The notes below the pieces were generated by a model. The model made no database searches and was not told the origin of the DNA. It saw nothing but the letters and a program-made list of their open reading frames with translations. From Tistrella mobilis (GTDB lineage: Bacteria; Pseudomonadota; Alphaproteobacteria; Tistrellales; Tistrellaceae), in the NCBI RefSeq assembly GCF_041468085.1, contig NZ_CP121017.1, positions 1,219,501 to 1,283,500 on the forward strand: a stretch of DNA of 64,000 nucleotides, written 5' to 3'. A program made the position numbers and the translations under genes. The stretch's first letter is position 1. Each line of letters opens with the position of its first letter. Positions 1 through 64,000 of this stretch are shown piece by piece.

Positions 1-405
1 GCGCGGGCCGATCTTGACGCCATCGCCGGCATCGGCCCGGTGGTTGCCGAGGCGCTGACCGATTTCATGGCCGAGGCGCATAACCGCGAGGTGCTGGAGG
101 CGCTGACCGCCGAGGTGGAGGTGATCGAGGCGGATATCCCGACGCAGGTGTCGGGCAGCCTGTCGGGCAAGACCCTGGTCTTCACCGGCAAGCTGGAGAA
201 GCTGACCCGCGATTCCGCCAAGCGCCGCGCCGAACAGCATGGCGCCACGGTGGCAAGCTCGGTGTCTTCCGCGACCAGCATCCTGGTTGCCGGGGCGGCT
301 GCCGGCTCCAAGCTTGCCAAGGCGCGCGAGAAGGGCATCGAGGTCTGGACCGAGGACGAGTTCCTTGAGGCAACCGGTGGGGCAGCGGGGAACGGCGAAG
401 GCTGA
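1..405 (+). CDS. ligA: NAD-dependent DNA ligase LigA, C-terminal part (5' end outside window)
   Basis: The reading frame is open from base 1 and ends with TGA at 403-405, so only the last 134 residues are seen. LigA seals nicks in replication and repair using NAD+. The visible part begins in the helix-hairpin-helix region (DLDAIAGIGPVVAEAL) and continues into a C-terminal BRCT domain (GKTLVFTGKLEKLTRDSAKR, then GATVASSVSSATSILVAG and a conserved Trp in GIEVWTEDEF). This order is diagnostic for bacterial LigA. The adenylation and OB domains lie upstream of the window. No downstream coupling is evident: 91 bp separate it from the MaoC gene. Confidence 0.93.
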   Translation, partial: ARADLDAIAGIGPVVAEALTDFMAEAHNREVLEALTAEVEVIEADIPTQVSGSLSGKTLVFTGKLEKLTRDSAKRRAEQHGATVASSVSSATSILVAGAAAGSKLAKAREKGIEVWTEDEFLEATGGAAGNGEG

Positions 406-496
406 CGAGGCTGGCAGAAACGGGCATACTCCTGCGGATCAAACGTTCGTTTCAAGGGTCCGCAGGAAGAGACCCGCAGCAAGGTAGCCCGATCCC

Positions 497-982
497 ATGT
501 CCGCAGACACCGCCGCCAGCCCACCCGTGACCGACCTCCATTTCGAGGATTTCGCCGCCGGGCAGGTCTTCCGTACGCCCGCGCGCAGCGTCACCGAAGA
601 CGAGATCATCGCCTTCGCCAGCCAGTTCGACAACCAGCCCTTCCATGTCGATCGCGAGGCGGCTGCCGCCAGCATCTATGGCGGGATCATCGCCAGCGGC
701 TTCCATACCCTCGCGCTTGGCTTCAGGCTGGTGCTGGAGGCGCAGATCGTCTCGACCGCGTCGATGGGCTCGCCCGGCCTCGACGAGGTCCGCTGGCTGA
801 AGCCCATGCGCCCCGGCGATACCATCCGTCTGGAGCTGGAGGTCACCGAGGTCGTGCCCAGCCGGTCCAAGCCGGATCGCGGCATCGTCAAACTGCTCTA
901 CAAGACCTTCAACCAGAATGACGAGGTGATCTGCACCATGCGCAGCATGTGGATGCTCCGCCGGCGGGTGGTGGTGGCATGA
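497..982 (+). CDS. MaoC-family (R)-specific enoyl-CoA hydratase-like protein
   Basis: A 161-residue single hotdog-fold protein of the MaoC/R-hydratase family, which hydrates trans-2-enoyl-CoA thioesters or acts on related acyl-CoAs. The hydratase-2 signature is visible around residues 41-60 (ASQFDNQPFHVD), with the likely catalytic Asp45 and His50, followed by the typical YGGIIASGFHTLAL segment. The length is normal for a stand-alone MaoC domain. The stop codon at 980-982 touches the first base of the 8-bp repeat that borders the insertion sequence at 983, so the C-terminus or 3' flank may have been altered by insertion. The substrate cannot be told from sequence. Confidence 0.85.
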   Translation: MSADTAASPPVTDLHFEDFAAGQVFRTPARSVTEDEIIAFASQFDNQPFHVDREAAAASIYGGIIASGFHTLALGFRLVLEAQIVSTASMGSPGLDEVRWLKPMRPGDTIRLELEVTEVVPSRSKPDRGIVKLLYKTFNQNDEVICTMRSMWMLRRRVVVA

Positions 983-1011
983 GATACCGTCACGCTGAGC
1001 AAGCGCTTTTT

Positions 1012-2181
1012 TCAGTCGGCGAGCTTTGGCACGAAGGGTTTTCGAGCCTTGGCGACGGCGTAGACGGCGACGAGGAGTTTTCGCATGGCGGCGACGAGGG
1101 CGAGCTTTGGTGGCTTTCCCTGTGCGCGCAGTCGGTCGTAGAAGGCTTTGAGCCACGGGTTTCGGCGGACAGCGGTGAGGGTTGGCATCCACAAGGCGGT
1201 GCGCAGGCGCGCGTTGCCGATCGGGGTGATGCCGGCGCGGGTGGGGCGGCGCTTTCCGGAGTGGCGCAGGGCTGGGATGACGCCGACGTAGGCTGCCAGG
1301 GCTGCGGGGCTGTCGAAGCGGGCCGGATCGCCGAGTTCGGCGATGAGGCGTGCTGCGGTGCTGGGACCGATTCCGTCGATGGAGGTCAGCAGCGAGCCGA
1401 CCTCGTGCTCGTCGAGCAGACGGGTGATGTCGTCGTCACGGTCGGCCAAGCGGCGGCGCCACAGATCGAGATCCTGACAGATGTCGCGGACCTGGACGCG
1501 GTAGGCGGGGCCGTGGTGCTGGCCGACCGAGCGCTTGGCCGCGGCGATGATCTGGTCGGCCAGTTCGCTTCCGACGGCGTGGCGGCCATCGTAGCGCAGC
1601 TTGGCGAGCCGGCGTGGCGTGGCTTTGGCGACGGCCTCGGCGGTGGGGTATTCCGCCAGGATGGCGGTGGCCAGCATGCTGTCGAGCGTGCGGACATAGC
1701 GTCGGAATTCCGGGAAGCCGAGATCGACCAGCCGGCGGAGCTGGCGGACGCGGTCGTCGAAATCCTGGCGCAGCCGGTCGCGGTGGCGAACCAGTTCGCG
1801 CAGCTCCTCGCTGGCCCGGCTGCCCAGCCGGGTCGGGGAGGGGCGCTTTTCCCGCCCGAAGCGGGCCAGGCCGAGGGCGTCGATGGCGTCGGTCTTGGTG
1901 CGCTCCAGGCTCTCGCCCTGGAAGCGGTGGGTGCGCAGCGGGTTGATCAGGGCGACCTCGTAGCCCTTGGCCGCCAGCACGGCGAACAGGTTCTTCCAGT
2001 AATGCCCGGTCGCCTCCATGACCACCAGCGCCTCACCCGGCGGGGCCAGCGCGGCCAGCAACGCGCCGTGCCCGGCCGCGTCTTCGGTGAACGGCTTGGG
2101 TTTGGCCAGGACCGTGCCGTCCGCATCAAGGATGGCGAAGACATGGGTTTCCGACGCGATGTCGATGCCGACGAATTGCAT
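1012..2181 (-). CDS. IS110-family transposase (DEDD recombinase)
   Basis: A 389-residue recombinase that mobilises the element. The N-terminal RuvC-like DEDD domain shows VGIDIASETH (first Asp), VVMEATGHYW (Glu) and KTDAIDA (Asp pair). The C-terminal Transposase_20 (IS116/IS110/IS902) domain shows SIDGIGPSTAARLIAELGD and later GKRRPTRAGITPIGN, which carries the conserved Gly/Arg region before the Ser-containing C-terminal helix. ATG at 2181 is chosen because MQFVGIDIA is the usual family start. The frame stays open upstream through the palindromic non-coding end, but that part has no family similarity. The gene looks intact, so the element may be active. Confidence 0.92.
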   Translation of the reverse strand: MQFVGIDIASETHVFAILDADGTVLAKPKPFTEDAAGHGALLAALAPPGEALVVMEATGHYWKNLFAVLAAKGYEVALINPLRTHRFQGESLERTKTDAIDALGLARFGREKRPSPTRLGSRASEELRELVRHRDRLRQDFDDRVRQLRRLVDLGFPEFRRYVRTLDSMLATAILAEYPTAEAVAKATPRRLAKLRYDGRHAVGSELADQIIAAAKRSVGQHHGPAYRVQVRDICQDLDLWRRRLADRDDDITRLLDEHEVGSLLTSIDGIGPSTAARLIAELGDPARFDSPAALAAYVGVIPALRHSGKRRPTRAGITPIGNARLRTALWMPTLTAVRRNPWLKAFYDRLRAQGKPPKLALVAAMRKLLVAVYAVAKARKPFVPKLAD

Positions 2182-2301
2182 GGCGCCTCCCGTGCGGATG
2201 AGCCGGAAGCCTCGGAGCCGGTGCTCGTGCCCCTGCTTGTCCATGCGCGGATGACCGCCCCGATCGGGGCGGTCATCCGCCCCCTCGCCACGACACCGCC
2301 G
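2182..2301 (-). ncRNA. candidate bridge-RNA region of the IS110 element
   Basis: This is the non-coding end 5' of the transposase start. IS110-group elements are known to encode a structured bridge RNA in this position that specifies target and donor DNA. The region includes a 34-bp perfect palindrome (2247-2280) able to form a very stable hairpin. I cannot delimit the RNA or its guide loops from one copy, so this is a positional inference. Confidence 0.4.
2247..2280. repeat. 34-bp perfect palindrome inside the IS end
   Basis: Each 17-base half is the exact reverse complement of the other; the half-site begins GCGGATGACCGCCCC and the centre is GATC. It lies 66 bp upstream of the transposase start. 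It may be part of a bridge RNA, a transcriptional roadblock against outside promoters, or a regulatory site. Confidence 0.85.
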
Positions 2302-2426
2302 GATACCGTTCGGGCAAAAAGCACCGGGCGAGGGCGCCAATCTCATGCACGAAGATCATCCTTCGAGCGCAACGCGGCGACCCTCTCCCGGCTATCAGGC
2401 CAAACATCCTACCAGGAGACGGCCCG

Positions 2427-2912
2427 ATGAGTGGAATTCATACAAGCGCGACCGGAGACGCCGAGGCCCACGACATTGCCGGCCTCGACGGGCTGGCGCA
2501 GCTGCAGGCCTATATCGATGGCGGCCGGTCGCTGTCGCCGATCGCCGAGACGCTGGGCTTCCGCCTGGCGCGGATCGAACGCGGCGAGGCGGAGATCGTC
2601 GCCGAGCCCGGGCCGCATGTGCTGAACGGCATGGGCGTCGCCCATGGCGGCTATATGGCGACCCTGCTGGATGCGGCGGTCGCCTGTGCCATCCACAGCC
2701 TTATGCCGGCAGGGGTCGGCTCCACCACCGTGGAGTTGAAGGTCAATATGGTGCGGGCCCTGCCGGTGACGGTCAGCCCGGTGCGTGCCATCGGCCGCGC
2801 CATCCATGCCGGCCGCATGCTGGGCACCGCCGAAGGCCGGCTGATCGGCCCCGACGGCACGCTCTACGCCCATGCAACGACGACCTGCGCGGTGTTGCAC
2901 CCGCGCAAATGA
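2427..2912 (+). CDS. PaaI-family thioesterase (hotdog fold)
   Basis: A 161-residue hotdog thioesterase that probably hydrolyses aromatic or acyl-CoA thioesters. The diagnostic segment is GVAHGGYMATLLDAAVACA (about residues 70-88), with the HGG turn and Asp82 matching the catalytic region of PaaI/4HBT type II thioesterases. A good ribosome-binding site (AGGAGA, 2411-2416) supports ATG at 2427. It sits just downstream of the insertion sequence and 308 bp before the Rieske oxygenase on the same strand. A link to the downstream oxygenase group is plausible but only positional. Confidence 0.85.
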   Translation: MSGIHTSATGDAEAHDIAGLDGLAQLQAYIDGGRSLSPIAETLGFRLARIERGEAEIVAEPGPHVLNGMGVAHGGYMATLLDAAVACAIHSLMPAGVGSTTVELKVNMVRALPVTVSPVRAIGRAIHAGRMLGTAEGRLIGPDGTLYAHATTTCAVLHPRK

Positions 2913-3220
2913 CCGGGCCCGCGCCCGTGCATACCCGAATCCGGGGGACGGACCCGCCTGCCATCGTGCAGGGCCGGGCCGTCCTCCGAAATCTTTCCGG
3001 CCCCTGCACACGTCCATCATCCGGATCACATCGGAGTCGAAGATTACGAATCAATGGTAGATTATGATTCATCTATTTCGTGCATTGCGATAGATCACAA
3101 CCACAGGTATATTTTGAACCGAGTTTGAGTCCCCAGGGCAGCCAGCCGTCCACACCGGATGCGTGCCCGTCCGCAGACACGACCCGATGCTCTAAAAATC
3201 AATAATTCGATGAGGACGCC
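2913..3220 (+). promoter_or_regulatory. 308-bp intergenic region upstream of the Rieske gene, with AT-rich dyad
   Basis: The second half is conspicuously AT-rich for this genome (about 3035-3120), as expected for a promoter. It contains GAATCA (3048-3053) and TGATTC (3065-3070), an inverted repeat spaced by 11 bp that could be an operator. No open frame in the stretch looks like a gene. A short AT-rich run and GATGAGGACGCC precede the Rieske start. Confidence 0.5.
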
Positions 3221-4402
3221 ATGGATCACGCCACCCAGGTGCATCTGATCGACCGTGTGTTCGACATGATCGATCGCCGCACCACGGAAATGGACCCGGC
3301 CGAGTATCACAACCCGGTCAGCCGCTATATCGATCCCGAGCGCTACAAGCGCGAGGTCGAGATCATTTTCCGCCGCAACCCGATCATCGTCGCCCATGGC
3401 AGCGAGCTGCCCAAGCCCGGCGACTACAAGACCATGGACGTCACCGGGGTGCCGATCCTGCTGGTCCGCACCCAGGACGGTTCGGTCAATGCCTTTCTGA
3501 ACGCCTGCCGCCACCGCGGGACCAAGCTGGTCTGGGAGGAATGCGGCAGCCACAAGCGCAGCTTCGTCTGCCCCTATCATGCCTGGACCTACGGCACCGA
3601 CGGCAAACTGGTCGGCGTGCCCGCGGCGGAAGGCTTTCCGAACATGAAGCGCGAGGAGATGGGCCTGCGCCGGCTGCATTGCGCCGAGCGTTACGGCTTC
3701 GTCTTCGTTCAGGTGGACCCGACCGCGCCCAAGGTGGATGTCGATGCCTGGCTCGGGCCCATGGCGCACGAGCTGGAGCATATCGGCACCGCCGATTACG
3801 TCGTCTGGCGGCCCGCCCAGCTGGAGAAGAAGACCAACTGGAAGCTGGCGCTGGATACGTTCCTTGAGAACTATCACACCCGCCGCACCCACACGAAGAC
3901 CATCTGGCCGGTCTTCCTGGACAACACCGCCGCCTTCGACCGGCTGTCGCCACATGCCCGGGTGGTGCTGCCCAAGCGCTCGATCCCCGAGATCCGCGAC
4001 CAGGATCGCGAGACCTGGAACCTGCGCGACCATTCCACCGTGCTCTACACCATCTTCCCGAACCTGATGCTGGCGGTATTGCCCGATCATTGCGCCATCT
4101 TCCAGGTCTGGCCCGATGGCATCGACAACTGCAAGCTGCCGGCCTACACGCTGGTGCCGCCGAAATATCTGGAGAGCGCCACCGCCCAGGACATCTGGTC
4201 GAAGAGCATGCATGTCGTCTTCGAGGTGACCGAAGAGGACAGCGACCGCTCCGAGGCGATCCAGGCGGCGCTCAATTCCGGTGCCAACGACCATTTCGTC
4301 TTCGGCCGTTACGAACAGGCCCTCGCCTGGTTCCACCAGGAGGTGGAGGCGATGCTGAACGGTCAGGCCGAGTGGGTCCGCTATGCCGAAGCGGCCGAGT
4401 GA
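3221..4402 (+). CDS. Rieske-type aromatic-ring-hydroxylating oxygenase, alpha subunit
   Basis: A 393-residue non-heme iron oxygenase subunit. The N-terminal Rieske [2Fe-2S] site is complete: Cys96-x-His98 (NACRHRGTKL) and Cys117-x2-His120 (FVCPYHAWTYG). The catalytic domain has the mononuclear iron motif LDTFLENYHTRRTH, with bridging Asp212 and ligands His219 and His224. The size and layout match ring-hydroxylating dioxygenase/O-demethylase alpha subunits. No beta subunit, ferredoxin or reductase gene is nearby, so electrons must come from elsewhere. The stop codon lies within a 15-bp tandem repeat (4399-4451). It is followed on the same strand by a radical SAM gene and two diiron proteins, suggesting one oxidative pathway. 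The substrate is unknown. Confidence 0.9.
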   Translation: MDHATQVHLIDRVFDMIDRRTTEMDPAEYHNPVSRYIDPERYKREVEIIFRRNPIIVAHGSELPKPGDYKTMDVTGVPILLVRTQDGSVNAFLNACRHRGTKLVWEECGSHKRSFVCPYHAWTYGTDGKLVGVPAAEGFPNMKREEMGLRRLHCAERYGFVFVQVDPTAPKVDVDAWLGPMAHELEHIGTADYVVWRPAQLEKKTNWKLALDTFLENYHTRRTHTKTIWPVFLDNTAAFDRLSPHARVVLPKRSIPEIRDQDRETWNLRDHSTVLYTIFPNLMLAVLPDHCAIFQVWPDGIDNCKLPAYTLVPPKYLESATAQDIWSKSMHVVFEVTEEDSDRSEAIQAALNSGANDHFVFGRYEQALAWFHQEVEAMLNGQAEWVRYAEAAE

Positions 4403-4451
4403 TCCCGGGACCCGTGATCCCATGATCCCGGACCCCGTGATTGCCGGGTCC
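4399..4451. repeat. 15-bp imperfect tandem repeat spanning the Rieske stop codon
   Basis: Units GTGATCCCGGGACCC (4399-4413), an 8-bp partial GTGATCCC (4414-4421), ATGATCCCGGACCCC (4422-4436) and GTGATTGCCGGGTCC (4437-4451). The first unit contains the TGA stop at 4400-4402. It is one of several 15/18-bp repeats in the window. Confidence 0.85.
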
Positions 4452-4463
4452 TGAGCCGGCGCG

Positions 4464-4603
4464 GCGAAACGACACCGACACGACGATCAGATCTCCTGCG
4501 GGCGCGTGGGCTCCACGCGCCCGGCCGGGGGAGGTGCGCGCCCGCCCGGCTCTCAATCTGCGACCCCCGCCGATCCGCGAAACGACACCGCGAAACGACG
4601 ACG
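4464..4603. repeat. three copies of a 14-bp motif upstream of the radical SAM gene
   Basis: GCGAAACGACACCG occurs at 4464-4477 and 4577-4590, and GCGAAACGACGACG at 4590-4603. The last two form a 13-bp tandem pair (4575-4587, 4588-4600). They flank the hairpin at 4500-4522 and end 18 bp before the radical SAM start, so they could be regulator binding sites or simple repeat expansion. Confidence 0.7.
4500..4522 (+). terminator. strong hairpin between the Rieske and radical SAM genes
   Basis: Perfect 10-bp GC stem GGGCGCGTGG / CCACGCGCCC (4500-4509 and 4513-4522) with a 3-nt loop. There is no T tract, so it could be a Rho-assisted terminator or an attenuating leader for the next gene rather than a classical intrinsic terminator. 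Confidence 0.5.
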
Positions 4604-4621
4604 ACGAAGGGGCTGCCTCGG

Positions 4622-5887
4622 ATGAAGACCGACGAAAATCGCAATGTAACGCGTGAGCGCATGCAACGCCTGGAGGCGTTGCTCGACGGCGAGGACGAGC
4701 TTCGCGACCGCCTGCAGGCGGTGCTGCGCTTCTCCCGCAAGATCCGCGTCAGCGAATATCACCTCACCAATGCCTGCAACATCCGTTGCAAGGGCTGCTG
4801 GTTCTTCGAATACGGCCACGACACCGCCACGCGGGAGGCCAAGGATGCCGAGGCGCTGGAAGCCTTCCTGATCAAGGAGACCAAGGAACGGCGGGTGAAT
4901 GCTGCCCTGGTGATCGGCGGCGAGCCGACCCTCTTTCCCGACCGGCTGCGGCTGTATGTCAAGCACATGCCCTATGTGACGATCTCGTCCAACGGGCTGC
5001 GCCGGCTGCCGATGGAGGGGTTCGAGAACGTCGCGATCGGCCTGACCCTGTTCGGCGGCGGGCCGATGGACGACCAGCTGCGCGGCATCAAGCCCAGCGG
5101 CCGCACCTTCACCGGCCTGTTCGAAACCGCGCTTGCCAATTACCGCGACGATCCGCGCGCCGGCTTCATCTATGCGCTGACCGAGACCGGTATCGAGCAT
5201 ATCGAAGAGACGGTGGTCCGGATCCGCGACAACGGCAACCGGGTCAACTTCAACTTCTACAGCGCCTATGACGCCGAGGATCCGACGGCGCTTGCCCGGC
5301 AGGAAGAGCTGCTGGAAGAAGCGCTCCGCGTGCGGGCGAAATATCCCGAGACCGTGGTCAGCACGCCTTACTACATCCGCACCATGATCACCGGTCGCAG
5401 CCATTTCGGCCGCTTCGGCTATGACGTCTGCCCGTCGCTGTCGCAGGACCATGCCGGCCATGCCGACCGGCTGGTCAACGGCAACCCGGTGCTGCCCTTC
5501 TTCAACACCTGGGCGGCCGATCTCAAGACGGTCAAGTTCTGCTGCACCTCGGGCCATTGCAACGGCTGCCGCGACAGCCAGGCGGTGATTTCGTGGATGG
5601 TGGTCAGCATGGACCGCTTCCTCACCGACAAGGTGATGCTGGAAACCTGGGTCGAGATGGCCGAGAGCTACTGGAAGCAGTTCATCTGGGGTCCGTTCCA
5701 CTGGACGAAGGATGCCGGCCGCCGTCAGGCGGTGATGGACCCGATCGGCGACGGCCATGCCACGCAGGTCTCGGTCGATCTCGCCCATGGCGAAACCCTG
5801 CCCAACCCGCTGCTGGCCGCGGTCGCCGGTCGCGAGGCGGCAGAGGCCGGGGACGCGCGGGTTCGGGTACCGGAGGTGGTGGCGTGA
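4622..5887 (+). CDS. radical SAM protein with auxiliary-cluster cysteines
   Basis: A 421-residue radical SAM enzyme. The SAM-cluster motif is canonical: Cys52-x3-Cys56-x2-Cys59 (ACNIRCKGCWF), followed by GGEP at 99-102 for SAM binding. C-terminal cysteines at about 270, 307, 308, 313 and 316 (FCCTSGHCNGC) suggest a SPASM/twitch-like auxiliary Fe-S cluster, as in enzymes that modify peptides or small molecules. A good ribosome-binding site (AAGGGG) precedes ATG 4622. The stop overlaps the GTG of the next gene (GTGA), so the two are translationally coupled. I do not recognise the exact subfamily. Its position between a Rieske oxygenase and two diiron proteins suggests a shared biosynthetic or catabolic pathway. 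Confidence 0.85.
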   Translation: MKTDENRNVTRERMQRLEALLDGEDELRDRLQAVLRFSRKIRVSEYHLTNACNIRCKGCWFFEYGHDTATREAKDAEALEAFLIKETKERRVNAALVIGGEPTLFPDRLRLYVKHMPYVTISSNGLRRLPMEGFENVAIGLTLFGGGPMDDQLRGIKPSGRTFTGLFETALANYRDDPRAGFIYALTETGIEHIEETVVRIRDNGNRVNFNFYSAYDAEDPTALARQEELLEEALRVRAKYPETVVSTPYYIRTMITGRSHFGRFGYDVCPSLSQDHAGHADRLVNGNPVLPFFNTWAADLKTVKFCCTSGHCNGCRDSQAVISWMVVSMDRFLTDKVMLETWVEMAESYWKQFIWGPFHWTKDAGRRQAVMDPIGDGHATQVSVDLAHGETLPNPLLAAVAGREAAEAGDARVRVPEVVA

Positions 5888-6363
5888 CGATGCTGCCGGC
5901 CGATGCACCGGAAACCGTTGCCGCAGCCGGGATCGCCCTGGCTGCGGCCCGGCTTTCGGCCGAGCCGGTGGCACTGCACAACGCGATCCGGGTCGAGGCC
6001 GACGGCTCCGATGCGGCGATCGCGACCATCACCCGCATCCAGCCCTTTCACAAGGGCGGCGCCGAACGCGCCCTGATCAATGGCGGCATCCTGCAGGCGC
6101 TGATGGAACGCGCCATGCGGGCCGCCGCCGCCGCCGTTCTGGGCGATGCCCCCTCGCGTCTGGTCTCGCTGGATCAGCGCTGGCTGGGGCCCGTCCTGCC
6201 CCGGGGGGTCATCGCCCGCGCAGAAATCGAGGGTCAGGCCGGCACCGGCACGGTCCTGCTTGCCGCCACCATTTCCGATGCCCGCGGCGGCCCCCGGGTC
6301 CGCGCTGCCGGCATCGTCACTGTCGCAGACCAGTCACCGACGTCCACCAATCCCCCTCTTTGA
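5884..6363 (+). CDS. hotdog-fold (PaaI/4HBT-like) thioesterase-like protein
   Basis: A 159-residue protein with a single hotdog domain: RIQPFHKGGAERALINGG (about residues 50-67) leads into the central helix ILQALMERAMRAAAAAVLG, then strands SLDQRWLGPVLPRGVIARAEIEG and TVLLAATISDARGG. The catalytic Asp/Glu is probably Glu74 in the central helix. GTG at 5884 is preferred over ATG 5890 because it overlaps the radical SAM stop and has GGAGG at 5872-5876 at ideal spacing. It is likely to act on the CoA thioester of the pathway intermediate. This is the second hotdog protein in the group, and it is quite divergent from the one at 2427. Confidence 0.75.
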   Translation: MTMLPADAPETVAAAGIALAAARLSAEPVALHNAIRVEADGSDAAIATITRIQPFHKGGAERALINGGILQALMERAMRAAAAAVLGDAPSRLVSLDQRWLGPVLPRGVIARAEIEGQAGTGTVLLAATISDARGGPRVRAAGIVTVADQSPTSTNPPL

Positions 6364-6384
6364 ACTGACCCCCAGATCGGTTCA

Positions 6385-6450
6385 AGCCGCCATCGATGCG
6401 GCGGCCAAGGGCGCGAAGCGCCCGCCTGGGCAGAGGGACCACCAAAAAAG
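6385..6450 (+). other. candidate structured leader, similar to 61955-62018
   Basis: This is the 5' leader of the PaaA-like gene. It can fold as GCCGCC (6386-6391) with GGCGGC (6400-6405), then GGGCGC-GAA-GCGCCC (6409-6423), followed by TGGGCAGAGGG and an A run. The first 26 bases match 23 of 26 at 61955-61980. It could be a structured RNA family or a dispersed repeat. Confidence 0.35.
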
Positions 6451-6461
6451 GAACGCTCAAG

Positions 6462-7214
6462 ATGACCGAACAGACCGCTCATGCTGCCGCCGGGGAGCGG
6501 CTGCTCGTGCCGGATGCCAAGGCCTTCCGTGAGATGCCGGACGAGTACCAGGAACTGGTGATCCATCAGCTGCGTGCTCATACCGAGGGTGAGCTGACCG
6601 GTGCCGACGACTACATCCAGATCTTCTATCCGATGGCGCCGACGGCCTTTGAGCGCAAGGTGTGCTGCGAGCGCGCCGCCGAGGAAATGGATCACTACAT
6701 CCGCGGCAAGGCGGTGCTGGACGAGATCGGCGTCGACACCGCCTATATGCTGAAGCAGCATCTGGATCAGCGTGAATTCTACCGCACCGAGGGCGTGCGC
6801 CGGATCGAGAACTGGCTGGGACGTGGCATGTTCTCGTTCATCGGCGAGGCGGCCGTGCTGGCGCAGATCCACGAGATGTCGAAGAGTTCGTACAAGCCGC
6901 TGGCCGACATGTGCACCAGCGTCATCATCGACGAGCACAACCACGTCGCCCAGGGCTACCGGATCGTCTGGGAGTACTGCCAGACCGAAGAGGGGCTGAA
7001 GGATGCCCAGGCGATGCTGGAAAAGGCCTGGCCGATCACGCTCGACCTGTTCGGCAGCTCCGAGAGCAAGCGCTCGCCGCTTTATGTGAAGTGGGGTCTG
7101 CGCCAGTACACCAATGAAGAGGCCCGCCAGCGTTTCATCGCCCAGATCACCCCGCGTGTCGAAGTGCTGGGGCTGAAGGTGCCGGCGGCCGAGGCGAACC
7201 GCAAGTTCCTCTGA
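6462..7214 (+). CDS. PaaA/BoxB-like diiron oxygenase subunit
   Basis: A 250-residue ferritin-like protein resembling PaaA, the catalytic subunit of phenylacetyl-CoA epoxidase. The diiron ligands can be placed as Glu42 or Glu44 (HTEGELTGADDY), Glu75-x2-His78 (AAEEMDHY), Glu129 (FIGEAAVLAQIHEM) and Glu158-x2-His161 (IIDEHNHVAQGY). The end of the fold (EKAWPITLDLFGSSES) also resembles the PaaA C-terminus. ATG 6462 is chosen because AGGA lies upstream and the family starts here. The usual partners PaaB, PaaC, PaaD and PaaE are absent, so this is not a phenylacetate operon. It is followed by a strong terminator. The substrate is unknown and may be a CoA thioester, given the neighbouring hotdog proteins. 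Confidence 0.8.
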   Translation: MTEQTAHAAAGERLLVPDAKAFREMPDEYQELVIHQLRAHTEGELTGADDYIQIFYPMAPTAFERKVCCERAAEEMDHYIRGKAVLDEIGVDTAYMLKQHLDQREFYRTEGVRRIENWLGRGMFSFIGEAAVLAQIHEMSKSSYKPLADMCTSVIIDEHNHVAQGYRIVWEYCQTEEGLKDAQAMLEKAWPITLDLFGSSESKRSPLYVKWGLRQYTNEEARQRFIAQITPRVEVLGLKVPAAEANRKFL

Positions 7215-7234
7215 TCGTCGCCGGTTTTCGTCGG

Positions 7235-7278
7235 GGGCGCGCGACGGCCGGCCGATGGCCGGATCACGTCGCGCGCCC
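7235..7278 (+). terminator. hairpin terminator after the PaaA-like gene
   Basis: Perfect 12-bp stem GGGCGCGCGACG / CGTCGCGCGCCC (7235-7246 and 7267-7278), with a nested CCGGCC/GGCCGG stem in the loop. It is placed 20 bp after the stop codon. Confidence 0.75.
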
Positions 7279-7280
7279 AA

Positions 7281-7302
7281 TGATTGACGTATACGTAAAT
7301 CA
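7281..7302. promoter_or_regulatory. 22-bp near-perfect palindromic operator
   Basis: The site is centred at 7291/7292 with core ACGTATACGT (7287-7296) and arms TGATT/AATCA; one base pair in the dyad mismatches. It lies between the terminator at 7235-7278 and the ferritin-like gene at 7414, where a promoter is expected. The form fits a TetR- or GntR-type dimer site. Confidence 0.6.
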
Positions 7303-7413
7303 ATCTATCCTTAAGGCAAGAACAAGAGGCGTGATCCGCGCCCGATGCCATCCGGCCGGAGCAGCCAGGCCCATATCGGCCCAGGTCCGTATCAGTCAGG
7401 GGACGAGACATCC

Positions 7414-8529
7414 ATGCCCGAGACCACCAGCGTCAGCCGGAGCGGTGCCTTCCGCGCGGTCGGACCGGCCGGCTTTCTCGATCAGATCCGGGTGCCGCGC
7501 TATGCCGAGCGCACGGATCTCTTCGACGAGATCATTGCCGAGACCCATCGCCATTTCTGGGACCCGCTCGACACCGCCTATATCCGCTTCGACGAGCCGT
7601 TCGACATGGCGACCGAGACGGTCATGCCCGCCTCGATCGTGCCCGAGCTGAACAGCGCCGTCGCCGACCGGCTGACGCCGGAACAGCGGATCTGGTTCGC
7701 CAATGAGAGTGCGCGCTGGTGGCTGTCCAGCGTGCTGCATGGCGAACAGGGGGCGCTGTCGCTGTCGGCCAGTCTCTGTCACGTGCTCGCCGATCCGGGT
7801 GTGGTGGAATATGCGGCCAATCAGGCGCGCGAGGAAGCCCGCCACGTGACCGCCTTCAGCCGCTATATCCACACGCGCTGGAGGGCGCCGCTGCCTGCCT
7901 CCGACGTGCTGGGCGGCCTGCTGAAGGAACTGGTCGACCTGACGGACGTGCCGCGCAAGATCGTCGGCATGCAGCTGCTGGTCGAAGGCCTCGCCATGGG
8001 CATCTTCGCCAGCCTGCATTCCAAGAGCCAGGATCCCGTGCTGCGCCGGCTGACCCAGCTGGTGATGACCGACGAGGCCTTCCACCATCGCGCCGGCAAG
8101 CTCTGGGGCCGCGACGCCCTGCCGATGATGGATGAAAAGGCGCGCAACGGCGTCGAGGACTGGGCGGCGCAGTGCTTCCAGATCCTGATGTTCAACATGC
8201 TCCATCCCAGCCAGAAGCAGGCGCTCTACGCGCCGCTGGGGCTCGACTGGGAATGGGTGCGGGATGCCATGAAGGAGAGCTATACCTCCGACGTGCGCCG
8301 CGCCGAGATGTCCGAGAGCACCAATGTCTTCCGGGTGCTGGTCAAGACCCTGCTGCATGCGGGCATCATCACCGACCGGACCCGGCCGCTCTATGCCCAG
8401 TGGGTCGATCTGGGCGCGCTGGCGGGGGAGGGCGAGGGCACGGTTGGCGATGCCATCGCCGCCGAGGGCCTGGAATTCCTGGCCGGCGTGAACGCCGCGC
8501 GCCGCAGCCGCCACGAGACGGCGGCCTGA
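7414..8529 (+). CDS. ferritin-like diiron protein (R2/AurF-type oxygenase fold)
   Basis: A 371-residue protein carrying a complete ferritin-type diiron signature: Glu111 (LHGEQGAL), Glu141-x2-His144 (AREEARHVTAF), Glu191 (LLVEGLAMG) and Glu221-x2-His224 (TDEAFHHRAG). This arrangement is shared by ribonucleotide reductase R2-like oxidases and the p-aminobenzoate N-oxygenase AurF group. ATG 7414 is chosen because it follows GGGGACGAG and starts the conserved part. It has its own promoter region and palindromic operator upstream and a shared terminator downstream. I infer an oxidative step in the same pathway as the Rieske, radical SAM and PaaA-like proteins, with reaction unknown. Confidence 0.75.
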   Translation: MPETTSVSRSGAFRAVGPAGFLDQIRVPRYAERTDLFDEIIAETHRHFWDPLDTAYIRFDEPFDMATETVMPASIVPELNSAVADRLTPEQRIWFANESARWWLSSVLHGEQGALSLSASLCHVLADPGVVEYAANQAREEARHVTAFSRYIHTRWRAPLPASDVLGGLLKELVDLTDVPRKIVGMQLLVEGLAMGIFASLHSKSQDPVLRRLTQLVMTDEAFHHRAGKLWGRDALPMMDEKARNGVEDWAAQCFQILMFNMLHPSQKQALYAPLGLDWEWVRDAMKESYTSDVRRAEMSESTNVFRVLVKTLLHAGIITDRTRPLYAQWVDLGALAGEGEGTVGDAIAAEGLEFLAGVNAARRSRHETAA

Positions 8530-8562
8530 CCGGCAAGACCCCGGGGACGGGAGATGATCGGG

Positions 8563-8593
8563 AGGGGCTGATCCCGACGGGGTCAGCCCCTTT
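8563..8593. terminator. bidirectional terminator between convergent genes
   Basis: The stem AGGGGCTGA (8563-8571) pairs with TCAGCCCCT (8583-8591) and is followed by TTT on the plus strand. The stop codon of the minus-strand permease (8583-8585) is inside the stem, so one hairpin ends both transcripts. Confidence 0.8.
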
Positions 8594-9629
8594 CCCGTGC
8601 CCTGAGCCGCTGAGCCCCGATGCCCGGTGTCCGGTTTCCCGCCGGTGTCTGATCCTGTGCGCCATGTGCGCCGCTGGCCGCGCGCGTGGCCAGATGGGTC
8701 AGCAGCTGCTGCAGGCCGATGAACAGGAACAGCAGGATGCCGGTCACGATCTTGATCCACCAGCTGGACAGGCTGCCGTCGAAGGTGATGTAGGTCTGGA
8801 TCAGCCCCTGGATCAGGATGCCGATGAAGGTGCCGAACATGCTGCCGGCGCCGCCCGAGAGCAGGGTGCCGCCGATCACCACCGCGGCGATGGTATCCAG
8901 CTCCACGCCGACACCCGTCAGGGAATAGCCCGAGGCGGTGTAGAACGAGAAGACGATGCCCGCCAGCCCCGCCAGCAGGCTGGACAGCGTGTAGATGGCA
9001 ATGGTCGTCCGGCCGGTCCGGATGCCCATCAGCGCCGTGGTGTCGCGACCGCCGCCCAGGGCGAAGACATTGGTGCCGAAGCGGGTGTAGTGGAGCAGGA
9101 TCCCGCCCAGGACGAAGGTCGCCAGCATGATCATGCCGATGATCCGCAGCCGCCCGCCCCCGGGCAGGCGGATGGAAAAGGCCGAGATCTGCTGATAAAG
9201 GGCGTCGTCGATCGGCAGGCTGTCGGTGGACAGCAGGAAGGCCACGCCCCGGGCCAGGAACATGCCCGCCAGGGTGACGATGAAGGGCGGCACCTCGAAA
9301 TGGTGGATGATCGCCCCCATGGCCGCGCCGAACAGGGCGCAGATGGCCAGCACCAGGCAGAAGGCGAGAAGCGGCGGCAGGCCCCAGCTGCCGATGCCGA
9401 GCGCCAGGAAGACCGTGGTGAAGGCGACCACCGATCCGACCGACAGGTCGATGCCGCCCGAGATGATCACGAAGGTCATGCCCACGGCCAGGATGCCGAG
9501 GAAGGCATTGTCGGTGATGAGGTTCATCACCACCCGGGTGGAGGCGATGTTGGGGTATTGCAGGGCGCAGAACAGAAAGCCCAGCAGGAAGACGGCGGTG
9601 GTGACGATGACGGGCAGGTGGCGGCGCAT
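8583..9629 (-). CDS. yjfF: sugar ABC transporter permease (YjfF-type)
   Basis: A 348-residue RbsC/XylH-family inner-membrane permease with about ten hydrophobic segments and the family motif ISGGIDLSVGSVVAFT (near residue 57) plus VIGGTLLSGGAGSMFGT in the second half. Together with the next gene it should form a heterodimeric channel as in the E. coli YtfT-YjfF galactofuranose transporter. Its ATG overlaps the stop of the upstream permease (ATGA). The last about 40 residues are hydrophilic and longer than usual, and the stop lies inside the bidirectional terminator. It is the distal gene of the 16-kb leftward sugar operon. Confidence 0.85.
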   Translation of the reverse strand: MRRHLPVIVTTAVFLLGFLFCALQYPNIASTRVVMNLITDNAFLGILAVGMTFVIISGGIDLSVGSVVAFTTVFLALGIGSWGLPPLLAFCLVLAICALFGAAMGAIIHHFEVPPFIVTLAGMFLARGVAFLLSTDSLPIDDALYQQISAFSIRLPGGGRLRIIGMIMLATFVLGGILLHYTRFGTNVFALGGGRDTTALMGIRTGRTTIAIYTLSSLLAGLAGIVFSFYTASGYSLTGVGVELDTIAAVVIGGTLLSGGAGSMFGTFIGILIQGLIQTYITFDGSLSSWWIKIVTGILLFLFIGLQQLLTHLATRAASGAHGAQDQTPAGNRTPGIGAQRLRARERG

Positions 9630-10642
9630 CAACGCGTCTCCCGAAGCGGGCGGCCCCGGGGCAGACGGCCCCGCAGCAGGCGATCCCGGGCGGCGGCGAG
9701 GCGCGGGGTCTGAAGCAGCAGGACCGCCAGGACCACCGTCGCCTTGATCACCAGGTTCAGCTCCGGCGGATAGCCGCTGAGCAGAATGCCGGTGTTCATG
9801 GCCTGGATGATCAGCGCACCGACGGCGGCCAGCACCAGGCTGAACCGCCCGCCGAAGAGCGACGTTCCCCCGATCACCACCGCCAGGATGGCGTCCAGTT
9901 CCAGCCACAGGCCGGCATTGTTGGCATCCGCGCCGCGGATGTCGGCGGCGGCGATCACGCCGGCAAGGGCGGCGCAGAAGCCGCACCACATATAGACCGC
10001 CAGGATCATCAGCCGGGTATCGATGCCGGCAAGGCGGCTGGCCCTGGCATTGGCGCCGGTCGCCTCGATCATCAGGCCGAGGGCGGTGCGCCGCACCAGC
10101 AGGGCGGCCGCCAGCAGCGTTGCCCCGGCCAGGACCACCGGGGCCGGAATGCCCAGCAGCGCGCCGCCGCCCATCCAGGCGAGATCTGGCGAGGAGAAGG
10201 TGACGATCCGGCCCTCGGTGATCAGCTGGGCGATGCCGCGGCCGGCCACCATCAGGATCAGCGTGGCGATGATCGGCTGGATCCGCAGCACCGCCACCAG
10301 CAGCCCGTTCCACAGCCCGCAGAGCAGCCCGGCGCCGAGTGCCGCGGCCAGCGAGACGGCCAGCGAATGACTGTCGGCAAGGCTTGCGGCCACCGCCCCC
10401 GAGATGGCCATGACCGCACCGACCGAAAGATCGATGCCGCGTGTGGCGATCACCAGAACCATGCCGGTCGCCAGCAGCACCACCGGCGCGCCCCGATTGA
10501 AGACGTCGACCAGGCTGCCGAACAGGCGCCCGTCCTGAAGGCGCAGGTCGAAGAACTGGGGCGACACCATCCAGTTGATCAGCAGGATCAGGATCAGGGC
10601 GCCGATCTGGGCGCTGCCTTTCCTGGGATAGGCGATGGACAC
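9629..10642 (-). CDS. ytfT: sugar ABC transporter permease (YtfT-type)
   Basis: A 337-residue RbsC-family permease. Visible motifs are ATRGIDLSVGAVMAISGAV and VIGGTSLFGGRFSL, with alternating hydrophobic helices throughout. GTG at 10642 is chosen because it is preceded by GGGGGAG with 7-nt spacing, and no ATG lies near. It partners YjfF in one transporter with the ATPase 10699-12216 and binding protein 12298-13257. In YtfQRT-YjfF the substrate is galactofuranose and related sugars. Here the surrounding genes point to arabinose/galactose-type aldoses, so specificity remains an inference. Confidence 0.85.
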   Translation of the reverse strand: MSIAYPRKGSAQIGALILILLINWMVSPQFFDLRLQDGRLFGSLVDVFNRGAPVVLLATGMVLVIATRGIDLSVGAVMAISGAVAASLADSHSLAVSLAAALGAGLLCGLWNGLLVAVLRIQPIIATLILMVAGRGIAQLITEGRIVTFSSPDLAWMGGGALLGIPAPVVLAGATLLAAALLVRRTALGLMIEATGANARASRLAGIDTRLMILAVYMWCGFCAALAGVIAAADIRGADANNAGLWLELDAILAVVIGGTSLFGGRFSLVLAAVGALIIQAMNTGILLSGYPPELNLVIKATVVLAVLLLQTPRLAAARDRLLRGRLPRGRPLRETR

Positions 10643-10698
10643 GATCTTGCTCCCCCCGTCCTTGTTCCGGATACCGTGTTCTTGTTCTGGATTGGCCG

Positions 10699-12216
10699 TC
10701 AGTCTGCGGCGATGGCGGCCAGCACCCGTTGTTCGTTGACGGCCGTGCCGGTCAGATGGGCCACATGGCTGCGGTCGCGCAGCACGGTCACCCGGTCGGA
10801 ATAGGACACGATCTCTTCCACTTCGGACGAGATCACCAGCATGGCCAATCCGCTGTCGCAGAGACTGCGGATCAGGCGGATGATCTCGGCATGGGCGCCG
10901 ACATCGATGCCCCGGGTCGGCTCGTCCAGGATCAGGATCCTGGGTTCGGTCGCCAGCCAGCGGGCCAGGATCGCCTTCTGCTGATTGCCGCCCGACAACA
11001 GGCCGATGGGTTTTTCCGGATCGGCGGGCCGGATGTCGAGCGCCTTGATGAAGTGGTCGGCGATCTCTTTCTGGCGTTTGCGCGACAGGGGGCGTGTCCA
11101 TCCCATCCGGGCCTGCAGGGCAAGGATGATGTTCTCGCGCACCGACAATTCGGCGACGATGCCCTCGGTCTTGCGTTCCTCGGGGCAGAAGCCCAGCCCC
11201 TGTTTCAGGGCATCGCGCGGCCCCAGGATCCGCGCCGGGCGGCCGTCCAGATGCAGCGTGCCGCCGTCGGCCCGGTCTGCACCGAAAATCAGCCGCGCGG
11301 TTTCCGTCCGCCCCGACCCCAGCAGGCCCGAAAGGCCCAGCACCTCGCCACGCCTGAGGGTCAGATCGAAGGGGGCCACCGCTCCCTTGCGGCCCAGCCC
11401 TTCGGCGCGCAGCAGCGGCGGGGTGTCGTCCTGGTCTTCCGTTTCGCGGAGGGCGCGGGCACGATCCTGCTCCAGGCCCTGAAGCTCCCGCCCCAGCATC
11501 ATGCCGACCAGCTCCATGCGCGGCAGCCCGGCGACCGGCCGTTCGCCGACCAGGCAGCCATTGCGCAGAACCGTCAGCCGGTCGCAGATCTCCTGCACCT
11601 GATCCAGGAAATGGGTGACGAACAGGATGGCCATGCCCTGGTCGCGCAGCTGGCGCATCACCCGGAACAGCACCTCCACCTCGCGGGCATCCAGGCTGGC
11701 GGTGGGCTCGTCCAGGATCAGCACCTTCGCCGACATGTCGACGGCGCGGGCGATGGCGACGATGTGCTGAACCGCCACCGGATAGTCGCCCAAGGGCGCG
11801 CCGACATCGATCCTCAGGCCGAAGCCCTGCAGAAGATCGCGGGACCGGCGGCGCATCTCGCGGTCGCGGACAAGGCCGAAGCGGGTGGGCTGGCGGCCGA
11901 GAAACAGGTTCTGCGCCACCGTCAGATTGGGCAGCAGCGCCACTTCCTGATAGACCGTGGCAATGCCCGCGGCCAGGGCCTCGTCGCCGGATCGGGGGCG
12001 GATCTCCGCGCCCGACAGTCTCACCTCCCCGGCATCGCGGGGCGTGATGCCGGTGACCGTCTTGATCAGGGTCGACTTGCCGGCCCCGTTCTCCCCCAGC
12101 AGGGCGTGGATCTCGCCCGCGCGCAGGGTCAGATCCACCGATTTCAGGGCCTGAAACCCGCCCGGAAAGGTCTTGGACAGGCCGCGCACACAAAGCAGTT
12201 CCGGCGCCTCGTTCAT
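10699..12216 (-). CDS. ytfR: sugar ABC transporter ATP-binding protein (YtfR-type)
   Basis: A 505-residue tandem ATPase of the ribose/galactose (CUT2) importer class. The N-terminal half has Walker A GENGAGKST (residues 41-49) and Walker B VLILDEPTASLD. The C-terminal half has a degenerate Walker A (GLLGSGRTE), signature LLSGGNQQKA and Walker B ILILDEPTRGID. Asymmetry of the two halves is normal for CUT2 ATPases. It is preceded by an intercistronic hairpin that separates it from the binding-protein gene, and followed 56 bp later by the YtfT permease. Confidence 0.9.
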   Translation of the reverse strand: MNEAPELLCVRGLSKTFPGGFQALKSVDLTLRAGEIHALLGENGAGKSTLIKTVTGITPRDAGEVRLSGAEIRPRSGDEALAAGIATVYQEVALLPNLTVAQNLFLGRQPTRFGLVRDREMRRRSRDLLQGFGLRIDVGAPLGDYPVAVQHIVAIARAVDMSAKVLILDEPTASLDAREVEVLFRVMRQLRDQGMAILFVTHFLDQVQEICDRLTVLRNGCLVGERPVAGLPRMELVGMMLGRELQGLEQDRARALRETEDQDDTPPLLRAEGLGRKGAVAPFDLTLRRGEVLGLSGLLGSGRTETARLIFGADRADGGTLHLDGRPARILGPRDALKQGLGFCPEERKTEGIVAELSVRENIILALQARMGWTRPLSRKRQKEIADHFIKALDIRPADPEKPIGLLSGGNQQKAILARWLATEPRILILDEPTRGIDVGAHAEIIRLIRSLCDSGLAMLVISSEVEEIVSYSDRVTVLRDRSHVAHLTGTAVNEQRVLAAIAAD

Positions 12217-12250
12217 GGGTCTCTCCCTCCCGGCGATCAGGGATCGCGTT

Positions 12251-12291
12251 GCCCGCCGGCCCCGGAAACCGGCTTCCCGGGGCCGGCGGGC
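12251..12291 (-). terminator. intercistronic hairpin between binding protein and ATPase genes
   Basis: A perfect 15-bp GC stem (12251-12265 with 12277-12291) and an 11-nt loop lie just after the ytfQ stop. There is no T tract. Such stem-loops downstream of periplasmic binding-protein genes commonly stabilise the upstream mRNA and reduce read-through, giving more binding protein than ATPase. Confidence 0.65.
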
Positions 12292-12297
12292 AGGCGG

Positions 12298-13257
12298 TCA
12301 GTAGCCGAGCGACTTGCGCGCGTCGTACTGGCCCATCGGGTCATCGGCCTTGGTATAGAGCTTCGATTCGGTCTGGATCCACTTCGGCGGCGCCTTGCCG
12401 TCCTTGTAGGCGGCCAGCGCGTCGAAGGCCGGGCCGGCCATGTTCGGGGTCAGCTCCACCGTGGCATTGGCCTCGCCCTCGGCGATCGCCTTGAAGATGT
12501 CGGGCACCGCGTCGATGGAGACGACCAGGATGTCGGTACCCGGCTTCAACCCGGCTTCCTTCATCGCCTGGATGGCACCCAGCGCCATGTCGTCGTTATG
12601 GGCATAGAGCGCGCAGATGGTCTTGCCGCCGCCTTCGGCCTTGATGAAGCTCTCCATCACCTCCTTGCCCTTGGCGCGGGTGAACTCGCCGGTCTGGCTG
12701 CGGATGATCTTCACATTGTCCGCGCCGGCGATGCCCTTCGCGAAGCCTTCCTTGCGGTTGGTGGCGACCGAGGCGCCGACCGTGCCCTGAAGTTCCACGA
12801 CATTGCAGCTCTTGCCGGCGACGGTGTCGACCAGCCATTTCCCGGCCACCTCGCCCTCGTGCACGCTGTCGGAGGTGACGGCGGTCAGATAGAGCGAGGG
12901 ATCCCTGGTCTCGATGCTCCGGTCCAGAAGCACGACCGGGATCTCGGCATCCTTGGCCTCTTCCAGAACGGCATCCCAGCCGGTGGCCACGACCGGGGCC
13001 AGGAAGATCGCGTCCACGCCCTGCGCGATGAAGGACCGGATCGCCTTGATCTGGTTCTCCTGCTTCTGCTGAGCGTCGGCGATCTTCAGCGTGATGCCCC
13101 GCTTTTCTGCCTCGACCTTGGAGACCGACGTCTCCGCGGCGCGCCAGCCGGATTCTGAACCGATCTGCGAAAAGCCGACGGTCATATCCGCCGCGACGGC
13201 GGGTGTGGCCAGGGCCGCGAGCAGAACGCCGGCCAGCAACCGGGTTTTCAATGTCAT
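12298..13257 (-). CDS. ytfQ: periplasmic sugar-binding protein (YtfQ-type)
   Basis: A 319-residue type I periplasmic binding protein of the Peripla_BP_4 family with a cleavable signal peptide (about residues 1-22, ending TPAVA-AD). Family landmarks are VGFSQIGSESGWR, VDAIFLAPVVATGWD, PVVLLDRSI and ALYAHNDDMALGAIQA, which match YtfQ, the galactofuranose-binding protein. It delivers sugar to the permeases YtfT and YjfF. ATG 13257 is used because it begins the signal peptide. It is the first gene of the second transporter, downstream of aldose 1-epimerase in the same leftward operon. Confidence 0.88.
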   Translation of the reverse strand: MTLKTRLLAGVLLAALATPAVAADMTVGFSQIGSESGWRAAETSVSKVEAEKRGITLKIADAQQKQENQIKAIRSFIAQGVDAIFLAPVVATGWDAVLEEAKDAEIPVVLLDRSIETRDPSLYLTAVTSDSVHEGEVAGKWLVDTVAGKSCNVVELQGTVGASVATNRKEGFAKGIAGADNVKIIRSQTGEFTRAKGKEVMESFIKAEGGGKTICALYAHNDDMALGAIQAMKEAGLKPGTDILVVSIDAVPDIFKAIAEGEANATVELTPNMAGPAFDALAAYKDGKAPPKWIQTESKLYTKADDPMGQYDARKSLGY

Positions 13258-13384
13258 CTCCGTGATCTCCCTAGATGCCGCCCCGTCTGATCGGGGGCGG
13301 TCATGTGCGTGAGCGAGCGGTGCCGATGCGCAACCGGCAGAGGGGGGCCGCCCGCGCACCCCCGCCGGTTCAGCCCTGACCCTC

Positions 13385-14389
13385 TTAACGCGTATTGGTG
13401 AAGGCCAGGGCGGTATGCTGTTCATAGACCTCTCCCGGCCGCAGACGGGCCGGGGGAAAGCCGGGGTGATTGGGGGCATTCGGCCAGAGCTGGGGTTCCA
13501 GCGCCAGGCCGGCATGGGGGGCGAGGGGGCGGCCGTCCAGGCCGGGCATGCCGGCGGCGATCATCGCCCCGTCATAGACCTGCAGACCCGGTTCGGTGGT
13601 CGCCACCACCAGGCTGAGCCCGCCCTCCGGCGCCGTCAGCCAGGCCACCGGCCGGATCGGGCGGCGGTCGTCGGACAGGCAGAAATTGTGGTCGAAGCCG
13701 CCGGCCGGCCCATCCTGTATCAGCGTCACACCCCGGCGCAGATCGAAGGGCGTGCCGGTCACGGGGCGGCGTTCGCCGGTCGGGATCAGGTCGTCATCCA
13801 CCGGCAGATAGCTGTCCGCCGCGACCCTGAGGCGATGGCCGGCGATGGTCGGGCGCCCGGACAGGTTGAAATAGGAATGATGGGCGAAATTGCAGAGGGT
13901 TTCCGCATCGCTCGTCGCCCGGACATCGATATGGAGCACGGGGCCGGGCGCGATCCGGAAGCCGACCTCGACCTCCAGATTGCCCGGGAAGCCCATATGG
14001 CCGTCGGGCAGGCGATCGGTGAAGCTGACCCGGTCCTCTGCGACCGCACGGATGCGCCAGATCCGGCGGGAGGATCCGCCGGCCCCGCCATGGAGCAGGT
14101 GCCGTCCGCGGAAATTGGCATCGAGGCTCACCGGCCGCCCGCCGATCACTGCCCGGGCGCCGCCGATGCGATTGGCATAGCGTCCGACCATGGCGCCCAG
14201 ATAGAGGTCGGGATGGGCGAGATAGCCGGCGAGGGTGTCGAAGCCCAACACCAGCGGATGGCGCAGGCCGTCGAGGCGCAGATCCTGAAGGATGGCGCCG
14301 AGCGTCAGGAAGCGGGCGGTCAGGCCCTGGGCCGAGATCGTGATCCGCTCCACCGCCTCGCCGGTGGGAAGATGGCCGAATCCGCTCAC
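13385..14389 (-). CDS. galM: aldose 1-epimerase (mutarotase)
   Basis: A 334-residue galactose-mutarotase family enzyme that interconverts alpha and beta anomers of aldoses, supplying the anomer needed by the sugar dehydrogenase. Landmarks are VGRYANRIGGARAVIGG, LLHGGAGGSSRRIW, FAHHSYFNLSG (catalytic His region) and GLALEPQLWPNAPNHPGFP (catalytic Glu). GTG at 14389 is chosen because it overlaps the lactonase TGA (GTGA) and the family similarity starts there. A 128-bp gap follows before ytfQ, containing a hairpin (13278-13300). Confidence 0.88.
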   Translation of the reverse strand: MSGFGHLPTGEAVERITISAQGLTARFLTLGAILQDLRLDGLRHPLVLGFDTLAGYLAHPDLYLGAMVGRYANRIGGARAVIGGRPVSLDANFRGRHLLHGGAGGSSRRIWRIRAVAEDRVSFTDRLPDGHMGFPGNLEVEVGFRIAPGPVLHIDVRATSDAETLCNFAHHSYFNLSGRPTIAGHRLRVAADSYLPVDDDLIPTGERRPVTGTPFDLRRGVTLIQDGPAGGFDHNFCLSDDRRPIRPVAWLTAPEGGLSLVVATTEPGLQVYDGAMIAAGMPGLDGRPLAPHAGLALEPQLWPNAPNHPGFPPARLRPGEVYEQHTALAFTNTR

Positions 14390-15306
14390 CGGCCCGCCTC
14401 CGGCATCTCCTGCGCCAGAACGACCTGGGGTAGAACAACTCGGGGTAGAGCAACTCGGGGTTCGGGCAGGCCGGTCACGGCCATGTCCGCCACCAGCCAG
14501 GTCAGGCCGGCATCGGGGGATGTGTCGCCATCGGCGGCGCTGGTGACGTAAAGGCTCTTGAGGTCGGTACCGCCGAAGGCCGGGCAGGTCGTCTGGGCGA
14601 CCGGCAGGGCGATGCTGTCGATCACCTTGCCCTCTGGGGAATACCGCACCACCTGGCCCGCCCCCCAGCGGGCATTCCACAGGCAGCCTTCGGCATCCAC
14701 CACCGCGCCGTCGGGATGGATGCCCTCGGGCCGCAGATCCACAAAGACCTGAGGGGCGCCTTCCGGCCAGCCCGCGGCATCCAGCGGCTGGCGCCAGATC
14801 ACCGCGTCGCTGGTATCGGCGTACCAGGCGGCCGAGCGGTCGGGCGCGAAGCAGATGGCGTTGGGAATGCCCATGCCGCCGCGCAGCCGCTCCAGCCGGC
14901 CGCCGTACCAGCGATAGATGGCGCCGTGCCCCGGCGCACCGGTTTTGGCCATGGTGCCGATCCAGAACCCGCCCCAGGGATCGGCCCGGCCGTCATTGGA
15001 ACGGGTGAGCGGGTCGTCCGCCTCCAGCGCCGCCAGATCCGTCCGGTTGCCGGTCTCAAGGTCGAAGACGAAGAGTGCCCGTTCCGAGGCGATGAGCAGG
15101 CGGTCGTTATCCACCCATCCCGCCGCGGAGACCATCTCGGGGAACAGCCAGGACAGATCCTCCCCGGCCGGGCTGCGCGACAGCAGGCGGCCGCCCAGGA
15201 TGTCGAACCAGAACAGCTGGCCGCGGCGCGGATGCCAGAGCGGCCCCTCGCCGAGCCGGCAGATCCGGGTGTCGTAGATGCGTGCGTCGTGGCTGGGGAC
15301 GGTCAT
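14386..15306 (-). CDS. SMP-30/gluconolactonase-family sugar lactonase
   Basis: A 306-residue six-bladed beta-propeller lactonase that should hydrolyse the aldonolactone formed by the sugar dehydrogenase. Metal-site features are present: Glu20 in RLGEGPLWHP, the Asn in SNDGRADPWGGFWIGTM and the Asp in GIHPDGAVVDAEG. The length is typical. The C-terminal tail is unusual: residues PRVAL-PRVVL-PQVVL are encoded by a 15-bp triplicated repeat (14418-14462). By analogy with bacterial L-arabinose oxidation, it acts between the dehydrogenase (16928-17875) and the aldonate dehydratase (17862-19604). Confidence 0.87.
   Translation of the reverse strand: MTVPSHDARIYDTRICRLGEGPLWHPRRGQLFWFDILGGRLLSRSPAGEDLSWLFPEMVSAAGWVDNDRLLIASERALFVFDLETGNRTDLAALEADDPLTRSNDGRADPWGGFWIGTMAKTGAPGHGAIYRWYGGRLERLRGGMGIPNAICFAPDRSAAWYADTSDAVIWRQPLDAAGWPEGAPQVFVDLRPEGIHPDGAVVDAEGCLWNARWGAGQVVRYSPEGKVIDSIALPVAQTTCPAFGGTDLKSLYVTSAADGDTSPDAGLTWLVADMAVTGLPEPRVALPRVVLPQVVLAQEMPEAGR
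14418..14462. repeat. 15-bp triplication in the lactonase C-terminus
   Basis: Three consecutive units: GAACGACCTGGGGTA, GAACAACTCGGGGTA and GAGCAACTCGGGGTT. In the minus-strand lactonase they encode three PxVxL pentapeptides near the C-terminus. Confidence 0.88.
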
Positions 15307-15319
15307 GATGGAGACCCCG

Positions 15320-16864
15320 TCATCTGGCATCTGGCGGCAGAAGATCCACCGGCAGGTTCTGATAGCATACCGGCCGCAGGAAGCGCCGGATCGCCAGCGT
15401 GCCGACCGATGTGGCGCCGAAATTGGTGCTGGCGGGGTAGGGCCCGCCATGGACCATGGCGTCTGCCACTTCAACCCCGGTGGGGAAGCCGTTGGCCAGG
15501 ATCCGCCCGGCCTTGCGCTCCAGCACCGGCAGCAGCGCGGCCGCCAGCCCGGCATCTTCCGCGTCCATCTGCAGGGTGCAGGTCAGCTGTCCGGCCAGGC
15601 CACGGGCCAGCCTGAGCATCTCGTCGGCATCCGCCACCCGCACCAGCAGCCCGGCGGGGCCGAAGACCTCGTCCGCCAGTTCCGGATGCGCGAACCAGGT
15701 GGCGGCGTCGACCTCGAAGAAGCCGGGGGATGCCCGGCGCGCATCATCGTCGCCCAGAACATGGGTCGTCACCCCCGATATGGCGGCGATCCGCGCCCGT
15801 CCGCGCTGATAGGCGGCACAGATGCCTGCGGTCAGGGTGGTCTGCGGCCCGGTCGCGGCCAGCACTTCCGTGGCCGCGCCGATGAAGGCATCGGCATCCG
15901 GACCGTCCATGGCGACCACCACGCCCGGATTGGTGCAGAACTGCCCGGCGCCCATGGTGAGCGAGGCCGCCCAGCCCCGGGCGAGTTCCGTGCCCCGTGC
16001 GGCGAGCGCATGGGGCAGCAGGAAGACCGGGTTGATCGAACCCAGCTCACCGAAGAAGGGGATCGGCTCCGGCCGCGCGGCGCAGAGGTCGAAGAGCGCC
16101 CGGCCGGCACCGAGCGAGCCGGTGAAGCCCACCGCCCGCACCGCCGGATGGGTGACCAGCGCCGCGCCCAGATCATGGCTGTCGCCCTGGATCAGCGCGA
16201 AGACACCGGGATCGATGCCGCAGGCGGTGATCGCCTCCAGGATCGCCTCGGCGACGATCTCTCCCGTGCCGGGATGGGCGGGGTGGCCCTTCACGATCAC
16301 CGGGCAGCCGGCGGCGAGCGCCGCGGCCGTGTCCCCGCCGGCGGTGGAGAAGGCGAGCGGGAAGTTGGAGGCACCGAACACGGCGACCGGGCCGATCGGG
16401 CGCTGGATCATGCGCAGCTCGGGCCGCGGCAGCGGCGCGCGGTCGGGCAGGGCGGCGTCATGGCGCCGGTCCAGACAGGCGCCGGCGCGGATATGGTCTG
16501 CAAACAGGCGCAGCTGGCCCACCGTCCGGCCCCGCTCCCCCTCCAGCCGTGGGGCGGGCAGGCCGGTTTCCCGGGTGCCGATATCGGTGATGGCGGCGCC
16601 CCGGGCCTCGATCGCCGCGGCGATGGCCTCAAGGAAACGGGCGCGTGCCTCGCGGGGGGCGGCGCCATAGCTTTCGAAGGCCCGTTCAGCCGCGGCGGCG
16701 GCGCGGTCGATCTCTGCCCTGCCGCCGATGGCGAAGGCATGGGCGCCACCATCGGCCGGCCCGGACAGGAATGTCCCGGAACCGGCCAGCCAGCGGCCAT
16801 CGATGAGATGCTGTCCCCGGGGTGTGAAACCGGGGGGTGAAACAGTGGATGCGGTCGAGGTCAC
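15320..16864 (-). CDS. alpha-ketoglutaric semialdehyde dehydrogenase (NADP-type aldehyde dehydrogenase)
   Basis: A 514-residue aldehyde dehydrogenase of the class that oxidises 2,5-dioxopentanoate to alpha-ketoglutarate, the last step of non-phosphorylative pentose breakdown. Landmarks are PVAVFGASNFPLAFSTAGGDTA (cofactor region), FFGELGSINPVF (general-base Glu) and MGAGQFCTNPG (catalytic Cys). GTG 16864 is supported by AAAGGA nine bases upstream. It lies 13 bp upstream of the lactonase gene and follows the dehydrogenase gene, with a 15-bp triplication between. With the GguC-type dehydratase and IlvD-type dehydratase it completes a full oxidative pentose route. Confidence 0.88.
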   Translation of the reverse strand: MTSTASTVSPPGFTPRGQHLIDGRWLAGSGTFLSGPADGGAHAFAIGGRAEIDRAAAAAERAFESYGAAPREARARFLEAIAAAIEARGAAITDIGTRETGLPAPRLEGERGRTVGQLRLFADHIRAGACLDRRHDAALPDRAPLPRPELRMIQRPIGPVAVFGASNFPLAFSTAGGDTAAALAAGCPVIVKGHPAHPGTGEIVAEAILEAITACGIDPGVFALIQGDSHDLGAALVTHPAVRAVGFTGSLGAGRALFDLCAARPEPIPFFGELGSINPVFLLPHALAARGTELARGWAASLTMGAGQFCTNPGVVVAMDGPDADAFIGAATEVLAATGPQTTLTAGICAAYQRGRARIAAISGVTTHVLGDDDARRASPGFFEVDAATWFAHPELADEVFGPAGLLVRVADADEMLRLARGLAGQLTCTLQMDAEDAGLAAALLPVLERKAGRILANGFPTGVEVADAMVHGGPYPASTNFGATSVGTLAIRRFLRPVCYQNLPVDLLPPDAR

Positions 16865-16897
16865 GCCGGGCGATCCTTTGTCATGAAGGGGCCCCCC

Positions 16898-16942
16898 TCA
16901 CTCGATGAAGGGTCGTTCGATGAGGGGTTACTCGATGAAGGG
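16898..16942. repeat. 15-bp triplication spanning the sugar dehydrogenase stop
   Basis: Units TCACTCGATGAAGGG (16898-16912), TCGTTCGATGAGGGG (16913-16927) and TTACTCGATGAAGGG (16928-16942). The third contains the TAA stop (minus strand) of the dehydrogenase and the others extend into the gap before the next gene. Confidence 0.88.
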
Positions 16943-17875
16943 ATCGGTGGTCAGGCGGCGGCCCAGCATGAAGGCGTCGGCCACATGTTTCAGTGGCGAC
17001 AGGTCCACATCGCTGGTGCGGGTGGCGATCAGCCGGGCGAAGCGGGCATAGAGCCCGTCATATTCCGAGCCCAGCGCCTCGCCCTGCGACAGGTTCCGCC
17101 CGCCGGCCGACACGGTGGCGCCGCCATCGGCAAGCGACAGCACGCCGTCATCGGTTTCGAACTCCATGGCCCAGCTCTGCGGGCCTTCCTGGCGGAAGTC
17201 GAAATCGGCGGCGATGGGGGCGGCACCGGTCAGGTAGGACAGGCGCGCGGCGATGGGGGTTTCCTGGTTTTCGGGAAATTCCAGCTCGGCACCGGTCAGA
17301 CGAAGCGAGGCGGGCAGGATCTCGGTCAGGATCGACAGGGCGTTGATGCCCGGGTCGAAGACGCCGAGCCCGCCGGCCTGCCAGATCCAGCGTTGTCCCG
17401 GATGCCAGCGGCGCACATCCTCTCGCCAGGTGATGGTTCCGCGGAGGATCTGCCGCCCGGCGAGCCAGGCCTTGGCCGCCGGTACGCCCGCAGCGAAGCG
17501 GGAATGCCAGGTGGCGAACAGCACCCGTCCCCGTGCCGCCGCCAGGTCGACCAGGGCTTCGACCTCGGCGATCGTCGCCCCCGGCGGCTTTTCCAGCATC
17601 ACGTCCAGCCCCGCCTCCAGCGCCTCGCAGGCCATGGCATGGCGGACCTGGGGCGGCGTGCACAGGGCCACCGCGGTGACCTCGGGCTGGGCCGCGATCA
17701 GCGCGGCCAGGGTTCTGTGGGCGGGAATGCCCTCCAGCCCGGCATTGCGGCTGACGGTCGCCGCCAGACGGAAGGCGTCGGATTTCAGGATCGAGGGATG
17801 ATGCTGGTCGATGGCGATCTTGCCCAGCCCGACCAGGGCGATCGGCGTTGCGGCCAGGGTATCAGTGGCTGTCAC
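16928..17875 (-). CDS. Gfo/Idh/MocA-family sugar 1-dehydrogenase (arabinose/galactose type)
   Basis: A 315-residue NAD(P)-dependent oxidoreductase. The N-terminal Rossmann fold starts IALVGLGKIAIDQHHPSI and the family motif EKPPGATIAEVEAL contains the EKP sequence. WIWQAGGLGVFDPGINALSIL resembles bacterial L-arabinose/D-galactose 1-dehydrogenases. It should oxidise the aldose at C1 to the lactone used by the SMP-30 protein. GTG 17875 overlaps the end of the dehydratase gene by 14 bp, indicating coupling. The exact sugar (L-arabinose, D-galactose or both) cannot be decided from sequence. Confidence 0.85.
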   Translation of the reverse strand: MTATDTLAATPIALVGLGKIAIDQHHPSILKSDAFRLAATVSRNAGLEGIPAHRTLAALIAAQPEVTAVALCTPPQVRHAMACEALEAGLDVMLEKPPGATIAEVEALVDLAAARGRVLFATWHSRFAAGVPAAKAWLAGRQILRGTITWREDVRRWHPGQRWIWQAGGLGVFDPGINALSILTEILPASLRLTGAELEFPENQETPIAARLSYLTGAAPIAADFDFRQEGPQSWAMEFETDDGVLSLADGGATVSAGGRNLSQGEALGSEYDGLYARFARLIATRTSDVDLSPLKHVADAFMLGRRLTTDPFIE

Positions 17876-19604
17876 GGGGTACCTCCTTGCCGCGGCAGCC
17901 GCGCAGGAAATCGAAGTCGGCGCCGGTATCGGCGCCCGTCACATGTTCGTGGAACAGGCGGACATAGCCGCCCTCGGGGGGCGCGACCGGGCTGGTCCAG
18001 GCGGCGAGGCGCCGGGCGATCTCGTCTTCGGGCACGTCCAGGTGCAGGGTTCTGGCCGCCACATCCAGTTCGATCATGTCGCCGTCGCGCACGATCGCCA
18101 GCGGCCCGCCCACCGCCGCTTCGGGCGAGGTGTGGAGGACGACCGTGCCATAGGCCGTGCCCGACATGCGGGCGTCGGAGATGCGCACCATATCGGTGAT
18201 GCCCTTGCGCAGCACCTTGGGCGGCAGCCCCATATTGCCCACCTCCGCCATGCCCGGATAGCCGCGGGGGCCGCAATTCTTCAGCACCATCACGCAGCTC
18301 TCGTCGATATCCAGGCTCTCGTCACTGATCCTGGCCTTGTAGTGTTCGATGGTCTCGAACACCACGGCCCGGCCCCGATGCTTCATCAGATGCGGGCTGG
18401 CGGCCGACGGCTTGATCACCGCGCCCAGGGGCGCCAGATTGCCGCGCAGCACGGCGATGCCGCCATGGGGGGTGAGCGCCTTGTCCACCGGCCGGATCAC
18501 GTCCTCGTTCCAGTTCCGGGCGTCCTTGACCTCGTCCCAGAGCGTTTCTCCCGAGACCGTGAGCGCGTTGCCGTCCAGCAGGCCGTCCTCGCAGAGGCGC
18601 TTGATCACCACCGGCAGGCCGCCGGCATAGAAGAACTCTTCCATCAGGTATTTGCCCGACGGCATCAGGTTGACGATGGTGGGCACGTCGCGGCCCAGCC
18701 GGTCCCAGTCGTCGAGCGTGAGGTCGACCCCCACCCGGCCGGCGATGGCCAGAAGATGCACCACGGCATTGGTGGACCCGCCGATGGCGCCGTTGACCCG
18801 AACGGCATTCTCGAAGGCCGTGCGGGTCAGGATGTCCGATGGTTTCAGATCGTCCTTGACCATCTCGACGATGCGCCGGCCGGTCAGATGGGCCATGACC
18901 CGGCGCCGGGCATCCACGGCCGGAATGGCGGCATTGCCGGACAGGGCCATGCCCAGGGCCTCGACCATGCTGGCCATGGAACTGGCCGTGCCCATGGTGT
19001 TGCAGGATCCGGCGCTGCGCGACATCGCCTGCTCGGCCTCAAGAAAATCCTCCCGGGTCAGCTTCCCCGCCTTGATGTCTTCCGACATCTGCCAGAGCGC
19101 CGTGCCCGAGCCGACCCGCTCGCCCCGGAACCAGCCGTTCAGCATCGGGCCGCCGCTGACCACGATGGCGGGCAGATCGACGCTGCAGGCGCCCATCAGC
19201 AAAGCGGGGGTGGTCTTGTCGCAGCCGGCCATCAGCACCACGCCGTCGACCGGCTGGGCGCGCAACGCCTCTTCCACATCCATCGCCGCCAGGTTGCGAT
19301 AGAGCATGGCGGTTGGCCGCAGGCTGCTTTCGGCGACGGAGAAGACCGGAAACTCCACCGGCAGCCCGCCCGCCTCGTAGACGCCGCGCTTCACCCGCTC
19401 GGCCAGATCGCGCAGATGGGCGTTGCAGGGGGTCAGTTCCGACCAGGTGTTGCAGATGCCGATCACCGGCCGCCCGTCGAACAGATCGTAGGGCAGGCCC
19501 TGATTGCGCATCCATCCGCGGTGATAGATGTTGTCCCGGCTGGTGCCGCCATACCACTCCTGGGAACGGAGCCGGCGCGGCCATGGTGCCTTGGTGAATG
19601 CCAT
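17862..19604 (-). CDS. IlvD/Edd-family aldonate dehydratase (L-arabonate/galactonate type)
   Basis: A 580-residue sugar-acid dehydratase that converts the aldonate to the 2-keto-3-deoxy acid. The three cysteines of the [2Fe-2S] cluster are in VIGICNTWSELTPCN, MAGCDKTTPALLMGA and AGSCNTMGTASSM, the pattern of L-arabinonate dehydratases, and the ARMSGTAYGT motif that binds Mg2+/substrate is present. Its neighbours are GguC upstream (18 bp away) and the sugar dehydrogenase downstream (overlapping). The paralogue at 46641-48368 is more divergent and is not in a sugar operon. Confidence 0.9.
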   Translation of the reverse strand: MAFTKAPWPRRLRSQEWYGGTSRDNIYHRGWMRNQGLPYDLFDGRPVIGICNTWSELTPCNAHLRDLAERVKRGVYEAGGLPVEFPVFSVAESSLRPTAMLYRNLAAMDVEEALRAQPVDGVVLMAGCDKTTPALLMGACSVDLPAIVVSGGPMLNGWFRGERVGSGTALWQMSEDIKAGKLTREDFLEAEQAMSRSAGSCNTMGTASSMASMVEALGMALSGNAAIPAVDARRRVMAHLTGRRIVEMVKDDLKPSDILTRTAFENAVRVNGAIGGSTNAVVHLLAIAGRVGVDLTLDDWDRLGRDVPTIVNLMPSGKYLMEEFFYAGGLPVVIKRLCEDGLLDGNALTVSGETLWDEVKDARNWNEDVIRPVDKALTPHGGIAVLRGNLAPLGAVIKPSAASPHLMKHRGRAVVFETIEHYKARISDESLDIDESCVMVLKNCGPRGYPGMAEVGNMGLPPKVLRKGITDMVRISDARMSGTAYGTVVLHTSPEAAVGGPLAIVRDGDMIELDVAARTLHLDVPEDEIARRLAAWTSPVAPPEGGYVRLFHEHVTGADTGADFDFLRGCRGKEVPRDSH

Positions 19605-19622
19605 GAGCGGTGCCCCTTCCCG

Positions 19623-20624
19623 TCAGAGTGATGTCACGCAGAGCGCGCCGCCGCCCGCGACCGGATCGGGGGCGATGGCCAGGCGGTTGCGCAGCGGCAG
19701 GCCGAAACCGGGCACCTCGATCTCGAACATATCGCCGGCTTCCGTGCGCAGCCCGGCCGCAAAGGAGAGCGTCGCGGTCCCGAACATGTGGACATGCACG
19801 TCGCCCGGCTGGCGGAACAGGTCGTATTTGAAGTGGTGGTGCTCCAGATTGGCGAAGCTGTGGGACATGTTCTCTTCGCCCGACAGGAAGGGGGCGTCGA
19901 ACAGCACCTCGTCGCCGCGCAGCACGCGGGACCGGCCCTGGATGTTCGCGGGGGGCGGGCCGACCCGCAATTCGGGGCCGAAGGCGCAGCGGCGCAGCTT
20001 GGAATGGGCCAGGAACAGATAATTGGCCCGCTCCGTCACATGGTCGGAGAATTCATTGGCCACCGCGAAGCCCAGCCGGCAGGGCGTGCCATCGGCGGCG
20101 ATCACGTAAAGGCCTGCGATCTCGGGCTCTTCGCCGCCGTCCAGGGCGAAGGCGGGGGAGATGAGATCGGCCCCCGGTGCGGCAACGATCCCACCATTGC
20201 CCTTGTAGAACCATTCCGGCTGGACGCCCACCTGGCCCGGGGCCGGCTTGCCGCCTTTCAGCCCCATGCGGAACATCTTCATCGAGTCGGTCATGCCAGC
20301 CTCGTCGTCGCTGCCGCCATGCATGCTGTTGCGCGTCGAGGCCGAGCCCAGATGGGTGAGCCCGGTGCCGGTCACGAAAAGATGGGCCGGGTCGGGATGG
20401 TCGAGCGGCGGCAGGATCCGCCCCTCGCGATAGGCCAGCTCCAGGTCGACCGCACGGCCGGGGGTGATCTGGCCCAGGGCCTCGGCCAGCGTCCGTCCCC
20501 GCTCCAGGCAATGCATGGCCAGCGCATAGGTGGTGTCGAAGCCGGTGACCTCGTGGGCCTCGGTGCCGTCGCGCACCACCACCGCCCGTGTGCCGTTGGT
20601 CCGCACGATCTGGGAAAGCAACAT
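19623..20624 (-). CDS. gguC: GguC/AraD1-family protein, probable 2-keto-3-deoxy-L-arabonate dehydratase
   Basis: A 333-residue member of the FAH (fumarylacetoacetate hydrolase) superfamily of the GguC type, named from the Agrobacterium chvE-gguABC locus. Motifs include FVTGTGLTHLGSASTRNSMHG, PEWFYKGNGGIV, EEPEIAGLYVI (metal-binding acidic residues) and GFAVANEFSDHV. In pathways of this kind the enzyme dehydrates 2-keto-3-deoxy-L-arabonate to alpha-ketoglutaric semialdehyde. It begins 4 bp after the GguB stop, preserving chvE-gguA-gguB-gguC order, and hands its product to the aldehyde dehydrogenase at 15320-16864. Confidence 0.88.
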   Translation of the reverse strand: MLLSQIVRTNGTRAVVVRDGTEAHEVTGFDTTYALAMHCLERGRTLAEALGQITPGRAVDLELAYREGRILPPLDHPDPAHLFVTGTGLTHLGSASTRNSMHGGSDDEAGMTDSMKMFRMGLKGGKPAPGQVGVQPEWFYKGNGGIVAAPGADLISPAFALDGGEEPEIAGLYVIAADGTPCRLGFAVANEFSDHVTERANYLFLAHSKLRRCAFGPELRVGPPPANIQGRSRVLRGDEVLFDAPFLSGEENMSHSFANLEHHHFKYDLFRQPGDVHVHMFGTATLSFAAGLRTEAGDMFEIEVPGFGLPLRNRLAIAPDPVAGGGALCVTSL

Positions 20625-20628
20625 GGCC

Positions 20629-21834
20629 TCAGCCTTTCTTCTTGTTGTAGACGTCGAACACCACCGCAGCCAGCAGCACCAGGCCCTTGATGACCTGCTG
20701 CCAGTCGATGCCGATGCCGAGAATGGACATGCCGTTGTTCATCACGCCCATGATGAAGGCGCCGACCACCGCGCCGACCACGGTGCCCACACCGCCGGCC
20801 ATCGACGCGCCCCCGATGAAGACGGCGGCGATCACGTCCAGCTCGAACGACACGCCCGCCTTGGGCGTGGCGGTGTTCAGGCGGGCGGCGAAGACCAGGC
20901 CGGCAAGGGCTGCGAGCATGCCCATATTGGCGAAGGTCAGGAACACCAGCTTCTCGGCCGGAATGCCCGACAGCTTGGCCGCCTTCTCGTTGCCGCCGAT
21001 GGCATAGATCCGTCGCCCGACGACCGTGCGGTTGGTGATGAAGGCATAGATCGCGATCAGCAGGGCCATGACGATGAACACGTTCGGCAGGCCCCGGAAG
21101 GTCGCCATCAGATAGCTCATATAGATCAGCGCGATGGTGATCAGGGCGTACTTGCCGGCGAAGAAGGCGAAGGGCTCTTCCACCAGGCCGGTGGCCGCCT
21201 GCTTGCGGCGGCTGCGCACCGCCATCACCAGGATGCCCGCCGCGACGGCGATGCCCGTCACCAGCGACAGGGTGTTGAAGCGTCCCGTGCCGAAGATGTC
21301 GGGCACGAAGCCCGAGGCGATCAGCTGGAAATTGGCCGGAAACGGCCCCACGGACTGGCCGGCCAGCAGCCAGAGCGTCAGGCCCTTGAAGACCAGCATG
21401 CCCGCCAGCGTCACGATGAAGGACGGGATCCTGAAGAAGGCGACCCAGAACCCCTGGGCCATGCCGATCAGCGCGCCCACGGCCAGGCAGATCACGCCCG
21501 CCAGGACATAGGGCACGTCCCAATGGACGATCATCACCGCCGCGAGCGCACCGATGAAGCCCATCACCGACCCCACCGACAGGTCGATATGGCCCGAGAC
21601 GATCACCAGCAGCATGCCGACCGCCATGATGACGATATAGCTGTTCTGCAGGATCAGATTGGTCAGGTTGACCGGCTTCAGCAGGATGCCGTCGGTGGCG
21701 ACCTGGAAGAACACCATGATGACGATCAGCGCCAGCAGGATGCCGTATTCCCGCATATGCTTGCGCAGATAGGCGCCCATGGTGAGCCCGGAAGCGGGGC
21801 CGGTCTCACGCTCGGATGGTTTCGCCAGGTCCAT
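20629..21834 (-). CDS. gguB: sugar ABC transporter permease GguB
   Basis: A 401-residue CUT2 permease of the XylH/MmsB/GguB type, with about ten to twelve hydrophobic segments and the motif VSGHIDLSVGSVMGFIGAL near residue 80, then VIGG-like FIGGASMAGGVGTVVGAV near the C-terminus. The longer length than RbsC (about 320 residues) is normal for GguB. It starts within the 3' end of gguA (overlap 29 bp). With GguA and ChvE it forms the high-affinity importer for several monosaccharides. Confidence 0.9.
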   Translation of the reverse strand: MDLAKPSERETGPASGLTMGAYLRKHMREYGILLALIVIMVFFQVATDGILLKPVNLTNLILQNSYIVIMAVGMLLVIVSGHIDLSVGSVMGFIGALAAVMIVHWDVPYVLAGVICLAVGALIGMAQGFWVAFFRIPSFIVTLAGMLVFKGLTLWLLAGQSVGPFPANFQLIASGFVPDIFGTGRFNTLSLVTGIAVAAGILVMAVRSRRKQAATGLVEEPFAFFAGKYALITIALIYMSYLMATFRGLPNVFIVMALLIAIYAFITNRTVVGRRIYAIGGNEKAAKLSGIPAEKLVFLTFANMGMLAALAGLVFAARLNTATPKAGVSFELDVIAAVFIGGASMAGGVGTVVGAVVGAFIMGVMNNGMSILGIGIDWQQVIKGLVLLAAVVFDVYNKKKG

Positions 21835-23368
21835 GGGTCTGGTCTCCGGAAGTGACGATCATCGCCATGATCTTTTCCTGCGTGGCCTCGGCCGTCGGCA
21901 GTTCGCCCACGAAACGCCCCTCGTTCATGACGTAGAGACGGTCGGTGATGCCCAGCAGTTCGGGCATTTCAGAGGAAATCACGATGATCGATTTCCCCTG
22001 GGCCGCGAGGGCGGCGATGATCGAATAGATTTCGAATTTTGCGCCCACATCGATGCCGCGGGTCGGCTCGTCGAGGATCAGGATCTCGGGGTCGGCGAAG
22101 AGCCATTTGGACAGCACCACCTTCTGCTGGTTGCCGCCCGACAGGTTGACGGTCTCCTGCTCGATCGAGGCGCATTTGATGTTGACCCGCGCGCGGTATT
22201 CTTCGGCCACGCCGGCTTCGCGGTGCTCGTCGACCACGCCGGCACGGGCCACCGCATCCAGGTTCGCCAGCGGCACGTTGCGGCGGATGCTGTCGGCCAG
22301 CACCAGCCCCAGCCCCTTGCGATCCTCGGTGACATAGGCGAGCCCGGCCCTGATCGCGCGCGGGATGGTGGTGAGATCGGCGGGCCGTCCGTGGATCCTG
22401 ACCTCGCCTGAAATGCCCTGGCCATAGCTGCGTCCGAACAGGCTCATCGCCAGTTCGGTGCGGCCGGCCCCCATCAGCCCGGCGATCCCCAGAACCTCGC
22501 CCTGCCGCAGGTGGAAATCCACGCCCTTGACCACCAGCCGGCCCTGATGTGTGGGGTGGTGAACCCGCCAGCCCGTGACCTCCATCACCGTCCCGCCGAT
22601 GCGGGGCGTGCGCGGCGGATAGCGGTCGGACATCGACCGCCCCACCATGTCGCGGATGATCTCCCCTTCGCCGTAAGAGGTGTCGGACATGTCACGACTG
22701 GTGACGGTGGTGCCGTCGCGCAGCACCGTCAGGCTGTCGGCCACGCGGGAGACCTCGTTCAGCTTGTGAGAGATCAGGATGGCGGTCAGCCCCTCGCGCG
22801 TCTTCAGCTCGACCAGCAGGTCGAGCAGGGCCTCGCTGTCGCGTTCGTTGAGCGAGGATGTCGGCTCGTCCAGGATCAGCAGCCTGACCTTTTTCGACAG
22901 CGCCTTGGCAATCTCGACCAGCTGCTGTTTGCCGAGGCCCAGATCGTCGACCCGGGTATCCGGGTTCTCTTTCAGGCCGACTTTGGCGAGCAGGGCCGCG
23001 GTGCGGCGCCTGGTCTCGGGCCAGTCGATGACCCCGCGCCGGGCAATCTCGTTGCCGAGGAAGATGTTCTCGGCGATCGACAGTTCGGGCACCAGGGCCA
23101 GTTCCTGATGGATGATGATGATGCCCCGGGCCTCGCTGTCGGCGATCCCGCGGAAGGCCATGGGCTGGCCTTCATACAGGATTTCTCCGTCATAGGACCC
23201 GGCCGGGTAGACCCCGCTCAACACCTTCATCAGGGTGGATTTGCCCGCCCCGTTCTCGCCCACCAGCGCCCGGATCTCTCCGCGCCGCACGGCGAGATTG
23301 ACGCGGTCCAGCGCCTTCACCCCAGGAAATTCCTTGGTGATTCCGCGCATCTCAAGGATGGCGTCCAT
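21806..23368 (-). CDS. gguA: sugar ABC transporter ATP-binding protein GguA
   Basis: A 520-residue duplicated ATPase. The N-half has GENGAGKST (Walker A) and LLILDEPTSSLNE (Walker B). The C-half has GLMGAGRTE, the signature NLSGGNQQKV and ILILDEPTRGIDVGAKFE. The length and the RYPPRTPRIGGTVMEVTGW linker are those of the XylG/GguA group. It is separated from chvE by a 62-bp gap with a hairpin and overlaps gguB. Confidence 0.92.
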   Translation of the reverse strand: MDAILEMRGITKEFPGVKALDRVNLAVRRGEIRALVGENGAGKSTLMKVLSGVYPAGSYDGEILYEGQPMAFRGIADSEARGIIIIHQELALVPELSIAENIFLGNEIARRGVIDWPETRRRTAALLAKVGLKENPDTRVDDLGLGKQQLVEIAKALSKKVRLLILDEPTSSLNERDSEALLDLLVELKTREGLTAILISHKLNEVSRVADSLTVLRDGTTVTSRDMSDTSYGEGEIIRDMVGRSMSDRYPPRTPRIGGTVMEVTGWRVHHPTHQGRLVVKGVDFHLRQGEVLGIAGLMGAGRTELAMSLFGRSYGQGISGEVRIHGRPADLTTIPRAIRAGLAYVTEDRKGLGLVLADSIRRNVPLANLDAVARAGVVDEHREAGVAEEYRARVNIKCASIEQETVNLSGGNQQKVVLSKWLFADPEILILDEPTRGIDVGAKFEIYSIIAALAAQGKSIIVISSEMPELLGITDRLYVMNEGRFVGELPTAEATQEKIMAMIVTSGDQTHGPGETIRA

Positions 23369-23383
23369 CCGTTCCTCCCAAGG

Positions 23384-23421
23384 GCCCGCCCGGAGCCATC
23401 CTTTCTGCCCCGGGCGAGGGC
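23384..23421 (-). terminator. intercistronic hairpin after chvE
   Basis: GCCC-GCCCGG type stem: 23384-23393 pairs with 23410-23421 with one bulged base, and the loop is about 16 nt. It lies 10 bp after the chvE stop and 15 bp before the gguA start, the usual place for a stem-loop that raises binding protein over ATPase levels. Confidence 0.55.
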
Positions 23422-23430
23422 TCCTGCCGG

Positions 23431-24501
23431 TTATTCGACCTCGGACGCCTTGTAGTAGCCGCTGTCGATCAGCACCGGCCGCCAGTTGGCGGCAGTGACC
23501 GGAACCGGCTCCAGAAGATAGGAGGGAACGACCTTCTTGCCGTTGTCATAGGTGGTGGTGTCGTTGATTTCGGGCTCGCTGCCGCCCAGCACGGCATCGA
23601 CCATGCCGACCGTCACCCGGGCGAGTTCGCGGGTGTCCTTGAAGATCGTCGAATACTGGTCACCGCGCAGGATGGCCTTGACCGAGGGGACTTCCGCATC
23701 CTGGCCGGTGACGATGGGCATGGCCATGTCGCCCGAGCCGTAACCCACCCCCTTCAGCGAGGACATGATGCCGATCGACAGGCCGTCATAGGGGGAGAGC
23801 ACCCCATGGATCTTCTTGCCCGTGTAATTGGCGGACAGCAGATTGTCCATGCGTGCCTGGGCCACGGCGCCGTCCCAGCGCAGCGTGCCCACCTTGTCCA
23901 TGCCCATCTGGCCCGAGGGGATCACCACCGAGCCGTCCTTGATCAGCGGATCGAGCACGGACATGGCGCCGTTGTAGAAGAAATAGGCGTTGTTGTCGTC
24001 GGGCGAGCCGCCGAAGAGTTCGACATTCCAGGGCTTCTGGTCGGGGAAGCGCTGTTTCAGCCCGTCGACCAGGGTGCTGGCCTGCTGCACGCCGACCTTG
24101 AAGTTGTCGAAGGTGGCGTAATAGTTCACATGCTCGCTGTCGCGGATCAGCCGGTCATAGGCGATCACCTTGATGCCGGCAGCGTCGGCATTGGCCAGCA
24201 CATTCGACAAAGTGGTGCCGTCGATGGCGGCGATGACCAGAACGTCGACACCCTTGGTCACCATGTTCTCGATCTGGGCGAGCTGGTTGGGGATGTCGTC
24301 TTCGGCATATTGCAGATCGGTCTCGTAGCCGGCGGCCTTGAACTGCTCGACCATCGAGCTGCCGTCGGAGATCCAGCGGGCGGATGATTTGGTCGGCATG
24401 GAGATGCCCACATATCCCTCGCCGGCCGATGCCAGATCCGCGCCCGCCAGGGCGATCACGGACAGGCCGGCCGCAAGCGCGACCGTCTTCAATCCCCTCA
24501 T
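23431..24501 (-). CDS. chvE: multiple-sugar-binding periplasmic protein ChvE
   Basis: A 356-residue periplasmic receptor with a signal peptide (about residues 1-26, ending DLASAG) and ChvE/XylF landmarks: [45 protein letters not shown] and [24 protein letters not shown]. ChvE binds arabinose, galactose, glucose and xylose and in Agrobacterium also signals to VirA. The start has an excellent ribosome-binding site (GGGAGG). It is the first gene of the leftward operon and faces the LysR regulator, with LysR-type boxes between. Confidence 0.93.
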
Positions 24502-24641
24502 CTTTTCCTCCCTTTGCGGCGTCCCTGGTTCCAGCTCCGCTTCTGCGGAGTCCGCCGGGACGGCCCCTGATTTTTCTGTCGCAACTCATCGGCGGAGAAC
24601 CCGGCCGGTCATTGCCGCGAGATCTATTCGTAGGGGGATTG

Positions 24642-24695
24642 GATATGTCGGTCAAATCGGCATAATCGCATCAGATATGCCATTTCTGGCATATC
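24642..24695. promoter_or_regulatory. LysR-type operator pair between chvE and its regulator
   Basis: A perfect 9-bp inverted repeat GATATGCCA / TGGCATATC (24674-24682 and 24687-24695) with a 4-bp centre, plus a weaker second pair GATATGTC (24642-24649) and GGCATAATC (24659-24667). Both share the half-site ATATGCC. The arrangement in the 223-bp divergent gap fits a repression and an activation site for the GbpR-type LysR protein. Confidence 0.72.
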
Positions 24696-24724
24696 GAATA
24701 CGGGGGCAGGAAGGGGCGGCCGGC

Positions 24725-25702
24725 ATGGATATCGGCGTGAACAAGGTTGCGCGACGCGACCGGCTGATCGGGCGTGGCATCAAGTTCCGCCATCTGCGGG
24801 TGCTGGCAGAGCTTCTGGACACGCCGCAGGTCAGTGCGGCGGCCGCCCGGCTGAACATGACCCAGCCCACCGCCTCGCGCCTGCTGGCCGAGGCGGAAGC
24901 CATTGTCGGCGTGCCCTTGTATGAACGCCATCCGCGGGGAATCCGCCTGACCGTGATGGGGTTGACCCTGGCCGACCGCGCCCGGCGCCTGCTGCGGGAT
25001 CTGGATCAGACCGATCGCGAGATAGAGGAGATGGGCCGCGGCACCCGCGGCACCGTCAATATCGGCGCAGTGACGGGGCCGGCGCTGGAGATCATTCTGC
25101 CGGTGATTCGTCAGCTGCGCGTGACCCATCCCGACATCCGGGTCAATGTTTCGGTCGACCTGTCGGACAAGCTGGCCGGGGAGCTTCTGGCGGGGGATGT
25201 GGATTTCTACATCGGCCGCCTGCCGGCCGACCGGGATCCGCGGAGCTTCGTGATCCGCACCATCGGCGAGGAACCCCTGAGCCTGGTGGTCCGCAAGGGC
25301 CATCCGCTGACCCGCAAGGCGGCCCTCACGCTGGAAGACTGCGTCGCCTATGACTGGATCCTGCAGCCCCAGGGCGGGCTGATGCGGACCACGGTCGAAG
25401 CCTATGTGCTCAGCCGCGGATGTACCCTGCCGGATCGGGTACTGGGCACCTCGTCGATCCTGCTGACGCTGGCCCTGATCGCCAGTTCCAACGGCATCGG
25501 CACGCTGGCGCGCACCGTGGCGCGGTTCTATGCCGATCACGAAGGCATGGGCATGGGCATCGTCACCCTGCCGGTGGCCGAGGATATGCGGGTGACGCCC
25601 TATGCCCTGATCCGATCGCGCGATGTCAGCCCGACGCCCGCGGCGCAGACCCTGCTCGGCATGATCCACGAACGCATCGACAGCCTGGTTCCGCCGGTCT
25701 GA
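24725..25702 (+). CDS. gbpR: LysR-family regulator of the sugar operon (GbpR-type)
   Basis: A 325-residue LysR regulator. The N-terminal helix-turn-helix runs through FRHLRVLAELLDTPQVSAAAARLNMTQPTASRLLAE (recognition helix in LNMTQPTASR). The effector domain starts near residue 110 (GTVNIGAVTGPALEIILP) and continues to the C-terminus. In Agrobacterium the divergent GbpR regulates chvE in response to sugar, and gene position and similarity match that model. Its start (ATG 24725) follows AGGAAGGGG. The inverted repeats in the shared promoter are its probable sites. Confidence 0.85.
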   Translation: MDIGVNKVARRDRLIGRGIKFRHLRVLAELLDTPQVSAAAARLNMTQPTASRLLAEAEAIVGVPLYERHPRGIRLTVMGLTLADRARRLLRDLDQTDREIEEMGRGTRGTVNIGAVTGPALEIILPVIRQLRVTHPDIRVNVSVDLSDKLAGELLAGDVDFYIGRLPADRDPRSFVIRTIGEEPLSLVVRKGHPLTRKAALTLEDCVAYDWILQPQGGLMRTTVEAYVLSRGCTLPDRVLGTSSILLTLALIASSNGIGTLARTVARFYADHEGMGMGIVTLPVAEDMRVTPYALIRSRDVSPTPAAQTLLGMIHERIDSLVPPV

Positions 25703-25729
25703 CAGATCCGGCGCGGCCGGCTTGACCCG

Positions 25730-25766
25730 ATTACTGAATCAGATTAATTTAATCTCATTCAGTAAT
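25730..25766. promoter_or_regulatory. 37-bp palindromic operator for the TetR gene
   Basis: A dyad centred at 25748 in which 17 of 18 base pairs are complementary. The outer arm is ATTACTGAAT/ATTCAGTAAT and the inner arm AGATTAA/TTAATCT, with the mismatch at 25740/25756. It is the only AT-rich stretch here and ends 11 bp before the TetR start, so the regulator very likely represses itself through it. Confidence 0.85.
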
Positions 25767-25777
25767 GGAGGCCGCCC

Positions 25778-26401
25778 ATGGCACGCCCGCGCAAGGACCA
25801 GGCGATCGACATTCCCGGCCGGGCGGTGGTCGAAACCATCCGCCTGCTGGAGGACCGCGAGCCCATGGCGCTGACCATGGCCGAGGTCGCGGCCGCCATC
25901 GGCTGCAGCGCGCCTGCGCTCTACAACCATTTCCGCAACCGCGATGCCCTGCTCCGGGCGGTCCATGACGAAGGCTTCCGGCGGCTCTACGACACCAAGC
26001 TCGCCGTCGCCGCCCGCACGGCCGGCGATGCGGTGGCGCGGCTGCGCGAGGGCGGGCTTGCCTATCTCGCCTTCGCCGCGGAACATCCGGCGCTCTACCG
26101 CCTGATGTTCGCGCCCCCGCCGCTGCCGGATCTTGCCGGCGATCCCTTCGCGGCCGATCCGGGCATGACCTCGCTCACCCTGCTCAGGGGGGCGGTAGAG
26201 GCGGTGCAGGCCGAAGGGCTGCTGCCCGGGCGCGATCCCGGGCTGGTCGCCTTCACCCTCTGGTCGGCGGTGCATGGCGCCGCCTCCCTCATCGCCGCCG
26301 GCCGCGCACCGGCCCGGGGCGAGACCGCGGCGGTGCTCTGCCGGGGCGTCGTCGACACCATTATGGGGTTGATCCTGGGGAACGGCCACCCCGACGGCTG
26401 A
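25778..26401 (+). CDS. TetR/AcrR-family repressor
   Basis: A 207-residue TetR regulator. The DNA-binding domain covers residues 10-58, with the helix-turn-helix TMAEVAAAIGCSAPALYNHFRNRDALL. The C-terminal half resembles the WHG-type ligand domain (AFAAEHPALYRLMFAP). ATG 25778 is preceded by GGAGG (25767-25771), directly after the 37-bp palindrome. It is followed by a membrane-anchored protein of unknown function 62 bp downstream, which may be its target. The ligand is unknown. Confidence 0.9.
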   Translation: MARPRKDQAIDIPGRAVVETIRLLEDREPMALTMAEVAAAIGCSAPALYNHFRNRDALLRAVHDEGFRRLYDTKLAVAARTAGDAVARLREGGLAYLAFAAEHPALYRLMFAPPPLPDLAGDPFAADPGMTSLTLLRGAVEAVQAEGLLPGRDPGLVAFTLWSAVHGAASLIAAGRAPARGETAAVLCRGVVDTIMGLILGNGHPDG

Positions 26402-26463
26402 TCAATCTTTCCCACCCATCCATGCATCACCCGCCGGCCGATGACGGCGGGGAAGGGGGCTTT

Positions 26464-27318
26464 ATGCGCAGACTCTGGCGAACCGCGGCCCTGGTGGCCG
26501 GCGGCGTGGTGGCGGCCGTGCTGATCGCGGTGCTGATCGGCAGCTGGCGGACCGGGGCGGAGATTGCCGCCCATGTCGACCGGGTGCGGGCGGCGGCCCG
26601 GGCCGCCATGCCGCCGGATCCCGATGCCGCGGCACTGGCGGCCCTGCCGGCGCCGGTCCGGGCCTATCTCCGCTTCACCTTCCCCGACGGCCCGCCCGTC
26701 GGCGTGCAGCTGGTGGAGATGGAGATGGCGGGCGATTTCCGCCGGCCGCGCACCGAGGGCTTTGCCCCCACCACCGCCAGCCAGACCGTGGCGGTGGGGG
26801 TGCCGGCGCTCGCCTTCGCCGCCCGCACGCCGATCCTGCCCGGCATTCACGCCCGCGCCTGGGATGCTTTCGCCGACGGCCGGATGGAGATGAAGGCCCG
26901 GATCCTGGGCCTCGTCACCGTGGTCGACGAGACCGGCTCGCCCGAACTCGACCGGATCTCGCTCAGGCGCTGGCTGCTGGAAAGCCCGCTCTACCCCATG
27001 GCCCTGCTGCCCGGCGGGCCGGTCGTCTGGCAGCCGATCGACGACAGCCACGCCCGGGCGGTGGTCACCTCCGGCGGCCAGACCGCCTCGCTCGTCGCCG
27101 CTTTCCGGCCCGATGGCAGCCTCGCCAGCTTCGCGGCCGAAGAGGATGGCGACCTCACCACCCCCTATCACGGCTCGGGCGAGCATGTGACCCGCGAAGA
27201 CTATCAGCGGGTCGGGGCTATGATGCTGCCTATGGCCTTCACCATCTCGCGCGCCGCGGGCGGCCGCATCCTGCCCTTCTGGCGCGGGCGGGTGACGCAG
27301 ATCGCCTTCCGGGACTAG
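26464..27318 (+). CDS. membrane-anchored protein of unknown function (DUF6544/DUF6920-like)
   Basis: A 284-residue protein with an N-terminal transmembrane helix (about residues 8-31, ALVAGGVVAAVLIAVLIGSW) and a soluble domain rich in Trp, Pro and charged residues. The segment LPAPVRAYLRFTFPDG resembles the start of DUF6544/DUF6920 proteins. The start at 26464 follows GGAAGGGGG. The end overlaps the convergent enoyl-CoA hydratase by 4 bp. It is probably co-transcribed with the TetR gene. No catalytic motif is recognisable. Confidence 0.65.
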   Translation: MRRLWRTAALVAGGVVAAVLIAVLIGSWRTGAEIAAHVDRVRAAARAAMPPDPDAAALAALPAPVRAYLRFTFPDGPPVGVQLVEMEMAGDFRRPRTEGFAPTTASQTVAVGVPALAFAARTPILPGIHARAWDAFADGRMEMKARILGLVTVVDETGSPELDRISLRRWLLESPLYPMALLPGGPVVWQPIDDSHARAVVTSGGQTASLVAAFRPDGSLASFAAEEDGDLTTPYHGSGEHVTREDYQRVGAMMLPMAFTISRAAGGRILPFWRGRVTQIAFRD

Positions 27319-28061
27319 ATCCCACGCTTCAGAAACCGCCGTATCGCCGCCCGGGCCGCCTCGGTGCGGGCCAGCTCCGCCACATGGCGCATTTCGGCGG
27401 CATAGCCCTCGACCAGCGGCAGATCCTCCACCTCGGACAGGCAGGCGAGGGCATGGGCGACCGCCACGGGGTCCTTAGCCGCGATCTCGGCGGCGAGGGT
27501 CCGGGCCGCCGGCAGCAGGGCCTCGGGCGCCAGCACCGGCTCGATCGCGCCGCGCCGCGCCAGCTCTGCCGCCGGCATCGGCCGGCCGGTCAGCAGCAGC
27601 CGGGCGACGGTGGCATGGCCCAGCAGCCGCATGGCGTGACGGGCGCCGCCCAGCATGCCGACATCGATTTCGGGCAGGCCGATGGTGGCGGTTTCCGAGG
27701 CCAGGATCACATCGGCGCAGATCGCGATGCCGAGCCCCGCGCCCAGCGCCGGACCGTTGATCGCGGCGATCCAGGGCGTGCGCCGGCCGGTCAGCGCCTG
27801 GTAGAGCGCCACCCCCCGCGAGGACGGGCCGGGGCGCTCCGCCTCGATCGCATCCAGCTCCTGCCCCAGATCGAGCCCGGCCGAGAAGCAGCGCCCGGCG
27901 CCGGTCAGCACCACCGCCCGGATGTCCGGGTGGGCATCGACCTCGGCCACCAGCCCGATCAGCCGGTCGAGTTCCGCCGCACCCAGCGCATTGACCGGCG
28001 GCCGGTCGAGGGTGATGGTGGCGATCGGGCCGTCGCGGGTCAGGCGGATGGTGTCGGTCAT
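27315..28061 (-). CDS. enoyl-CoA hydratase/isomerase family protein
   Basis: A 248-residue crotonase-fold enzyme. Landmarks are PPVNALGAAELDRL, the oxyanion segment VVLTGAGRCFSAGLDL and NGPALGAGLGIAICADVILASETATIGLPEIDVGMLGG. The position of the classical second catalytic Glu of hydratases is occupied by EIDVG, so a hydratase or isomerase role is possible. Single crotonase domain, normal length. It is divergent from the LysR gene at 28157, with 95 bp between, which suggests regulation by it. Confidence 0.85.
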   Translation of the reverse strand: MTDTIRLTRDGPIATITLDRPPVNALGAAELDRLIGLVAEVDAHPDIRAVVLTGAGRCFSAGLDLGQELDAIEAERPGPSSRGVALYQALTGRRTPWIAAINGPALGAGLGIAICADVILASETATIGLPEIDVGMLGGARHAMRLLGHATVARLLLTGRPMPAAELARRGAIEPVLAPEALLPAARTLAAEIAAKDPVAVAHALACLSEVEDLPLVEGYAAEMRHVAELARTEAARAAIRRFLKRGI

Positions 28062-28156
28062 CGGGCGTTCCTCCGGGTGCGTCTGTCGCGCAGTTCATGA
28101 CCGGTCATTGGAGAGCATCCGCGTCGTGCCGGCAATCCTGTCCGGAGGCAGATCCC

Positions 28157-29071
28157 ATGACCCCGACCGTTCAGGGGGCGGAGTACGCCCAGCTCGTCGC
28201 CTTCGTCGCGGTCGCCGACCAGGCGGGTTTCAGCCGCGCGGCCGAGAAGCTGGGTGTCACGCCCTCGGCCCTCAGCCAGACGATCCGTGCCCTGGAAGAG
28301 CGGCTGGGCGTGCAGCTTCTGAACCGCACCACCCGCAGCGTCGCCACCACGCCTGCGGGGGCGGCGCTGCTGGAACGCCTGCGCCCGGCCATGGCCGAAA
28401 TCGGCGATGCGGTCTCGGGCGCCGCCCGGGCGGGCGGGCGCGTCGCGGGCACGGTGCGGGTTCATGCCGCACGGGTCGCGGCCGAACGGCGTATCCTGCC
28501 GATGCTGCCGGCCTTCCATGCCGCCCATCCGGATGTGGTGATCGACCTGACCGTCGATGATGCGGTGGTCGATCTGGTCGCCGGCGGTTTCGACCTTGCC
28601 ATCCGCCCGGGCGAAGTGGTGGAGAAGGACATGATCGCGGTCAGGCTTGGCGGCGAACACCGCCAGATGCCGGTGGCGACGCCCGATTTCATCGCCCGCC
28701 ACGGCCGGCCCGAAACCCCGGAAGCGCTGACCGGTTTCGACTGCATCCGCTGGCGCTGGAGCGGGCGCAGCCTGCCTTATGACTGGGAGTTCCACCGGGC
28801 CGACGGCTGGTTCGCGGTCTCGGTCGAAGGGCCGCTGATCCTGGACGACCGGCGGCTGATGCTCGATGCCTGCCTCTCAGGCATCGGTATCGCCTTCCTG
28901 ACCGACGAGGAGGCGGGGCCGTATCTTGCCGACGGCCGGCTGGTCGCGATGCTCAAGCCCTGGTGTGCGCCCTATCCGGGCTTCTTCCTGTGCTATCCGC
29001 GCCAGCGCCGCATGCCGCCGGCCATGCGCGCCGTCATCGACGCCCTGCGCGCCGCCAGTGCGATTGTGTAG
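28157..29071 (+). CDS. LysR-family transcriptional regulator
   Basis: A 304-residue LysR protein of the CrgA/PA group. The helix-turn-helix is in [38 protein letters not shown] (residues 23-60), followed by a type 2 periplasmic-binding effector domain. ATG 28157 is the standard family start (short N-terminus before [12 protein letters not shown]). LysR genes of this group often sit next to a short-chain dehydrogenase that they control, and such a gene is found downstream (29182). The other candidate target is the divergent crotonase. Confidence 0.87.
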
Positions 29072-29181
29072 CCGGACTTAAAAGTCCTGGTCATTCCAGC
29101 CTGATTATGTCCGACGGCCTGCCATGTCATCTCTCTCCCAGGAGCAACGGCCTTCAGGGTCGCCCTCAGGAGATGACAGTC

Positions 29182-29760
29182 ATGACCATCACCCCCATCG
29201 ACGGCATCGCCGGCAAGGTTGTCCTGGTCACCGGCGCCAGCAGCGGCATCGGTGAGGCCACCGCCCGGCTGCTGGCCGCGGCCGGCGCGATCGTGATTGC
29301 CGGCGCGCGCCGGCTGGACCGGTTGCAGCGCCTGGCCGACGAATGGGACCGGATGATCGATGTGAACATCCGCGGCGTGCTCCACGGCATCGCCGCCGTG
29401 CTGCCGGTGATGACGGCGCAGGGCTTCGGCCAGGTGATCAACGTCTCCTCGATCGGCGGCCATGCGGTCAGCCCGACCGCCGCGGTCTATTGCGCCACCA
29501 AATATGCGGTGCGGGCGATCTCCGACGGCCTCCGGCAGGAAACCGACCGGCTGCGGGTGACGGTGATCTCGCCCGGCGTGGTGACCTCGGAACTGGCCGA
29601 GACCATCACCGACGACACTGCCCGCAACGCCATGGCCGCCTTCCGGGCGGTGGCGATCCCGCCCGAAGCGATCGCCCGGGCGATTCGCTTCGCCATCACC
29701 CGGCCCGATGACGTCGACACCAGCGAGATCGTCATCCGCCCGACCGCCAGCCCGCATTGA
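29182..29760 (+). CDS. short-chain dehydrogenase/reductase with apparent internal deletion
   Basis: A 192-residue SDR, about 50 residues shorter than the classical 245. The N-terminal cofactor motif is present ([15 protein letters not shown]), and the catalytic Ser and Tyr-x3-Lys are present (NVSSIGGH and [11 protein letters not shown]). However, the protein jumps directly from [10 protein letters not shown] to [15 protein letters not shown], so the Asp-containing DVT strand and the NNAG motif that normally lie between are missing, and the frame is kept. ATG 29182 is preferred over 29173 because of CAGGAG at 29167-29172. The product may be inactive. Confidence 0.8.
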
Positions 29761-29781
29761 TGGGCCAGCCCGTATTGATGA
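29746..29781. repeat. 18-bp tandem duplication spanning the SDR stop
   Basis: GCCAGCCCGCATTGATGG (29746-29763) is followed by GCCAGCCCGTATTGATGA (29764-29781). The first copy contains the SDR stop TGA, and the second lies in the leader of the next gene. Confidence 0.88.
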
Positions 29782-29792
29782 AGAGAAGACCG

Positions 29793-30110
29793 ATGCGCCG
29801 CCTCATCGCCGCCGGCCTGCTGCTGCTGACCTCGACCGCCCTTGCAGGGGAGACGACATCCATGACCGCCACGGATCCGCACCCTTACATTGGCATGTGG
29901 GTGACCGAAGACGGCCGCATCCGTCACGAACTGCGCGCCGACGGCCGCTATGTCGAGGCGCGCGGCAGCCGCGAGGCGGCCTATCAGGGCCGCTACACGA
30001 TCACCGGCGACCATATCGACTATGTCGACGACACCGGCTTCACGGCCGACGGCGATTTCATCGACGGCGTGCTCTACCACGCCGGCATGATCCTCTACCG
30101 TCGGCCATGA
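29793..30110 (+). CDS. small exported protein of the Atu4866 family
   Basis: A 105-residue protein with a signal peptide (MRRLIAAGLLLLTSTALAG) and a mature part that matches the Agrobacterium Atu4866 family: PYIGMWVTEDGRIRHELRADGRYVEARG, then AYQGRYTITGDHIDYVDDTGFTADGDF. The family is small and beta-rich, of unknown function, and often near SDR and LysR genes as here. ATG 29793 is chosen because AGAGAAG lies upstream; ATG 29778 would add five residues. The stop is 12 bp from the convergent nitH stop. Confidence 0.75.
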   Translation: MRRLIAAGLLLLTSTALAGETTSMTATDPHPYIGMWVTEDGRIRHELRADGRYVEARGSREAAYQGRYTITGDHIDYVDDTGFTADGDFIDGVLYHAGMILYRRP

Positions 30111-30122
30111 CGGATCAACGCC

Positions 30123-31403
30123 CTATCCGGCGCGGCGAACCTCCGCCGTGCCGGCCGTGATGCGGTCGGCCAGATAGCGGGCGTCGCGATCGATGCCTGA
30201 GAACCGTCCCGATCCCCAGCTGTGCAGCCAGGGCAGGCCCAGGAAATACACCCCCGGCTCGGCCGTGACGCCGCGATGGTGGACCGGATGGCCGGCGCCG
30301 TTGAACACCGGTGCGTCGAGCCAGTGGAAATCCGGCCGGAAGCCGATGCACCAGATGATCGCACCGATACCGGCCGTATCGAGGTCGAGGCTTTCGGGCT
30401 CGTGCTCCGGCACCCAGACCGGTTCGTAGACCGAGGGCGGTGGGGCATCGATGCCCCGGTCGGCGATGTAGCGGTCGATCGAGGCATTGATGCCGTTATA
30501 GACCCGGTCGGCCGCATCCAGCGCCTCGCGGAGCGTGGGGGCGAAGCGCAGCCGGGTGCCGTCCAGATCCCGGAGCAGGCCATAAAGGGCCATGCCTTCC
30601 AGGGCGAAGCGCCTGAGATCGATGTCGCGGCCGCCATCGCGGCCGGTGACATAGTGATTGGTGTTGTCGCGCACGCCCTCTTTCAGCGGGTGGCGTTCGA
30701 CCGGCATGTCGTAATAGCCCATCTCGGCCAGCCAGGTGACGACGTCGCGGCCGCGATAGAACCGGGCGCAGCGCGGCGCATCCCCCACCGCCAGATGAAC
30801 CTTGCGGCCGGCGAGATGCAGATCCTCGGCGATCTGGGCGCCGGACTGGCCGGAGCCGACCACCAGCACCGCGCCATCGGGCAGGCTGTCGGGGTTGCGG
30901 TAATCGGCCGAATGGATCTGGCGGATGCCGGCCGGCAGGCGTTCGGCAAAGCGCGGCACGATCGGCATATGATAGCCGCCCGAGGCGGCGACCACCTGAT
31001 CGGCGGTGAAACTGCCGGCCGATGTCGCGACGGTGAAGCCGCCCTCGGCCCGGCGCGACACTTTCAGCACCGCCGTGTTCTCCAGCAGCGGCGGGTCCAG
31101 CTTGTCGCGGAAGCGGGCGAGCCAGTCCAGGATTTCGCCCTTTTTCATGAAGCCGTCGGGGTCGTCGCCGTCGTAAGGGTGGCCGGGCAGGTCGCACTGC
31201 CAGTTGGGGGTGACCAGGCAGAAACTGTCCCAGCGCTGGTCGCGCCAGGCATGCATGGCGGTCTTCTTCTCGAACACCAGATGGTCGATACCCCGGGCCT
31301 TGAGATGCCAGGACAGGGTCAGCCCGGCCTGGCCGCCGCCGATGATGGCGACCTCCAGATGGCGGGGCGTCGAGAGGTGGGGGGCGGGAGAGAGATGGTT
31401 CAT
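30123..31403 (-). CDS. nitH: flavin-dependent oxidoreductase of the Nit1C cluster (MSMEG_0569 type)
   Basis: A 426-residue FAD/NAD(P)H monooxygenase-like protein. The FAD-binding GxGxxG is in [17 protein letters not shown], and a second NAD(P)H-binding motif is in [17 protein letters not shown] (about residue 170). The extended N-terminus and the motif [29 protein letters not shown] identify the MSMEG_0569 family that occurs only in Nit1C clusters. ATG 31403 is preferred over GTG 31412 because GGAG lies eight bases before it. It is the last gene of the cluster and presumably oxidises an intermediate of the nitrile/cyanide route. The reaction is not established. Confidence 0.87.
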
Positions 31404-31408
31404 CCGGG

Positions 31409-31705
31409 TCACTCCGCAGGGTCGTCGAACCGTTCGACGCGCACCCGCGCGCCGGTGGTGGTGGCAAAGCGCGCGCAGCCGGCCTCGATCCGGTCGAGCT
31501 GGCCCATGGCGCGCGAACAGGGAAAGCCATAGCGGGCCTGCACGCGGTCGCTCGCCTCGGTCAGGGCGGTGCGGGCGCGGGTGCGGAAATCGGCAAGGGC
31601 ATAGTCGGCACCGGGGGCGAAATGGTCGCGGATCACCAGCGATGGCGAATAGCAGCGCTCCACGGCGCCGTCGGGCCAGCGGATGGTGAAGGTCATCTCG
31701 GGCAT
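31409..31705 (-). CDS. nitG: small Nit1C protein, nitrogen-starvation response family (MSMEG_0570 type)
   Basis: A 98-residue protein. The family pattern is [29 protein letters not shown] followed by a Arg/Ala-rich helix and [17 protein letters not shown]. It is found only in Nit1C clusters, where it is called a nitrogen-starvation response protein because of the cyanobacterial homologue; its biochemical role is unknown. The ribosome-binding site AAGGGGG supports ATG 31705. It overlaps the glycosyltransferase end by 13 bp and is followed by nitH. The gene letter follows its position in the nitB-H order and is tentative. Confidence 0.82.
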
Positions 31706-32883
31706 GGCATCCCCCTTGGGGTGGCGGTTTCGTGCAGCAGGCGCCATTGGGCGAGATGGGCCATGGCGGTGCGGCGCCAGTCGTGACGGGCGGCGACCCG
31801 ATAGCCGCCGGCGATCAGCCGGCTGCGCAGCGGCTCGACCAGCGAGACCAGCATGGCATCGGCGATCGAGGCGACGGAGTGGGGGTCGCACCAGACCGCC
31901 TCGTCGGCGGCCAGATGTTCGGTAAAGGGCGGGATGGTCGCGGTCACCACCGGCAGACCGGCGGCCATGGCCTCGATCACCGCCAGGCCGAAGCCCTCGT
32001 TGAGCGAGGGGAAGACCAGCGTGTCGGCGATCCGATAGAGCGCCGGCATCTCGGCATGATCCAGCCTGCCGGTCACCACCACCGCGCTGGCCGGCAGGCG
32101 ACAGGCGCTGCGTGCGGCTTCGAAACGGGCGCGATAGCTGTCGTGATCCAGCACCGAGGCGCCGCCGGCGATCACCAGCCGGGCGCGCGGCTTCAGCCGC
32201 CGGACCTGGGCGAAGGCCTGAAGGATGGCGATGCTGTTCTTGCGCGCCTCGATGCCGCCGACCGACAGGAAGACCGGGCCCGCCCCCAGGCCGAAACGCT
32301 GCCGCAGCCCCGCCTCCCGTCCATCCGGATCGGGGGAGAAGCGGGTCATGTCGACGCCGTTGCCGACCACGGTCGCCTGCCGGCCGAAGCGCCGGGCCAG
32401 TTCGTCCGCCCAGACCCTTGAGACCACGAACAGTTCATCGGCGCCGCGGATCGACCGTGCCTCCAGTGCGTCCACCCGGTCGTCGCCGAAGCGGTCGACA
32501 TGATGGACGGTGCGCATCGCCCGGCCGATCAGGCCGCGATCCCTGAGTGTGACCAGCGCATTGCCCGAGATGCCGTCCTGGGCGTGAAAGATGTCGAAAT
32601 CGCGGGCGGCGACGTCCTCGAAACAGGCCAGATAGCCGGCGATCCGGCTTTCGACCAGGGCCGCCAGGCCGGGGCCCGCCGGTGCCGGCACCGGAACCGG
32701 CCGGGTGGCGGCCAGCGTCTCGCGAAAGAAGCCGCGGCCGTCGGGATCGGGCGCATGCACCACCGCCTCATGCCCCAGCCGGACCAGGGCATCGGCGAGT
32801 TCGAGCGCGTGGACCACGCCGCCGCGCGGGTTGGTCGAATGGGTGAGCAGCGCGATGCGCAGCGGCCGGTCGGCGGAGATCAC
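31693..32883 (-). CDS. glycosyltransferase of the Nit1C cluster (MSMEG_0565 type, GT4)
   Basis: A 396-residue GT-B glycosyltransferase. The N-terminal domain begins [26 protein letters not shown]. The GT4 C-terminal domain has [19 protein letters not shown], then the EX7E-type motif in [25 protein letters not shown] 32883 overlaps the nitF stop (GTGA) and is preceded by GGGGGAGG. This gene belongs to the conserved cluster in many actinobacteria and alphaproteobacteria but is absent from some, which hints that the final product may be a sugar conjugate. The acceptor and donor are unknown. Confidence 0.85.
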
Positions 32884-33899
32884 GGCACGGCCTCCCCCAT
32901 ATGGGCGGCGGCAGGCCGGGTGGTGGCAGAGGGTGCGAGCGGGGCGCAGCCGAGCAGGGGAAAGGTGCCGGGGTCGCAGACCACCGCGGTCGAGATGCCG
33001 TCGGTGATCGAGACCACGGAACCGGCATGGATCCGGCCGATCGTGGCGGCGGCGATGTCGCGGTCGGTGAAGCGGCGGATCACCGCGGCCTCGTGTTCGG
33101 GGCTGACTGCCAGCAGATAGCCGAAGCTGGGGAAGGCCTTCAGCCAGCGGGCGGGGGTGGCGCCGGGCGGGCAGGGGATGGCGGTGACGTCTATGGTGAT
33201 CCCGACGCCCGAGCATTCGGCCAGCATTGCCGCCGTCCCCACCACACCCGCCTGGCTGATATCCTTGGCGGCACGGGCGAGCCCGGCTTCGGCGATCGCG
33301 GGCAGCAGGGCCAGATCGCCGCGCAGCCGGTCGGCCGGTGCCCCCAGCGCCGCCTGCCAGTTGTCGAAGGGCGGGCGCCAGGTGCCCCGCAGATCCACCG
33401 CCATCACCAGCCGGTCCCCCGGCCGGGCATCGGCGCTGGTCAGCAGGCGGTGCGCCCGCCCCAGCACGGCCACGGCCAGCTGCGGCTGCGGGGTGGCAAG
33501 ATTGCTGTGGCCGCCGACCACCGGCACGCCATAGCAGCGGGCCGCCGCCTGGAGCCCGTCGAGGATCGCAGCCGCAGTGCCGTCGCCGGGCGACCAGAGG
33601 GCATCGACCACCGCGATCGGCCGGCCGCCCATGGCGGCGATGTCCGACAGGTTGACCATCACCCCGCACCAGCCGGCGAACCAGGGATCGGCGGCGACGA
33701 AACCGTTCATGAAGCCTTCGATCGCGAACAGCAGATGGCCGTCGCCATCGGGGATGGCGGCGCAGTCGTCGCCCACGGGCACCGCGGCGCTACCGGCCCC
33801 GGCCAGGCCAAGACGGCGGGTCACCGCCGCGATATCGGCCTTGGCCGCCAGCCCCGGCGCCCGCGCCAGCTCTGCCGCCAGGGTGTCGAGCGCCGTCAT
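32880..33899 (-). CDS. nitF: AIR-synthase-like ATP-grasp-type protein of Nit1C (sll0787 family)
   Basis: A 339-residue protein of the PurM/AIR-synthase superfamily (ThiL, SelD, HypE relatives). Landmarks are PVGDDCAAIPDGDGHLLFAIEGF (the metal/ATP-binding GDD), VNLSDIAAMGGRP and KDISQAGVVGTAAML. These enzymes phosphorylate or amidate small molecules using ATP, so an ATP-dependent activation step is likely in this pathway. It starts by ATGA overlap with nitE and ends by overlap with the glycosyltransferase. Its substrate is unknown. Confidence 0.87.
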   Translation of the reverse strand: MTALDTLAAELARAPGLAAKADIAAVTRRLGLAGAGSAAVPVGDDCAAIPDGDGHLLFAIEGFMNGFVAADPWFAGWCGVMVNLSDIAAMGGRPIAVVDALWSPGDGTAAAILDGLQAAARCYGVPVVGGHSNLATPQPQLAVAVLGRAHRLLTSADARPGDRLVMAVDLRGTWRPPFDNWQAALGAPADRLRGDLALLPAIAEAGLARAAKDISQAGVVGTAAMLAECSGVGITIDVTAIPCPPGATPARWLKAFPSFGYLLAVSPEHEAAVIRRFTDRDIAAATIGRIHAGSVVSITDGISTAVVCDPGTFPLLGCAPLAPSATTRPAAAHMGEAVP

Positions 33900-34453
33900 G
33901 CCGCCCTCCGCAGCGTCATGAACCCGGTCTCGGGCGCCCGGGCCGGCGGGTAGAAGGCGAGATCGGCTTCCATGTGATGATGCGGTCGGCCATGAAGCTC
34001 GATCTCGGCCAGGCTTCGCCAGTGCAGCTTCTGGAAGAGCGGTGCATTCGCCGCCTGGACATGGGCCAGAAAGCGGGTGCAGCCGCGGGCGCGGGCGGTG
34101 GAGACCGCCAGCCGGATCAGGCCCGACCCCAGGGCGCCGATCCGCCGATGGGCGCGATCGACCGCCAGTCGCGAGCCCCACCACAGGCCAGGCTCGGCCT
34201 CGTGGATCCGCACCGTCCCGACCACATCGCCCGGGGCGACACCCAGCAGGGATACCGCGACCAGCGTCAGCGCCACCCGGTCGATCGCATCGCCGTCATC
34301 GCCGGCGAACAGGCGCTGTTCGGTGCAGAACACCTGCCGGCGCAGCCGGGCCGCCGCGGCGCGTTCCCAGGGCTCCACCGCCAGCTTGATCTGGAAGCTC
34401 GCGGGCAGAAAGGGGGAGGATGGCGGGAAAAGGTGAAGCGGTTCCGGCATCAT
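33896..34453 (-). CDS. nitE: GNAT-family N-acetyltransferase of Nit1C (sll0786 family)
   Basis: A 185-residue GNAT-fold protein. The acetyl-CoA-binding segment is WWGSRLAVDRAHRRIGALGSGLIRLAV, corresponding to the R/Q-x-x-G-x-G/A loop. The N-terminus LAVEPWERAAAARLRRQVFCTEQRLF is characteristic of the sll0786 family. It overlaps both nitD (4 bp, upstream) and nitF. It presumably acylates the product of one of the other Nit enzymes; the acceptor is unknown. ATG 34453 or ATG 34450 are both possible. Confidence 0.87.
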   Translation of the reverse strand: MMPEPLHLFPPSSPFLPASFQIKLAVEPWERAAAARLRRQVFCTEQRLFAGDDGDAIDRVALTLVAVSLLGVAPGDVVGTVRIHEAEPGLWWGSRLAVDRAHRRIGALGSGLIRLAVSTARARGCTRFLAHVQAANAPLFQKLHWRSLAEIELHGRPHHHMEADLAFYPPARAPETGFMTLRRAA

Positions 34454-35640
34454 GGCAGCACCTCCGCCGGCAGGGGGGCGGCGCGTTCGATGGCATCCGG
34501 CGCGCCGGCTCTGCGGCGTTCATAGGCCGAGAGTGCCGAGCAGGCACCGCAGCGGGCGCAGCCCGCCTTGACCGCGTCGGCCGCCAGCCCCGCCCCGGCC
34601 AGCATGGCGGCGAGCGGGTTCAGCACCGCATGCATGAAGGCGGCATCGGGCCCCGGATGGCCGGCGAGCGGCGTGCCCGAAATCGGCACGAAGGGCACCA
34701 CGAAGGGGTAGACGCCGATCGCGACCAGCTGCCGGCACAGCGCCAGAATGTCGTCCACCCCGTCGCCCAGCCCGGCCAGGATGTAGGTGGAAACCTGGCC
34801 GCGGCCGAAGACCGGCACTGCGGCTGCGAATGCCTCAAGATAGCGGCTGACCGGCACCTGGGCCTTGCCGGGCATGATCCGCGCCCGCACCGGTTCCGTC
34901 ACCGCCTCCAGATGCATGCCCAGGCCGTCGGCGCCGGCCTCTTTCAGGCGGCGGAACCAGGCATCGTCGTCGGGCGGCTCGCACTGCACCTGCACCGGCA
35001 GATCCACCGCCGCCTTCACCGCCGCCACGCTTTCCACCAGGATGGCGGCGCCGCGATCCTTGCCGGGCGGGGTGCCGGTGGTCATCACCATATGGCGGAC
35101 GCCGTCCAGCTCCACCGCGGCCCGGGCGACCTCGGCCAGCTGCGCCGGGCTCTTGCGCTCCACGGTGCGACCGGCGGCCAGGGACTGGCCGATGGCGCAG
35201 AACTGGCAGGTCTTGGCCCGGCTGACATAGCGCACGCAGGATTGCAGCACGGTGGTGGCCAGCACGTCGCGGCCGTGAAGCGTGGCGATCTTCCAATAGG
35301 GCACGCCGTCGGCGGTCTCGCGGTCGTAGAAGCGCGGCCGGCGCGGAAAGGACACCTCGCCCAGCGCCCGGCCGTCGCGGAATACCCGGGCCCGGCCGGC
35401 CGTATCGGGCCGTTCCAGCACATAGGGGCTGGCCTTGGCCGCGCTGGTATGGATCGGCACCATCACCGTCGTCTCGCCGATGGTGAGCGCGGTATGATCC
35501 GACGGGCCGGCGCCGCCCTTGCGGTCGACCTCGGGGCCGGCTGCGTCAGCCAGCCTGGCGCCGAAGGACTGCAGCTCGTTGATCAGCGTCTCCGCGGCCG
35601 GCGGACGGGTCGGCATCGGCGCCTGCGGGATCTCTGACAT
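34450..35640 (-). CDS. nitD: radical SAM protein of Nit1C (MSMEG_0568 type)
   Basis: A 396-residue radical SAM enzyme. The cysteines for the SAM cluster are unusual: Cys135, Cys145 and Cys148 ([19 protein letters not shown]), i.e. C-x9-C-x2-C rather than C-x3-C-x2-C. It ends with [17 protein letters not shown], where three further cysteines could ligate an auxiliary cluster. The ATG at 35640 has GGGAGA eight bases upstream. It overlaps the 3' end of the nitrilase gene by 95 bp, an unusually long overlap. A complex transformation, coupled to nitrilase, is implied but not known. Confidence 0.88.
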
Positions 35641-36622
35641 CGCGGCGTCTCCCGGGGATGAGGGTGTCGGACGGGTCGGCGGCCCGGTGCATCGGTACCG
35701 CCGGGCGGTCGTCGAGGCGCAGCGACAGCAGGTCCGGCCGGGCGTAATGGCCCACCGAATCCATCATCCGCTTGCGCTTCAGGATCAGGCCCATGTCGAG
35801 ATCGGCGATCAGGATGCCTTCGCCCGCGGTGAGCGGCGGCACCAGATGCCGGCCTTCGGGCGAGACGATCGCGGTCATGCAGCCGCCCGACAGCGCGCCG
35901 TGCAGGGCGGGATCGGGGGCGATGCGCGCCTTCTGTTCCGGCGTCAGCCAGCCGGTGGCATTGACCACGAAGCAGCCGCTTTCCAGCGCGTGGTGGCGGA
36001 TGGTGACCTCGATCTGCTCGGCGAAGATCGGCCCGACCAGCGCGCCGGGGAACTGGGCGGCGTGGATCTCTTCATGGCCGGCCATCAGCGCATAGCGGGC
36101 GAGCGGGTTGTAGTGCTCCCAGCAGGCCAGGGCCCCCACGCGGCCGGCGGCGGTTTCGACCACCTTGAGCCCGGCGCCGTCGCCCTGGCCCCAGATCATC
36201 CGTTCGTGGAAGGTCGGGGTGATCTTGCGACGGCGGAGCAGCAGCGTGCCGTCGGCATCGAAGACCAGCTGGGTGTTGTAGAGCGAGCCGTGATCCCGCT
36301 CGTTCACGCCCACCACCATCACCATGGCATGGCGTCGTGCCGCTTCGGCGAGGGCGGCGGTCACCGGGCCGGGCACGGTCACCGCCTGGTCGTAGAGCCG
36401 GAGATGCTCGGCGCCAGTCGCAACTGGTGGATGCACGAATGAAAAATACGGGTACCAGGGAATGAAGGTTTCGGGGAAGACCACCAGCTGTGCGCCCCTG
36501 GCCGCCGCCTCGGCAGCGGCGGCGAGGACGCGCTCCAGCGTGGCCGCTGCGGTATCCAGATCGGGGGAGATCTGGACCGCGGCGGCGCGGATGGTGGCGG
36601 GTGTGGCACGGGATCCGGTCAT
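35546..36622 (-). CDS. nitC: nitrilase of the Nit1C cluster (Nit6803 type)
   Basis: A 358-residue CN-hydrolase. The catalytic triad is complete: Glu51 ([14 protein letters not shown]), Lys133 ([20 protein letters not shown]) and Cys167 ([16 protein letters not shown]). Nit6803-type enzymes hydrolyse aliphatic and aromatic nitriles, and in Nit1C-bearing bacteria the gene is needed for growth on cyanide as nitrogen source. The catalytic core ends near [15 protein letters not shown]. The final 45 or so residues are Arg/Asp/Ala-rich, lie over the start of nitD and have no family likeness, perhaps from a frameshift that removed the original stop. Confidence 0.9.
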
Positions 36623-36639
36623 CGCGTCCTCGCGTTTCT

Positions 36640-36669
36640 GGCTCGTGAGCGGGAGGCTCTTGAGCGGGG
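36640..36669. repeat. 15-bp tandem duplication between nitB and nitC
   Basis: GGCTCGTGAGCGGGA (36640-36654) followed by GGCTCTTGAGCGGGG (36655-36669), in the 56-bp gap between two coupled genes. Confidence 0.8.
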
Positions 36670-36678
36670 GACGGGTGA

Positions 36679-37161
36679 TCAGAGCGTCCAGGTGTCGAGG
36701 ATGAAGGCGTTGTCCTTGCGGTGCAGCAGCACCAGGTCGAGCACGTCCAGCGGGTTGATCGGCGTGATCCCCGGGATCAGCGACGGCTCGCCATGGCCGT
36801 AAAGCGCCTGAAGCGCGAAGCGGCAGGCATAGACCTTGCCGCCTTCCTCCATGAATTTGACGATCTGGTTGTTCATCGCCAGATGGCCGGGGAAGGCCTC
36901 GTCGCCGAGCTTGGGGAAGCCGCGCTGCACGCCAAGTGTCACGCCGGGCCCATAGAGCAGCACGGTGGTCTCGAAGCCCTTGCGCAGCAGCCGGGTCGCC
37001 TGCAGCAGGTTCACAAGGCCGATCGAACCTTCGAAGGCGACGGTGTGGAAGGTGACCAGCGCCTTCTCTCCCGGCTGGGCCTTCACGTCCTCGAACACCT
37101 TCTCTTCGTAATTGACCAGGAAATCGCCGGTCTGATGGGCAGGCTTGGTGACCACGGGCAT
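36679..37161 (-). CDS. nitB: DsrE-like Nit1C protein, nitrogen-starvation response family (MSMEG_0572 type)
   Basis: A 160-residue protein. [44 protein letters not shown] is the DsrE/F-like fold, and the tail [30 protein letters not shown] is specific for the MSMEG_0572/sll0783 family. It is the first gene of the cluster; the cyanobacterial homologue responds to nitrogen starvation. The frame is open for 39 more codons upstream but ATG 37161, with GGAGAGA before it, is the family start. It could handle cyanide- or sulfur-bearing intermediates. Its function is not known. Confidence 0.86.
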
Positions 37162-37566
37162 CGTTGTCTCTCCGATGGTGCCGGTCCGCGGCGCCTCTGC
37201 CGCGGCTCTCAGGGTCTCGGGAAGTGCAACGCTCGTGCCATGCGACCGCCTGTTCATGATGTAATCAGATGCAGTCAATTTACAGTCATATATACAGTCA
37301 ATTGGCGCAATGATGGCGCTGAAATCGCCTATGGAATGGTCGTTCTGCCTATGAATTGAGCTTAAATTTCGTGCATGGACTCATGTGCATAAGTTATTGG
37401 CATAAAATTCGATGAATGAGGATGGGCAGAGGCGGCGTGCGGATCCAGTCAATCCGGTCATTGCCGTGGCATGCGGCACAAAGCCGCCGCTGCGCGTGAT
37501 TGCGCCCCGCTTCACGGCGTGCAACAAGGTACGGTCAATTGCCTTCAGACGAGACCCGGTGACCGC
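37162..37566. promoter_or_regulatory. 405-bp divergent promoter region of Nit1C and the MocR gene with CAGTCA repeats
   Basis: CAGTCA occurs as direct repeats at 37272-37277, 37283-37288 and 37295-37300, spaced 11-12 bp and set in AT-rich DNA near the nitB side. On the regulator side are CAGTCA (37446-37451), CGGTCA (37455-37460) and CGGTCA (37532-37537). Several copies are followed by AATT or ATTG. Direct repeats of about one helical turn are typical MocR binding sites. No gene is supported in this stretch. Confidence 0.68.
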
Positions 37567-38961
37567 ATGACGGAGTGGATGCCCGACCTGTCCGCCAGCG
37601 ACAGACCCCGCTATCTGGCGATCGCCGATGTGATCGAGGCCGATCTTCGGTCCGGCCGGCTGTCGGTGGGCGACCGGCTGCCGCCGCAGCGCCGGCTGGC
37701 GGAACGGCTGGGCATCGATTTCACCACCGTCGCCCGGGGCTATTCCGAAGCTCATCGCCGCGGGCTGGTCGAATCGCGGGTGGGGCAGGGCACCTATGTC
37801 CGCGCCCTGCCGCGTCCGGATCGCGAAACGGTGGCGCGCGGTCAGCCGAGGCGCGCCGATGTCGTCGACCTGACCATGAACCTGCCGCCCGAACCCGACG
37901 ATCCGGCGCTGATCGCCCGCATGCAGGCGGGGCTGGAGGCGGTGGGGCGGGATCTGGTGGCGCTGCTGCGCTATCAGGATTTTGGCGGTGCCCCTGCCGA
38001 CAAGGATGCCGCCTCCATCTGGCTGGGCCGGCGCGGCCTGGTGCCGACCCAGGAGCGGCTGATGGTCACCCCCGGCGCCCACGCGGCCCTTATGGGGATC
38101 CTGGGCGTGCTCGCCTCGGCCGGCGATGTGGTTCTGGCCGAAGAGATCACCTATCCGGGCGTGCGATCGATCGCTGCCCAGCTGGGCCTGAAACTGGCCG
38201 GCCTGCCGATGGACGCAGACGGCATCGATCCCGATGCCCTGGCCGATGCCTGCCGGCGTCTGGCGCCCAAGGCGCTCTACCTGAACCCCACTCTGCAGAA
38301 CCCGACCACGCTCACCATTCCGCAGCGCCGGCGCGAGGAAATCGTCACCATCGCCCGGCGCTTCGGCGTGCCGATCGTCGAGGATGATGCCTATGGTTTC
38401 ATTCCCGTCCAGGGCCCGGCGCCCTTCGCGGCGCTGGCGCCGGATCTGACCTGGCATGTGGCGGGGCTGGCCAAATGCATCGGCGCCGGGCTGCGGGCGG
38501 CCTATGTGGTGGCGCCCAGCGCCCGGGCCGGCTGGCCCTTCACGGCCGCGGTGCGCACGGCCACCGTCATGGCCTCGCCGGTGACCGTGGCCCTCGCCAC
38601 CCGCTGGATCGAGGACGGCACCGCCGACGCCCTGCTGCGCTTCATCCGTGCCGAGACCGCCGCCCGCCAGCAGCTCGCCGCCGAGGTTCTGGCGCCCGAC
38701 AGCTTCCGTACCGACCCTGCCAGCTTCAATCTCTGGGTGCCGCTGCCCGCGGGCTGGACCCGCTCGGCCTTCATCGGCCAGATGCGCTCCACCGGTATCG
38801 GCGTGGTGGCCAGCGACGCCTTCGCGGTCGGCGTCACCCCGCCCGAAGCGGTCCGCCTCTGCCTGGGCGGACCCACCAGCCGCGCCGATCTGCGCCGCGC
38901 GCTGGAATACATGGCCCATGCGCTGAGCGAACAGCCGGCCGTGGCGTCGACCTATCTCTGA
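37567..38961 (+). CDS. MocR-type regulator (GntR DNA-binding domain fused to class I aminotransferase)
   Basis: A 464-residue MocR protein. Residues 12-80 form a winged helix GntR domain (IADVIEADLRSGRLSVGDRLPPQRRLAERLGIDFTTVARGY). From about residue 105 there is a fold-type I aminotransferase domain with YLNPTLQNPTTLTIPQRRREEIV, the PLP-phosphate and Asp region IVEDDAYGF, and the PLP-binding Lys in HVAGLAKCIGAGLRAAYVV. Regulators of this type sense PLP adducts with amino compounds. It is divergent from Nit1C, with repeats between, and is the obvious controller. ATG 37567 begins the family similarity. It is unusual in place of the sigma-54 or LysR-type regulators described for other Nit1C loci, as I recall. 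Confidence 0.87.
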   Translation: MTEWMPDLSASDRPRYLAIADVIEADLRSGRLSVGDRLPPQRRLAERLGIDFTTVARGYSEAHRRGLVESRVGQGTYVRALPRPDRETVARGQPRRADVVDLTMNLPPEPDDPALIARMQAGLEAVGRDLVALLRYQDFGGAPADKDAASIWLGRRGLVPTQERLMVTPGAHAALMGILGVLASAGDVVLAEEITYPGVRSIAAQLGLKLAGLPMDADGIDPDALADACRRLAPKALYLNPTLQNPTTLTIPQRRREEIVTIARRFGVPIVEDDAYGFIPVQGPAPFAALAPDLTWHVAGLAKCIGAGLRAAYVVAPSARAGWPFTAAVRTATVMASPVTVALATRWIEDGTADALLRFIRAETAARQQLAAEVLAPDSFRTDPASFNLWVPLPAGWTRSAFIGQMRSTGIGVVASDAFAVGVTPPEAVRLCLGGPTSRADLRRALEYMAHALSEQPAVASTYL

Positions 38962-38965
38962 CCGC

Positions 38966-40006
38966 TCAGATCCACCGCAATCTCCGGTATAGGACGAACT
39001 GCACCGCCACCAGTAATCCGAGCAGCACACACAGCACCAGGAAGGCTGCCGGATCCTCGGCGCCGGGGATGCCGGCGACATTGACCCCCAGAAGCCCGGT
39101 GATGAAGCCCAAAGGCAGCATCACCGAAGACAGGATGGTCAGCAGATAGACCGTGCGGTCGGTGCGCTCGGCGATGCGTGCCTCCCATTCGCCCTGGGCG
39201 AGCAGGGTGCGTTCGCGGATGGCGTCCAGATCCTCGACCATCCGGGTCAGCTGGTCGGCGGTCTCGCGCAGTTCCAGCCGGTCGACATGGCCGAAGGGCG
39301 AGGGGTCGAGCGCGGCCAGGCGCATCAGCGCCTCGCGCTGGGGTGCCATATAGCGGCGGAAGGCGATGGTCTCGCGCCTGAGTTCGGCGAGCGCGGCGCG
39401 GGCCTTGCGGATGCCGTCGCGCGGCCGGGCATCGGCCGCACCGGCCAGCGCCTCGTCTTCCAGATCGTCGATCAGGTCTTCCAGCCGGTCGACCTCGGGC
39501 CGGAGCCGGCCGACCAGCCGGTCGGCCAGATCGGCGATCACCCCGCCCGAATCCCGCGGGCCCCCGCTGCCGGCGGTCAGCGCCTCGGCCATTTCGCGGG
39601 TCGAGCGCAGGGGGTAGCGGCGGGTGGTGATGGTCAGCCCCGCCACCGTCCAGGCGCGGACCGAAATCAGATCCGATGCCTCCATGCCCGGGTTGACGTT
39701 CAGCCCGCGCAGATTGACCACCAGCCCGTCGGCGAACCGATCGGCCCGGGGCCGGGTCTCTTCGGCGAGCAGGGCTTCGGCCGCATGCGGCGGCACGCCG
39801 GCGAGGTCGAGCCAGCCCGGTACGCCCGGATCCATCCGGTCGACATGCAGCCAGAGATCGGGGGCGTCGACCGTCTGACCGGCGCTGCGGTCGCGCAGGG
39901 CGAGGGCGGCCTCGGCAGGGGAGAGCGGCCGGCCGCCGCCCCTGCCATCCAGGGCAAAGGCGTGGACCAGGCCGCGGGTCGGAACGTCGCTATCGGTCGT
40001 GCTCAT
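38966..40006 (-). CDS. zntB: CorA-superfamily divalent-cation transporter (ZntB-like)
   Basis: A 346-residue membrane transporter. The N-terminal soluble part is helical; two C-terminal transmembrane helices follow the pore motif GLLGVNVAGIPG, where ZntB has GVN instead of the CorA GMN. LTILSSVMLPLGFITGLLGVNV and FLVLCVLLGLLVAVQFVLY are the two helices. It is likely a zinc or other metal exporter/importer. It is separated by 27 bp from the ABC permease gene upstream (same strand) and could be co-transcribed with the transporter. Stop to stop it is 4 bp from the MocR gene. Confidence 0.87.
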   Translation of the reverse strand: MSTTDSDVPTRGLVHAFALDGRGGGRPLSPAEAALALRDRSAGQTVDAPDLWLHVDRMDPGVPGWLDLAGVPPHAAEALLAEETRPRADRFADGLVVNLRGLNVNPGMEASDLISVRAWTVAGLTITTRRYPLRSTREMAEALTAGSGGPRDSGGVIADLADRLVGRLRPEVDRLEDLIDDLEDEALAGAADARPRDGIRKARAALAELRRETIAFRRYMAPQREALMRLAALDPSPFGHVDRLELRETADQLTRMVEDLDAIRERTLLAQGEWEARIAERTDRTVYLLTILSSVMLPLGFITGLLGVNVAGIPGAEDPAAFLVLCVLLGLLVAVQFVLYRRLRWI

Positions 40007-40033
40007 GGCGCCGATCCCAGCATGAAAGCCGGC

Positions 40034-40855
40034 TCAGCGCCAGCGCAGCAGGCGTTTCTCGACCAGGCCGAGCAGGAAGGCCACCACCAGGCCCAGGGCC
40101 GACAGCACCACCACGCCCGCGATCAGCAGGTCCAGCCGCATCAGATTGCCGGCATTCAGCACCAGCGCGCCCAGCCCGTATTCGGCGCCGATCATCTCCG
40201 CCGCCACCAGCAGGATGATGCCGATCGAGGCCGAGACCCGGAAACCGGTCAGGATGGCGGGCAGGGCGCCCGGCAGCACGATGCGGGTGGCGATCCGCCA
40301 GGACGACAGGCCGAAGCTCTGGCCCATGGAGATCAGGCTGCGCGGCACGCCCGCCACACCGCCGGCGGTGTTGATCACGGTCGGGAAGAACACGCCGAAG
40401 GCGATGGTCGCGACCTTCGACGGCTCGCCGATGCCGAACCAGATGATGAACAGCGGCAGCAAGGCGATCTTGGGGATGGGGAAAAGCGCCGTCACCAGCG
40501 GCAGGCCGGTGGCGCGCGCCAGCGAGAACAGCCCGACCATCAGCCCGACCGCGACGCCCAAGGCCGCCCCCAGCGCCCAGCCGAGGCCCAGCCGCATCAG
40601 CGAGGCCGAGAGGTGACGCCAGAGGTCGCCGGTTTCGATCAGCCGGGCGAGGGCGCCCAGCACATCGCCCGGCGGCGGCAGGGTCAGCGCCCCGATCCAG
40701 CCCCGCGCCGATCCCAGCGCCCAGAGGCCGAAGAGCAGGGCGAAGAACAGGCCGGTGACCAGCGGCATCCGGCGTGGCGCGAAGCCGCCGCCGCGATAGG
40801 GCACCGGGCGGGGCGTGTCGTCGGCAGGCGCGGTCTGAAGGGTCCGGTCAGCCAT
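40034..40855 (-). CDS. sulfonate/nitrate/taurine-type ABC transporter permease
   Basis: A 273-residue permease of the SsuC/TauC class. Six hydrophobic segments are visible (first about residues 30-50), and the EAA loop that contacts the ATPase is near MGQSFGLSSWRIATRIVLPGALPAILTGFRVSASIGI (residues 160-200). It begins 8 bp before the ATPase stop (overlap). Probably imports an organosulfonate, nitrate, thiamine-like pyrimidine or other small anion, with the binding protein 41626-42708. The substrate is unassigned. Confidence 0.87.
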   Translation of the reverse strand: MADRTLQTAPADDTPRPVPYRGGGFAPRRMPLVTGLFFALLFGLWALGSARGWIGALTLPPPGDVLGALARLIETGDLWRHLSASLMRLGLGWALGAALGVAVGLMVGLFSLARATGLPLVTALFPIPKIALLPLFIIWFGIGEPSKVATIAFGVFFPTVINTAGGVAGVPRSLISMGQSFGLSSWRIATRIVLPGALPAILTGFRVSASIGIILLVAAEMIGAEYGLGALVLNAGNLMRLDLLIAGVVVLSALGLVVAFLLGLVEKRLLRWR

Positions 40856-41615
40856 GCTGCACCTCGCGATCGGCGGTGGCGGCCTCGTCGCGGATCGACC
40901 GCCAGAGCCGGTCGGCGAGGGCGGCCATGCCGGCGCCGTCGGCTGCGCGCTCGTCGAGCGGCGTGTCGATCTGCACCACCTCGCGGATCCGCCCGGGCCG
41001 GCGGGAGAGCACCACCACCTGATGGGCCAGGCGCACCGCCTCGATCAGGTTGTGGGTGACGTAAAGCGCGCTGAACGGCGCCCGGCCGTGCAGCGCCACC
41101 AGATCCTCGATCAGCAGCTCGCGGGTCTGGGCATCCAGCGCCGAAAGAGGTTCATCCATCAGCAGCACCGCCGGGGAAACCGCCAGCGCCCGGGCGATGC
41201 CGACCCGCTGGCGCATGCCGCCCGACAACTGGCGCGGCACGGCGCCGGCAAAATCGGACAGCCCCGTGCGGGCCAGCGCATCGGCCACCCGCGCGCGGAT
41301 ATCCGCGGCACCAAGGCCGCGGCCCTCCAGCGGCAGGGCGACGTTTTTCGCCACCGTCCGCCAGGGCAGCAGGGCGAAGTCCTGAAAGACATAGGTCAGC
41401 GGGTTCAGGCAGCCGTCTGGTGCGGCGCCCGCCGACAGTACCTCTCCCGAGGTCGGCCGGATCAGCCCGCCGGCGATGCCGAGCAGGGTGGATTTGCCGC
41501 AGCCCGACGGGCCGACCACGGCGACGATGCGGCCCGCGCCGACCTCCAGGTCGACGGGGCCAAGGGCGTGCAGGCCGTCATAGGCATGAGAGACGGCCTT
41601 CAGGATCAGGCGCAT
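40848..41615 (-). CDS. ABC transporter ATP-binding protein (SsuB/TauB-like)
   Basis: A 255-residue ATPase. Walker A is in VVGPSGCGKSTLL, the Q-loop in VFQDFALLPWRTVAKNVALPL, the signature in QLSGGMRQRVGIARALAV, and Walker B in VLLMDEPLSALD, followed by the H-loop ALYVTHNLIEAV. It is the energising subunit of the importer with the permease (overlap) and the binding protein 10 bp upstream. ATG 41615 starts the fold (MRLILKAVSHAYDG). Confidence 0.9.
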   Translation of the reverse strand: MRLILKAVSHAYDGLHALGPVDLEVGAGRIVAVVGPSGCGKSTLLGIAGGLIRPTSGEVLSAGAAPDGCLNPLTYVFQDFALLPWRTVAKNVALPLEGRGLGAADIRARVADALARTGLSDFAGAVPRQLSGGMRQRVGIARALAVSPAVLLMDEPLSALDAQTRELLIEDLVALHGRAPFSALYVTHNLIEAVRLAHQVVVLSRRPGRIREVVQIDTPLDERAADGAGMAALADRLWRSIRDEAATADREVQHG

Positions 41616-41625
41616 CGTCCGGTCG

Positions 41626-42708
41626 TCACTTCGCCTGAACCGAGAAGCCGCCGGGCACGAAGCTGGTGTCGACGAAGCTTGCGGCCTCGACATCGGCATC
41701 GACCAGGTCGTGCTGCTTGTACCAGCGCAGCTGATCGGCGATGTCGGCGGCATCGAACCGGCCCTGGGGTTCGATATACATCGCACCCGCCTTCACGCCG
41801 GCATCGTTCGGCTTTTCGGGATAGACATACTTGTTGATGATGTCGACCACCGGCTGGGTCTCCGGCCCGTAGATCCGCGCACCCTTCGCATCGACCTGGT
41901 TGAGGGTGGCATTGTAGTCGGCGGCCGCCTTCACATAGGCGCGCACGAAACGCTCCACCACATCGCGGCGCTCGGTGACGTTGCGGGTGGAGGTGAACAG
42001 CCCGCCCAGCTGATAGGGCGCGATATCGGCCACCTGGCCGATCATCTTCGCCGCACCGGAATCGACCAGACCCTTGGCGATATGCGGCACGATGATCATG
42101 GCATCCACCTGGCCCGATTTCAGCGCCGCGATCATGTTCGGCACCGCCTGCAGGGGCTTCAGATCGACCTTGGAAAGGTCGAAGCCGCGGGCCTCCGCAA
42201 TCCGGCCGATCATGTAGTGGAAAGACGATCCGGTCTGGGTCATCGCCAGGCTGTGGCCCGGGAAGTCGTCCACCGAGCGGAAGCCCTCGTCCCAGGCCTT
42301 GTTCGAGACCAGGATCGCCGAGCCTTCCTGGCCGGCAATCTCGGCCGACTGGCCGGCGATGACCTTGAGCGCACCCTTGCCCGCCAGGTTGTAGAAGCCG
42401 GCGGTGAAGGCGGTGACGCCGAAATCGGCATCGCCCGAGGCAATCGCCACCGCCACCGGCTGGGCGGCGCGGAAGATCTGGATGTCGACGTCCAGCCCTT
42501 CGGCGTCGTAATAGCCGCGGTCCTTGGCGATGAACAGCGGCGAGGACGACACGAAGGCGAGGGCGGCGACCGTCACCCTGGTCTTCTCCGCCGCGGCGGC
42601 GTCGCCGGGCAGGCCCGAGGCGAGGGCGGCGAGCGCCGCACCGCAAAGGCCGATGGTCTTGAGCAGGCTGCGGCGGGAAGGCCGCGCCCCGGAACGGGTG
42701 CTGGACAT
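41626..42708 (-). CDS. substrate-binding protein of a sulfonate/nitrate/NMT1-type ABC transporter
   Basis: A 360-residue type 2 periplasmic-binding protein of the NMT1/THI5/SsuA group. The signal has a twin-arginine-like RPSRRSLLKTIGLCGAALAALASGLPGDAAAA, suggesting Tat-type export. The mature part contains AALAFVSSSPLFIAKDRGYYDAEGLDVDIQIF, ASGDADFGVTAFTAGFYNLAG and LKSGQVDAMIIVPHIAKGLV, typical of the family. ATG 42708 has GGGAGA upstream. It is first in its operon, with about 200 bp before the convergent-facing FAD enzyme. The ligand is unknown. Confidence 0.88.
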   Translation of the reverse strand: MSSTRSGARPSRRSLLKTIGLCGAALAALASGLPGDAAAAEKTRVTVAALAFVSSSPLFIAKDRGYYDAEGLDVDIQIFRAAQPVAVAIASGDADFGVTAFTAGFYNLAGKGALKVIAGQSAEIAGQEGSAILVSNKAWDEGFRSVDDFPGHSLAMTQTGSSFHYMIGRIAEARGFDLSKVDLKPLQAVPNMIAALKSGQVDAMIIVPHIAKGLVDSGAAKMIGQVADIAPYQLGGLFTSTRNVTERRDVVERFVRAYVKAAADYNATLNQVDAKGARIYGPETQPVVDIINKYVYPEKPNDAGVKAGAMYIEPQGRFDAADIADQLRWYKQHDLVDADVEAASFVDTSFVPGGFSVQAK

Positions 42709-42910
42709 CTTCAGTCGTCTCCCGACGGTTTCTTCACACGTCATCGTCTTGTCGATCCACCGGTCTGGTGCCGGCATGGCGGGCAGTCTAGGCCCGGTAT
42801 ACCATTCCCGTCACCCCGGAAACGCCGATGCCCGCGGCCGGGGCACGCGGGCATCGTTGCAGAGTGGTCGCCGGGAAACCTTCGGGTGAACCTTTGCCTG
42901 GCTCAGATCC

Positions 42911-44332
42911 TCAGGGGCGCAGCACCTTGCCGGGGTTCATGATCCCCTGCGGATCCAGCGCCTGCTTCAGCTGGCGCATCACCGAAATCGCCTCGCCATG
43001 TTCGGCGATGAGGAAGTCGCGCTTGCCCAGGCCCACGCCATGTTCGCCGGTGCAGGTGCCGCCAAAGGCGAGCGCGCGCTCCACCAGCCGGTCGTTGAGG
43101 CGCTGGGCCTCTTGCAGATCCGCGGGGTTCTCGGGGTCGACCAGGAAGACCAGATGGAAGTTGCCGTCGCCGACATGGCCCACCATCGGCGCCATCAGGG
43201 TGGAGCTTTCCAGATCCTTGCGGGTCTCCAGGATCGCATCGGCCAGCTGCGAGATCGGCACGCAGACATCGGTCGGCCAGCCCTTGGAGCCGGGCTTCAG
43301 CCTGAGCGAGGCGTAATAGGCATTGTGCCGCGCCTGCCAGAGGGCATTGCGGTCTTCGGCCAGCGTCGCGAAGCGGAAATCGCCGCCGCCATGCTCGCCC
43401 GCGATCGCCTGGACCATCTCGGCCTGTTCGACCACACCGGCCTCGGTGCCATGGAATTCGAAGAACAGGGTGGGCTGCACCGGGTTGTCGAGCTTCGAAT
43501 AGGCGTTGACCGCCTTGATCGACAATTCGTCGAGCAGTTCGACACGGGCGACCGGAATGCCCATCTGGATGGTCTGGATCACCGTGCGCACGGCCCCTTC
43601 CAGCGTCTCGAACGGGCAGACCGCCGCCGAGATCGCCTCGGGCACGCCATAGAGCCGGAGCGTGACCTCGGTGATCACGCAGAGCGTGCCTTCCGAGCCC
43701 ACGAACAGCCGGGTGAGATCATAGCCGGCCGAGGATTTGCGGGCGCGGCGCGCGGTCTTGACGATCCGTCCGTCGGGCATGACCACGGTCAGCGACAGGA
43801 CGTTCTCGCGCATCGTGCCATAGCGCACCGCATTGGTGCCCGAGGCGCGGGTCGCGGCCATGCCGCCCAGCGAGGCGTCGGCGCCGGGGTCGATCGGGAA
43901 GAACAGCCCCGTGGTCTTCAGATGCTCGTTCAGCTGCTTGCGGGTGACGCCGGCCTGGACGGTGACGTCCAGATCATCGGTCGACACCCGCAGGATCCGG
44001 TTCATCCGGCTGACATCGATGCACACCCCGCCGCGGGTGGCGGCCACGCCGCCTTCCAGCGAGGTGCCGGTGCCGAAGGGGATGACCGGCACGGCATGGG
44101 CGGCGCACAGCTTCACCACCTCGGCCACCTCTTCGGTGGTTTCGGGGAAGACCACCACATCGGGCGCCTCGACATCGTGATAGCTCTCGTCGCGGCCATG
44201 CTGTTCGCGCACCGCCTGGGCGGTGGAGACCCGGTCGCCGAGGATATGCGCAAGGGCCGCGACGAAAGCGTCGTCGACGGCCGCGGCGACGGGCCGGGCG
44301 GGGGCTGACGGAGCGGGGGCGGCGACGGCCAT
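42911..44332 (-). CDS. FAD-linked D-lactate/glycolate-type dehydrogenase
   Basis: A 473-residue flavoprotein of the VAO/PCMH family, close to cytochrome D-lactate dehydrogenase and GlcD. PVIPFGTGTSLEGGVAATRGGVCIDVSRM is the PP-loop FAD site, SLGGMAATRASGTNAVRYGTMRENVL and HVGDGNFHLVFLV are family motifs, and GTCTGEHGVGLGKRDFLIAEHG carries the flavin-contacting His near the C-terminus. It oxidises a 2-hydroxy acid to the keto acid, passing electrons to quinone or cytochrome. ATG 44332 is chosen for GGAGA upstream. The iron-sulfur subunit GlcF is not present, which favours a D-lactate dehydrogenase over glycolate oxidase. Confidence 0.87.
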   Translation of the reverse strand: MAVAAPAPSAPARPVAAAVDDAFVAALAHILGDRVSTAQAVREQHGRDESYHDVEAPDVVVFPETTEEVAEVVKLCAAHAVPVIPFGTGTSLEGGVAATRGGVCIDVSRMNRILRVSTDDLDVTVQAGVTRKQLNEHLKTTGLFFPIDPGADASLGGMAATRASGTNAVRYGTMRENVLSLTVVMPDGRIVKTARRARKSSAGYDLTRLFVGSEGTLCVITEVTLRLYGVPEAISAAVCPFETLEGAVRTVIQTIQMGIPVARVELLDELSIKAVNAYSKLDNPVQPTLFFEFHGTEAGVVEQAEMVQAIAGEHGGGDFRFATLAEDRNALWQARHNAYYASLRLKPGSKGWPTDVCVPISQLADAILETRKDLESSTLMAPMVGHVGDGNFHLVFLVDPENPADLQEAQRLNDRLVERALAFGGTCTGEHGVGLGKRDFLIAEHGEAISVMRQLKQALDPQGIMNPGKVLRP

Positions 44333-44558
44333 GGCACGGATCTCCGGAAAGATGTCGGTCACCGGTATCAGGGTGTCTGCATCCGGTGTTTGACGCACAG
44401 ATTGTCCCCGCAGGCGGCGAACGCCAACCCTTTTTGCGCAGGCCGGGGCAGGGCCGCTGCGTCGCAGCCGGCGCTTGGGCCTGTCCGGGGGTGGCGCGGC
44501 ACTATATGTTGGTGCGGATGCCGTGTTATGGATCGGCCAGACGAGGCAAATGCTCCCG

Positions 44559-45095
44559 ATGACCCGCCAGACCGACTCTCGCCCCCTTCTCTGCCGCAGC
44601 CTGTTCGTGTCACTGCTGGCACTTGCCGCAGTGGTTGTTGTCGATACCGGTCCGGCCCGCGCCGGTTGCAGCGATCCCGGCCGCCCCGGGGTCAACTGGG
44701 TCGGCTGCTTCTTCGACGGCCGGCCGATGCAGGGCATGTCGCTGACCGGCGGCCGGCTGCGCGATGCTTCCTTCACCCGCGCCGACGTCACCGGCACCGA
44801 TTTTTCGGGCGCGGATCTGCGCGGCGCCAAATTCGTCTCGGGCAAGGCCGAGGGGGCGATCTTCGCCAAGGCCGATCTGCAGGGCGCCGATTTCACCCGC
44901 TCGAAAGCCGCCCGGGCCGATTTCTCCGATGCAGATCTGCGCCGGGCCCGCTTCTACCGCGCCGATCTGAGCGGTGCCGATTTCACCGGCGCCAATCTGA
45001 CCGGTGCCGATCTCTATGACGCCAATCTGGAGGGGGCCGTCTGGGTGGACGGCACCACGCGCTGCGGGGAAGGGAGTGTCGGGCAATGCCGCTGA
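44559..45095 (+). CDS. exported pentapeptide-repeat protein
   Basis: A 178-residue protein with a signal peptide (about residues 1-35, ending GPARA) and, after a Cys-rich start (GCSDPG...VNWVGCFFDG), a right-handed quadrilateral beta-helix made of tandem A(D/N)LxG/F pentapeptides: ASFTR-ADVTG-TDFSG-ADLRG-AKFVS and so on to ANLTG-ADLYD-ANLEG. There are about 20 repeats. It ends with a cysteine pair (TRCGEGSVGQC). Function of such exported proteins is unknown. ATG 44559 is chosen on ribosome-site spacing. The stop overlaps the start of the nucleotidase by 10 bp, so both are likely co-expressed. Confidence 0.83.
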   Translation: MTRQTDSRPLLCRSLFVSLLALAAVVVVDTGPARAGCSDPGRPGVNWVGCFFDGRPMQGMSLTGGRLRDASFTRADVTGTDFSGADLRGAKFVSGKAEGAIFAKADLQGADFTRSKAARADFSDADLRRARFYRADLSGADFTGANLTGADLYDANLEGAVWVDGTTRCGEGSVGQCR

Positions 45096-46591
45096 CGCTG
45101 CGTCGCCATCATCCGGCCGCCATTGCGGCCGCCATTCTGTTTGCCACGGCCGCGCTGCCGGCATTTGCCGATACCGTCACGCTTCGTTTCGTCCAGACCA
45201 ACGACATCGACCGGATGGAAGAGAAGGACGGCCGCGGCGGTTTCGCACGGGTCAAGGCGGTGCTGAACCAGGTGCGGCAGGAAGGCCCGGCCTTCTTCGT
45301 CCATGCCGGCGATACCATCTCGCCCTCGCTGCTCTCAGGGCTCGATCAGGGGCGGCATGTCATCGACATCCTGAACCACATGCCTCCCGATGTGATGGTG
45401 CCGGGCAATCACGAATTCGATTTCGGCGCCGAAGTCTTCCGCGCCCGCATGGCCGAGACCCGTTTCGATGTCGTCGCCTCCAACATCCACGAGCCCGACG
45501 GCAGCCAGCCGGCCCATACGCTGCCCTACAAGATCGTCGAGCAGGACGGTATCCGCGTCGGCTTCTACGGGCTGACCACCGAATCGACCCGGGTGGTCGC
45601 GAAGCGCAGCGCCATCACCTTCGGCGCCAGCCTGGATGCCGGCCGTGCCGCCGCCCGGCAGCTGCGCGAGGCCGGGGCCGATTTCGTGGTCGCCGTGGCC
45701 CATACGCCCCTCGACATCGACATGCGTCTGGTGCGCGATGGCGGTACCGATCTGATCCTGTCGGGCCATGACGAACATCTGCTGGTCTTCCATGACGGCC
45801 GTGTCGCCCTGACCGAGAGCGGATCGGAAGGCGATCACGTGGTCGTCACCCGCATCGACATCGAAAAGACCGCCGACCGCCTGAGCTGGCGCCCGCGCTT
45901 CGAGATCGTCGACACGGGCGGGGTGACGCCGGATCCCGACATCGCCGCCCTGGTGGCACAGCATGGCCGGAGCCTTGGCCCCGCGCTGGATGAACCGGTG
46001 GCGACGCTGGCAGCACCGCTCGACAGCCGCCGGGCAACCGTGCGCGGGGGAGAGGCCGCCATCGGCAATCTGATCACCGATGCGATGCGCGATGCCGTGG
46101 GGGCGGAGGTTGCGATGATCAATGGCGGCGGCATCCGCGCCGACCGCATCTACGAGCCCGGCACCCGCATCACCCGCCGCGACATTCTCTCGGAACTGCC
46201 CTTCGGCAACCGGACGCTCAAGCTGGAAGTGACCGGTACCGAACTGCACAAGGCGCTGGAAAACGGCCTGTCGGGCCTGGACGATCTGGCCGGCCGCTTC
46301 CCGCAGGTGTCGGGCATGACCCTGACCGTCGATCCCGCCCAGCCGCCCGGCGCCCGGCTTCAGGAGGTGATGATCGGCGGTGAGCCGCTCGACCCCGACC
46401 GGCTCTACCAGCTGGCCACCACCGATTACGTCGCCGGCGCCGGCGACGGCTATGGCGCCTTCGCCACCGCCGAAACCGTGATCGGCCTGTCGGATTCGCA
46501 GCTCACCGCCAATCAGGTGATCGACCACCTGGCCCGCAGCGGCGAGGTTGCGCCGGTGGTGGAGGGGCGGATCCGGTTTGTGACGCCATAA
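45086..46591 (+). CDS. exported 5'-nucleotidase/UshA-like metallophosphoesterase
   Basis: A 501-residue periplasmic enzyme. A signal peptide (about 1-28, ALPAFA-D) is followed by a metallophosphoesterase domain with FVQTNDIDRM (variant of the DxH motif: D instead of His), HAGDTISPS, VPGNHEFDFG (NHE) and VAVAHTPLD, and the C-terminal 5_nucleotid_C domain (ATVRGGEAAIGNLITDAMRD; INGGGIRADRIYEPG). It should hydrolyse nucleotides or sugar nucleotides outside the membrane. The first metal motif lacks the usual His, so activity could differ from UshA. It is coupled to the pentapeptide-repeat gene. Confidence 0.86.
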   Translation: MPLTLRRHHPAAIAAAILFATAALPAFADTVTLRFVQTNDIDRMEEKDGRGGFARVKAVLNQVRQEGPAFFVHAGDTISPSLLSGLDQGRHVIDILNHMPPDVMVPGNHEFDFGAEVFRARMAETRFDVVASNIHEPDGSQPAHTLPYKIVEQDGIRVGFYGLTTESTRVVAKRSAITFGASLDAGRAAARQLREAGADFVVAVAHTPLDIDMRLVRDGGTDLILSGHDEHLLVFHDGRVALTESGSEGDHVVVTRIDIEKTADRLSWRPRFEIVDTGGVTPDPDIAALVAQHGRSLGPALDEPVATLAAPLDSRRATVRGGEAAIGNLITDAMRDAVGAEVAMINGGGIRADRIYEPGTRITRRDILSELPFGNRTLKLEVTGTELHKALENGLSGLDDLAGRFPQVSGMTLTVDPAQPPGARLQEVMIGGEPLDPDRLYQLATTDYVAGAGDGYGAFATAETVIGLSDSQLTANQVIDHLARSGEVAPVVEGRIRFVTP

Positions 46592-46640
46592 CCCCTGCCT
46601 GCGCCGTCATTCCCCAGCCATACGCCCGGGAGATCCGCCC

Positions 46641-48368
46641 ATGGCCGCCGACGACACCACCCCCCACGGCCTTGCCCGCGGTCTCACCAATTACGGCGAC
46701 CGCGATTTCGCCCGCTATCTGCGCCTCTCGATGGCGCGGGCGATGGGCCATTCGACCGCACTGCTGAACAAGCCTGTGGTCGGCATCGCCGCGACCTACA
46801 GCGAGTTCAACAACTGCCATCGGGGCGTGCCCGAACTGGTCACGGCGGTGAAACGCGGCGTGCTGGCGGCGGGCGGGCTGCCGCTCGAATTTCCGACCAT
46901 CTCGCTGGGAGAGGTGTTCCTGAACCCGACCAGCCTGTTCTTCCGCAACCTGATGGCGATGGACACCGAGGAGATGATCCGCGCCCAGCCCATGGATGCC
47001 GTGGTTCTGGTCGGCGGCTGCGACAAGACCGTACCGGCGCAGCTGATGGGCGCGGTCTCGGCCGGTCTGCCCGCGGTGCAGGTGGTGACCGGGCCGATGA
47101 TGACCGGCCGCTGGCGCGGTGAGCGGCTGGGCGCCTGCACCGACTGCCGGCGGTTCTGGGCGAAGTATCGCGCGGGCGAGATCGATGCAGACACCATCGC
47201 CGAGGTCGAGAACAATCTCGCGACCACCGCCGGCACCTGTGCAGTGATGGGGACCGCCAGCACCATGGCCGCCATCGCCGAGGCGCTGGGCATCATCCTG
47301 CCCGGTACTGCCGCAATTCCTGCCGTCCATGCCGACCGGATCCGCGCGGCCGAGGCCTCGGGCACCGCCGCCATGGAGCTGATCCGCCGCGGCATCACCA
47401 TCCGCGACATCATCACGCCCCGATCGGTCGAGAACGCGTTGCGCGTGCTGCTCGCCATCGGCGGCTCCACCAATGCCATCATTCATCTGACTGCGATCGC
47501 CGGCCGGGCCGGCATCGACATCGATCTCCGCCGGCTCAACGAACTTTCGGACACGACGCCGGTGCTGGTCGACCTGAAGCCGACCGGGCCGTTCTACATG
47601 GAAGATCTGCATGCGGCCGGCGGCATCGGCGCGGTTCTGCGCGAACTCCGGCCCCTGCTCCATCTCGACTGCATGACCGTGGCGGGCGAGACTCTGGGGG
47701 AACGGCTTGGCTCACCGGCGCCCTATGTCGACCGGGCCGTGGTCCGCGCACTCGATGCACCGCTACAGCCCGAAGGCGGGCTGGTGGCGCTGTTCGGCTC
47801 GCTCGCCCCGCGGGGTGCGATTCTGAAGCGGGCGGCAGCCGACCCGGCCCTGTTCGAGCGCGAGGGCCGGGCGGTGGTCTTCACCTCGCTCGAAGATCTC
47901 GCGGCCCGGATCGACGATCCGGATCTCGACGTCGCGGCCGATGATTTTCTGGTGCTGCAGAATGCCGGCCCCTTGAGCGCGTCGGGCATGCCCGAAGCCG
48001 GTTATCTGCCGATCCCGAAAAAGCTCGCCCAGGCGGGTGTGCGCGACATGGTCCGCATCTCGGATGCGCGGATGAGCGGCACCGCCTATGGTACCATCGT
48101 TCTCCACGTCGCCCCCGATGCCGCTTCGGGCGGCCCGCTCGCCCTTGTCCGCACCGGCGACCGCATCCGCCTTTCCGTGAAGGATCGCCGCATCGATCTT
48201 CTGATCGACGACGAGGTGCTGGCTCAGCGCCGCGGCGAAACCCCGCCCACCGCCATCACCCCGCCGCGCGGCTATGCCCGCCTCTATGCACAGGAGGTGC
48301 TTCAGGCCGACCAGGGCTGCGATTTCGATTTCCTGCGGGCAGTGCCGGGGCGGCGCGAGGTCCCTTAG
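46641..48368 (+). CDS. IlvD/Edd-family dehydratase (second paralogue)
   Basis: A 575-residue dehydratase. Cluster and active-site regions are VVLVGGCDKTVPAQLMGA, TTAGTCAVMGTAST and the SDARMSGTAYGT motif near the C-terminus. The first Cys region is GIAATYSEFNNCHRG, where the Cys of the GICNTW motif in the paralogue at 17862 is replaced by Ala-Ala-Thr, and a Cys is found six residues later. This may indicate a [4Fe-4S]-type or different cluster. The substrate is not assigned: aldonate or dihydroxy-acid. It is an isolated gene, ending by 4-bp overlap with the convergent TacT toxin gene. Confidence 0.85.
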   Translation: MAADDTTPHGLARGLTNYGDRDFARYLRLSMARAMGHSTALLNKPVVGIAATYSEFNNCHRGVPELVTAVKRGVLAAGGLPLEFPTISLGEVFLNPTSLFFRNLMAMDTEEMIRAQPMDAVVLVGGCDKTVPAQLMGAVSAGLPAVQVVTGPMMTGRWRGERLGACTDCRRFWAKYRAGEIDADTIAEVENNLATTAGTCAVMGTASTMAAIAEALGIILPGTAAIPAVHADRIRAAEASGTAAMELIRRGITIRDIITPRSVENALRVLLAIGGSTNAIIHLTAIAGRAGIDIDLRRLNELSDTTPVLVDLKPTGPFYMEDLHAAGGIGAVLRELRPLLHLDCMTVAGETLGERLGSPAPYVDRAVVRALDAPLQPEGGLVALFGSLAPRGAILKRAAADPALFEREGRAVVFTSLEDLAARIDDPDLDVAADDFLVLQNAGPLSASGMPEAGYLPIPKKLAQAGVRDMVRISDARMSGTAYGTIVLHVAPDAASGGPLALVRTGDRIRLSVKDRRIDLLIDDEVLAQRRGETPPTAITPPRGYARLYAQEVLQADQGCDFDFLRAVPGRREVP

Positions 48369-48868
48369 TCGAACAATCGTGCAATATCCGCCATTGGCCT
48401 GAACAGCCTCATCGGCTGATCCGGAAAGGCCAGGAAGCTCTCCCGCTCGTAGAATCGACGTGCGATATCATCTTTGGCATCCACGACGACCGCGAAGGAG
48501 GCAATTTCGCTCCGAACCGCGCGATAAAGCGCATCTGCCAGCAGGAAGCGGCCATAGCCTTTTCCCTGATGGCGTTGATCAATCGCAAGACGCCCGAGCA
48601 GAGTAGCGGGGATCAGCGGATAGCGGGGAAGCTTGCGGTCGACGGCTACCGGCAGTTCGGGCAGGTGCAAGGCAGTGGCCGACAAGGTGTAATAGCCAGC
48701 GATTTGGTTGTCTGGAAACAGAAGGACGAAAGGGGCGGCAACCCACTTGCGGGCATCCTGCCCCGCTTGTGTGCGCAAATAACGGTCAAGGGGCTCCGAG
48801 CCACTGGCAAAGCCGCTGCGGTCATGCGTGGTTGCCAGCGGTTCGACCCGTAGAGCTTCGTCTTGCAT
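48365..48868 (-). CDS. tacT: GNAT toxin of a TacA-TacT type toxin-antitoxin module
   Basis: A 167-residue GNAT acetyltransferase. The acetyl-CoA loop is RLAIDQRHQGKGYGRFLLADAL and the catalytic-Tyr region is ARRFYERESFLAFPDQP, both typical of TacT toxins that acetylate the aminoacyl group of charged tRNA and block translation. ATG 48868 begins the conserved N-terminus (LRVEPLATTHDRSGFASGSEPLDRYLRTQAG). It lies 4 bp after the antitoxin stop. The stop overlaps that of the dehydratase. Confident as a TA toxin from the gene pair; the tRNA specificity is unknown. Confidence 0.87.
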   Translation of the reverse strand: MQDEALRVEPLATTHDRSGFASGSEPLDRYLRTQAGQDARKWVAAPFVLLFPDNQIAGYYTLSATALHLPELPVAVDRKLPRYPLIPATLLGRLAIDQRHQGKGYGRFLLADALYRAVRSEIASFAVVVDAKDDIARRFYERESFLAFPDQPMRLFRPMADIARLFD

Positions 48869-48872
48869 TGTG

Positions 48873-49169
48873 TCAGATGCCAGTCCGCTGACGATATCGA
48901 CGGATGGTATCCATCAGGCGATCATTCACCGGGTGTGGTTCGGTGAGCGCCCGGACAAATGCTTCTCCGTCGCGCAACGAAAGATCGATGCGGCGGTGGT
49001 CTTCAATTGCCCGGCGGGCTGCGTCCTGCACCGCCGCCAGAACGAAGTCGGTCACACTGCGGCCTTCCAGAGCGGCGGCATGTTCGATCAGCCGCTTCTG
49101 TTCGGCGCTGACGCGCGCCTCCAGGCGCTCGCTGCGGGTACGGTTGGCCGAGGATTTCAGGGCGCTCAT
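48873..49169 (-). CDS. tacA: DUF1778/TacA-type antitoxin
   Basis: A 98-residue ribbon-helix-helix antitoxin. The RHH domain is RLEARVSAEQKRLIEHAAALEGRSVTDFVLAAV, and the C-terminal tail with RALTEPHPVNDRLMDTIRRYRQRTGI should wrap around the toxin to neutralise it. The antitoxin-first order with a 4-bp gap is typical of TacA-TacT. The two are presumably self-repressed via an operator upstream of ATG 49169. Confidence 0.88.
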   Translation of the reverse strand: MSALKSSANRTRSERLEARVSAEQKRLIEHAAALEGRSVTDFVLAAVQDAARRAIEDHRRIDLSLRDGEAFVRALTEPHPVNDRLMDTIRRYRQRTGI

Positions 49170-49176
49170 GGTTGCT

Positions 49177-49203
49177 GTACTCCTTATCCTCCCATAAATG
49201 TAC
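49177..49203. promoter_or_regulatory. possible autoregulatory dyad of the TA module
   Basis: Nested inverted repeats GTAC (49177-49180, 49200-49203) and TTAT/ATAA (49184-49187, 49194-49197) lie 7-34 bp upstream of the antitoxin start. The spacers are unequal (3 and 2 bp), so the dyad is imperfect. The position suits an RHH operator. Confidence 0.35.
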
Positions 49204-49238
49204 GGCTGGTGGCCGGACGCTTCAAGGCGTTCGAGGCA

Positions 49239-49850
49239 TTAGTAAAGATCATTCCTCACCGCCCGCTCATACTCCGCATCCACCCGCCCGGCATCGGCGT
49301 CCGAGCCGCCGGTCAGGGCAGCCTTCATCCGGCCGACCGAGGGCAGGGTGCCGCGGTCGATGCGGGCCTCGGGCTGCCAGAGGCGGGCGCGGTTGATGGC
49401 CTTGCCGCAGTGGAACAGCACCTCGTCGATCGTGACCACGATCGCGGTTTTGGGGGTCTTCGCACCTTCCGTCAGCTGCGCCAGAAGCGTGGCCTCGCGA
49501 GAGATCCGGCCGCGGCCGTTGATGCGCAGGAAGACCTCCAGCCCCGGAAACAGGAACAGCATGGCCAGGCGGTCGTCTTCGACCAGATTGCGCAGGGTCT
49601 CGATCCGGTTGTTGCCCGGCCAGTCCGCGAAGGCGACATGCTGCGGGTCGATCACCTTCACGAAACCCGCAGGGCCACCGCGGGGCGAGGCGTCGAGGCC
49701 GTGTTCGCGCCCGCTCGCCAGGCAGAAGAAGGTCGCCCGGGCGATATAGTCTTCGTGGAAGCGGATCAGATGGGGCATCACGCCCTTCTGGATCGCCTCG
49801 GACGGCGGATCATAGAGCTGGTCCAGATCGGTCGGGGTGATGTCGGACAT
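49239..49850 (-). CDS. FMN-dependent PPOX-type flavoprotein (MSMEG_1061-like)
   Basis: A 203-residue split-barrel FMN-binding protein related to pyridoxamine 5'-phosphate oxidase. Family landmarks are FFCLASGREHGLDASPRGGPAGFVKVIDPQHVAFADWPGNNRIETLRNL and VFLRINGRGRISRE. These proteins bind FMN or F420 and reduce small molecules; the specific substrate is unknown. ATG 49850 begins the family. The gene is divergent from the AraC regulator at 49944 with 93 bp between, and that protein is likely its regulator. Confidence 0.84.
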   Translation of the reverse strand: MSDITPTDLDQLYDPPSEAIQKGVMPHLIRFHEDYIARATFFCLASGREHGLDASPRGGPAGFVKVIDPQHVAFADWPGNNRIETLRNLVEDDRLAMLFLFPGLEVFLRINGRGRISREATLLAQLTEGAKTPKTAIVVTIDEVLFHCGKAINRARLWQPEARIDRGTLPSVGRMKAALTGGSDADAGRVDAEYERAVRNDLY

Positions 49851-49943
49851 GGGCCTTGCCTCCCGCATTCGGATCACTCCGTTCTACGCCGCGGGGCATG
49901 GCGGCGCTAATCTGTCGGCGCCAATCGATAGCAGGATGGCGCC

Positions 49944-50750
49944 ATGACCCGCAGCCTTACGCCCGACACGATCGGGAACGCCGTCGACGGCCCCGGCGTC
50001 GTCGCCTTCACCGTCGAGCTGAAGCAGGAATTCGACACCAGGGCCCATCGCCATGCCCGCGGTCAGATGATCGGCTGCAGCCGGGGGGTGGTGACCGTGC
50101 GCACCGATCAGGGCGCCTGGCTGGTGCCGGCAGGTCATGGCATCTGGCTGCCGCCCTGGCAGCCGCATGGCGGGCGGAGTTTCGGGCCCGGTGCCGGGTG
50201 GAGCGCCTATATCCGGCCCGATCTCTGTGCAGACCTTCCGGCACGGCCCCGCACGGTGCGCGTGCCGGCCCTGCTGCGCGAAGCGGTCCTGCGCGCCGCG
50301 ACCTGGGAAGACGACCGGATGGATGCGGCGCGCCGGCGGATCACCGGGCTGATCCTGGACGAGATCGGCGATCTGCCCGCGGAAGATCTGGGCCTGCCCA
50401 TGCCGTCGGATCCCCGCCTTCAGCGGATCGCCCAGGCGCTGCTGGAAGATCCGGCCGATCGCCGCAGCCTGGAGGGCTGGGCCAGCTGGGCCGGCACCAC
50501 CCCGCGCACGCTCAGCCGACGATTCCCGCAGGAAACCGGCCTCAGCTTCACCGACTGGCGCCACCGCGCCCGGCTGATCCGCGCGCTCGAAATGCTGGCG
50601 GAGGGCGCATCGGTCACCACGATCGCCTTTGATCTGGGCTATGCCAGCGTCAGCGGCTTCATCGCCCTGTTCCGCCGGACGTTCGGCGTCACGCCGGCCG
50701 CGCATCCGATCGTTCCCGGCTTGCAGAGGCCCGTCCGACCGGATAGTTAA
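49944..50750 (+). CDS. AraC-family regulator with cupin sensor domain
   Basis: A 268-residue regulator. The N-terminal cupin part is HRHARGQMIGCSRGVVTVRTDQGAWLVPAGHGIWLPP (about residues 32-72). The C-terminal AraC DNA-binding domain has two helix-turn-helices (SLEGWASWAGTTPRTLSRRFPQETGLSFTDWRHRARLIRALEMLAEGASVTTIAFDLGYASVSGFIALFRRTFGVTP). It faces the PPOX gene and lies 56 bp before the macrolactam synthetase on the same strand, so it could also affect that locus. Weak ribosome site; ATG 49944 begins the cupin. Confidence 0.87.
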   Translation: MTRSLTPDTIGNAVDGPGVVAFTVELKQEFDTRAHRHARGQMIGCSRGVVTVRTDQGAWLVPAGHGIWLPPWQPHGGRSFGPGAGWSAYIRPDLCADLPARPRTVRVPALLREAVLRAATWEDDRMDAARRRITGLILDEIGDLPAEDLGLPMPSDPRLQRIAQALLEDPADRRSLEGWASWAGTTPRTLSRRFPQETGLSFTDWRHRARLIRALEMLAEGASVTTIAFDLGYASVSGFIALFRRTFGVTPAAHPIVPGLQRPVRPDS

Positions 50751-50806
50751 CCCGCAAGACAGACAGCCATATTCTGACAACATCCATTCAGGGCGGGAAC
50801 GGTGCC

Positions 50807-52723
50807 GTGAATCTTCTGTTCGCGCATATCGGGCGCGACGATGGCGTCATCGATGACCGGCGGTCGGCGGCGGCGGTGTCCGCCTCCGGGCTGATCATCC
50901 GTCGGCACCATGACGACGGCCTCGCCCTGCTGCTCCAGGCCGGGGCGGCCGGGCCGTCGTCGCGTCCCCCGCGGCCCCTGCCGTGCCGGCCGGGACCGGA
51001 CGGCAGTGTGAGCCTGTTCGACGGTGCCCTGTACAATGCCGCCGAACTTGCCGCCACGCTCGACCATCCGGCCGGAACGGAGGCAGCTGTCCTTGCCGCA
51101 ACCGCACTTGCCCGGCAGGGAGAGGCGGCCCCCGCTGGCTGGGTGGGTGATTTTGCGGTCATTCGTTGGGATCCCGCGCGCCGGGAGCTGATCGCGGCGA
51201 TCGATCAGATGGGCGGCCGGCCGCTGTTCTATTGCTGCCGCCCGGACGGTATCCTGCTTGCCTCCCGGATCGACACGCTTCTGGCCCATCCCGCCGTTCC
51301 CCGGGGGCTGGATCCGGAGATTCTGGGGCTGACGCTGGTGGCGGCCGCCCATCGCCGCCCCAATCGCACCGTGCACACCGCGATCGACATGCTGCCGCCG
51401 GGGCATGGGCTCACCTGGTCCGACGGTCGTCTGCGGCTCTGGCGGTACTGGCAGCCCGATCCCACCCGCCGGATCCGGTTCCGGCGGAATGACGAGTATG
51501 TCGAGGCGGCCCGCCATCTGCTGGAACAGGCGGTCGCCTGTCGTCTGCCGGCCGGTGACGAACCGTTGCTCTGCCATCTGACGGCCGGGCTCGATTCCAC
51601 CGCGGTGGCGACGACGGCGGCCCGGCTGCGGGATCCCGCGCCCCTGCACACGGTGACCCTGCGCCCGCAGCCCATGGCGGTTTTGCCCAAGGCGCCCGGG
51701 CTGATCCAGGACGAGTGGGATGGCGCCCGGCTGGTGCCGCCGCTTTATCCGAACATGGTACCGCATCATCTGGTGGCGCCGGTGCCGACGGAGCCGGATG
51801 AAGATCCGGGCGGGCGTTTCCATCGCCGCGACTGGCCGATGAGCTGGCTGTTCTCGGACGGGCTCTACCATCCGACCCCCGATCTGGCGCGCGATCTGGG
51901 CGCGCGGGTGGTGCTGACGGGCGAGGGCGGCAATCTGTCGCTCAGCTGGGACGGCCGTCTTGCCATGGCCGATCAGCTTCGTCGCCTGCACCTCCGGGGC
52001 CTGGCCACGAACCTGGCCGGGCGGGCACGCCAGGGCAAATCACCGCTCCGGGAATTTCTGGGATGGGCGCTGCTGCCGGCGCTGCCGCCCGAACTGCGGC
52101 TTGCCGTGAAGCGCCTTCGGGGGCGGCCGGAGCTCTGGCGTGAACGCAGTGCCCTTGCCCCGGCCCTCGGCGAACGGCTCGCAGAGGGGCGTCTTACCCG
52201 CCATGCGCCGCGGCGCAGCGCCTCGCGCGATGCCGATATGCGGATCGGGCTGATCGAGAAGAACACCTTCCTGAATCTCGCGCATTCCGGCCATATGTGG
52301 GCCGATCCGGCCGATCGGCGCCATCCGCTCACCGATGTCCGGCTGGTCGATTTCTGCCTGGGGCTGCCCGCGGAGCAGTATCTGAACCGGGGCCGCGACC
52401 GCTGGCTCGCCCGACGGGTGCTGGCCGGCCGTCTGCCGCAGGCGGTGCTCGACGAGCGCCGGACGGGCCGGGAAAATGCCGACTGGTTCCAGCGGATGAC
52501 CATCCGGCGCGACTGGATGATGGCGGAGATCGAACGCTGCGAGGCGTCGCCGCTTGCCCGCGAGGTGCTCGACCTGCCCAGGATCCGGCGACTGATCGAG
52601 GCCTGGCCCGCAGATGCAACGCAGGCCTCCCGGCCCGAGACCATGCTGCCCCTGCTGCATGCCGTCGGACGCGGGCTGCGTGTCGGGCAGTTCATCTATC
52701 GGGCCGAGGGCGGCAATGGCTGA
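50807..52723 (+). CDS. lasso-peptide-type macrolactam synthetase (asparagine-synthetase family, C protein)
   Basis: A 638-residue AsnB-like protein. The N-terminal Ntn domain (residues 1 to about 200) lacks a nucleophilic Cys at position 2 (Asn2), so it is not a glutaminase. The C-terminal adenylating domain has the ATP-PPi loop LTAGLDST (258-265), a variant of SGGLDS, then VLTGEGGNLSLSWDG (about 370-384) and ERRTGRENADWFQRM near the C-terminus. This pattern is that of lasso cyclases (McjC-like), which adenylate an Asp/Glu side chain of the precursor and form the macrolactam with residue 1. GTG 50807 follows a weak ribosome-binding site. A 50-residue precursor and a sulfotransferase follow on the same strand. 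No B protein or exporter is near. Confidence 0.8.
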   Translation: MNLLFAHIGRDDGVIDDRRSAAAVSASGLIIRRHHDDGLALLLQAGAAGPSSRPPRPLPCRPGPDGSVSLFDGALYNAAELAATLDHPAGTEAAVLAATALARQGEAAPAGWVGDFAVIRWDPARRELIAAIDQMGGRPLFYCCRPDGILLASRIDTLLAHPAVPRGLDPEILGLTLVAAAHRRPNRTVHTAIDMLPPGHGLTWSDGRLRLWRYWQPDPTRRIRFRRNDEYVEAARHLLEQAVACRLPAGDEPLLCHLTAGLDSTAVATTAARLRDPAPLHTVTLRPQPMAVLPKAPGLIQDEWDGARLVPPLYPNMVPHHLVAPVPTEPDEDPGGRFHRRDWPMSWLFSDGLYHPTPDLARDLGARVVLTGEGGNLSLSWDGRLAMADQLRRLHLRGLATNLAGRARQGKSPLREFLGWALLPALPPELRLAVKRLRGRPELWRERSALAPALGERLAEGRLTRHAPRRSASRDADMRIGLIEKNTFLNLAHSGHMWADPADRRHPLTDVRLVDFCLGLPAEQYLNRGRDRWLARRVLAGRLPQAVLDERRTGRENADWFQRMTIRRDWMMAEIERCEASPLAREVLDLPRIRRLIEAWPADATQASRPETMLPLLHAVGRGLRVGQFIYRAEGGNG

Positions 52724-52782
52724 GGCGCATCATGTCCGGACGACGGCGTTTTCGTCTGTTCACGGCGCCTGCCGCCTCGTAT

Positions 52783-52808
52783 ATGTTCGATCGATGAATG
52801 ATCAACAT
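52783..52808. promoter_or_regulatory. AT-rich inverted repeat upstream of the peptide gene
   Basis: ATGTT (52783-52787), GATC (52789-52792), GATC (52800-52803) and AACAT (52804-52808) form an interrupted dyad in the only AT-rich part of the locus. It lies 18 bp before the precursor start, with AAGGA (52810-52814) as ribosome-binding site. It may be a promoter/operator that boosts precursor transcription within the operon. Confidence 0.4.
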
Positions 52809-52825
52809 TAAGGACCTATCAGGCG

Positions 52826-52978
52826 ATGACCGATCGGAACGATGAGCTTTCTGTCAGTGGCAATATGACCTCGGCGGCCTGGTCGACGCCAAGGCTGACG
52901 GTCGTGCCGATCCATGATCAGACCGAGGGGAGCGGCAGCCAGGTTTCGGAAGGCCCCCGCACCCGCGATATGAGTTGA
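52826..52978 (+). CDS. lasso-peptide precursor (50 residues)
   Basis: A small ORF read directly from the sequence; ATG 52826 to TGA 52976-52978. The leader contains W19-S-T-P22-R-L24, matching the (Y/W)-x-x-P-x-L motif recognised by lasso B1 (RRE) proteins. Thr33 then sits two residues before Gly35, as lasso proteases require (Thr at -2). The predicted core is residues 35-50, GSGSQVSEGPRTRDMS, with Gly1 and Glu8 at the right positions for an 8-residue Gly1-Glu8 macrolactam ring and an 8-residue tail ending in Ser. AAGGA at 52810-52814 supports the start. It lies between a macrolactam synthetase and a sulfotransferase that overlaps its stop. Ring size and cleavage site are predictions. Confidence 0.75.
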   Translation: MTDRNDELSVSGNMTSAAWSTPRLTVVPIHDQTEGSGSQVSEGPRTRDMS

Positions 52979-54105
52979 CCGCCGGATGGGAGCTGCCCGA
53001 GCGGGCGCTCATCACCCGCGACGGCCGGCGTCTGCGCCTCAGATCCGCCAGCAGCAGGCCGGCTGACGGCCGCTGGTCGTTCCGTGCCGCGCTTCACCAG
53101 GCGCGGGATGCGGATGCGCCCTTCCGGGATGTGTCGCTGGAGGATCCGTCCCTGGCGGCCGGACCGTCTCTGGCCGCCAGCCTGCCGCTGACGGCCGGGA
53201 TCTTCCATGCCTCGCGCTGCGGGTCGACCCTGGTCGCCAACATGCTGGGCGGGATCGGCGGCGTGCAGATCGCCGACGAGCCGGAAGCATTGCTCGATCT
53301 GATGGGGCCGTTCTGGACGCCGGTTCCGGCCGGCGTCAGGCAGGATGATCTGCGCCTCGTGCTGGCCCTGCTCGGGCGTCCGATGATGCCCGAGGCCCGG
53401 CATTTCCCTGAGGCCCGGCATTTCCCCGAAGCCCGGCATTTCATGGTGAAGTTCTCGTGCATCGGGCTGGATCGCCTCGGCGAGCTGGAGATGGTCGCCC
53501 CTCGGATGCGCAAGGTCTTCGTGATGCGGGATCCGCTGGAGATTCTGGTCTCGAACCTGCGTCGGCGGCCCGGCTGGTCGCTCTCGTTTCACAACCCGAT
53601 GCGTCGGGCCTTCAGCCTGGGCATGCGGCCGACTGCCGCCGCCGATATGGCCATGGAGACGTTCATCGCCGCCGTGCTCGGGCGGGCGCTGTCTCTGGCG
53701 GCGGACAGGATCGCCGCTGCGCCGGCCGAATGGCTGCTGGTCGACCATGCCGAGCTGCCGGGCGCGGTGATCGACCGCATCCTGCCCTGGCTCGGGATCC
53801 GGCCGCAGCCGGAAGAGATCCTGGAGATGGAGCGCGAGGCGCGGCTCTATTCGAAGGGCCGCGGCGACCGCAAGGTCTTCGTTCCCGATGGTGAGCGCAA
53901 GCGTCGTGAGGCCTCCGCCGCCGAGATGGCCCTCTGTGAGCGCTGGATGCGCGAACCTCACGACCGGCTTCGGACACTCTGGCGGATGCAGCCCCGGTCA
54001 GGCACCTCTCCACACCCCCAGGTCGACAACCCCCAGGTCGACAACCCCGAGGCCGACAACCTCAAGGCGCACGCCTTGCAGACGCACCGCCGAGGGTATA
54101 GGTAA
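52975..54105 (+). CDS. sulfotransferase-family protein, putative tailoring enzyme of the peptide
   Basis: A 376-residue protein with the sulfotransferase PAPS-binding loop FHASRCGSTLVANML (residues 77-91), a match to the 5'-phosphosulfate loop, and the 3'-phosphate region VFVMRDPLEILVSNLRRRPGW (about 181-201). TTG 52975 overlaps the precursor stop (TTGA) and is the only start before the conserved part. Two tandem repeats are in frame: PEARHF x3 (53389-53442, residues 139-156) and PQVDN, PQVDN, PEADN (54016-54060, residues 348-362). Downstream coupling with the peptide suggests sulfation of a core residue. Other members act on unknown small molecules, so the link rests on gene order. Confidence 0.72.
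   Translation: MTAGWELPERALITRDGRRLRLRSASSRPADGRWSFRAALHQARDADAPFRDVSLEDPSLAAGPSLAASLPLTAGIFHASRCGSTLVANMLGGIGGVQIADEPEALLDLMGPFWTPVPAGVRQDDLRLVLALLGRPMMPEARHFPEARHFPEARHFMVKFSCIGLDRLGELEMVAPRMRKVFVMRDPLEILVSNLRRRPGWSLSFHNPMRRAFSLGMRPTAAADMAMETFIAAVLGRALSLAADRIAAAPAEWLLVDHAELPGAVIDRILPWLGIRPQPEEILEMEREARLYSKGRGDRKVFVPDGERKRREASAAEMALCERWMREPHDRLRTLWRMQPRSGTSPHPQVDNPQVDNPEADNLKAHALQTHRRGYR
53389..53442. repeat. 18-bp triplication in the sulfotransferase gene (PEARHF x3)
   Basis: CCCGAGGCCCGGCATTTC (53389), CCTGAGGCCCGGCATTTC (53407) and CCCGAAGCCCGGCATTTC (53425). It adds 18 residues in the middle of the protein, between the PAPS loop and the RDP region. Confidence 0.92.
54016..54060. repeat. 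15-bp triplication at the sulfotransferase C-terminus
   Basis: CCCCAGGTCGACAAC at 54016-54030 and 54031-54045, then CCCGAGGCCGACAAC at 54046-54060. The encoded tail is PQVDN-PQVDN-PEADN. Confidence 0.92.
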
Positions 54106-54201
54106 GGCAGGCGTGCCGATGGCTGTCGTCGCGGCCGCGTTTCGGTTATGTTCCAGTGAACCCGGAACCCCGCGTCCAGACCAAGAGAGCCGGCCCCTCC
54201 G

Positions 54202-56595
54202 ATGTCCGATCCGTTCAGCCTGCCGGAAGCCTCGGTGCCGCAGCATCCTGCGCGCGGTGCCGGTGCGTCCCATGCCCATGCCTATCTCGACGGGCTGAAT
54301 GCCGAGCAGCGGGCCGCGGTGGAGGCGCTGGACGGGCCGGTTCTGGTGCTGGCCGGCGCCGGCACCGGCAAGACCCGGGTGCTGACCACAAGGCTGGCGC
54401 ATCTGGTCGATACCGGCCGCGCCCGGCCCTGGCAGATTCTGGCCGTCACCTTCACCAACAAGGCCGCGCGCGAAATGCGCGAGCGGGTGGGGCGGCTGAT
54501 CGGCGCGGAAGAAAGCGGGCTCTGGTTCGGCACCTTCCATTCGCTGTGTGCCCGCATCCTGCGCCGGCATGCCGAGCTGGTCGGGCTCACCTCCACCTTC
54601 ACCATCCTCGACACCGACGATCAGGTGCGGCTGGCGAAGCAGGTGATCCAGGCGGCCGGCGTCGACGAGAAGCGCTGGCCGCCCAAGGTGCTGGTCGGCG
54701 CCATCCAGCGCTGGAAGGACAAGGGCTGGCAGCCGGGCCAGGTGCCGGGGGCCGAGGCGCACGAGCTGGCCCGCGGCCGCGGCGCCGATCTCTACGCCGC
54801 CTATCAGAAACGGCTGAAAGAGCTGAACGCGGCCGATTTCGGCGATCTGCTGATGGAATGCATCCGGCTGTTCCGCGAACATCCCGACGTGCTGGCCGAC
54901 TGGCAGCGCCGCTTCCGCTACATCCTGGTCGACGAGTATCAGGACACCAACGTCGCCCAGTATCTGTGGCTGCGCCTGCTGGCCCAGGCCCATCACAACA
55001 TCTGCTGTGTGGGCGACGACGACCAGTCGATCTATTCCTGGCGCGGTGCCGAGGTCGGCAACATCCTGCGCTTCGAAAAGGATTTCCCCGAGGCGACGGT
55101 GATCCGGCTGGAGCGCAATTACCGTTCCACCGGCCATATCCTGGCCGCCGCCGGCGCCGTGATCGCCAACAATGAAGAGCGGCTGGGCAAGACGCTCTGG
55201 ACCGATGACGGCGAGGGCGAGAAGGTCCGGGTGCAGGGCTGCTGGGATGGCGATGAAGAGGCCCGCTTCGTCTCGGACGTGATCGAACATCTGCGTGCCC
55301 AGGGCATGTCGCTCGCCGACATGGCGGTGCTGGTCCGCGCCGGCCATCAGACCCGCGCTTTCGAAGACCGCTTCGTGACCATCGGCCTGCCCTATCGGGT
55401 GGTGGGGGGCTTGCGCTTCTTCGAGCGCGCGGAGGTGCGCGATGCGCTGGCCTATATGCGCCTGATCATCACGCCCGCCGACGATCTGGCCTTCGAGCGG
55501 GTGGTGAACGTGCCCAAGCGCGGGCTTGGCGACACCTCGGTCCAGGCGGTGGCGGTGGCGGCACGGGCGGCCGGTCTGCCGATGCTGCTGGCGGCGGCCG
55601 ATCCGGTGGTGGTGGGCGGGCTGCGACCCCGGGCGCGTGCGGCGCTGGCCGATTTCACCCGCATGATCGCCGGCTGGCGCGAGGCCCTGTCCCACGAGCC
55701 TCATGGCGAGGTGGTCCGGCAGATGCTGGATGAAAGCGGCCTGACCGGCATGTGGCAGACCGAGAAGACGCCCGAGGCCCAGGGCCGGCTCGACAATCTG
55801 AAAGAACTGGTGCGCACGGTCGAGGAATTCGACAGCCTGCCGGCCTTCCTGGAACATGTCTCGCTGGTGATGGATACCGATACCCGCGCCGGCGAGGACA
55901 TGGTCAGCATCATGACCCTGCACGGTGCCAAGGGCCTGGAATTCGACACCGTTTTCCTGCCGGGCTGGGAGGAGGGCGTCTTTCCCCATGAACGCGCGCT
56001 GGAGGAAAGCGGCCGTGACGGGCTGGAGGAAGAGCGGCGCCTGGCCTATGTCGGCATCACCCGCGCCCGTCGCCGGGCGGTGATCAGCTTCGCGGCCAAC
56101 CGCCGGGTCTACAACCAGTGGCTGTCGGCCGTGCCGTCGCGCTTCGTGGAAGAACTGCCGGCCGAGCATGTCGAACTCTCCGGCCAGACCGGCGTCTATG
56201 GCGGCAACCGCGCTGCCGGCTGGCAGCCGGCCGGGCGGCGTGCCGACCCTTACGCCCAGACCAGCCCCTATGCCCAGACCGAGGTCTACGACCGCGCGAC
56301 CCGGCTGGCCGACGACGTCACCACCCGCACCATCGACGGCACGGCGGTTCGGGTGGAACGGGGCGGCATGTCGGTGACACCCCGGCGCCCGGGACCGTCC
56401 AGCGGTCGTACCCCGGGACAGGCGGCGGCTGCCGCCAAGGCCGCCGGCACCTCGTCCTTCAAGATCGGCATGCGGGTGTCGCATGCCAAATATGGCACCG
56501 GCTTCATCGAACGCATCGAAGGCGACAAGCTGCAGGTGGTGTTCGACGGGGTCGGCCGGAAGAAAGTGATCGATCGCTTTGTCGAGCCCGTCTGA
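54202..56595 (+). CDS. uvrD: ATP-dependent DNA helicase UvrD/PcrA
   Basis: A 797-residue superfamily 1A helicase for DNA repair and recombination. Q-motif LNAEQRAAV, Walker A LAGAGTGKTRV (residues 51-61), Walker B LVDEYQDTN (D244), SWRGAEVGN (motif III), and later motifs LERNYRST, GLPYRVVGGLRFFER, MTLHGAKGLEFDTVFLPGWEEGVFPH and EERRLAYVGITRAR are all present. A Tudor-like C-terminal segment (KIGMRVSHAKYGTGFIERIEGDKLQVVFDGVGRKKV) is typical. The linker before it carries the PYAQTS/PYAQTE 18-bp repeat. ATG 54202; 96 bp separate it from the sulfotransferase. Confidence 0.95.
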   Translation: MSDPFSLPEASVPQHPARGAGASHAHAYLDGLNAEQRAAVEALDGPVLVLAGAGTGKTRVLTTRLAHLVDTGRARPWQILAVTFTNKAAREMRERVGRLIGAEESGLWFGTFHSLCARILRRHAELVGLTSTFTILDTDDQVRLAKQVIQAAGVDEKRWPPKVLVGAIQRWKDKGWQPGQVPGAEAHELARGRGADLYAAYQKRLKELNAADFGDLLMECIRLFREHPDVLADWQRRFRYILVDEYQDTNVAQYLWLRLLAQAHHNICCVGDDDQSIYSWRGAEVGNILRFEKDFPEATVIRLERNYRSTGHILAAAGAVIANNEERLGKTLWTDDGEGEKVRVQGCWDGDEEARFVSDVIEHLRAQGMSLADMAVLVRAGHQTRAFEDRFVTIGLPYRVVGGLRFFERAEVRDALAYMRLIITPADDLAFERVVNVPKRGLGDTSVQAVAVAARAAGLPMLLAAADPVVVGGLRPRARAALADFTRMIAGWREALSHEPHGEVVRQMLDESGLTGMWQTEKTPEAQGRLDNLKELVRTVEEFDSLPAFLEHVSLVMDTDTRAGEDMVSIMTLHGAKGLEFDTVFLPGWEEGVFPHERALEESGRDGLEEERRLAYVGITRARRRAVISFAANRRVYNQWLSAVPSRFVEELPAEHVELSGQTGVYGGNRAAGWQPAGRRADPYAQTSPYAQTEVYDRATRLADDVTTRTIDGTAVRVERGGMSVTPRRPGPSSGRTPGQAAAAAKAAGTSSFKIGMRVSHAKYGTGFIERIEGDKLQVVFDGVGRKKVIDRFVEPV
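56248..56283. repeat. 18-bp tandem duplication in the uvrD linker
   Basis: CCTTACGCCCAGACCAGC (56248-56265) and CCCTATGCCCAGACCGAG (56266-56283) encode PYAQTS and PYAQTE in the variable linker before the C-terminal domain. Confidence 0.75.
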
Positions 56596-57517
56596 TCCCG
56601 CCCGCCTGGTCTGGCGGCTGACCCTGGAGGTTCCGGGTCTGGAGCATGTTTCCGCGGTCGAGACCGCGCTGGAGCCGTTTGTTGAAAGCCTCACCAGTTT
56701 CGAGGTGATCGAGGACGGGTTGTGGTGGCGTGTCACCGGCTATGCCCGGGGCCCCCGGCCGGATATGGCCGAAATCGCGACCCGCATATCCCTGACCGCG
56801 GCCTCGGAAGGCATCGCACTCGATACACCCGTGCTTGACCAGATCGAGGATCGCGACTGGGCGAGCGAGGTGCTGAAGAGCTTCGTGCCGATCCATGCCG
56901 GCCGGTTCGTCGTCCATGGCAGCCATCTGGATGCGGCCGAGGTGGTTCGCCCGGGTGCGATCGGCATCGTGGTCGATGCCGGTCAGGCCTTCGGTTCGGG
57001 CGAGCACGGCACCACCCGCGGCTGCCTGACCATGATCGACCGGCTGGCCCGACGCGGCAAGCCGGTGGGCCGGGTGCTGGACATGGGCTGCGGCTCTGGC
57101 GTGCTCGCCATCGCCGCGGCGCGCCGCTTCAACCCGCGCCGGCTGCGCCGCCGGGTGCTGGCGGTCGACAATGATCCGCGCTCGGTTGCGGTGACGGCCG
57201 AGAACATCCACATCAACCACGTCCGCGACCGGGTGATCCCGCTGATCTCGGAAGGTTTCCGCCGGCCCGAGGTCATGGCCCACGGCCCCTATGACCTGAT
57301 CCTCGCCAACATCCTGGCCCGGCCGCTCGCGCGGATGGCGCCGGTGGTGGTGCAGCATCTGGCGCCGGGCGGCCGGCTGGTGCTGTCGGGGTTGACCCCT
57401 CGCCAGGACAGCTGGGTGCTGAACGCCTATCGCCGTCGCGGCCTGGTGCTGGACAAGCGCCTGGTGCTCGATGGCTGGACCACGCTGATGATGCGGCGGG
57501 CACCCCGCCGCGCCTGA
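56579..57517 (+). CDS. prmA: ribosomal protein L11 methyltransferase PrmA
   Basis: A 312-residue SAM-dependent methyltransferase that trimethylates ribosomal protein L11. The N-terminal substrate domain leads to IVVDAGQAFGSGEHGTTRGCL (PrmA signature, FGTG-H-x-T-T variant), then SAM motif I VLDMGCGSGVLAIAAA and YDLILANILARPL (N-P-P-type motif variant NILA). The start is TTG 56579, overlapping uvrD by 17 bp; no ATG or GTG is available before the conserved region, so this start is the best choice but not certain. The following aminopeptidase gene is 30 bp away. Confidence 0.9.
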   Translation: MSSPSDPARLVWRLTLEVPGLEHVSAVETALEPFVESLTSFEVIEDGLWWRVTGYARGPRPDMAEIATRISLTAASEGIALDTPVLDQIEDRDWASEVLKSFVPIHAGRFVVHGSHLDAAEVVRPGAIGIVVDAGQAFGSGEHGTTRGCLTMIDRLARRGKPVGRVLDMGCGSGVLAIAAARRFNPRRLRRRVLAVDNDPRSVAVTAENIHINHVRDRVIPLISEGFRRPEVMAHGPYDLILANILARPLARMAPVVVQHLAPGGRLVLSGLTPRQDSWVLNAYRRRGLVLDKRLVLDGWTTLMMRRAPRRA

Positions 57518-57547
57518 CCTGCTTCCCTCCTGATGAGGCCAGAGCCC

Positions 57548-59611
57548 ATGACCGCTTCCACCCCGGACGGAACCGCTGCCCCGATCTCTACGTCGCAGGA
57601 CGGCGACGCGCTTGCCCGGCGGCTTGCCGCCGCGGGCGCACGGGTGGGGGCGGCCGGGCTCGACGCCCTGCTGGCCGGCATTGATGCCGCGGCATCGCCC
57701 GCCGGCGACCTGCGCTGGGTGGATCTGGTGCTGGGCCGCGGGCCGCATGATCCGGAGCTGGTCGCGGCGCTGGTCGCCCGGCGGGCCGAGGTCGCGGCCC
57801 GGCTGGAGGACGGGCTCTGGGACGAGGCGCCGGACACGGCCGGCCGGGTGGCAAGGCTGCGGCTGCGGCTGGAAGCGGCCGGTGTCGACGGTTTCATCGT
57901 GCCCCGCGCCGACGAGCATCAGGGCGAATACGTGCCGCGGGCGGCCGAACGGCTGGCCTGGATCACCGGTTTCCACGGCTCGGCCGGGACCGCGGTCATC
58001 CTGAAGGACCGGGCCGCCATCTTCGTCGACGGCCGCTATACCATCCAGGCCGGGCAGGAGGTCGACGGTCGGGTGTTCGAGCGCTGCCATGTGGTGGAGC
58101 GCACGCCGATCGCCTGGATCGCCGAAACCGCCGGGCGCGGTGCGCGGATCGGCTATGATCCGCGCCTGCACACCCCGGCCGAGATTTCGCGCTGGCAGCG
58201 CGTGCTGGCGCGTGCGGGCGTCGAGCTTGCGGCGCTGGAGGGCAACCCGCTGGATGCCGTCTGGAACGGCCGCGCGGCCATGCCGCTCGCCCCCGTGGTG
58301 CCCCATGACGAGGCCTTTGCGGGGGAGAGCGTGGCATCGAAGCGCACGCGCATCGGCGAGGCGATCGCCGCCGCCGGCGCCGATGCCTATCTGATCACCA
58401 TGCCCGAGGAACTGGCCTGGCTGCTCAACATCCGCGGCGCCGACGTGCCCTGCACGCCGCTGCCGCTGGGCTTCGGCCTGATCGCCAGCGACGGCGAGGC
58501 GCAGATCTTCATCGACCGCCGCAAGCTGACGCCCGAGGTGATCGACCATCTGGCGGGCGAGGCGCGCGTGGCCGGGGTCGAGGCCCTGGGGGCGGCCCTC
58601 GACGACTGTGCCGGCCGGCGGGTGCTGATCGATCCCACCACCGCCAATGTCTGGGCCGATCACCGGCTGAAACAGGCGGGGGCGACGGTGGTGGAGGGCA
58701 ACTCGCCGATCTCGCTGCCCAAGGCGCGCAAGAATGCGGTGGAACTGGCGGGCACGCGGGCGGCGCATCTGCGCGATGCCGGCGCGCTGGTCACCTTCCT
58801 TGCCTGGATCGCGGCCGAGGCGCCCAAGGGCCATCTGACCGAGCTTGATGCCGCGGCCGAACTCGGCCGGCTGCGCGCCGGGCTCGATCACTACCGGGGC
58901 ATGAGCTTCGAGACCATTTCGGCCTCGGGTCCCCATGCCGCCATGGCCCATTACCGGGTGAATGAGCGCAGCAACCGGCGGCTGGAGCCCGGGCAGATCT
59001 ATCTGGTCGACAGCGGCGGCCAGTATCTGGACGGGACCACCGACGTCACCCGCACCGTGGCGGTGGGGGATCTGCCGGGAGAGGTGGCAGAGGCTTTCAC
59101 CCGCGTGCTGAAGGGCCATATCGCGGTGGCGGTGGCGCGCTTCCCGGCCGGCACCACCGGTGCCCAGCTCGACGTGCTGGCCCGGCGCGATCTCTGGGCG
59201 GCGGGGCTGGATTTCGACCATGGCACCGGCCACGGCGTCGGCAGTTATCTGTCGGTGCATGAAGGCCCGCAGCGGATCTCCAAACTGTCGACCCAGCCGC
59301 TGGAGCCGGGGATGATCCTGTCCGACGAACCCGGCTATTACGAGCCCGGCCGCTATGGCATCCGGATCGAGAATCTGCTGGTGGTGCGGGACGAGGGCAC
59401 GGGTTTCGCCGGCCGGCGCTTCCTGGGCTTCGAGACCCTGACGCTTGCCCCCATCGACCGCAGCCTGATCCGGGTGGACATGCTGACCGCCGACGAAATC
59501 GCCTGGGTGGATGCCTATCACGCGCGAGTGCTGGCCGAGGTGTCGCCCCTGGTCGACGACGGTGTCAGGGGCTGGCTCGCCGCGGTGACCAGGCCGCTCG
59601 CCGCCGGCTGA
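57548..59611 (+). CDS. aminopeptidase P (Xaa-Pro aminopeptidase), long form
   Basis: A 687-residue M24B peptidase that removes N-terminal residues before proline. Creatinase-N domain starts RVARLRLRLEAAGVDGFIVPRADEHQGEYV (about residue 98). The M24 domain carries the dinuclear metal site: Asp in YLVDSGGQYLDGTTDVTRTVA (two Asp), His in HGTGHGVGSYLSVHEGP, and two Glu in SDEPGYYEPGRYGIRIENL. The first about 95 residues are Ala/Arg-rich and lie before the conserved fold. ATG 57548 is chosen because GAGG is 9 bp upstream; ATG 57533 would add five residues. Long forms of this length are usual for the eukaryote-like group. Confidence 0.93.
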   Translation: MTASTPDGTAAPISTSQDGDALARRLAAAGARVGAAGLDALLAGIDAAASPAGDLRWVDLVLGRGPHDPELVAALVARRAEVAARLEDGLWDEAPDTAGRVARLRLRLEAAGVDGFIVPRADEHQGEYVPRAAERLAWITGFHGSAGTAVILKDRAAIFVDGRYTIQAGQEVDGRVFERCHVVERTPIAWIAETAGRGARIGYDPRLHTPAEISRWQRVLARAGVELAALEGNPLDAVWNGRAAMPLAPVVPHDEAFAGESVASKRTRIGEAIAAAGADAYLITMPEELAWLLNIRGADVPCTPLPLGFGLIASDGEAQIFIDRRKLTPEVIDHLAGEARVAGVEALGAALDDCAGRRVLIDPTTANVWADHRLKQAGATVVEGNSPISLPKARKNAVELAGTRAAHLRDAGALVTFLAWIAAEAPKGHLTELDAAAELGRLRAGLDHYRGMSFETISASGPHAAMAHYRVNERSNRRLEPGQIYLVDSGGQYLDGTTDVTRTVAVGDLPGEVAEAFTRVLKGHIAVAVARFPAGTTGAQLDVLARRDLWAAGLDFDHGTGHGVGSYLSVHEGPQRISKLSTQPLEPGMILSDEPGYYEPGRYGIRIENLLVVRDEGTGFAGRRFLGFETLTLAPIDRSLIRVDMLTADEIAWVDAYHARVLAEVSPLVDDGVRGWLAAVTRPLAAG

Positions 59612-59620
59612 TCCGGCGGC

Positions 59621-59649
59621 GGGGCGGCTTCGGTCTGCTGCCCCCGATC
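59621..59649. terminator. imperfect bidirectional hairpin between convergent genes
   Basis: GGGGCGGC and GCTGCCCC (about 59621-59649) pair with one mismatch around an 8-nt loop, in the 36-bp gap between the aminopeptidase stop and the DUF4169 stop. Confidence 0.4.
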
Positions 59650-59851
59650 AGCGCTTGGGCGTCTGGTCGGGGTCGTCGAAAGACAGCCGTTTGCGGTCCA
59701 GCTCGCGCCGGGCCCGGTTCTGTTCCGCGTCGCGCAGCTCGCGCTGCAGGCGGCTCTGCCCGAAACGGGCGCGGTTCTCGGCCGCCCGGGCTTCCTTGGC
59801 CGCACGCTCACGCTGTTTGCGCACGGCATTGAGGTTGATGACGTCACCCAT
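59648..59851 (-). CDS. DUF4169 family protein
   Basis: A 67-residue basic protein. MGDVINLNAVRKQRERAAKEARAAENRARFGQSRLQR is the DUF4169 pattern, with a predicted long charged helix and tail DRKRLSFDDPDQTPKR. The family is restricted to Alphaproteobacteria; its function is unknown. ATG 59851 follows GGAGGAGA, so the upstream ATG (59887) with 12 extra residues is less likely. It may bind nucleic acid, given charge; that is inference only. Confidence 0.83.
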   Translation of the reverse strand: MGDVINLNAVRKQRERAAKEARAAENRARFGQSRLQRELRDAEQNRARRELDRKRLSFDDPDQTPKR

Positions 59852-60108
59852 GGCCGACGTCTCCTCCGGCAGATCTGCCGCGGACATCGCCGGTCACGGG
59901 CGGAGTTGCCCATGGGCGCGGCCCCGGCTAGGGTCAAGGACGCCGCAAGGGCGGCGCTGCCGGCGAGGGCCGGCGGGAAGAGAATCTAGGGCGGGGACCG
60001 CCGTCCTGCGAGGGGCATTCTGAAGGGGAGGCCGCGCAGGATTGCGGCCACAGTCCCGACCGGGGCGCCCTGAGGACTGACCGGAACGCCAGAAGGAACG
60101 GAGAGGCG

Positions 60109-61860
60109 ATGTCGTTCGCCCGTATCGTGATCACGACCGGTGTGATCGCCGTGGCCGGATTGGCCGCGGCGGGGGTTGCCGGCGCCGTCTGGCTGCCCGG
60201 CCGGGATCTGCGCGAGGTCTCGCCGGCCACCGCCCGGGGTTTTGTCGGCCGGCTGGCCGATGCCACCGGTGCCCGGGTATCGGTGGCGGGGCCGATCACG
60301 CTCCGGATCTTTCCGATGCCGGAACTGGGCCTCGACGACGTCCTGATCGGCGATGACCCGCAGACCGCCTTTGCCGCCGACCAGCTCTCGATCGGCCTCG
60401 GTTTCGGCGACCTGCTGGGCAACGGGCTCACCCCCCGCCGGGTGGTGCTCGACGGACCACGCCTGGCCCTCGATGAAGGTCCGCAGGCGGCGGCAGGGCC
60501 TGCCACGCCGGCGGCGGCCGCCGCCTCCTTCCTGATCGCCGGGGCGCCCGACCTCACCATTCGCAACGGCATTCTGGATCTCGGCCTCGGCGGCGGGCGG
60601 CGGGTGCTGCTCGACGGGGTGGAGGCGGAAAGCCGGGCCCTGTCGGGCGGCGGCCGGGAACTGGCCGGGCGGGTTTCGGCGGGGGGCGTGCCGATCCTGG
60701 TGGAGATGCGGCTGGGATCGGCCGACCGCGAGGGCGTGCGTGCCGTTGCCGGCCGGGCCACGCTCACCGCCGGCGGCGCTGCGGTCACCTATGACGGCCG
60801 GATCCTGCCCGGCGGTTTCGACGGCGATATCGACCTCAGGGCCGGTGATGCCGGCGTGCTGGCCGGGCTCGTCTCCGATGTTTCGGGTGCAACCACCCCG
60901 CCGCCCGTGCCCTTCGGTCTGCCACTGCGGCTGACCGGCGCGCTGCGCGTCGATCAGGACGGCGCCCGCCTCACCCGCGGCGAGATGAGCCTGGGCGACA
61001 GCCGGGCGGAGGGGGAGCTTTCCTGGCTGCCCGACGGCATGGCCGGCGGTGTTACAGCCCGCATCGACTTCGGCCGTCTGGATGCCGGCCCCTGGATCGA
61101 GGCCGCTTCGGTACCGGGGGCCGCGGCGGCCCTGCTCGGCGCGCTGCCGGCCAGCCTGGACCTCTCGGCGGCCTCTGTCGCAACCGGGATGGCGGCCATG
61201 CCGGCGCTCTCCGATCTCGCCGTCACGCTGAAACGTGATCCGCGCACCGGCGGCGATGTGCTGATGCCGGCCTTCTCGGTCGAAAGCCCGGCCGGCGCCA
61301 CCCGGCTGGATGCCGAGGGGCGTGTGGGCCAGCGGGCCGGCGGGCTGGGCTTCGACGGCATCATGACGCTGGAGGCCCGCTCGGTCTCGGGCCTGATCGC
61401 GGCCTTCAACGGCGGCGAGCAGCCGGCCGTGGCCCCGGGCCGGCTCGGCCGGATGGCGCTCAGGGCCACGGCGGCATTTGCCCCCGGCGGGCTCGGCCTG
61501 ACCGATCTCTCGGGCACCTTCGACGGGGCCGAGGTGTCGGGCGGGCTCTCGGCCGCATGGGGCGGGCCCGACGATGCCTGGCGGCTGGGCGGCCGGGTCG
61601 CCTTCGACCGGCTCAATCTCGACGCCTATATGACCGGCCGCGATGCGGTGGCCGATGCCGACCGGATCGCGCTCAGCGGTCTGCCCGCCCATGGCGGCGG
61701 CCGGCTGCGCCTGGAAGCGGGCGAGGCGGTCTGGCGCGGCGATGCCGTGCGCGATGTCCGGGTGGACGTCACCTTCGACGACCGCATGGCCGAAGGCGTG
61801 GTCCGCCATGCCGATCGCGCCGCCGCCACCACACCCTTCCTGCCCCGCGGCGCCTCCTGA
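60109..61860 (+). CDS. AsmA-family protein
   Basis: A 583-residue envelope protein. An N-terminal transmembrane anchor (residues 5-29, IVITTGVIAVAGLAAAGVAGAVWL) is followed by an AsmA-N domain (VSVAGPITLRIFPMPELGLDDVLIGDDP) and the AsmA C-terminal region (GGLGLTDLSGTFDGAEVSGGLSAAWGG). AsmA-like proteins are bridge-like, helping phospholipid transport or outer membrane assembly. The ribosome site GGAGAGG supports ATG 60109. It is monocistronic, ended by a strong hairpin. Its low-complexity Gly/Ala/Leu composition matches the family. Confidence 0.85.
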   Translation: MSFARIVITTGVIAVAGLAAAGVAGAVWLPGRDLREVSPATARGFVGRLADATGARVSVAGPITLRIFPMPELGLDDVLIGDDPQTAFAADQLSIGLGFGDLLGNGLTPRRVVLDGPRLALDEGPQAAAGPATPAAAAASFLIAGAPDLTIRNGILDLGLGGGRRVLLDGVEAESRALSGGGRELAGRVSAGGVPILVEMRLGSADREGVRAVAGRATLTAGGAAVTYDGRILPGGFDGDIDLRAGDAGVLAGLVSDVSGATTPPPVPFGLPLRLTGALRVDQDGARLTRGEMSLGDSRAEGELSWLPDGMAGGVTARIDFGRLDAGPWIEAASVPGAAAALLGALPASLDLSAASVATGMAAMPALSDLAVTLKRDPRTGGDVLMPAFSVESPAGATRLDAEGRVGQRAGGLGFDGIMTLEARSVSGLIAAFNGGEQPAVAPGRLGRMALRATAAFAPGGLGLTDLSGTFDGAEVSGGLSAAWGGPDDAWRLGGRVAFDRLNLDAYMTGRDAVADADRIALSGLPAHGGGRLRLEAGEAVWRGDAVRDVRVDVTFDDRMAEGVVRHADRAAATTPFLPRGAS

Positions 61861-61870
61861 GCCCCGACAT

Positions 61871-61912
61871 ACGCAACGGCCGCAGCCGGTTTCCCGACTG
61901 CGGCCGTTGCGT
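61871..61912 (+). terminator. strong hairpin terminator after asmA
   Basis: A perfect 15-bp stem ACGCAACGGCCGCAG (61871-61885) with CTGCGGCCGTTGCGT (61898-61912), loop of 12 nt. It is followed by GCTTCGTCTGTCTTC, T-rich but not a run. Confidence 0.8.
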
Positions 61913-61954
61913 GCTTCGTCTGTCTTCATGCCCCGGTGCCGCTCAGCGGCACCC

Positions 61955-62018
61955 AGCCGCCATTGAGACGGCGGCCAAGGCCACGCGAGCGGCCGCTTGG
62001 GCCGAGGGGCTGAAAAAG
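61955..62018. other. candidate structured element, similar to 6385-6450
   Basis: Can fold as GCCGCC (61956-61961) with GGCGGC (61970-61975) and CCAAG (61975-61979) with CTTGG (61996-62000), followed by GCCGAGGGG and an A run. It lies just beyond the stop of the minus-strand gene at 62021, where it would act as terminator on the minus strand. The first 26 bases match 23 of 26 at 6385-6410. Confidence 0.35.
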
Positions 62019-62020
62019 AC

Positions 62021-62212
62021 TCAGATGTCGCGCCAGGCGACCGGGCGGCCGCCGGCGTCGTTCACCAGCTTGCCACCTTCGTCCTGGGCGGCGATGTAGC
62101 GGCCGTGGCCGACATTCGAGCCGACATACAGGACCGGCTTCACCTTCTTGCCGTCGAAGATCTTTTCGACCGCAGCGGCGCCGCGGTTCTTCGGGTTGTT
62201 CTTGCTGCCCAT
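62021..62212 (-). CDS. small conserved hypothetical protein
   Basis: A 63-residue protein, rich in Gly and Lys: MGSKNNPKNRG then VEKIFDGKKVKPVLYVGSNVGHGRYIAAQDEGGKLVNDAGGRPVAWRDI. I do not recognise a named family. It appears as a real gene because the composition is balanced and the start has GAGGAAAT about 4-11 bases upstream on the minus strand. It lies between two intergenic regions with hairpins. Confidence 0.65.
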   Translation of the reverse strand: MGSKNNPKNRGAAAVEKIFDGKKVKPVLYVGSNVGHGRYIAAQDEGGKLVNDAGGRPVAWRDI

Positions 62213-62739
62213 GGCACCATTTCCTCAAGGTACGGGCGCCCGCCTTGCGGCGTTCGCCACGCGGGCCGTGCCCGCTCTGACCGTATGCCCGGGACACGAC
62301 CACGCCCGCGGCGACCCCTTCCTGGCGGGGAAGAGGACGGCAGGCGAGAACGGACCGGAACCGGTCGGGATACGGGCTCCCGCCGCCTGCTGACGGCGCG
62401 GCCCTGCTGTAACCCGCGATTTGTGCGTCAAACCGGGCCGAAGGTCAAGAGCCGAGCCCGGCATTGTCTGCATGGGTCGCGTGGTTGGTCTTCAACCATG
62501 CGATGGCTTCCGCTGGCGCTGGCCGTCAGCGCTGGACAGGGACATGGCCAGAGTGTCCAATGGTGGCATTGCCGCAACGCGGTGCGAGACGAAAATGTCG
62601 CAGTCGCCGCCGGAATCGCCGGCCCCCTTGCCGCGGGCCACGGATGGTGCGACGAATGGCGGCCCGGGGAACCGGGGCGCATCCAGAAAAGCCGGAGGGT
62701 CGGATCGCGGTCCGGGCCGGCAGGGGCCGATCGACGGGA
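62213..62739. other. 527-bp intergenic region with no supported gene
   Basis: I see no supported coding region. Short frames on both strands (for example 62225-62473 minus) are Arg/Pro/Ser-rich and look like GC-driven noise. It should hold divergent promoters for the 63-residue protein and the lipoprotein; no clear operator is visible. Confidence 0.6.
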
Positions 62740-64000
62740 TGGACCTTCGCATGACACGGGCGGGCAGCAGACGGGCGGGAGCGGTGGTTTTCGCGGCCAT
62801 GGCGACGCTGTTGCTGGCAGCCTGCGCAAGCCCCGGCACCGGGCCTGCACCGGATGTCCAGGTCGGCCGGACCTTCACCGGCAATTATCTGGCCGGGCGT
62901 CATGCCCAGACCCGTGATGATTTCACCGCCGCGGCGGCCTTCTATCGCGCAGCGCTCGATCAGGCGCCGCAGGATCCGGAATTGCTGCGCCGCGCCATGC
63001 TGTTGACCGCGGGCGAGGGCAACATCACCCAGGCGCTGGACTATGCGAAGCGCGTGCGCGCGCTGGAGCCGGCCGCCCCTTTCGCTGATCTGCTGCTGAT
63101 CCTGGACCGCATCCAGGCGGGTGAGCTGATCGAAGCCGAACGCATGGCCGATCGCATGGATCGTGGCGGTGTCAACGCGCTGCTGGCCCCCGTGGTCGAT
63201 GCCTGGGTACGGTTCGGCCGCGGCCGTTCGGGAGAGGCGGTCACGGCGCTCGACCGGCTGGCCGGCACGCCCGCCTTCGCCACCTATCGCTATTATTATG
63301 CGGCGCTGATCCACGATCTGGCCGGGCAGGATGCCGGGGCGCGGGCGAATTACGAGGTCGCGCTGTCGAGCGGCGGCCCGACACCCGTGCGGCTGATCCA
63401 GGCCTATGCCTCGCATCTGATCCGCACCGGCAATCGCGAGCAGGCCGCCGATCTCTATCGCCAGATGCTGCGCGATGCGCCCGAAAGCACGACGCTGCGC
63501 CGGGCGCTGGCGTGGATCGAGGCGGGCGAAGAGCTGCCGCGGCTGGTGCCCGACTACAAGGCCGGCATCGCCGAGGCGCTCTATGGCGTCGCCGGCCTGC
63601 TGCTGCGCGATCAGGTGCTGGGCGCTGCGCTGTTCTACGGCCGGCTCGCTTTGTTCATGCGCCCCGATTTCGCCGATGCCCGCTATCTGGTGGGGGAGGT
63701 CTACGAGCGGGCGGGCGATCATCGCGCGGCTCTGGATACCTTCCGCAAGATCGACGACAGCGGTGCCGTTGCCGAGGCGGCGGCGATCCGCATCGCCGAC
63801 AATCTCGCAGCCTCTGGCGATATCGACGGGGCCGAGGCACTGCTGGAAGAGCGGGTGGCCGCCGGCCAGAAGGATGCGGCGATCAGTCTGGCCGAGCTCT
63901 ATCGCCGGCAGGAACGCTGGGACGATGCCGCTCGCGCCTATAGCAGCGCGCTCGCCGCCCTGGCCGATCCCGGCCCTGAACACTGGGACCTGTTCTATGC
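62740..64000 (+). CDS. TPR-repeat lipoprotein (3' end outside window)
   Basis: The frame is open from ATG 62740 through the end of the window (420 residues seen). A lipoprotein signal with lipobox LLLAAC (Cys near residue 28) is followed by tetratricopeptide repeats: DFTAAAAFYRAALDQAPQDPELL, GEAVTALDRLAGTP, EQAADLYRQMLRDAPES, ALFYGRLALFMRPDFADARYLVGEVYERAGDHRAALDTFRKI, and more. It is most likely an outer-membrane-anchored scaffold of the type found in alphaproteobacterial chaperone-like proteins. ATG 62752 is an alternative start. Function cannot be told. Confidence 0.83.

Follow-up and report, generated by a model that had tools for sequence, protein, structure and literature searches.

Gene organization of the locus

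The window, by which we mean the whole 64-kb stretch of DNA analyzed here, carries on its plus strand a lasso-type macrolactam cyclase gene (C; 638 aa; 50807..52723), an ORF for a 50-aa precursor peptide (A; 52826..52978) and a gene for a 376-aa sulfotransferase (52975..54105), in this order. The coordinates, strand, sequence and placement of the 50-residue ORF given in the original prediction were confirmed. A Shine-Dalgarno-like AAGGA, read from the sequence, precedes the precursor (52810..52814, +), the same place reading GAGGA and AAGGA in the other two Tistrella genomes, and the stop codon of the precursor overlaps the TTG start codon of the sulfotransferase in all three genomes. An AraC-family regulator gene (49944..50750, +; PF12833, 7.6e-23; PF02311, 7.7e-08) lies 56 bp upstream of the cyclase gene, and its product may possibly regulate the locus; in T. 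mobilis, an open frame of about this length (L071:4979-5779) sits in a comparable position.

Precursor peptide and its conserved register

The precursor consists of the leader MTDRNDELSVSGNMTSAAWSTPRLTVVPIHDQTE (52826-52927, +) followed by the core GSGSQVSEGPRTRDMS (52928-52975, +). The leader contains WSTPRL, a motif of the YxxPxL type with Trp in place of Tyr, at positions -16 to -11 (52880..52897, +), and Thr at -2 (52922..52924, +), which the accessible part of PMC10368454 describes as an established recognition residue of lasso precursors; W19, P22, L24 and T33 of the precursor correspond to -16, -13, -11 and -2 relative to Gly35. The core begins with Gly1 (52928..52930, +), the predicted amino donor of the ring, and Glu42 of the precursor is core residue 8 (52949..52951, +), the predicted acceptor. 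The peptide combines the leader motif and Thr-2 expected of a lasso RiPP with the residue 1 and the acid at positions 7–9 expected of a lasso macrolactam. The core is rich in Gly and Ser, has no bulky aromatic plug and ends in Ser16 (52973..52975, +). Recomputation of the mass of the linear core minus water gave a monoisotopic value of 1631.7322 Da, in agreement with the 1631.73 Da proposed earlier, and 1711.6890 Da with SO3. Pfam and NCBIfam searches with the 50-aa precursor returned no match, and the search with precursor HMMs that had been suggested as a check was negative, with none of the curated lasso precursor models attaining its cut-off.

The ORF is intact in all three Tistrella genomes (the window; L011:1352-1504; L012:2589-2741, minus strand), and two of these species (G001 and G002) have no acidic core residue other than Glu8. 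Residues 14-35 differ by 0, 1 and 1 nonsynonymous changes in the three genome pairs, and the core by 6, 7 and 2. All 11 precursors read from the cyclase clade of the window share the register of the leader motif, Thr-2, Gly1, Asp or Glu at core position 8 and a C-terminal Ser, the acid at position 8 not having been a search criterion for the other ten. The register first proposed (W-x-x-P-x-L, Thr-2, Gly1 and an acid at core position 8) holds in these 11 precursors, and the lack of a conserved precursor at homologous loci, which had been named as evidence against a lasso peptide, was not observed among them.

The motif W-x-x-P alone was rejected as a lasso marker because it is unspecific, WTTPQI also occurring in a PqqA-like ORF (L276) of the window's own genome, and the full register was therefore used for a wider scan. 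The loose pattern W..P.[LMIV] x8 [TS] x [GAVS] x6 [DE] was applied to 123 fetched loci of more than 9 kb each (2,050,802 bases, with 6 repeat loci left out) and matched 21 ORFs in 19 loci, all of which have a cyclase and/or PqqD profile match, versus no ORF in the reversed sequences of the same 123 loci; 19 of these 21 ORFs end in Ser. Since the pattern was built on several of these loci, the matches at the loci that shaped it are not independent; L099, L209, L228 and L231 played no part in shaping it, and L272 is the orthologue of L030. The ORF and its register are more than a product of chance, given the intact frames, the 21 matches against none, the AAGGA and the stop/start overlap. There are also misfits: in locus D, which belongs to the window's own genome, neither register places an acid at positions 7-9, and further misfitting relatives are L026 (Gly-2, Gly1, Asp7), L100 (Thr-2, His1, Asp9) and L025:12255 (Ser-2, Asn1, Asp8).

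Identity of the cyclase

The cyclase matches PF00733 (2.5e-23) and lacks the Cys2 nucleophile of glutaminases. A point against the lasso reading is that it has GGN at a site that carries Asp in the E. coli AsnB-type enzymes and in 13 of the 19 aligned rows. A 41-row tree splits off its three AsnB rows, one being E. coli asnB and two coming from the window's own genome, with 100/99 support. The window cyclase falls inside a set of eight rows (100/99), itself nested in two larger starred sets, one of 11 rows with two B2-adjacent cyclases and one of 12 rows with three. A Priestia cyclase annotated as paeninodin-type shares the side of the window cyclase, a “lasso side” that is defined by the three AsnB outgroup rows and whose members were collected by means of a profile built on those members; the sister cyclases of two other Tistrella loci have a B2 nearby (L231). 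The lasso cyclase model NF033535 scored 159.7 bits against a cut-off of 525 and was rejected as an arbiter of identity, because none of the 386 sampled genomes of the class attains this cut-off. By both the tree and the predicted fold, an AsnB-like C of the lasso clade adjoins the precursor, as had been predicted; in the tree it nests among cyclases that lie beside lasso B1/B2 genes.

It is highly improbable that the enzyme is instead an amidotransferase of the AsnB-like kind with a sugar or other small molecule as its substrate, the 50-aa ORF being incidental. Pfam and NCBIfam do call an asparagine synthase-like enzyme, and among solved structures its fold comes closest to TsnB9 and beta-lactam synthetase, the same two that a sequence search returns; however, the position of the cyclase apart from AsnB, a grouping that had been named in advance as adverse to a lasso role, argues against this reading, as do the precursor register in all 11 clade cases and the missing Cys2. 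The conserved register, the place of the enzyme among B1/B2-adjacent cyclases and the 11 clade precursors thus make a lasso-type RiPP at this locus well supported, whereas threading, leader cleavage and sulfation are predicted steps.

Absence of B1 and B2 from the locus

The original prediction of a lasso-peptide locus stands as to type, and it overlooked that the locus has no B1 or B2. No PqqD (B1) or B2 profile match was found in the 64-kb window or in L071, a T. mobilis locus of 17 kb, and a divergent local B1 or B2 in the window was rejected on the same profile searches; the cluster is therefore not a complete A-B1-B2-C arrangement, with or without D. Neither a transporter nor an isopeptidase was seen at the locus. 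Both functions are represented elsewhere in the genome, by seven PqqD matches, one of which adjoins PQQ-like genes (L276), and by a single PF13471 (B2) match. PF13471 gives one match per genome in all three Tistrella genomes; the B2 of the window's genome (L022:14838-15494, minus strand) scores 71.7 on NF033537, against a lasso B2 cut-off of 33, and no lasso genes were found in the fetched flanks of the B2 gene in any of the three. The same genomes encode 6, 5 and 7 lasso-side cyclases. A paralogous locus contains a PqqD gene (L021:11295-11579; PF05402, 60 bits) that remains below the lasso PqqD cut-offs (57.5 versus 80). The B2 tree was uninformative as a pointer to the origin of the Tistrella B2, since the rows closest to the latter (L210 and L218) are joined to it with only 80/90 support.

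A single B2 acting in trans is the best model for maturation. The missing B1, B2 and transporter could also mark a remnant that has lost its B1/B2 genes and has ceased to give a mature product, but this is very unlikely, because the cyclase (dN/dS of 0.24, for part of the gene, and 0.17) and the sulfotransferase (0.33 and 0.22) are under purifying selection, the frames are open in all three species, and the isolated B2 is itself constrained by purifying selection (0.12 and 0.09).

Sulfotransferase and the C-terminal Ser

The sulfotransferase matches PF13469 with an E-value of 0.005 (17.5 bits, under the cut-off of 27), and a sequence search of solved structures returned nothing meaningful. Its predicted model (pLDDT of 83.5) has the TPST-like fold of a PAPS sulfotransferase, a classification that refers to this model only: the nearest solved folds are tyrosylprotein sulfotransferases, with TPST-1 (5wri_A) at a Z of 15.6 (rmsd of 3.3, 223 aligned) and STF9 tied at 15.1. 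Across 80 loci, a cyclase is present in the fetched locus in all 10 cases in which the sulfotransferase scores at least 250 bits, versus 1 of the 70 others; the distant sulfotransferases of about 120-207 bits (G338, G263, G324, G250, G040 and G161) have no cyclase match within the approximately 1.5 kb fetched on each side.

It is conceivable, although rather unlikely, that a lasso peptide is made while the sulfotransferase is inactive or acts on another metabolite. The sub-threshold PF13469 match and the best Foldseek TM-scores of only 0.3-0.5 speak for this, as does locus C, where the core ends in Ser and no sulfotransferase adjoins it. On the other side stand the presence of a cyclase in all 10 of the closest cases, the first rank of peptide sulfotransferases in both structure comparisons and the start codon placed on the precursor stop in all three genomes. 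The sulfotransferase beside the precursor had been recognized correctly, and the sulfation target, left open at the time, is likeliest to be the C-terminal Ser; a Tyr target within the core is excluded for this locus (locus A), the core of which lacks Tyr.

The clade loci L072, L073 and L232 also contain an HPrK-like gene, whose product could use the same C-terminal Ser, which counts against sulfation of Ser16. As a marker of a local sulfotransferase or kinase, the C-terminal Ser failed at locus C, where neither was found in the fetched stretch, and a terminal Ser without a nearby tailoring gene weakens the case for Ser16 as the sulfate site.

Proposed pathway

We place the probability at about 0.7 that a lasso-type RiPP is produced by a distributed pathway, in which B1 and B2 act in trans and the cyclase and sulfotransferase are local. 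The 50-aa precursor would be translated just before the sulfotransferase through the overlapping stop and start codons, and W-16, P-13 and L-11 of its leader would be bound by a PqqD-type B1 whose gene lies outside the locus, elsewhere in the genome. Using PAPS as the donor, the sulfotransferase may sulfate one hydroxyl group of the precursor before folding, most likely that of the conserved C-terminal Ser, in a step paralleling the phosphorylation of this residue by HPrK-type lasso kinases. The isolated B2, likewise encoded elsewhere, would cleave after Glu-1, two residues behind Thr-2, and the cyclase would activate Glu8 with ATP and join it to Gly1, closing a ring of 8 residues, with the tail GPRTRDMS predicted to thread through it.

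A branched cyclic peptide, in which the Gly1-Glu8 macrolactam stays unthreaded, is a fairly improbable outcome. Threading is not a property that sequence can reveal, and the tail has only 8 residues, is polar and lacks a bulky aromatic plug; against this, the characterized paeninodin type, whose cyclase shares the side of the window cyclase in the tree, gives a lasso, according to the accessible text of PMC8498205, and Arg11, Arg13 and Met15 could act as plugs. It is also tempting to speculate, more tentatively and with some doubt, that one isolated B2 matures precursors at at least five loci on three contigs, most with their own cyclase and some with their own tailoring enzyme, and that the TPST-like enzyme of the window's clade O-sulfates the C-terminal Ser of a lasso peptide.

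Comparison with known systems

Paeninodin, ThcoK and SyanK of Sphingobium yanoikuyae represent the lasso clusters with an HPrK kinase in Proteobacteria and Firmicutes, in which the kinase phosphorylates a C-terminal Ser (accessible parts of PMC8498205 and PMC9266682). These clusters resemble the present locus in the AsnB-like C, the split B1/B2 type, the precursor ending in Ser and the clustered tailoring enzyme. By contrast, the locus has a sulfotransferase instead of a kinase and no local B1/B2, and its precursor matches no curated model. The Bradymonas bsf cluster, as far as it is presented in the available text of PMC10368454, likewise combines a YxxPxL-type leader, a ring closed at residue 8 (Gly1-Asp8) and tailoring of the linear precursor. 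It differs in having Ile-2 rather than Thr-2, a Tyr at -17 (motif at -17..-12), whereas the Trp of the window lies one residue nearer the core at -16, and a kinase, where the window has a sulfotransferase and no clustered B1/B2.

Putative sulfotransferase genes in lasso clusters of Firmicutes are mentioned in the accessible text of PMC8498205 (citing Zhu 2016c), and classical PF00685 sulfotransferases occur in fetched alphaproteobacterial lasso loci, e.g., L030, L212, L215 and L231. These clusters share with the window a sulfotransferase gene of putative role in a lasso cluster; however, the window sulfotransferase is of a type other than the PF00685 enzymes and lies directly behind the precursor, and a BLAST comparison with them at E 1 gave no link except a 16-residue match. 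Reliance of a RiPP locus on a protease gene located elsewhere has a parallel in the unclustered lanthipeptide proteases, although those concern lanthipeptides and other proteases, whereas a lasso-type B2 is involved here (PMC8960859, accessible part).

In their accessible texts, PMC8498205 contains one putative sulfotransferase gene and no word starting with “sulfat”, and PMC9266682 no word starting with “sulf”. No published sulfated lasso peptide was found in a search that placed most subscription papers outside its scope, and for sulfated as well as for Tistrella lasso peptides only incidental papers came up. RiPP-rich Tistrella MAGs are reported in PMC13101482, the accessible main text of which does not contain the word “lasso”. 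The PLSDB gene table, which is incomplete by design, gives “asparagine synthetase B family”, “hypothetical protein”, “PqqD family” and a 2OG-Fe(II) oxygenase for the paralogous locus on T. mobilis pTM1, and lists no precursor.

Genome-mining rules generally expect the A, B and C genes to be neighbors; loci like the present one are easily overlooked or annotated as AsnB. Should a single B2 serve many loci, its specificity for Thr-2 and for a B1-bound leader would be testable within one organism. A sulfated lasso peptide, if true, would represent a new tailoring chemistry for the lasso class.

Locus layout and the precursor gene

The genome carrying the window measures 6.3 Mb in four contigs. 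Three forward-strand genes occupy 50807-54105. The first encodes a 638-aa AsnB-like enzyme and the second is a 50-aa ORF; the third, for a sulfotransferase, begins at a TTG that overlaps the stop of this ORF. Profile searches place an AraC-type regulator 56 bp upstream of the AsnB-like gene and a UvrD/PcrA-type helicase downstream of the sulfotransferase. Pfam and NCBIfam searches of the 50-aa ORF returned no match. The frame is open in all three Tistrella genomes; its leader segment (residues 14-35) is near-invariant, with 0, 1 and 1 nonsynonymous differences across the three genome pairs, and its core is variable (6, 7 and 2). The dN/dS ratios between the window and the two congeners are 0.81 and 0.67 for the whole ORF, with few sites behind these figures, 0.24 (part of the gene only) and 0.17 for the cyclase, and 0.33 and 0.22 for the sulfotransferase. 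The 50-residue frame that the original prediction placed between the two enzymes is thereby confirmed and, judged from its sequence conservation, is a real gene. In both congeners the core has no acid other than Glu8, which is thus the sole possible side-chain acceptor there.

Cyclase phylogeny and precursor register

Forty-nine cyclase rows were collected, of which eight were excluded beforehand (seven that repeated or nearly copied another row or were cut off at an edge, plus a distant match of 58 bits), leaving a 41-row tree drawn from own, related and B2-adjacent loci and rooted on three AsnB rows. A 100/99 branch parts the window cyclase from these AsnB rows, which bears out its assignment to the lasso C type rather than to AsnB. 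The smallest strongly supported set with the window cyclase has eight rows: the window, loci B (a paralogous locus with PqqD) and C of the same genome, locus B of both congeners, UBA7691, Ferrovibrio and genome G093. No match to the profile of the leader peptidase B2 (PF13471) lies within 8 kb of any of the eight, as far as the stretches extend (less than 6 kb upstream in L072, L073 and L232). In the window cyclase, the loop at residues 369-382, which in AsnB-type enzymes bears a Mg-binding Asp, reads GGN; of the 19 aligned rows, 13 (that of the window among them) have Asn at this position and six have Asp.

This clade yields 11 precursors: three from the window locus and three from locus B (one per species), one from locus C, two from L072, and one each from L073 and L232. 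Every one has W-16, P-13, L-11, T-2, G1, D/E8 and a final Ser, numbered backwards and forwards from the predicted cleavage site, so that the expected conservation of Gly1, Thr-2 and Glu/Asp8 in homologous loci holds. Across 123 loci, a relaxed version of this register picked out 21 ORFs, and the reversed sequences gave no match. Ser is the last residue in 19 of these ORFs; the exceptions are L209 (Gly) and one of two in L077 (Val). Precursors outside the register belong to cyclases on branches other than the window's: that of locus D in the same genome (L027:16548-16697), without an acid at 7-9 in either register, those of L026 (Gly-2, Gly1, Asp7) and L100 (Thr-2, His1, Asp9), and a second peptide of L025 (Ser-2, Asn1, Asp8). 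These may follow different rules or have been misread. At L072:4794-5258 (UBA7691), a second precursor copy precedes what by eye is a truncated cyclase start, as if from tandem duplication.

The sulfotransferase and its candidate site

The Pfam match of the sulfotransferase is weak (0.005, under the cut-off). For its AlphaFold model (pLDDT 83.5), tyrosylprotein sulfotransferases rank first in both structure comparisons: with Foldseek at E 3.8e-7, with TM-scores of merely 0.3-0.5, and in the second at Z 15.6 and rmsd 3.3, where rows within 1 Z, STF9 among them, are tied. Invariant across 28 aligned sequences are R81-T85, E102, K159, R185 and S193, presumably the counterparts of the residues with which TPST binds PAPS and carries out catalysis. 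Among 80 loci, a cyclase is present in 10 of 10 with a sulfotransferase of at least 250 bits and in 1 of the 70 others, the profile having been made from Tistrella and G014 sequences and the ten including three loci from T. mobilis and two from one Azospirillum MAG. Other lasso loci (e.g., L030, L215 and L231) carry sulfotransferases of a different, classical type (PF00685); alphaproteobacterial lasso loci are therefore not seldom equipped with sulfotransferases. The window gene also contains two in-frame tandem repeats, at 53389-53442 (18-bp unit, three copies) and 54014-54068 (15-bp unit, three to four copies); the PEARHF unit is single in both congeners, in one as PEARYF.

The C-terminal Ser is the sole hydroxyl residue at one fixed position across all 11 clade cores, and lasso kinases phosphorylate this residue, according to two reviews (PMC8498205, PMC9266682). 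Against Ser16 as the sulfate site count an additional HPrK-like gene in L072, L073 and L232, the lack of both a sulfotransferase and an HPrK-like gene alongside locus C, whose core also ends in Ser, and the action of Bradymonas BsfK on Ser3 (PMC10368454). Ser16 is our favoured candidate, short of proof.

A lone B2 gene and many cyclases

Neither the PqqD nor the B2 profile matches anywhere in the window. Each of the nine genomes searched has at least one PF13471 match, and each of the three Tistrella genomes exactly one. The lone B2 of the window's genome scores 71.7 bits against an NCBIfam lasso B2 cut-off of 33; its two congeneric counterparts are 97% identical over 153 columns, with dN/dS of 0.12 and 0.09 relative to it. 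Cyclase, PqqD, kinase and sulfotransferase profiles found no match around this gene in the three genomes (L022, L262 and L263; 3 to 15 kb each side). Lasso-side cyclases number 6, 5 and 7 in the window's genome (G000), G001 and G002 respectively (quick tree, one on a long branch), and PqqD matches 7, 7 and 10, one G000 copy adjoining PQQ-like genes. The Tistrella loci L030 and L025, whose cyclases fall outside the eight-row clade, look as though local B2 genes were lost, because their sister cyclases in G302 have a B2 nearby.

Supply of B2 in trans is the simplest reading of a locus without its own, and unclustered lanthipeptide proteases offer a precedent (PMC8960859). In the paeninodin system B2 requires the leader-binding B1 (PMC5067487), so B1 would also be required in trans for the window locus; its PqqD makes locus B a possible source, even if this protein scores under the lasso PqqD cut-offs.

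Further loci and neighbouring genes

L275 (G000:C4:4307000-4323000) holds a precursor-like ORF (6549-6734, minus) in full register, with TQ before the predicted cleavage site and GGGAPSDEVPEYLS after it. PqqD, DUF6916 and GNAT-like (by eye) genes lie close by, as do two of tail-collar type, one of which was checked; the cyclase profile has no match in the 16 kb of L275. 'Tail fiber' genes likewise adjoin lasso loci in two Azospirillum plasmids (L209, L210). L277 and L278:8244-8387 of G000 are more PqqD and HPrK-like loci with no cyclase match within the stretch searched; the small ORF of L278 ends in ALTQSSGSTIADAAYQS.

Elsewhere in the window, Nit6803 nitrilase, MSMEG_0568 radical SAM and MSMEG_0572 family genes (34450-37278), each above its NCBIfam cut-off, resemble a Nit1C-type nitrile/cyanide cluster. 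A GNAT-like ORF beside a 98-aa ORF resembling a DUF1778-type antitoxin (48365-49169, minus) looks by eye like a toxin-antitoxin pair, with no NCBIfam match at 1e-10. Consecutive genes at 3221-7214 encode a Rieske-type oxygenase and a PaaA-like protein, both scoring under the NCBIfam cut-off, and a protein that by eye is radical-SAM-like and that no NCBIfam model matches at 1e-10.

Significance

Neither a sulfated lasso peptide nor a shared, unclustered lasso B2 was found in the literature searched (mostly titles and abstract openings, few subscription papers), and absence is unproven in both cases. The claim of a lasso-peptide locus is upheld as a lasso-type RiPP locus, a reading of 50807-54105 supported by the cyclase clade and by the precursor register in 11 of 11 sequences. 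Three features together make it of interest: the precursor family is unrecognised, the sulfotransferase is linked to the clade, and a lone B2 gene stands against many cyclases.
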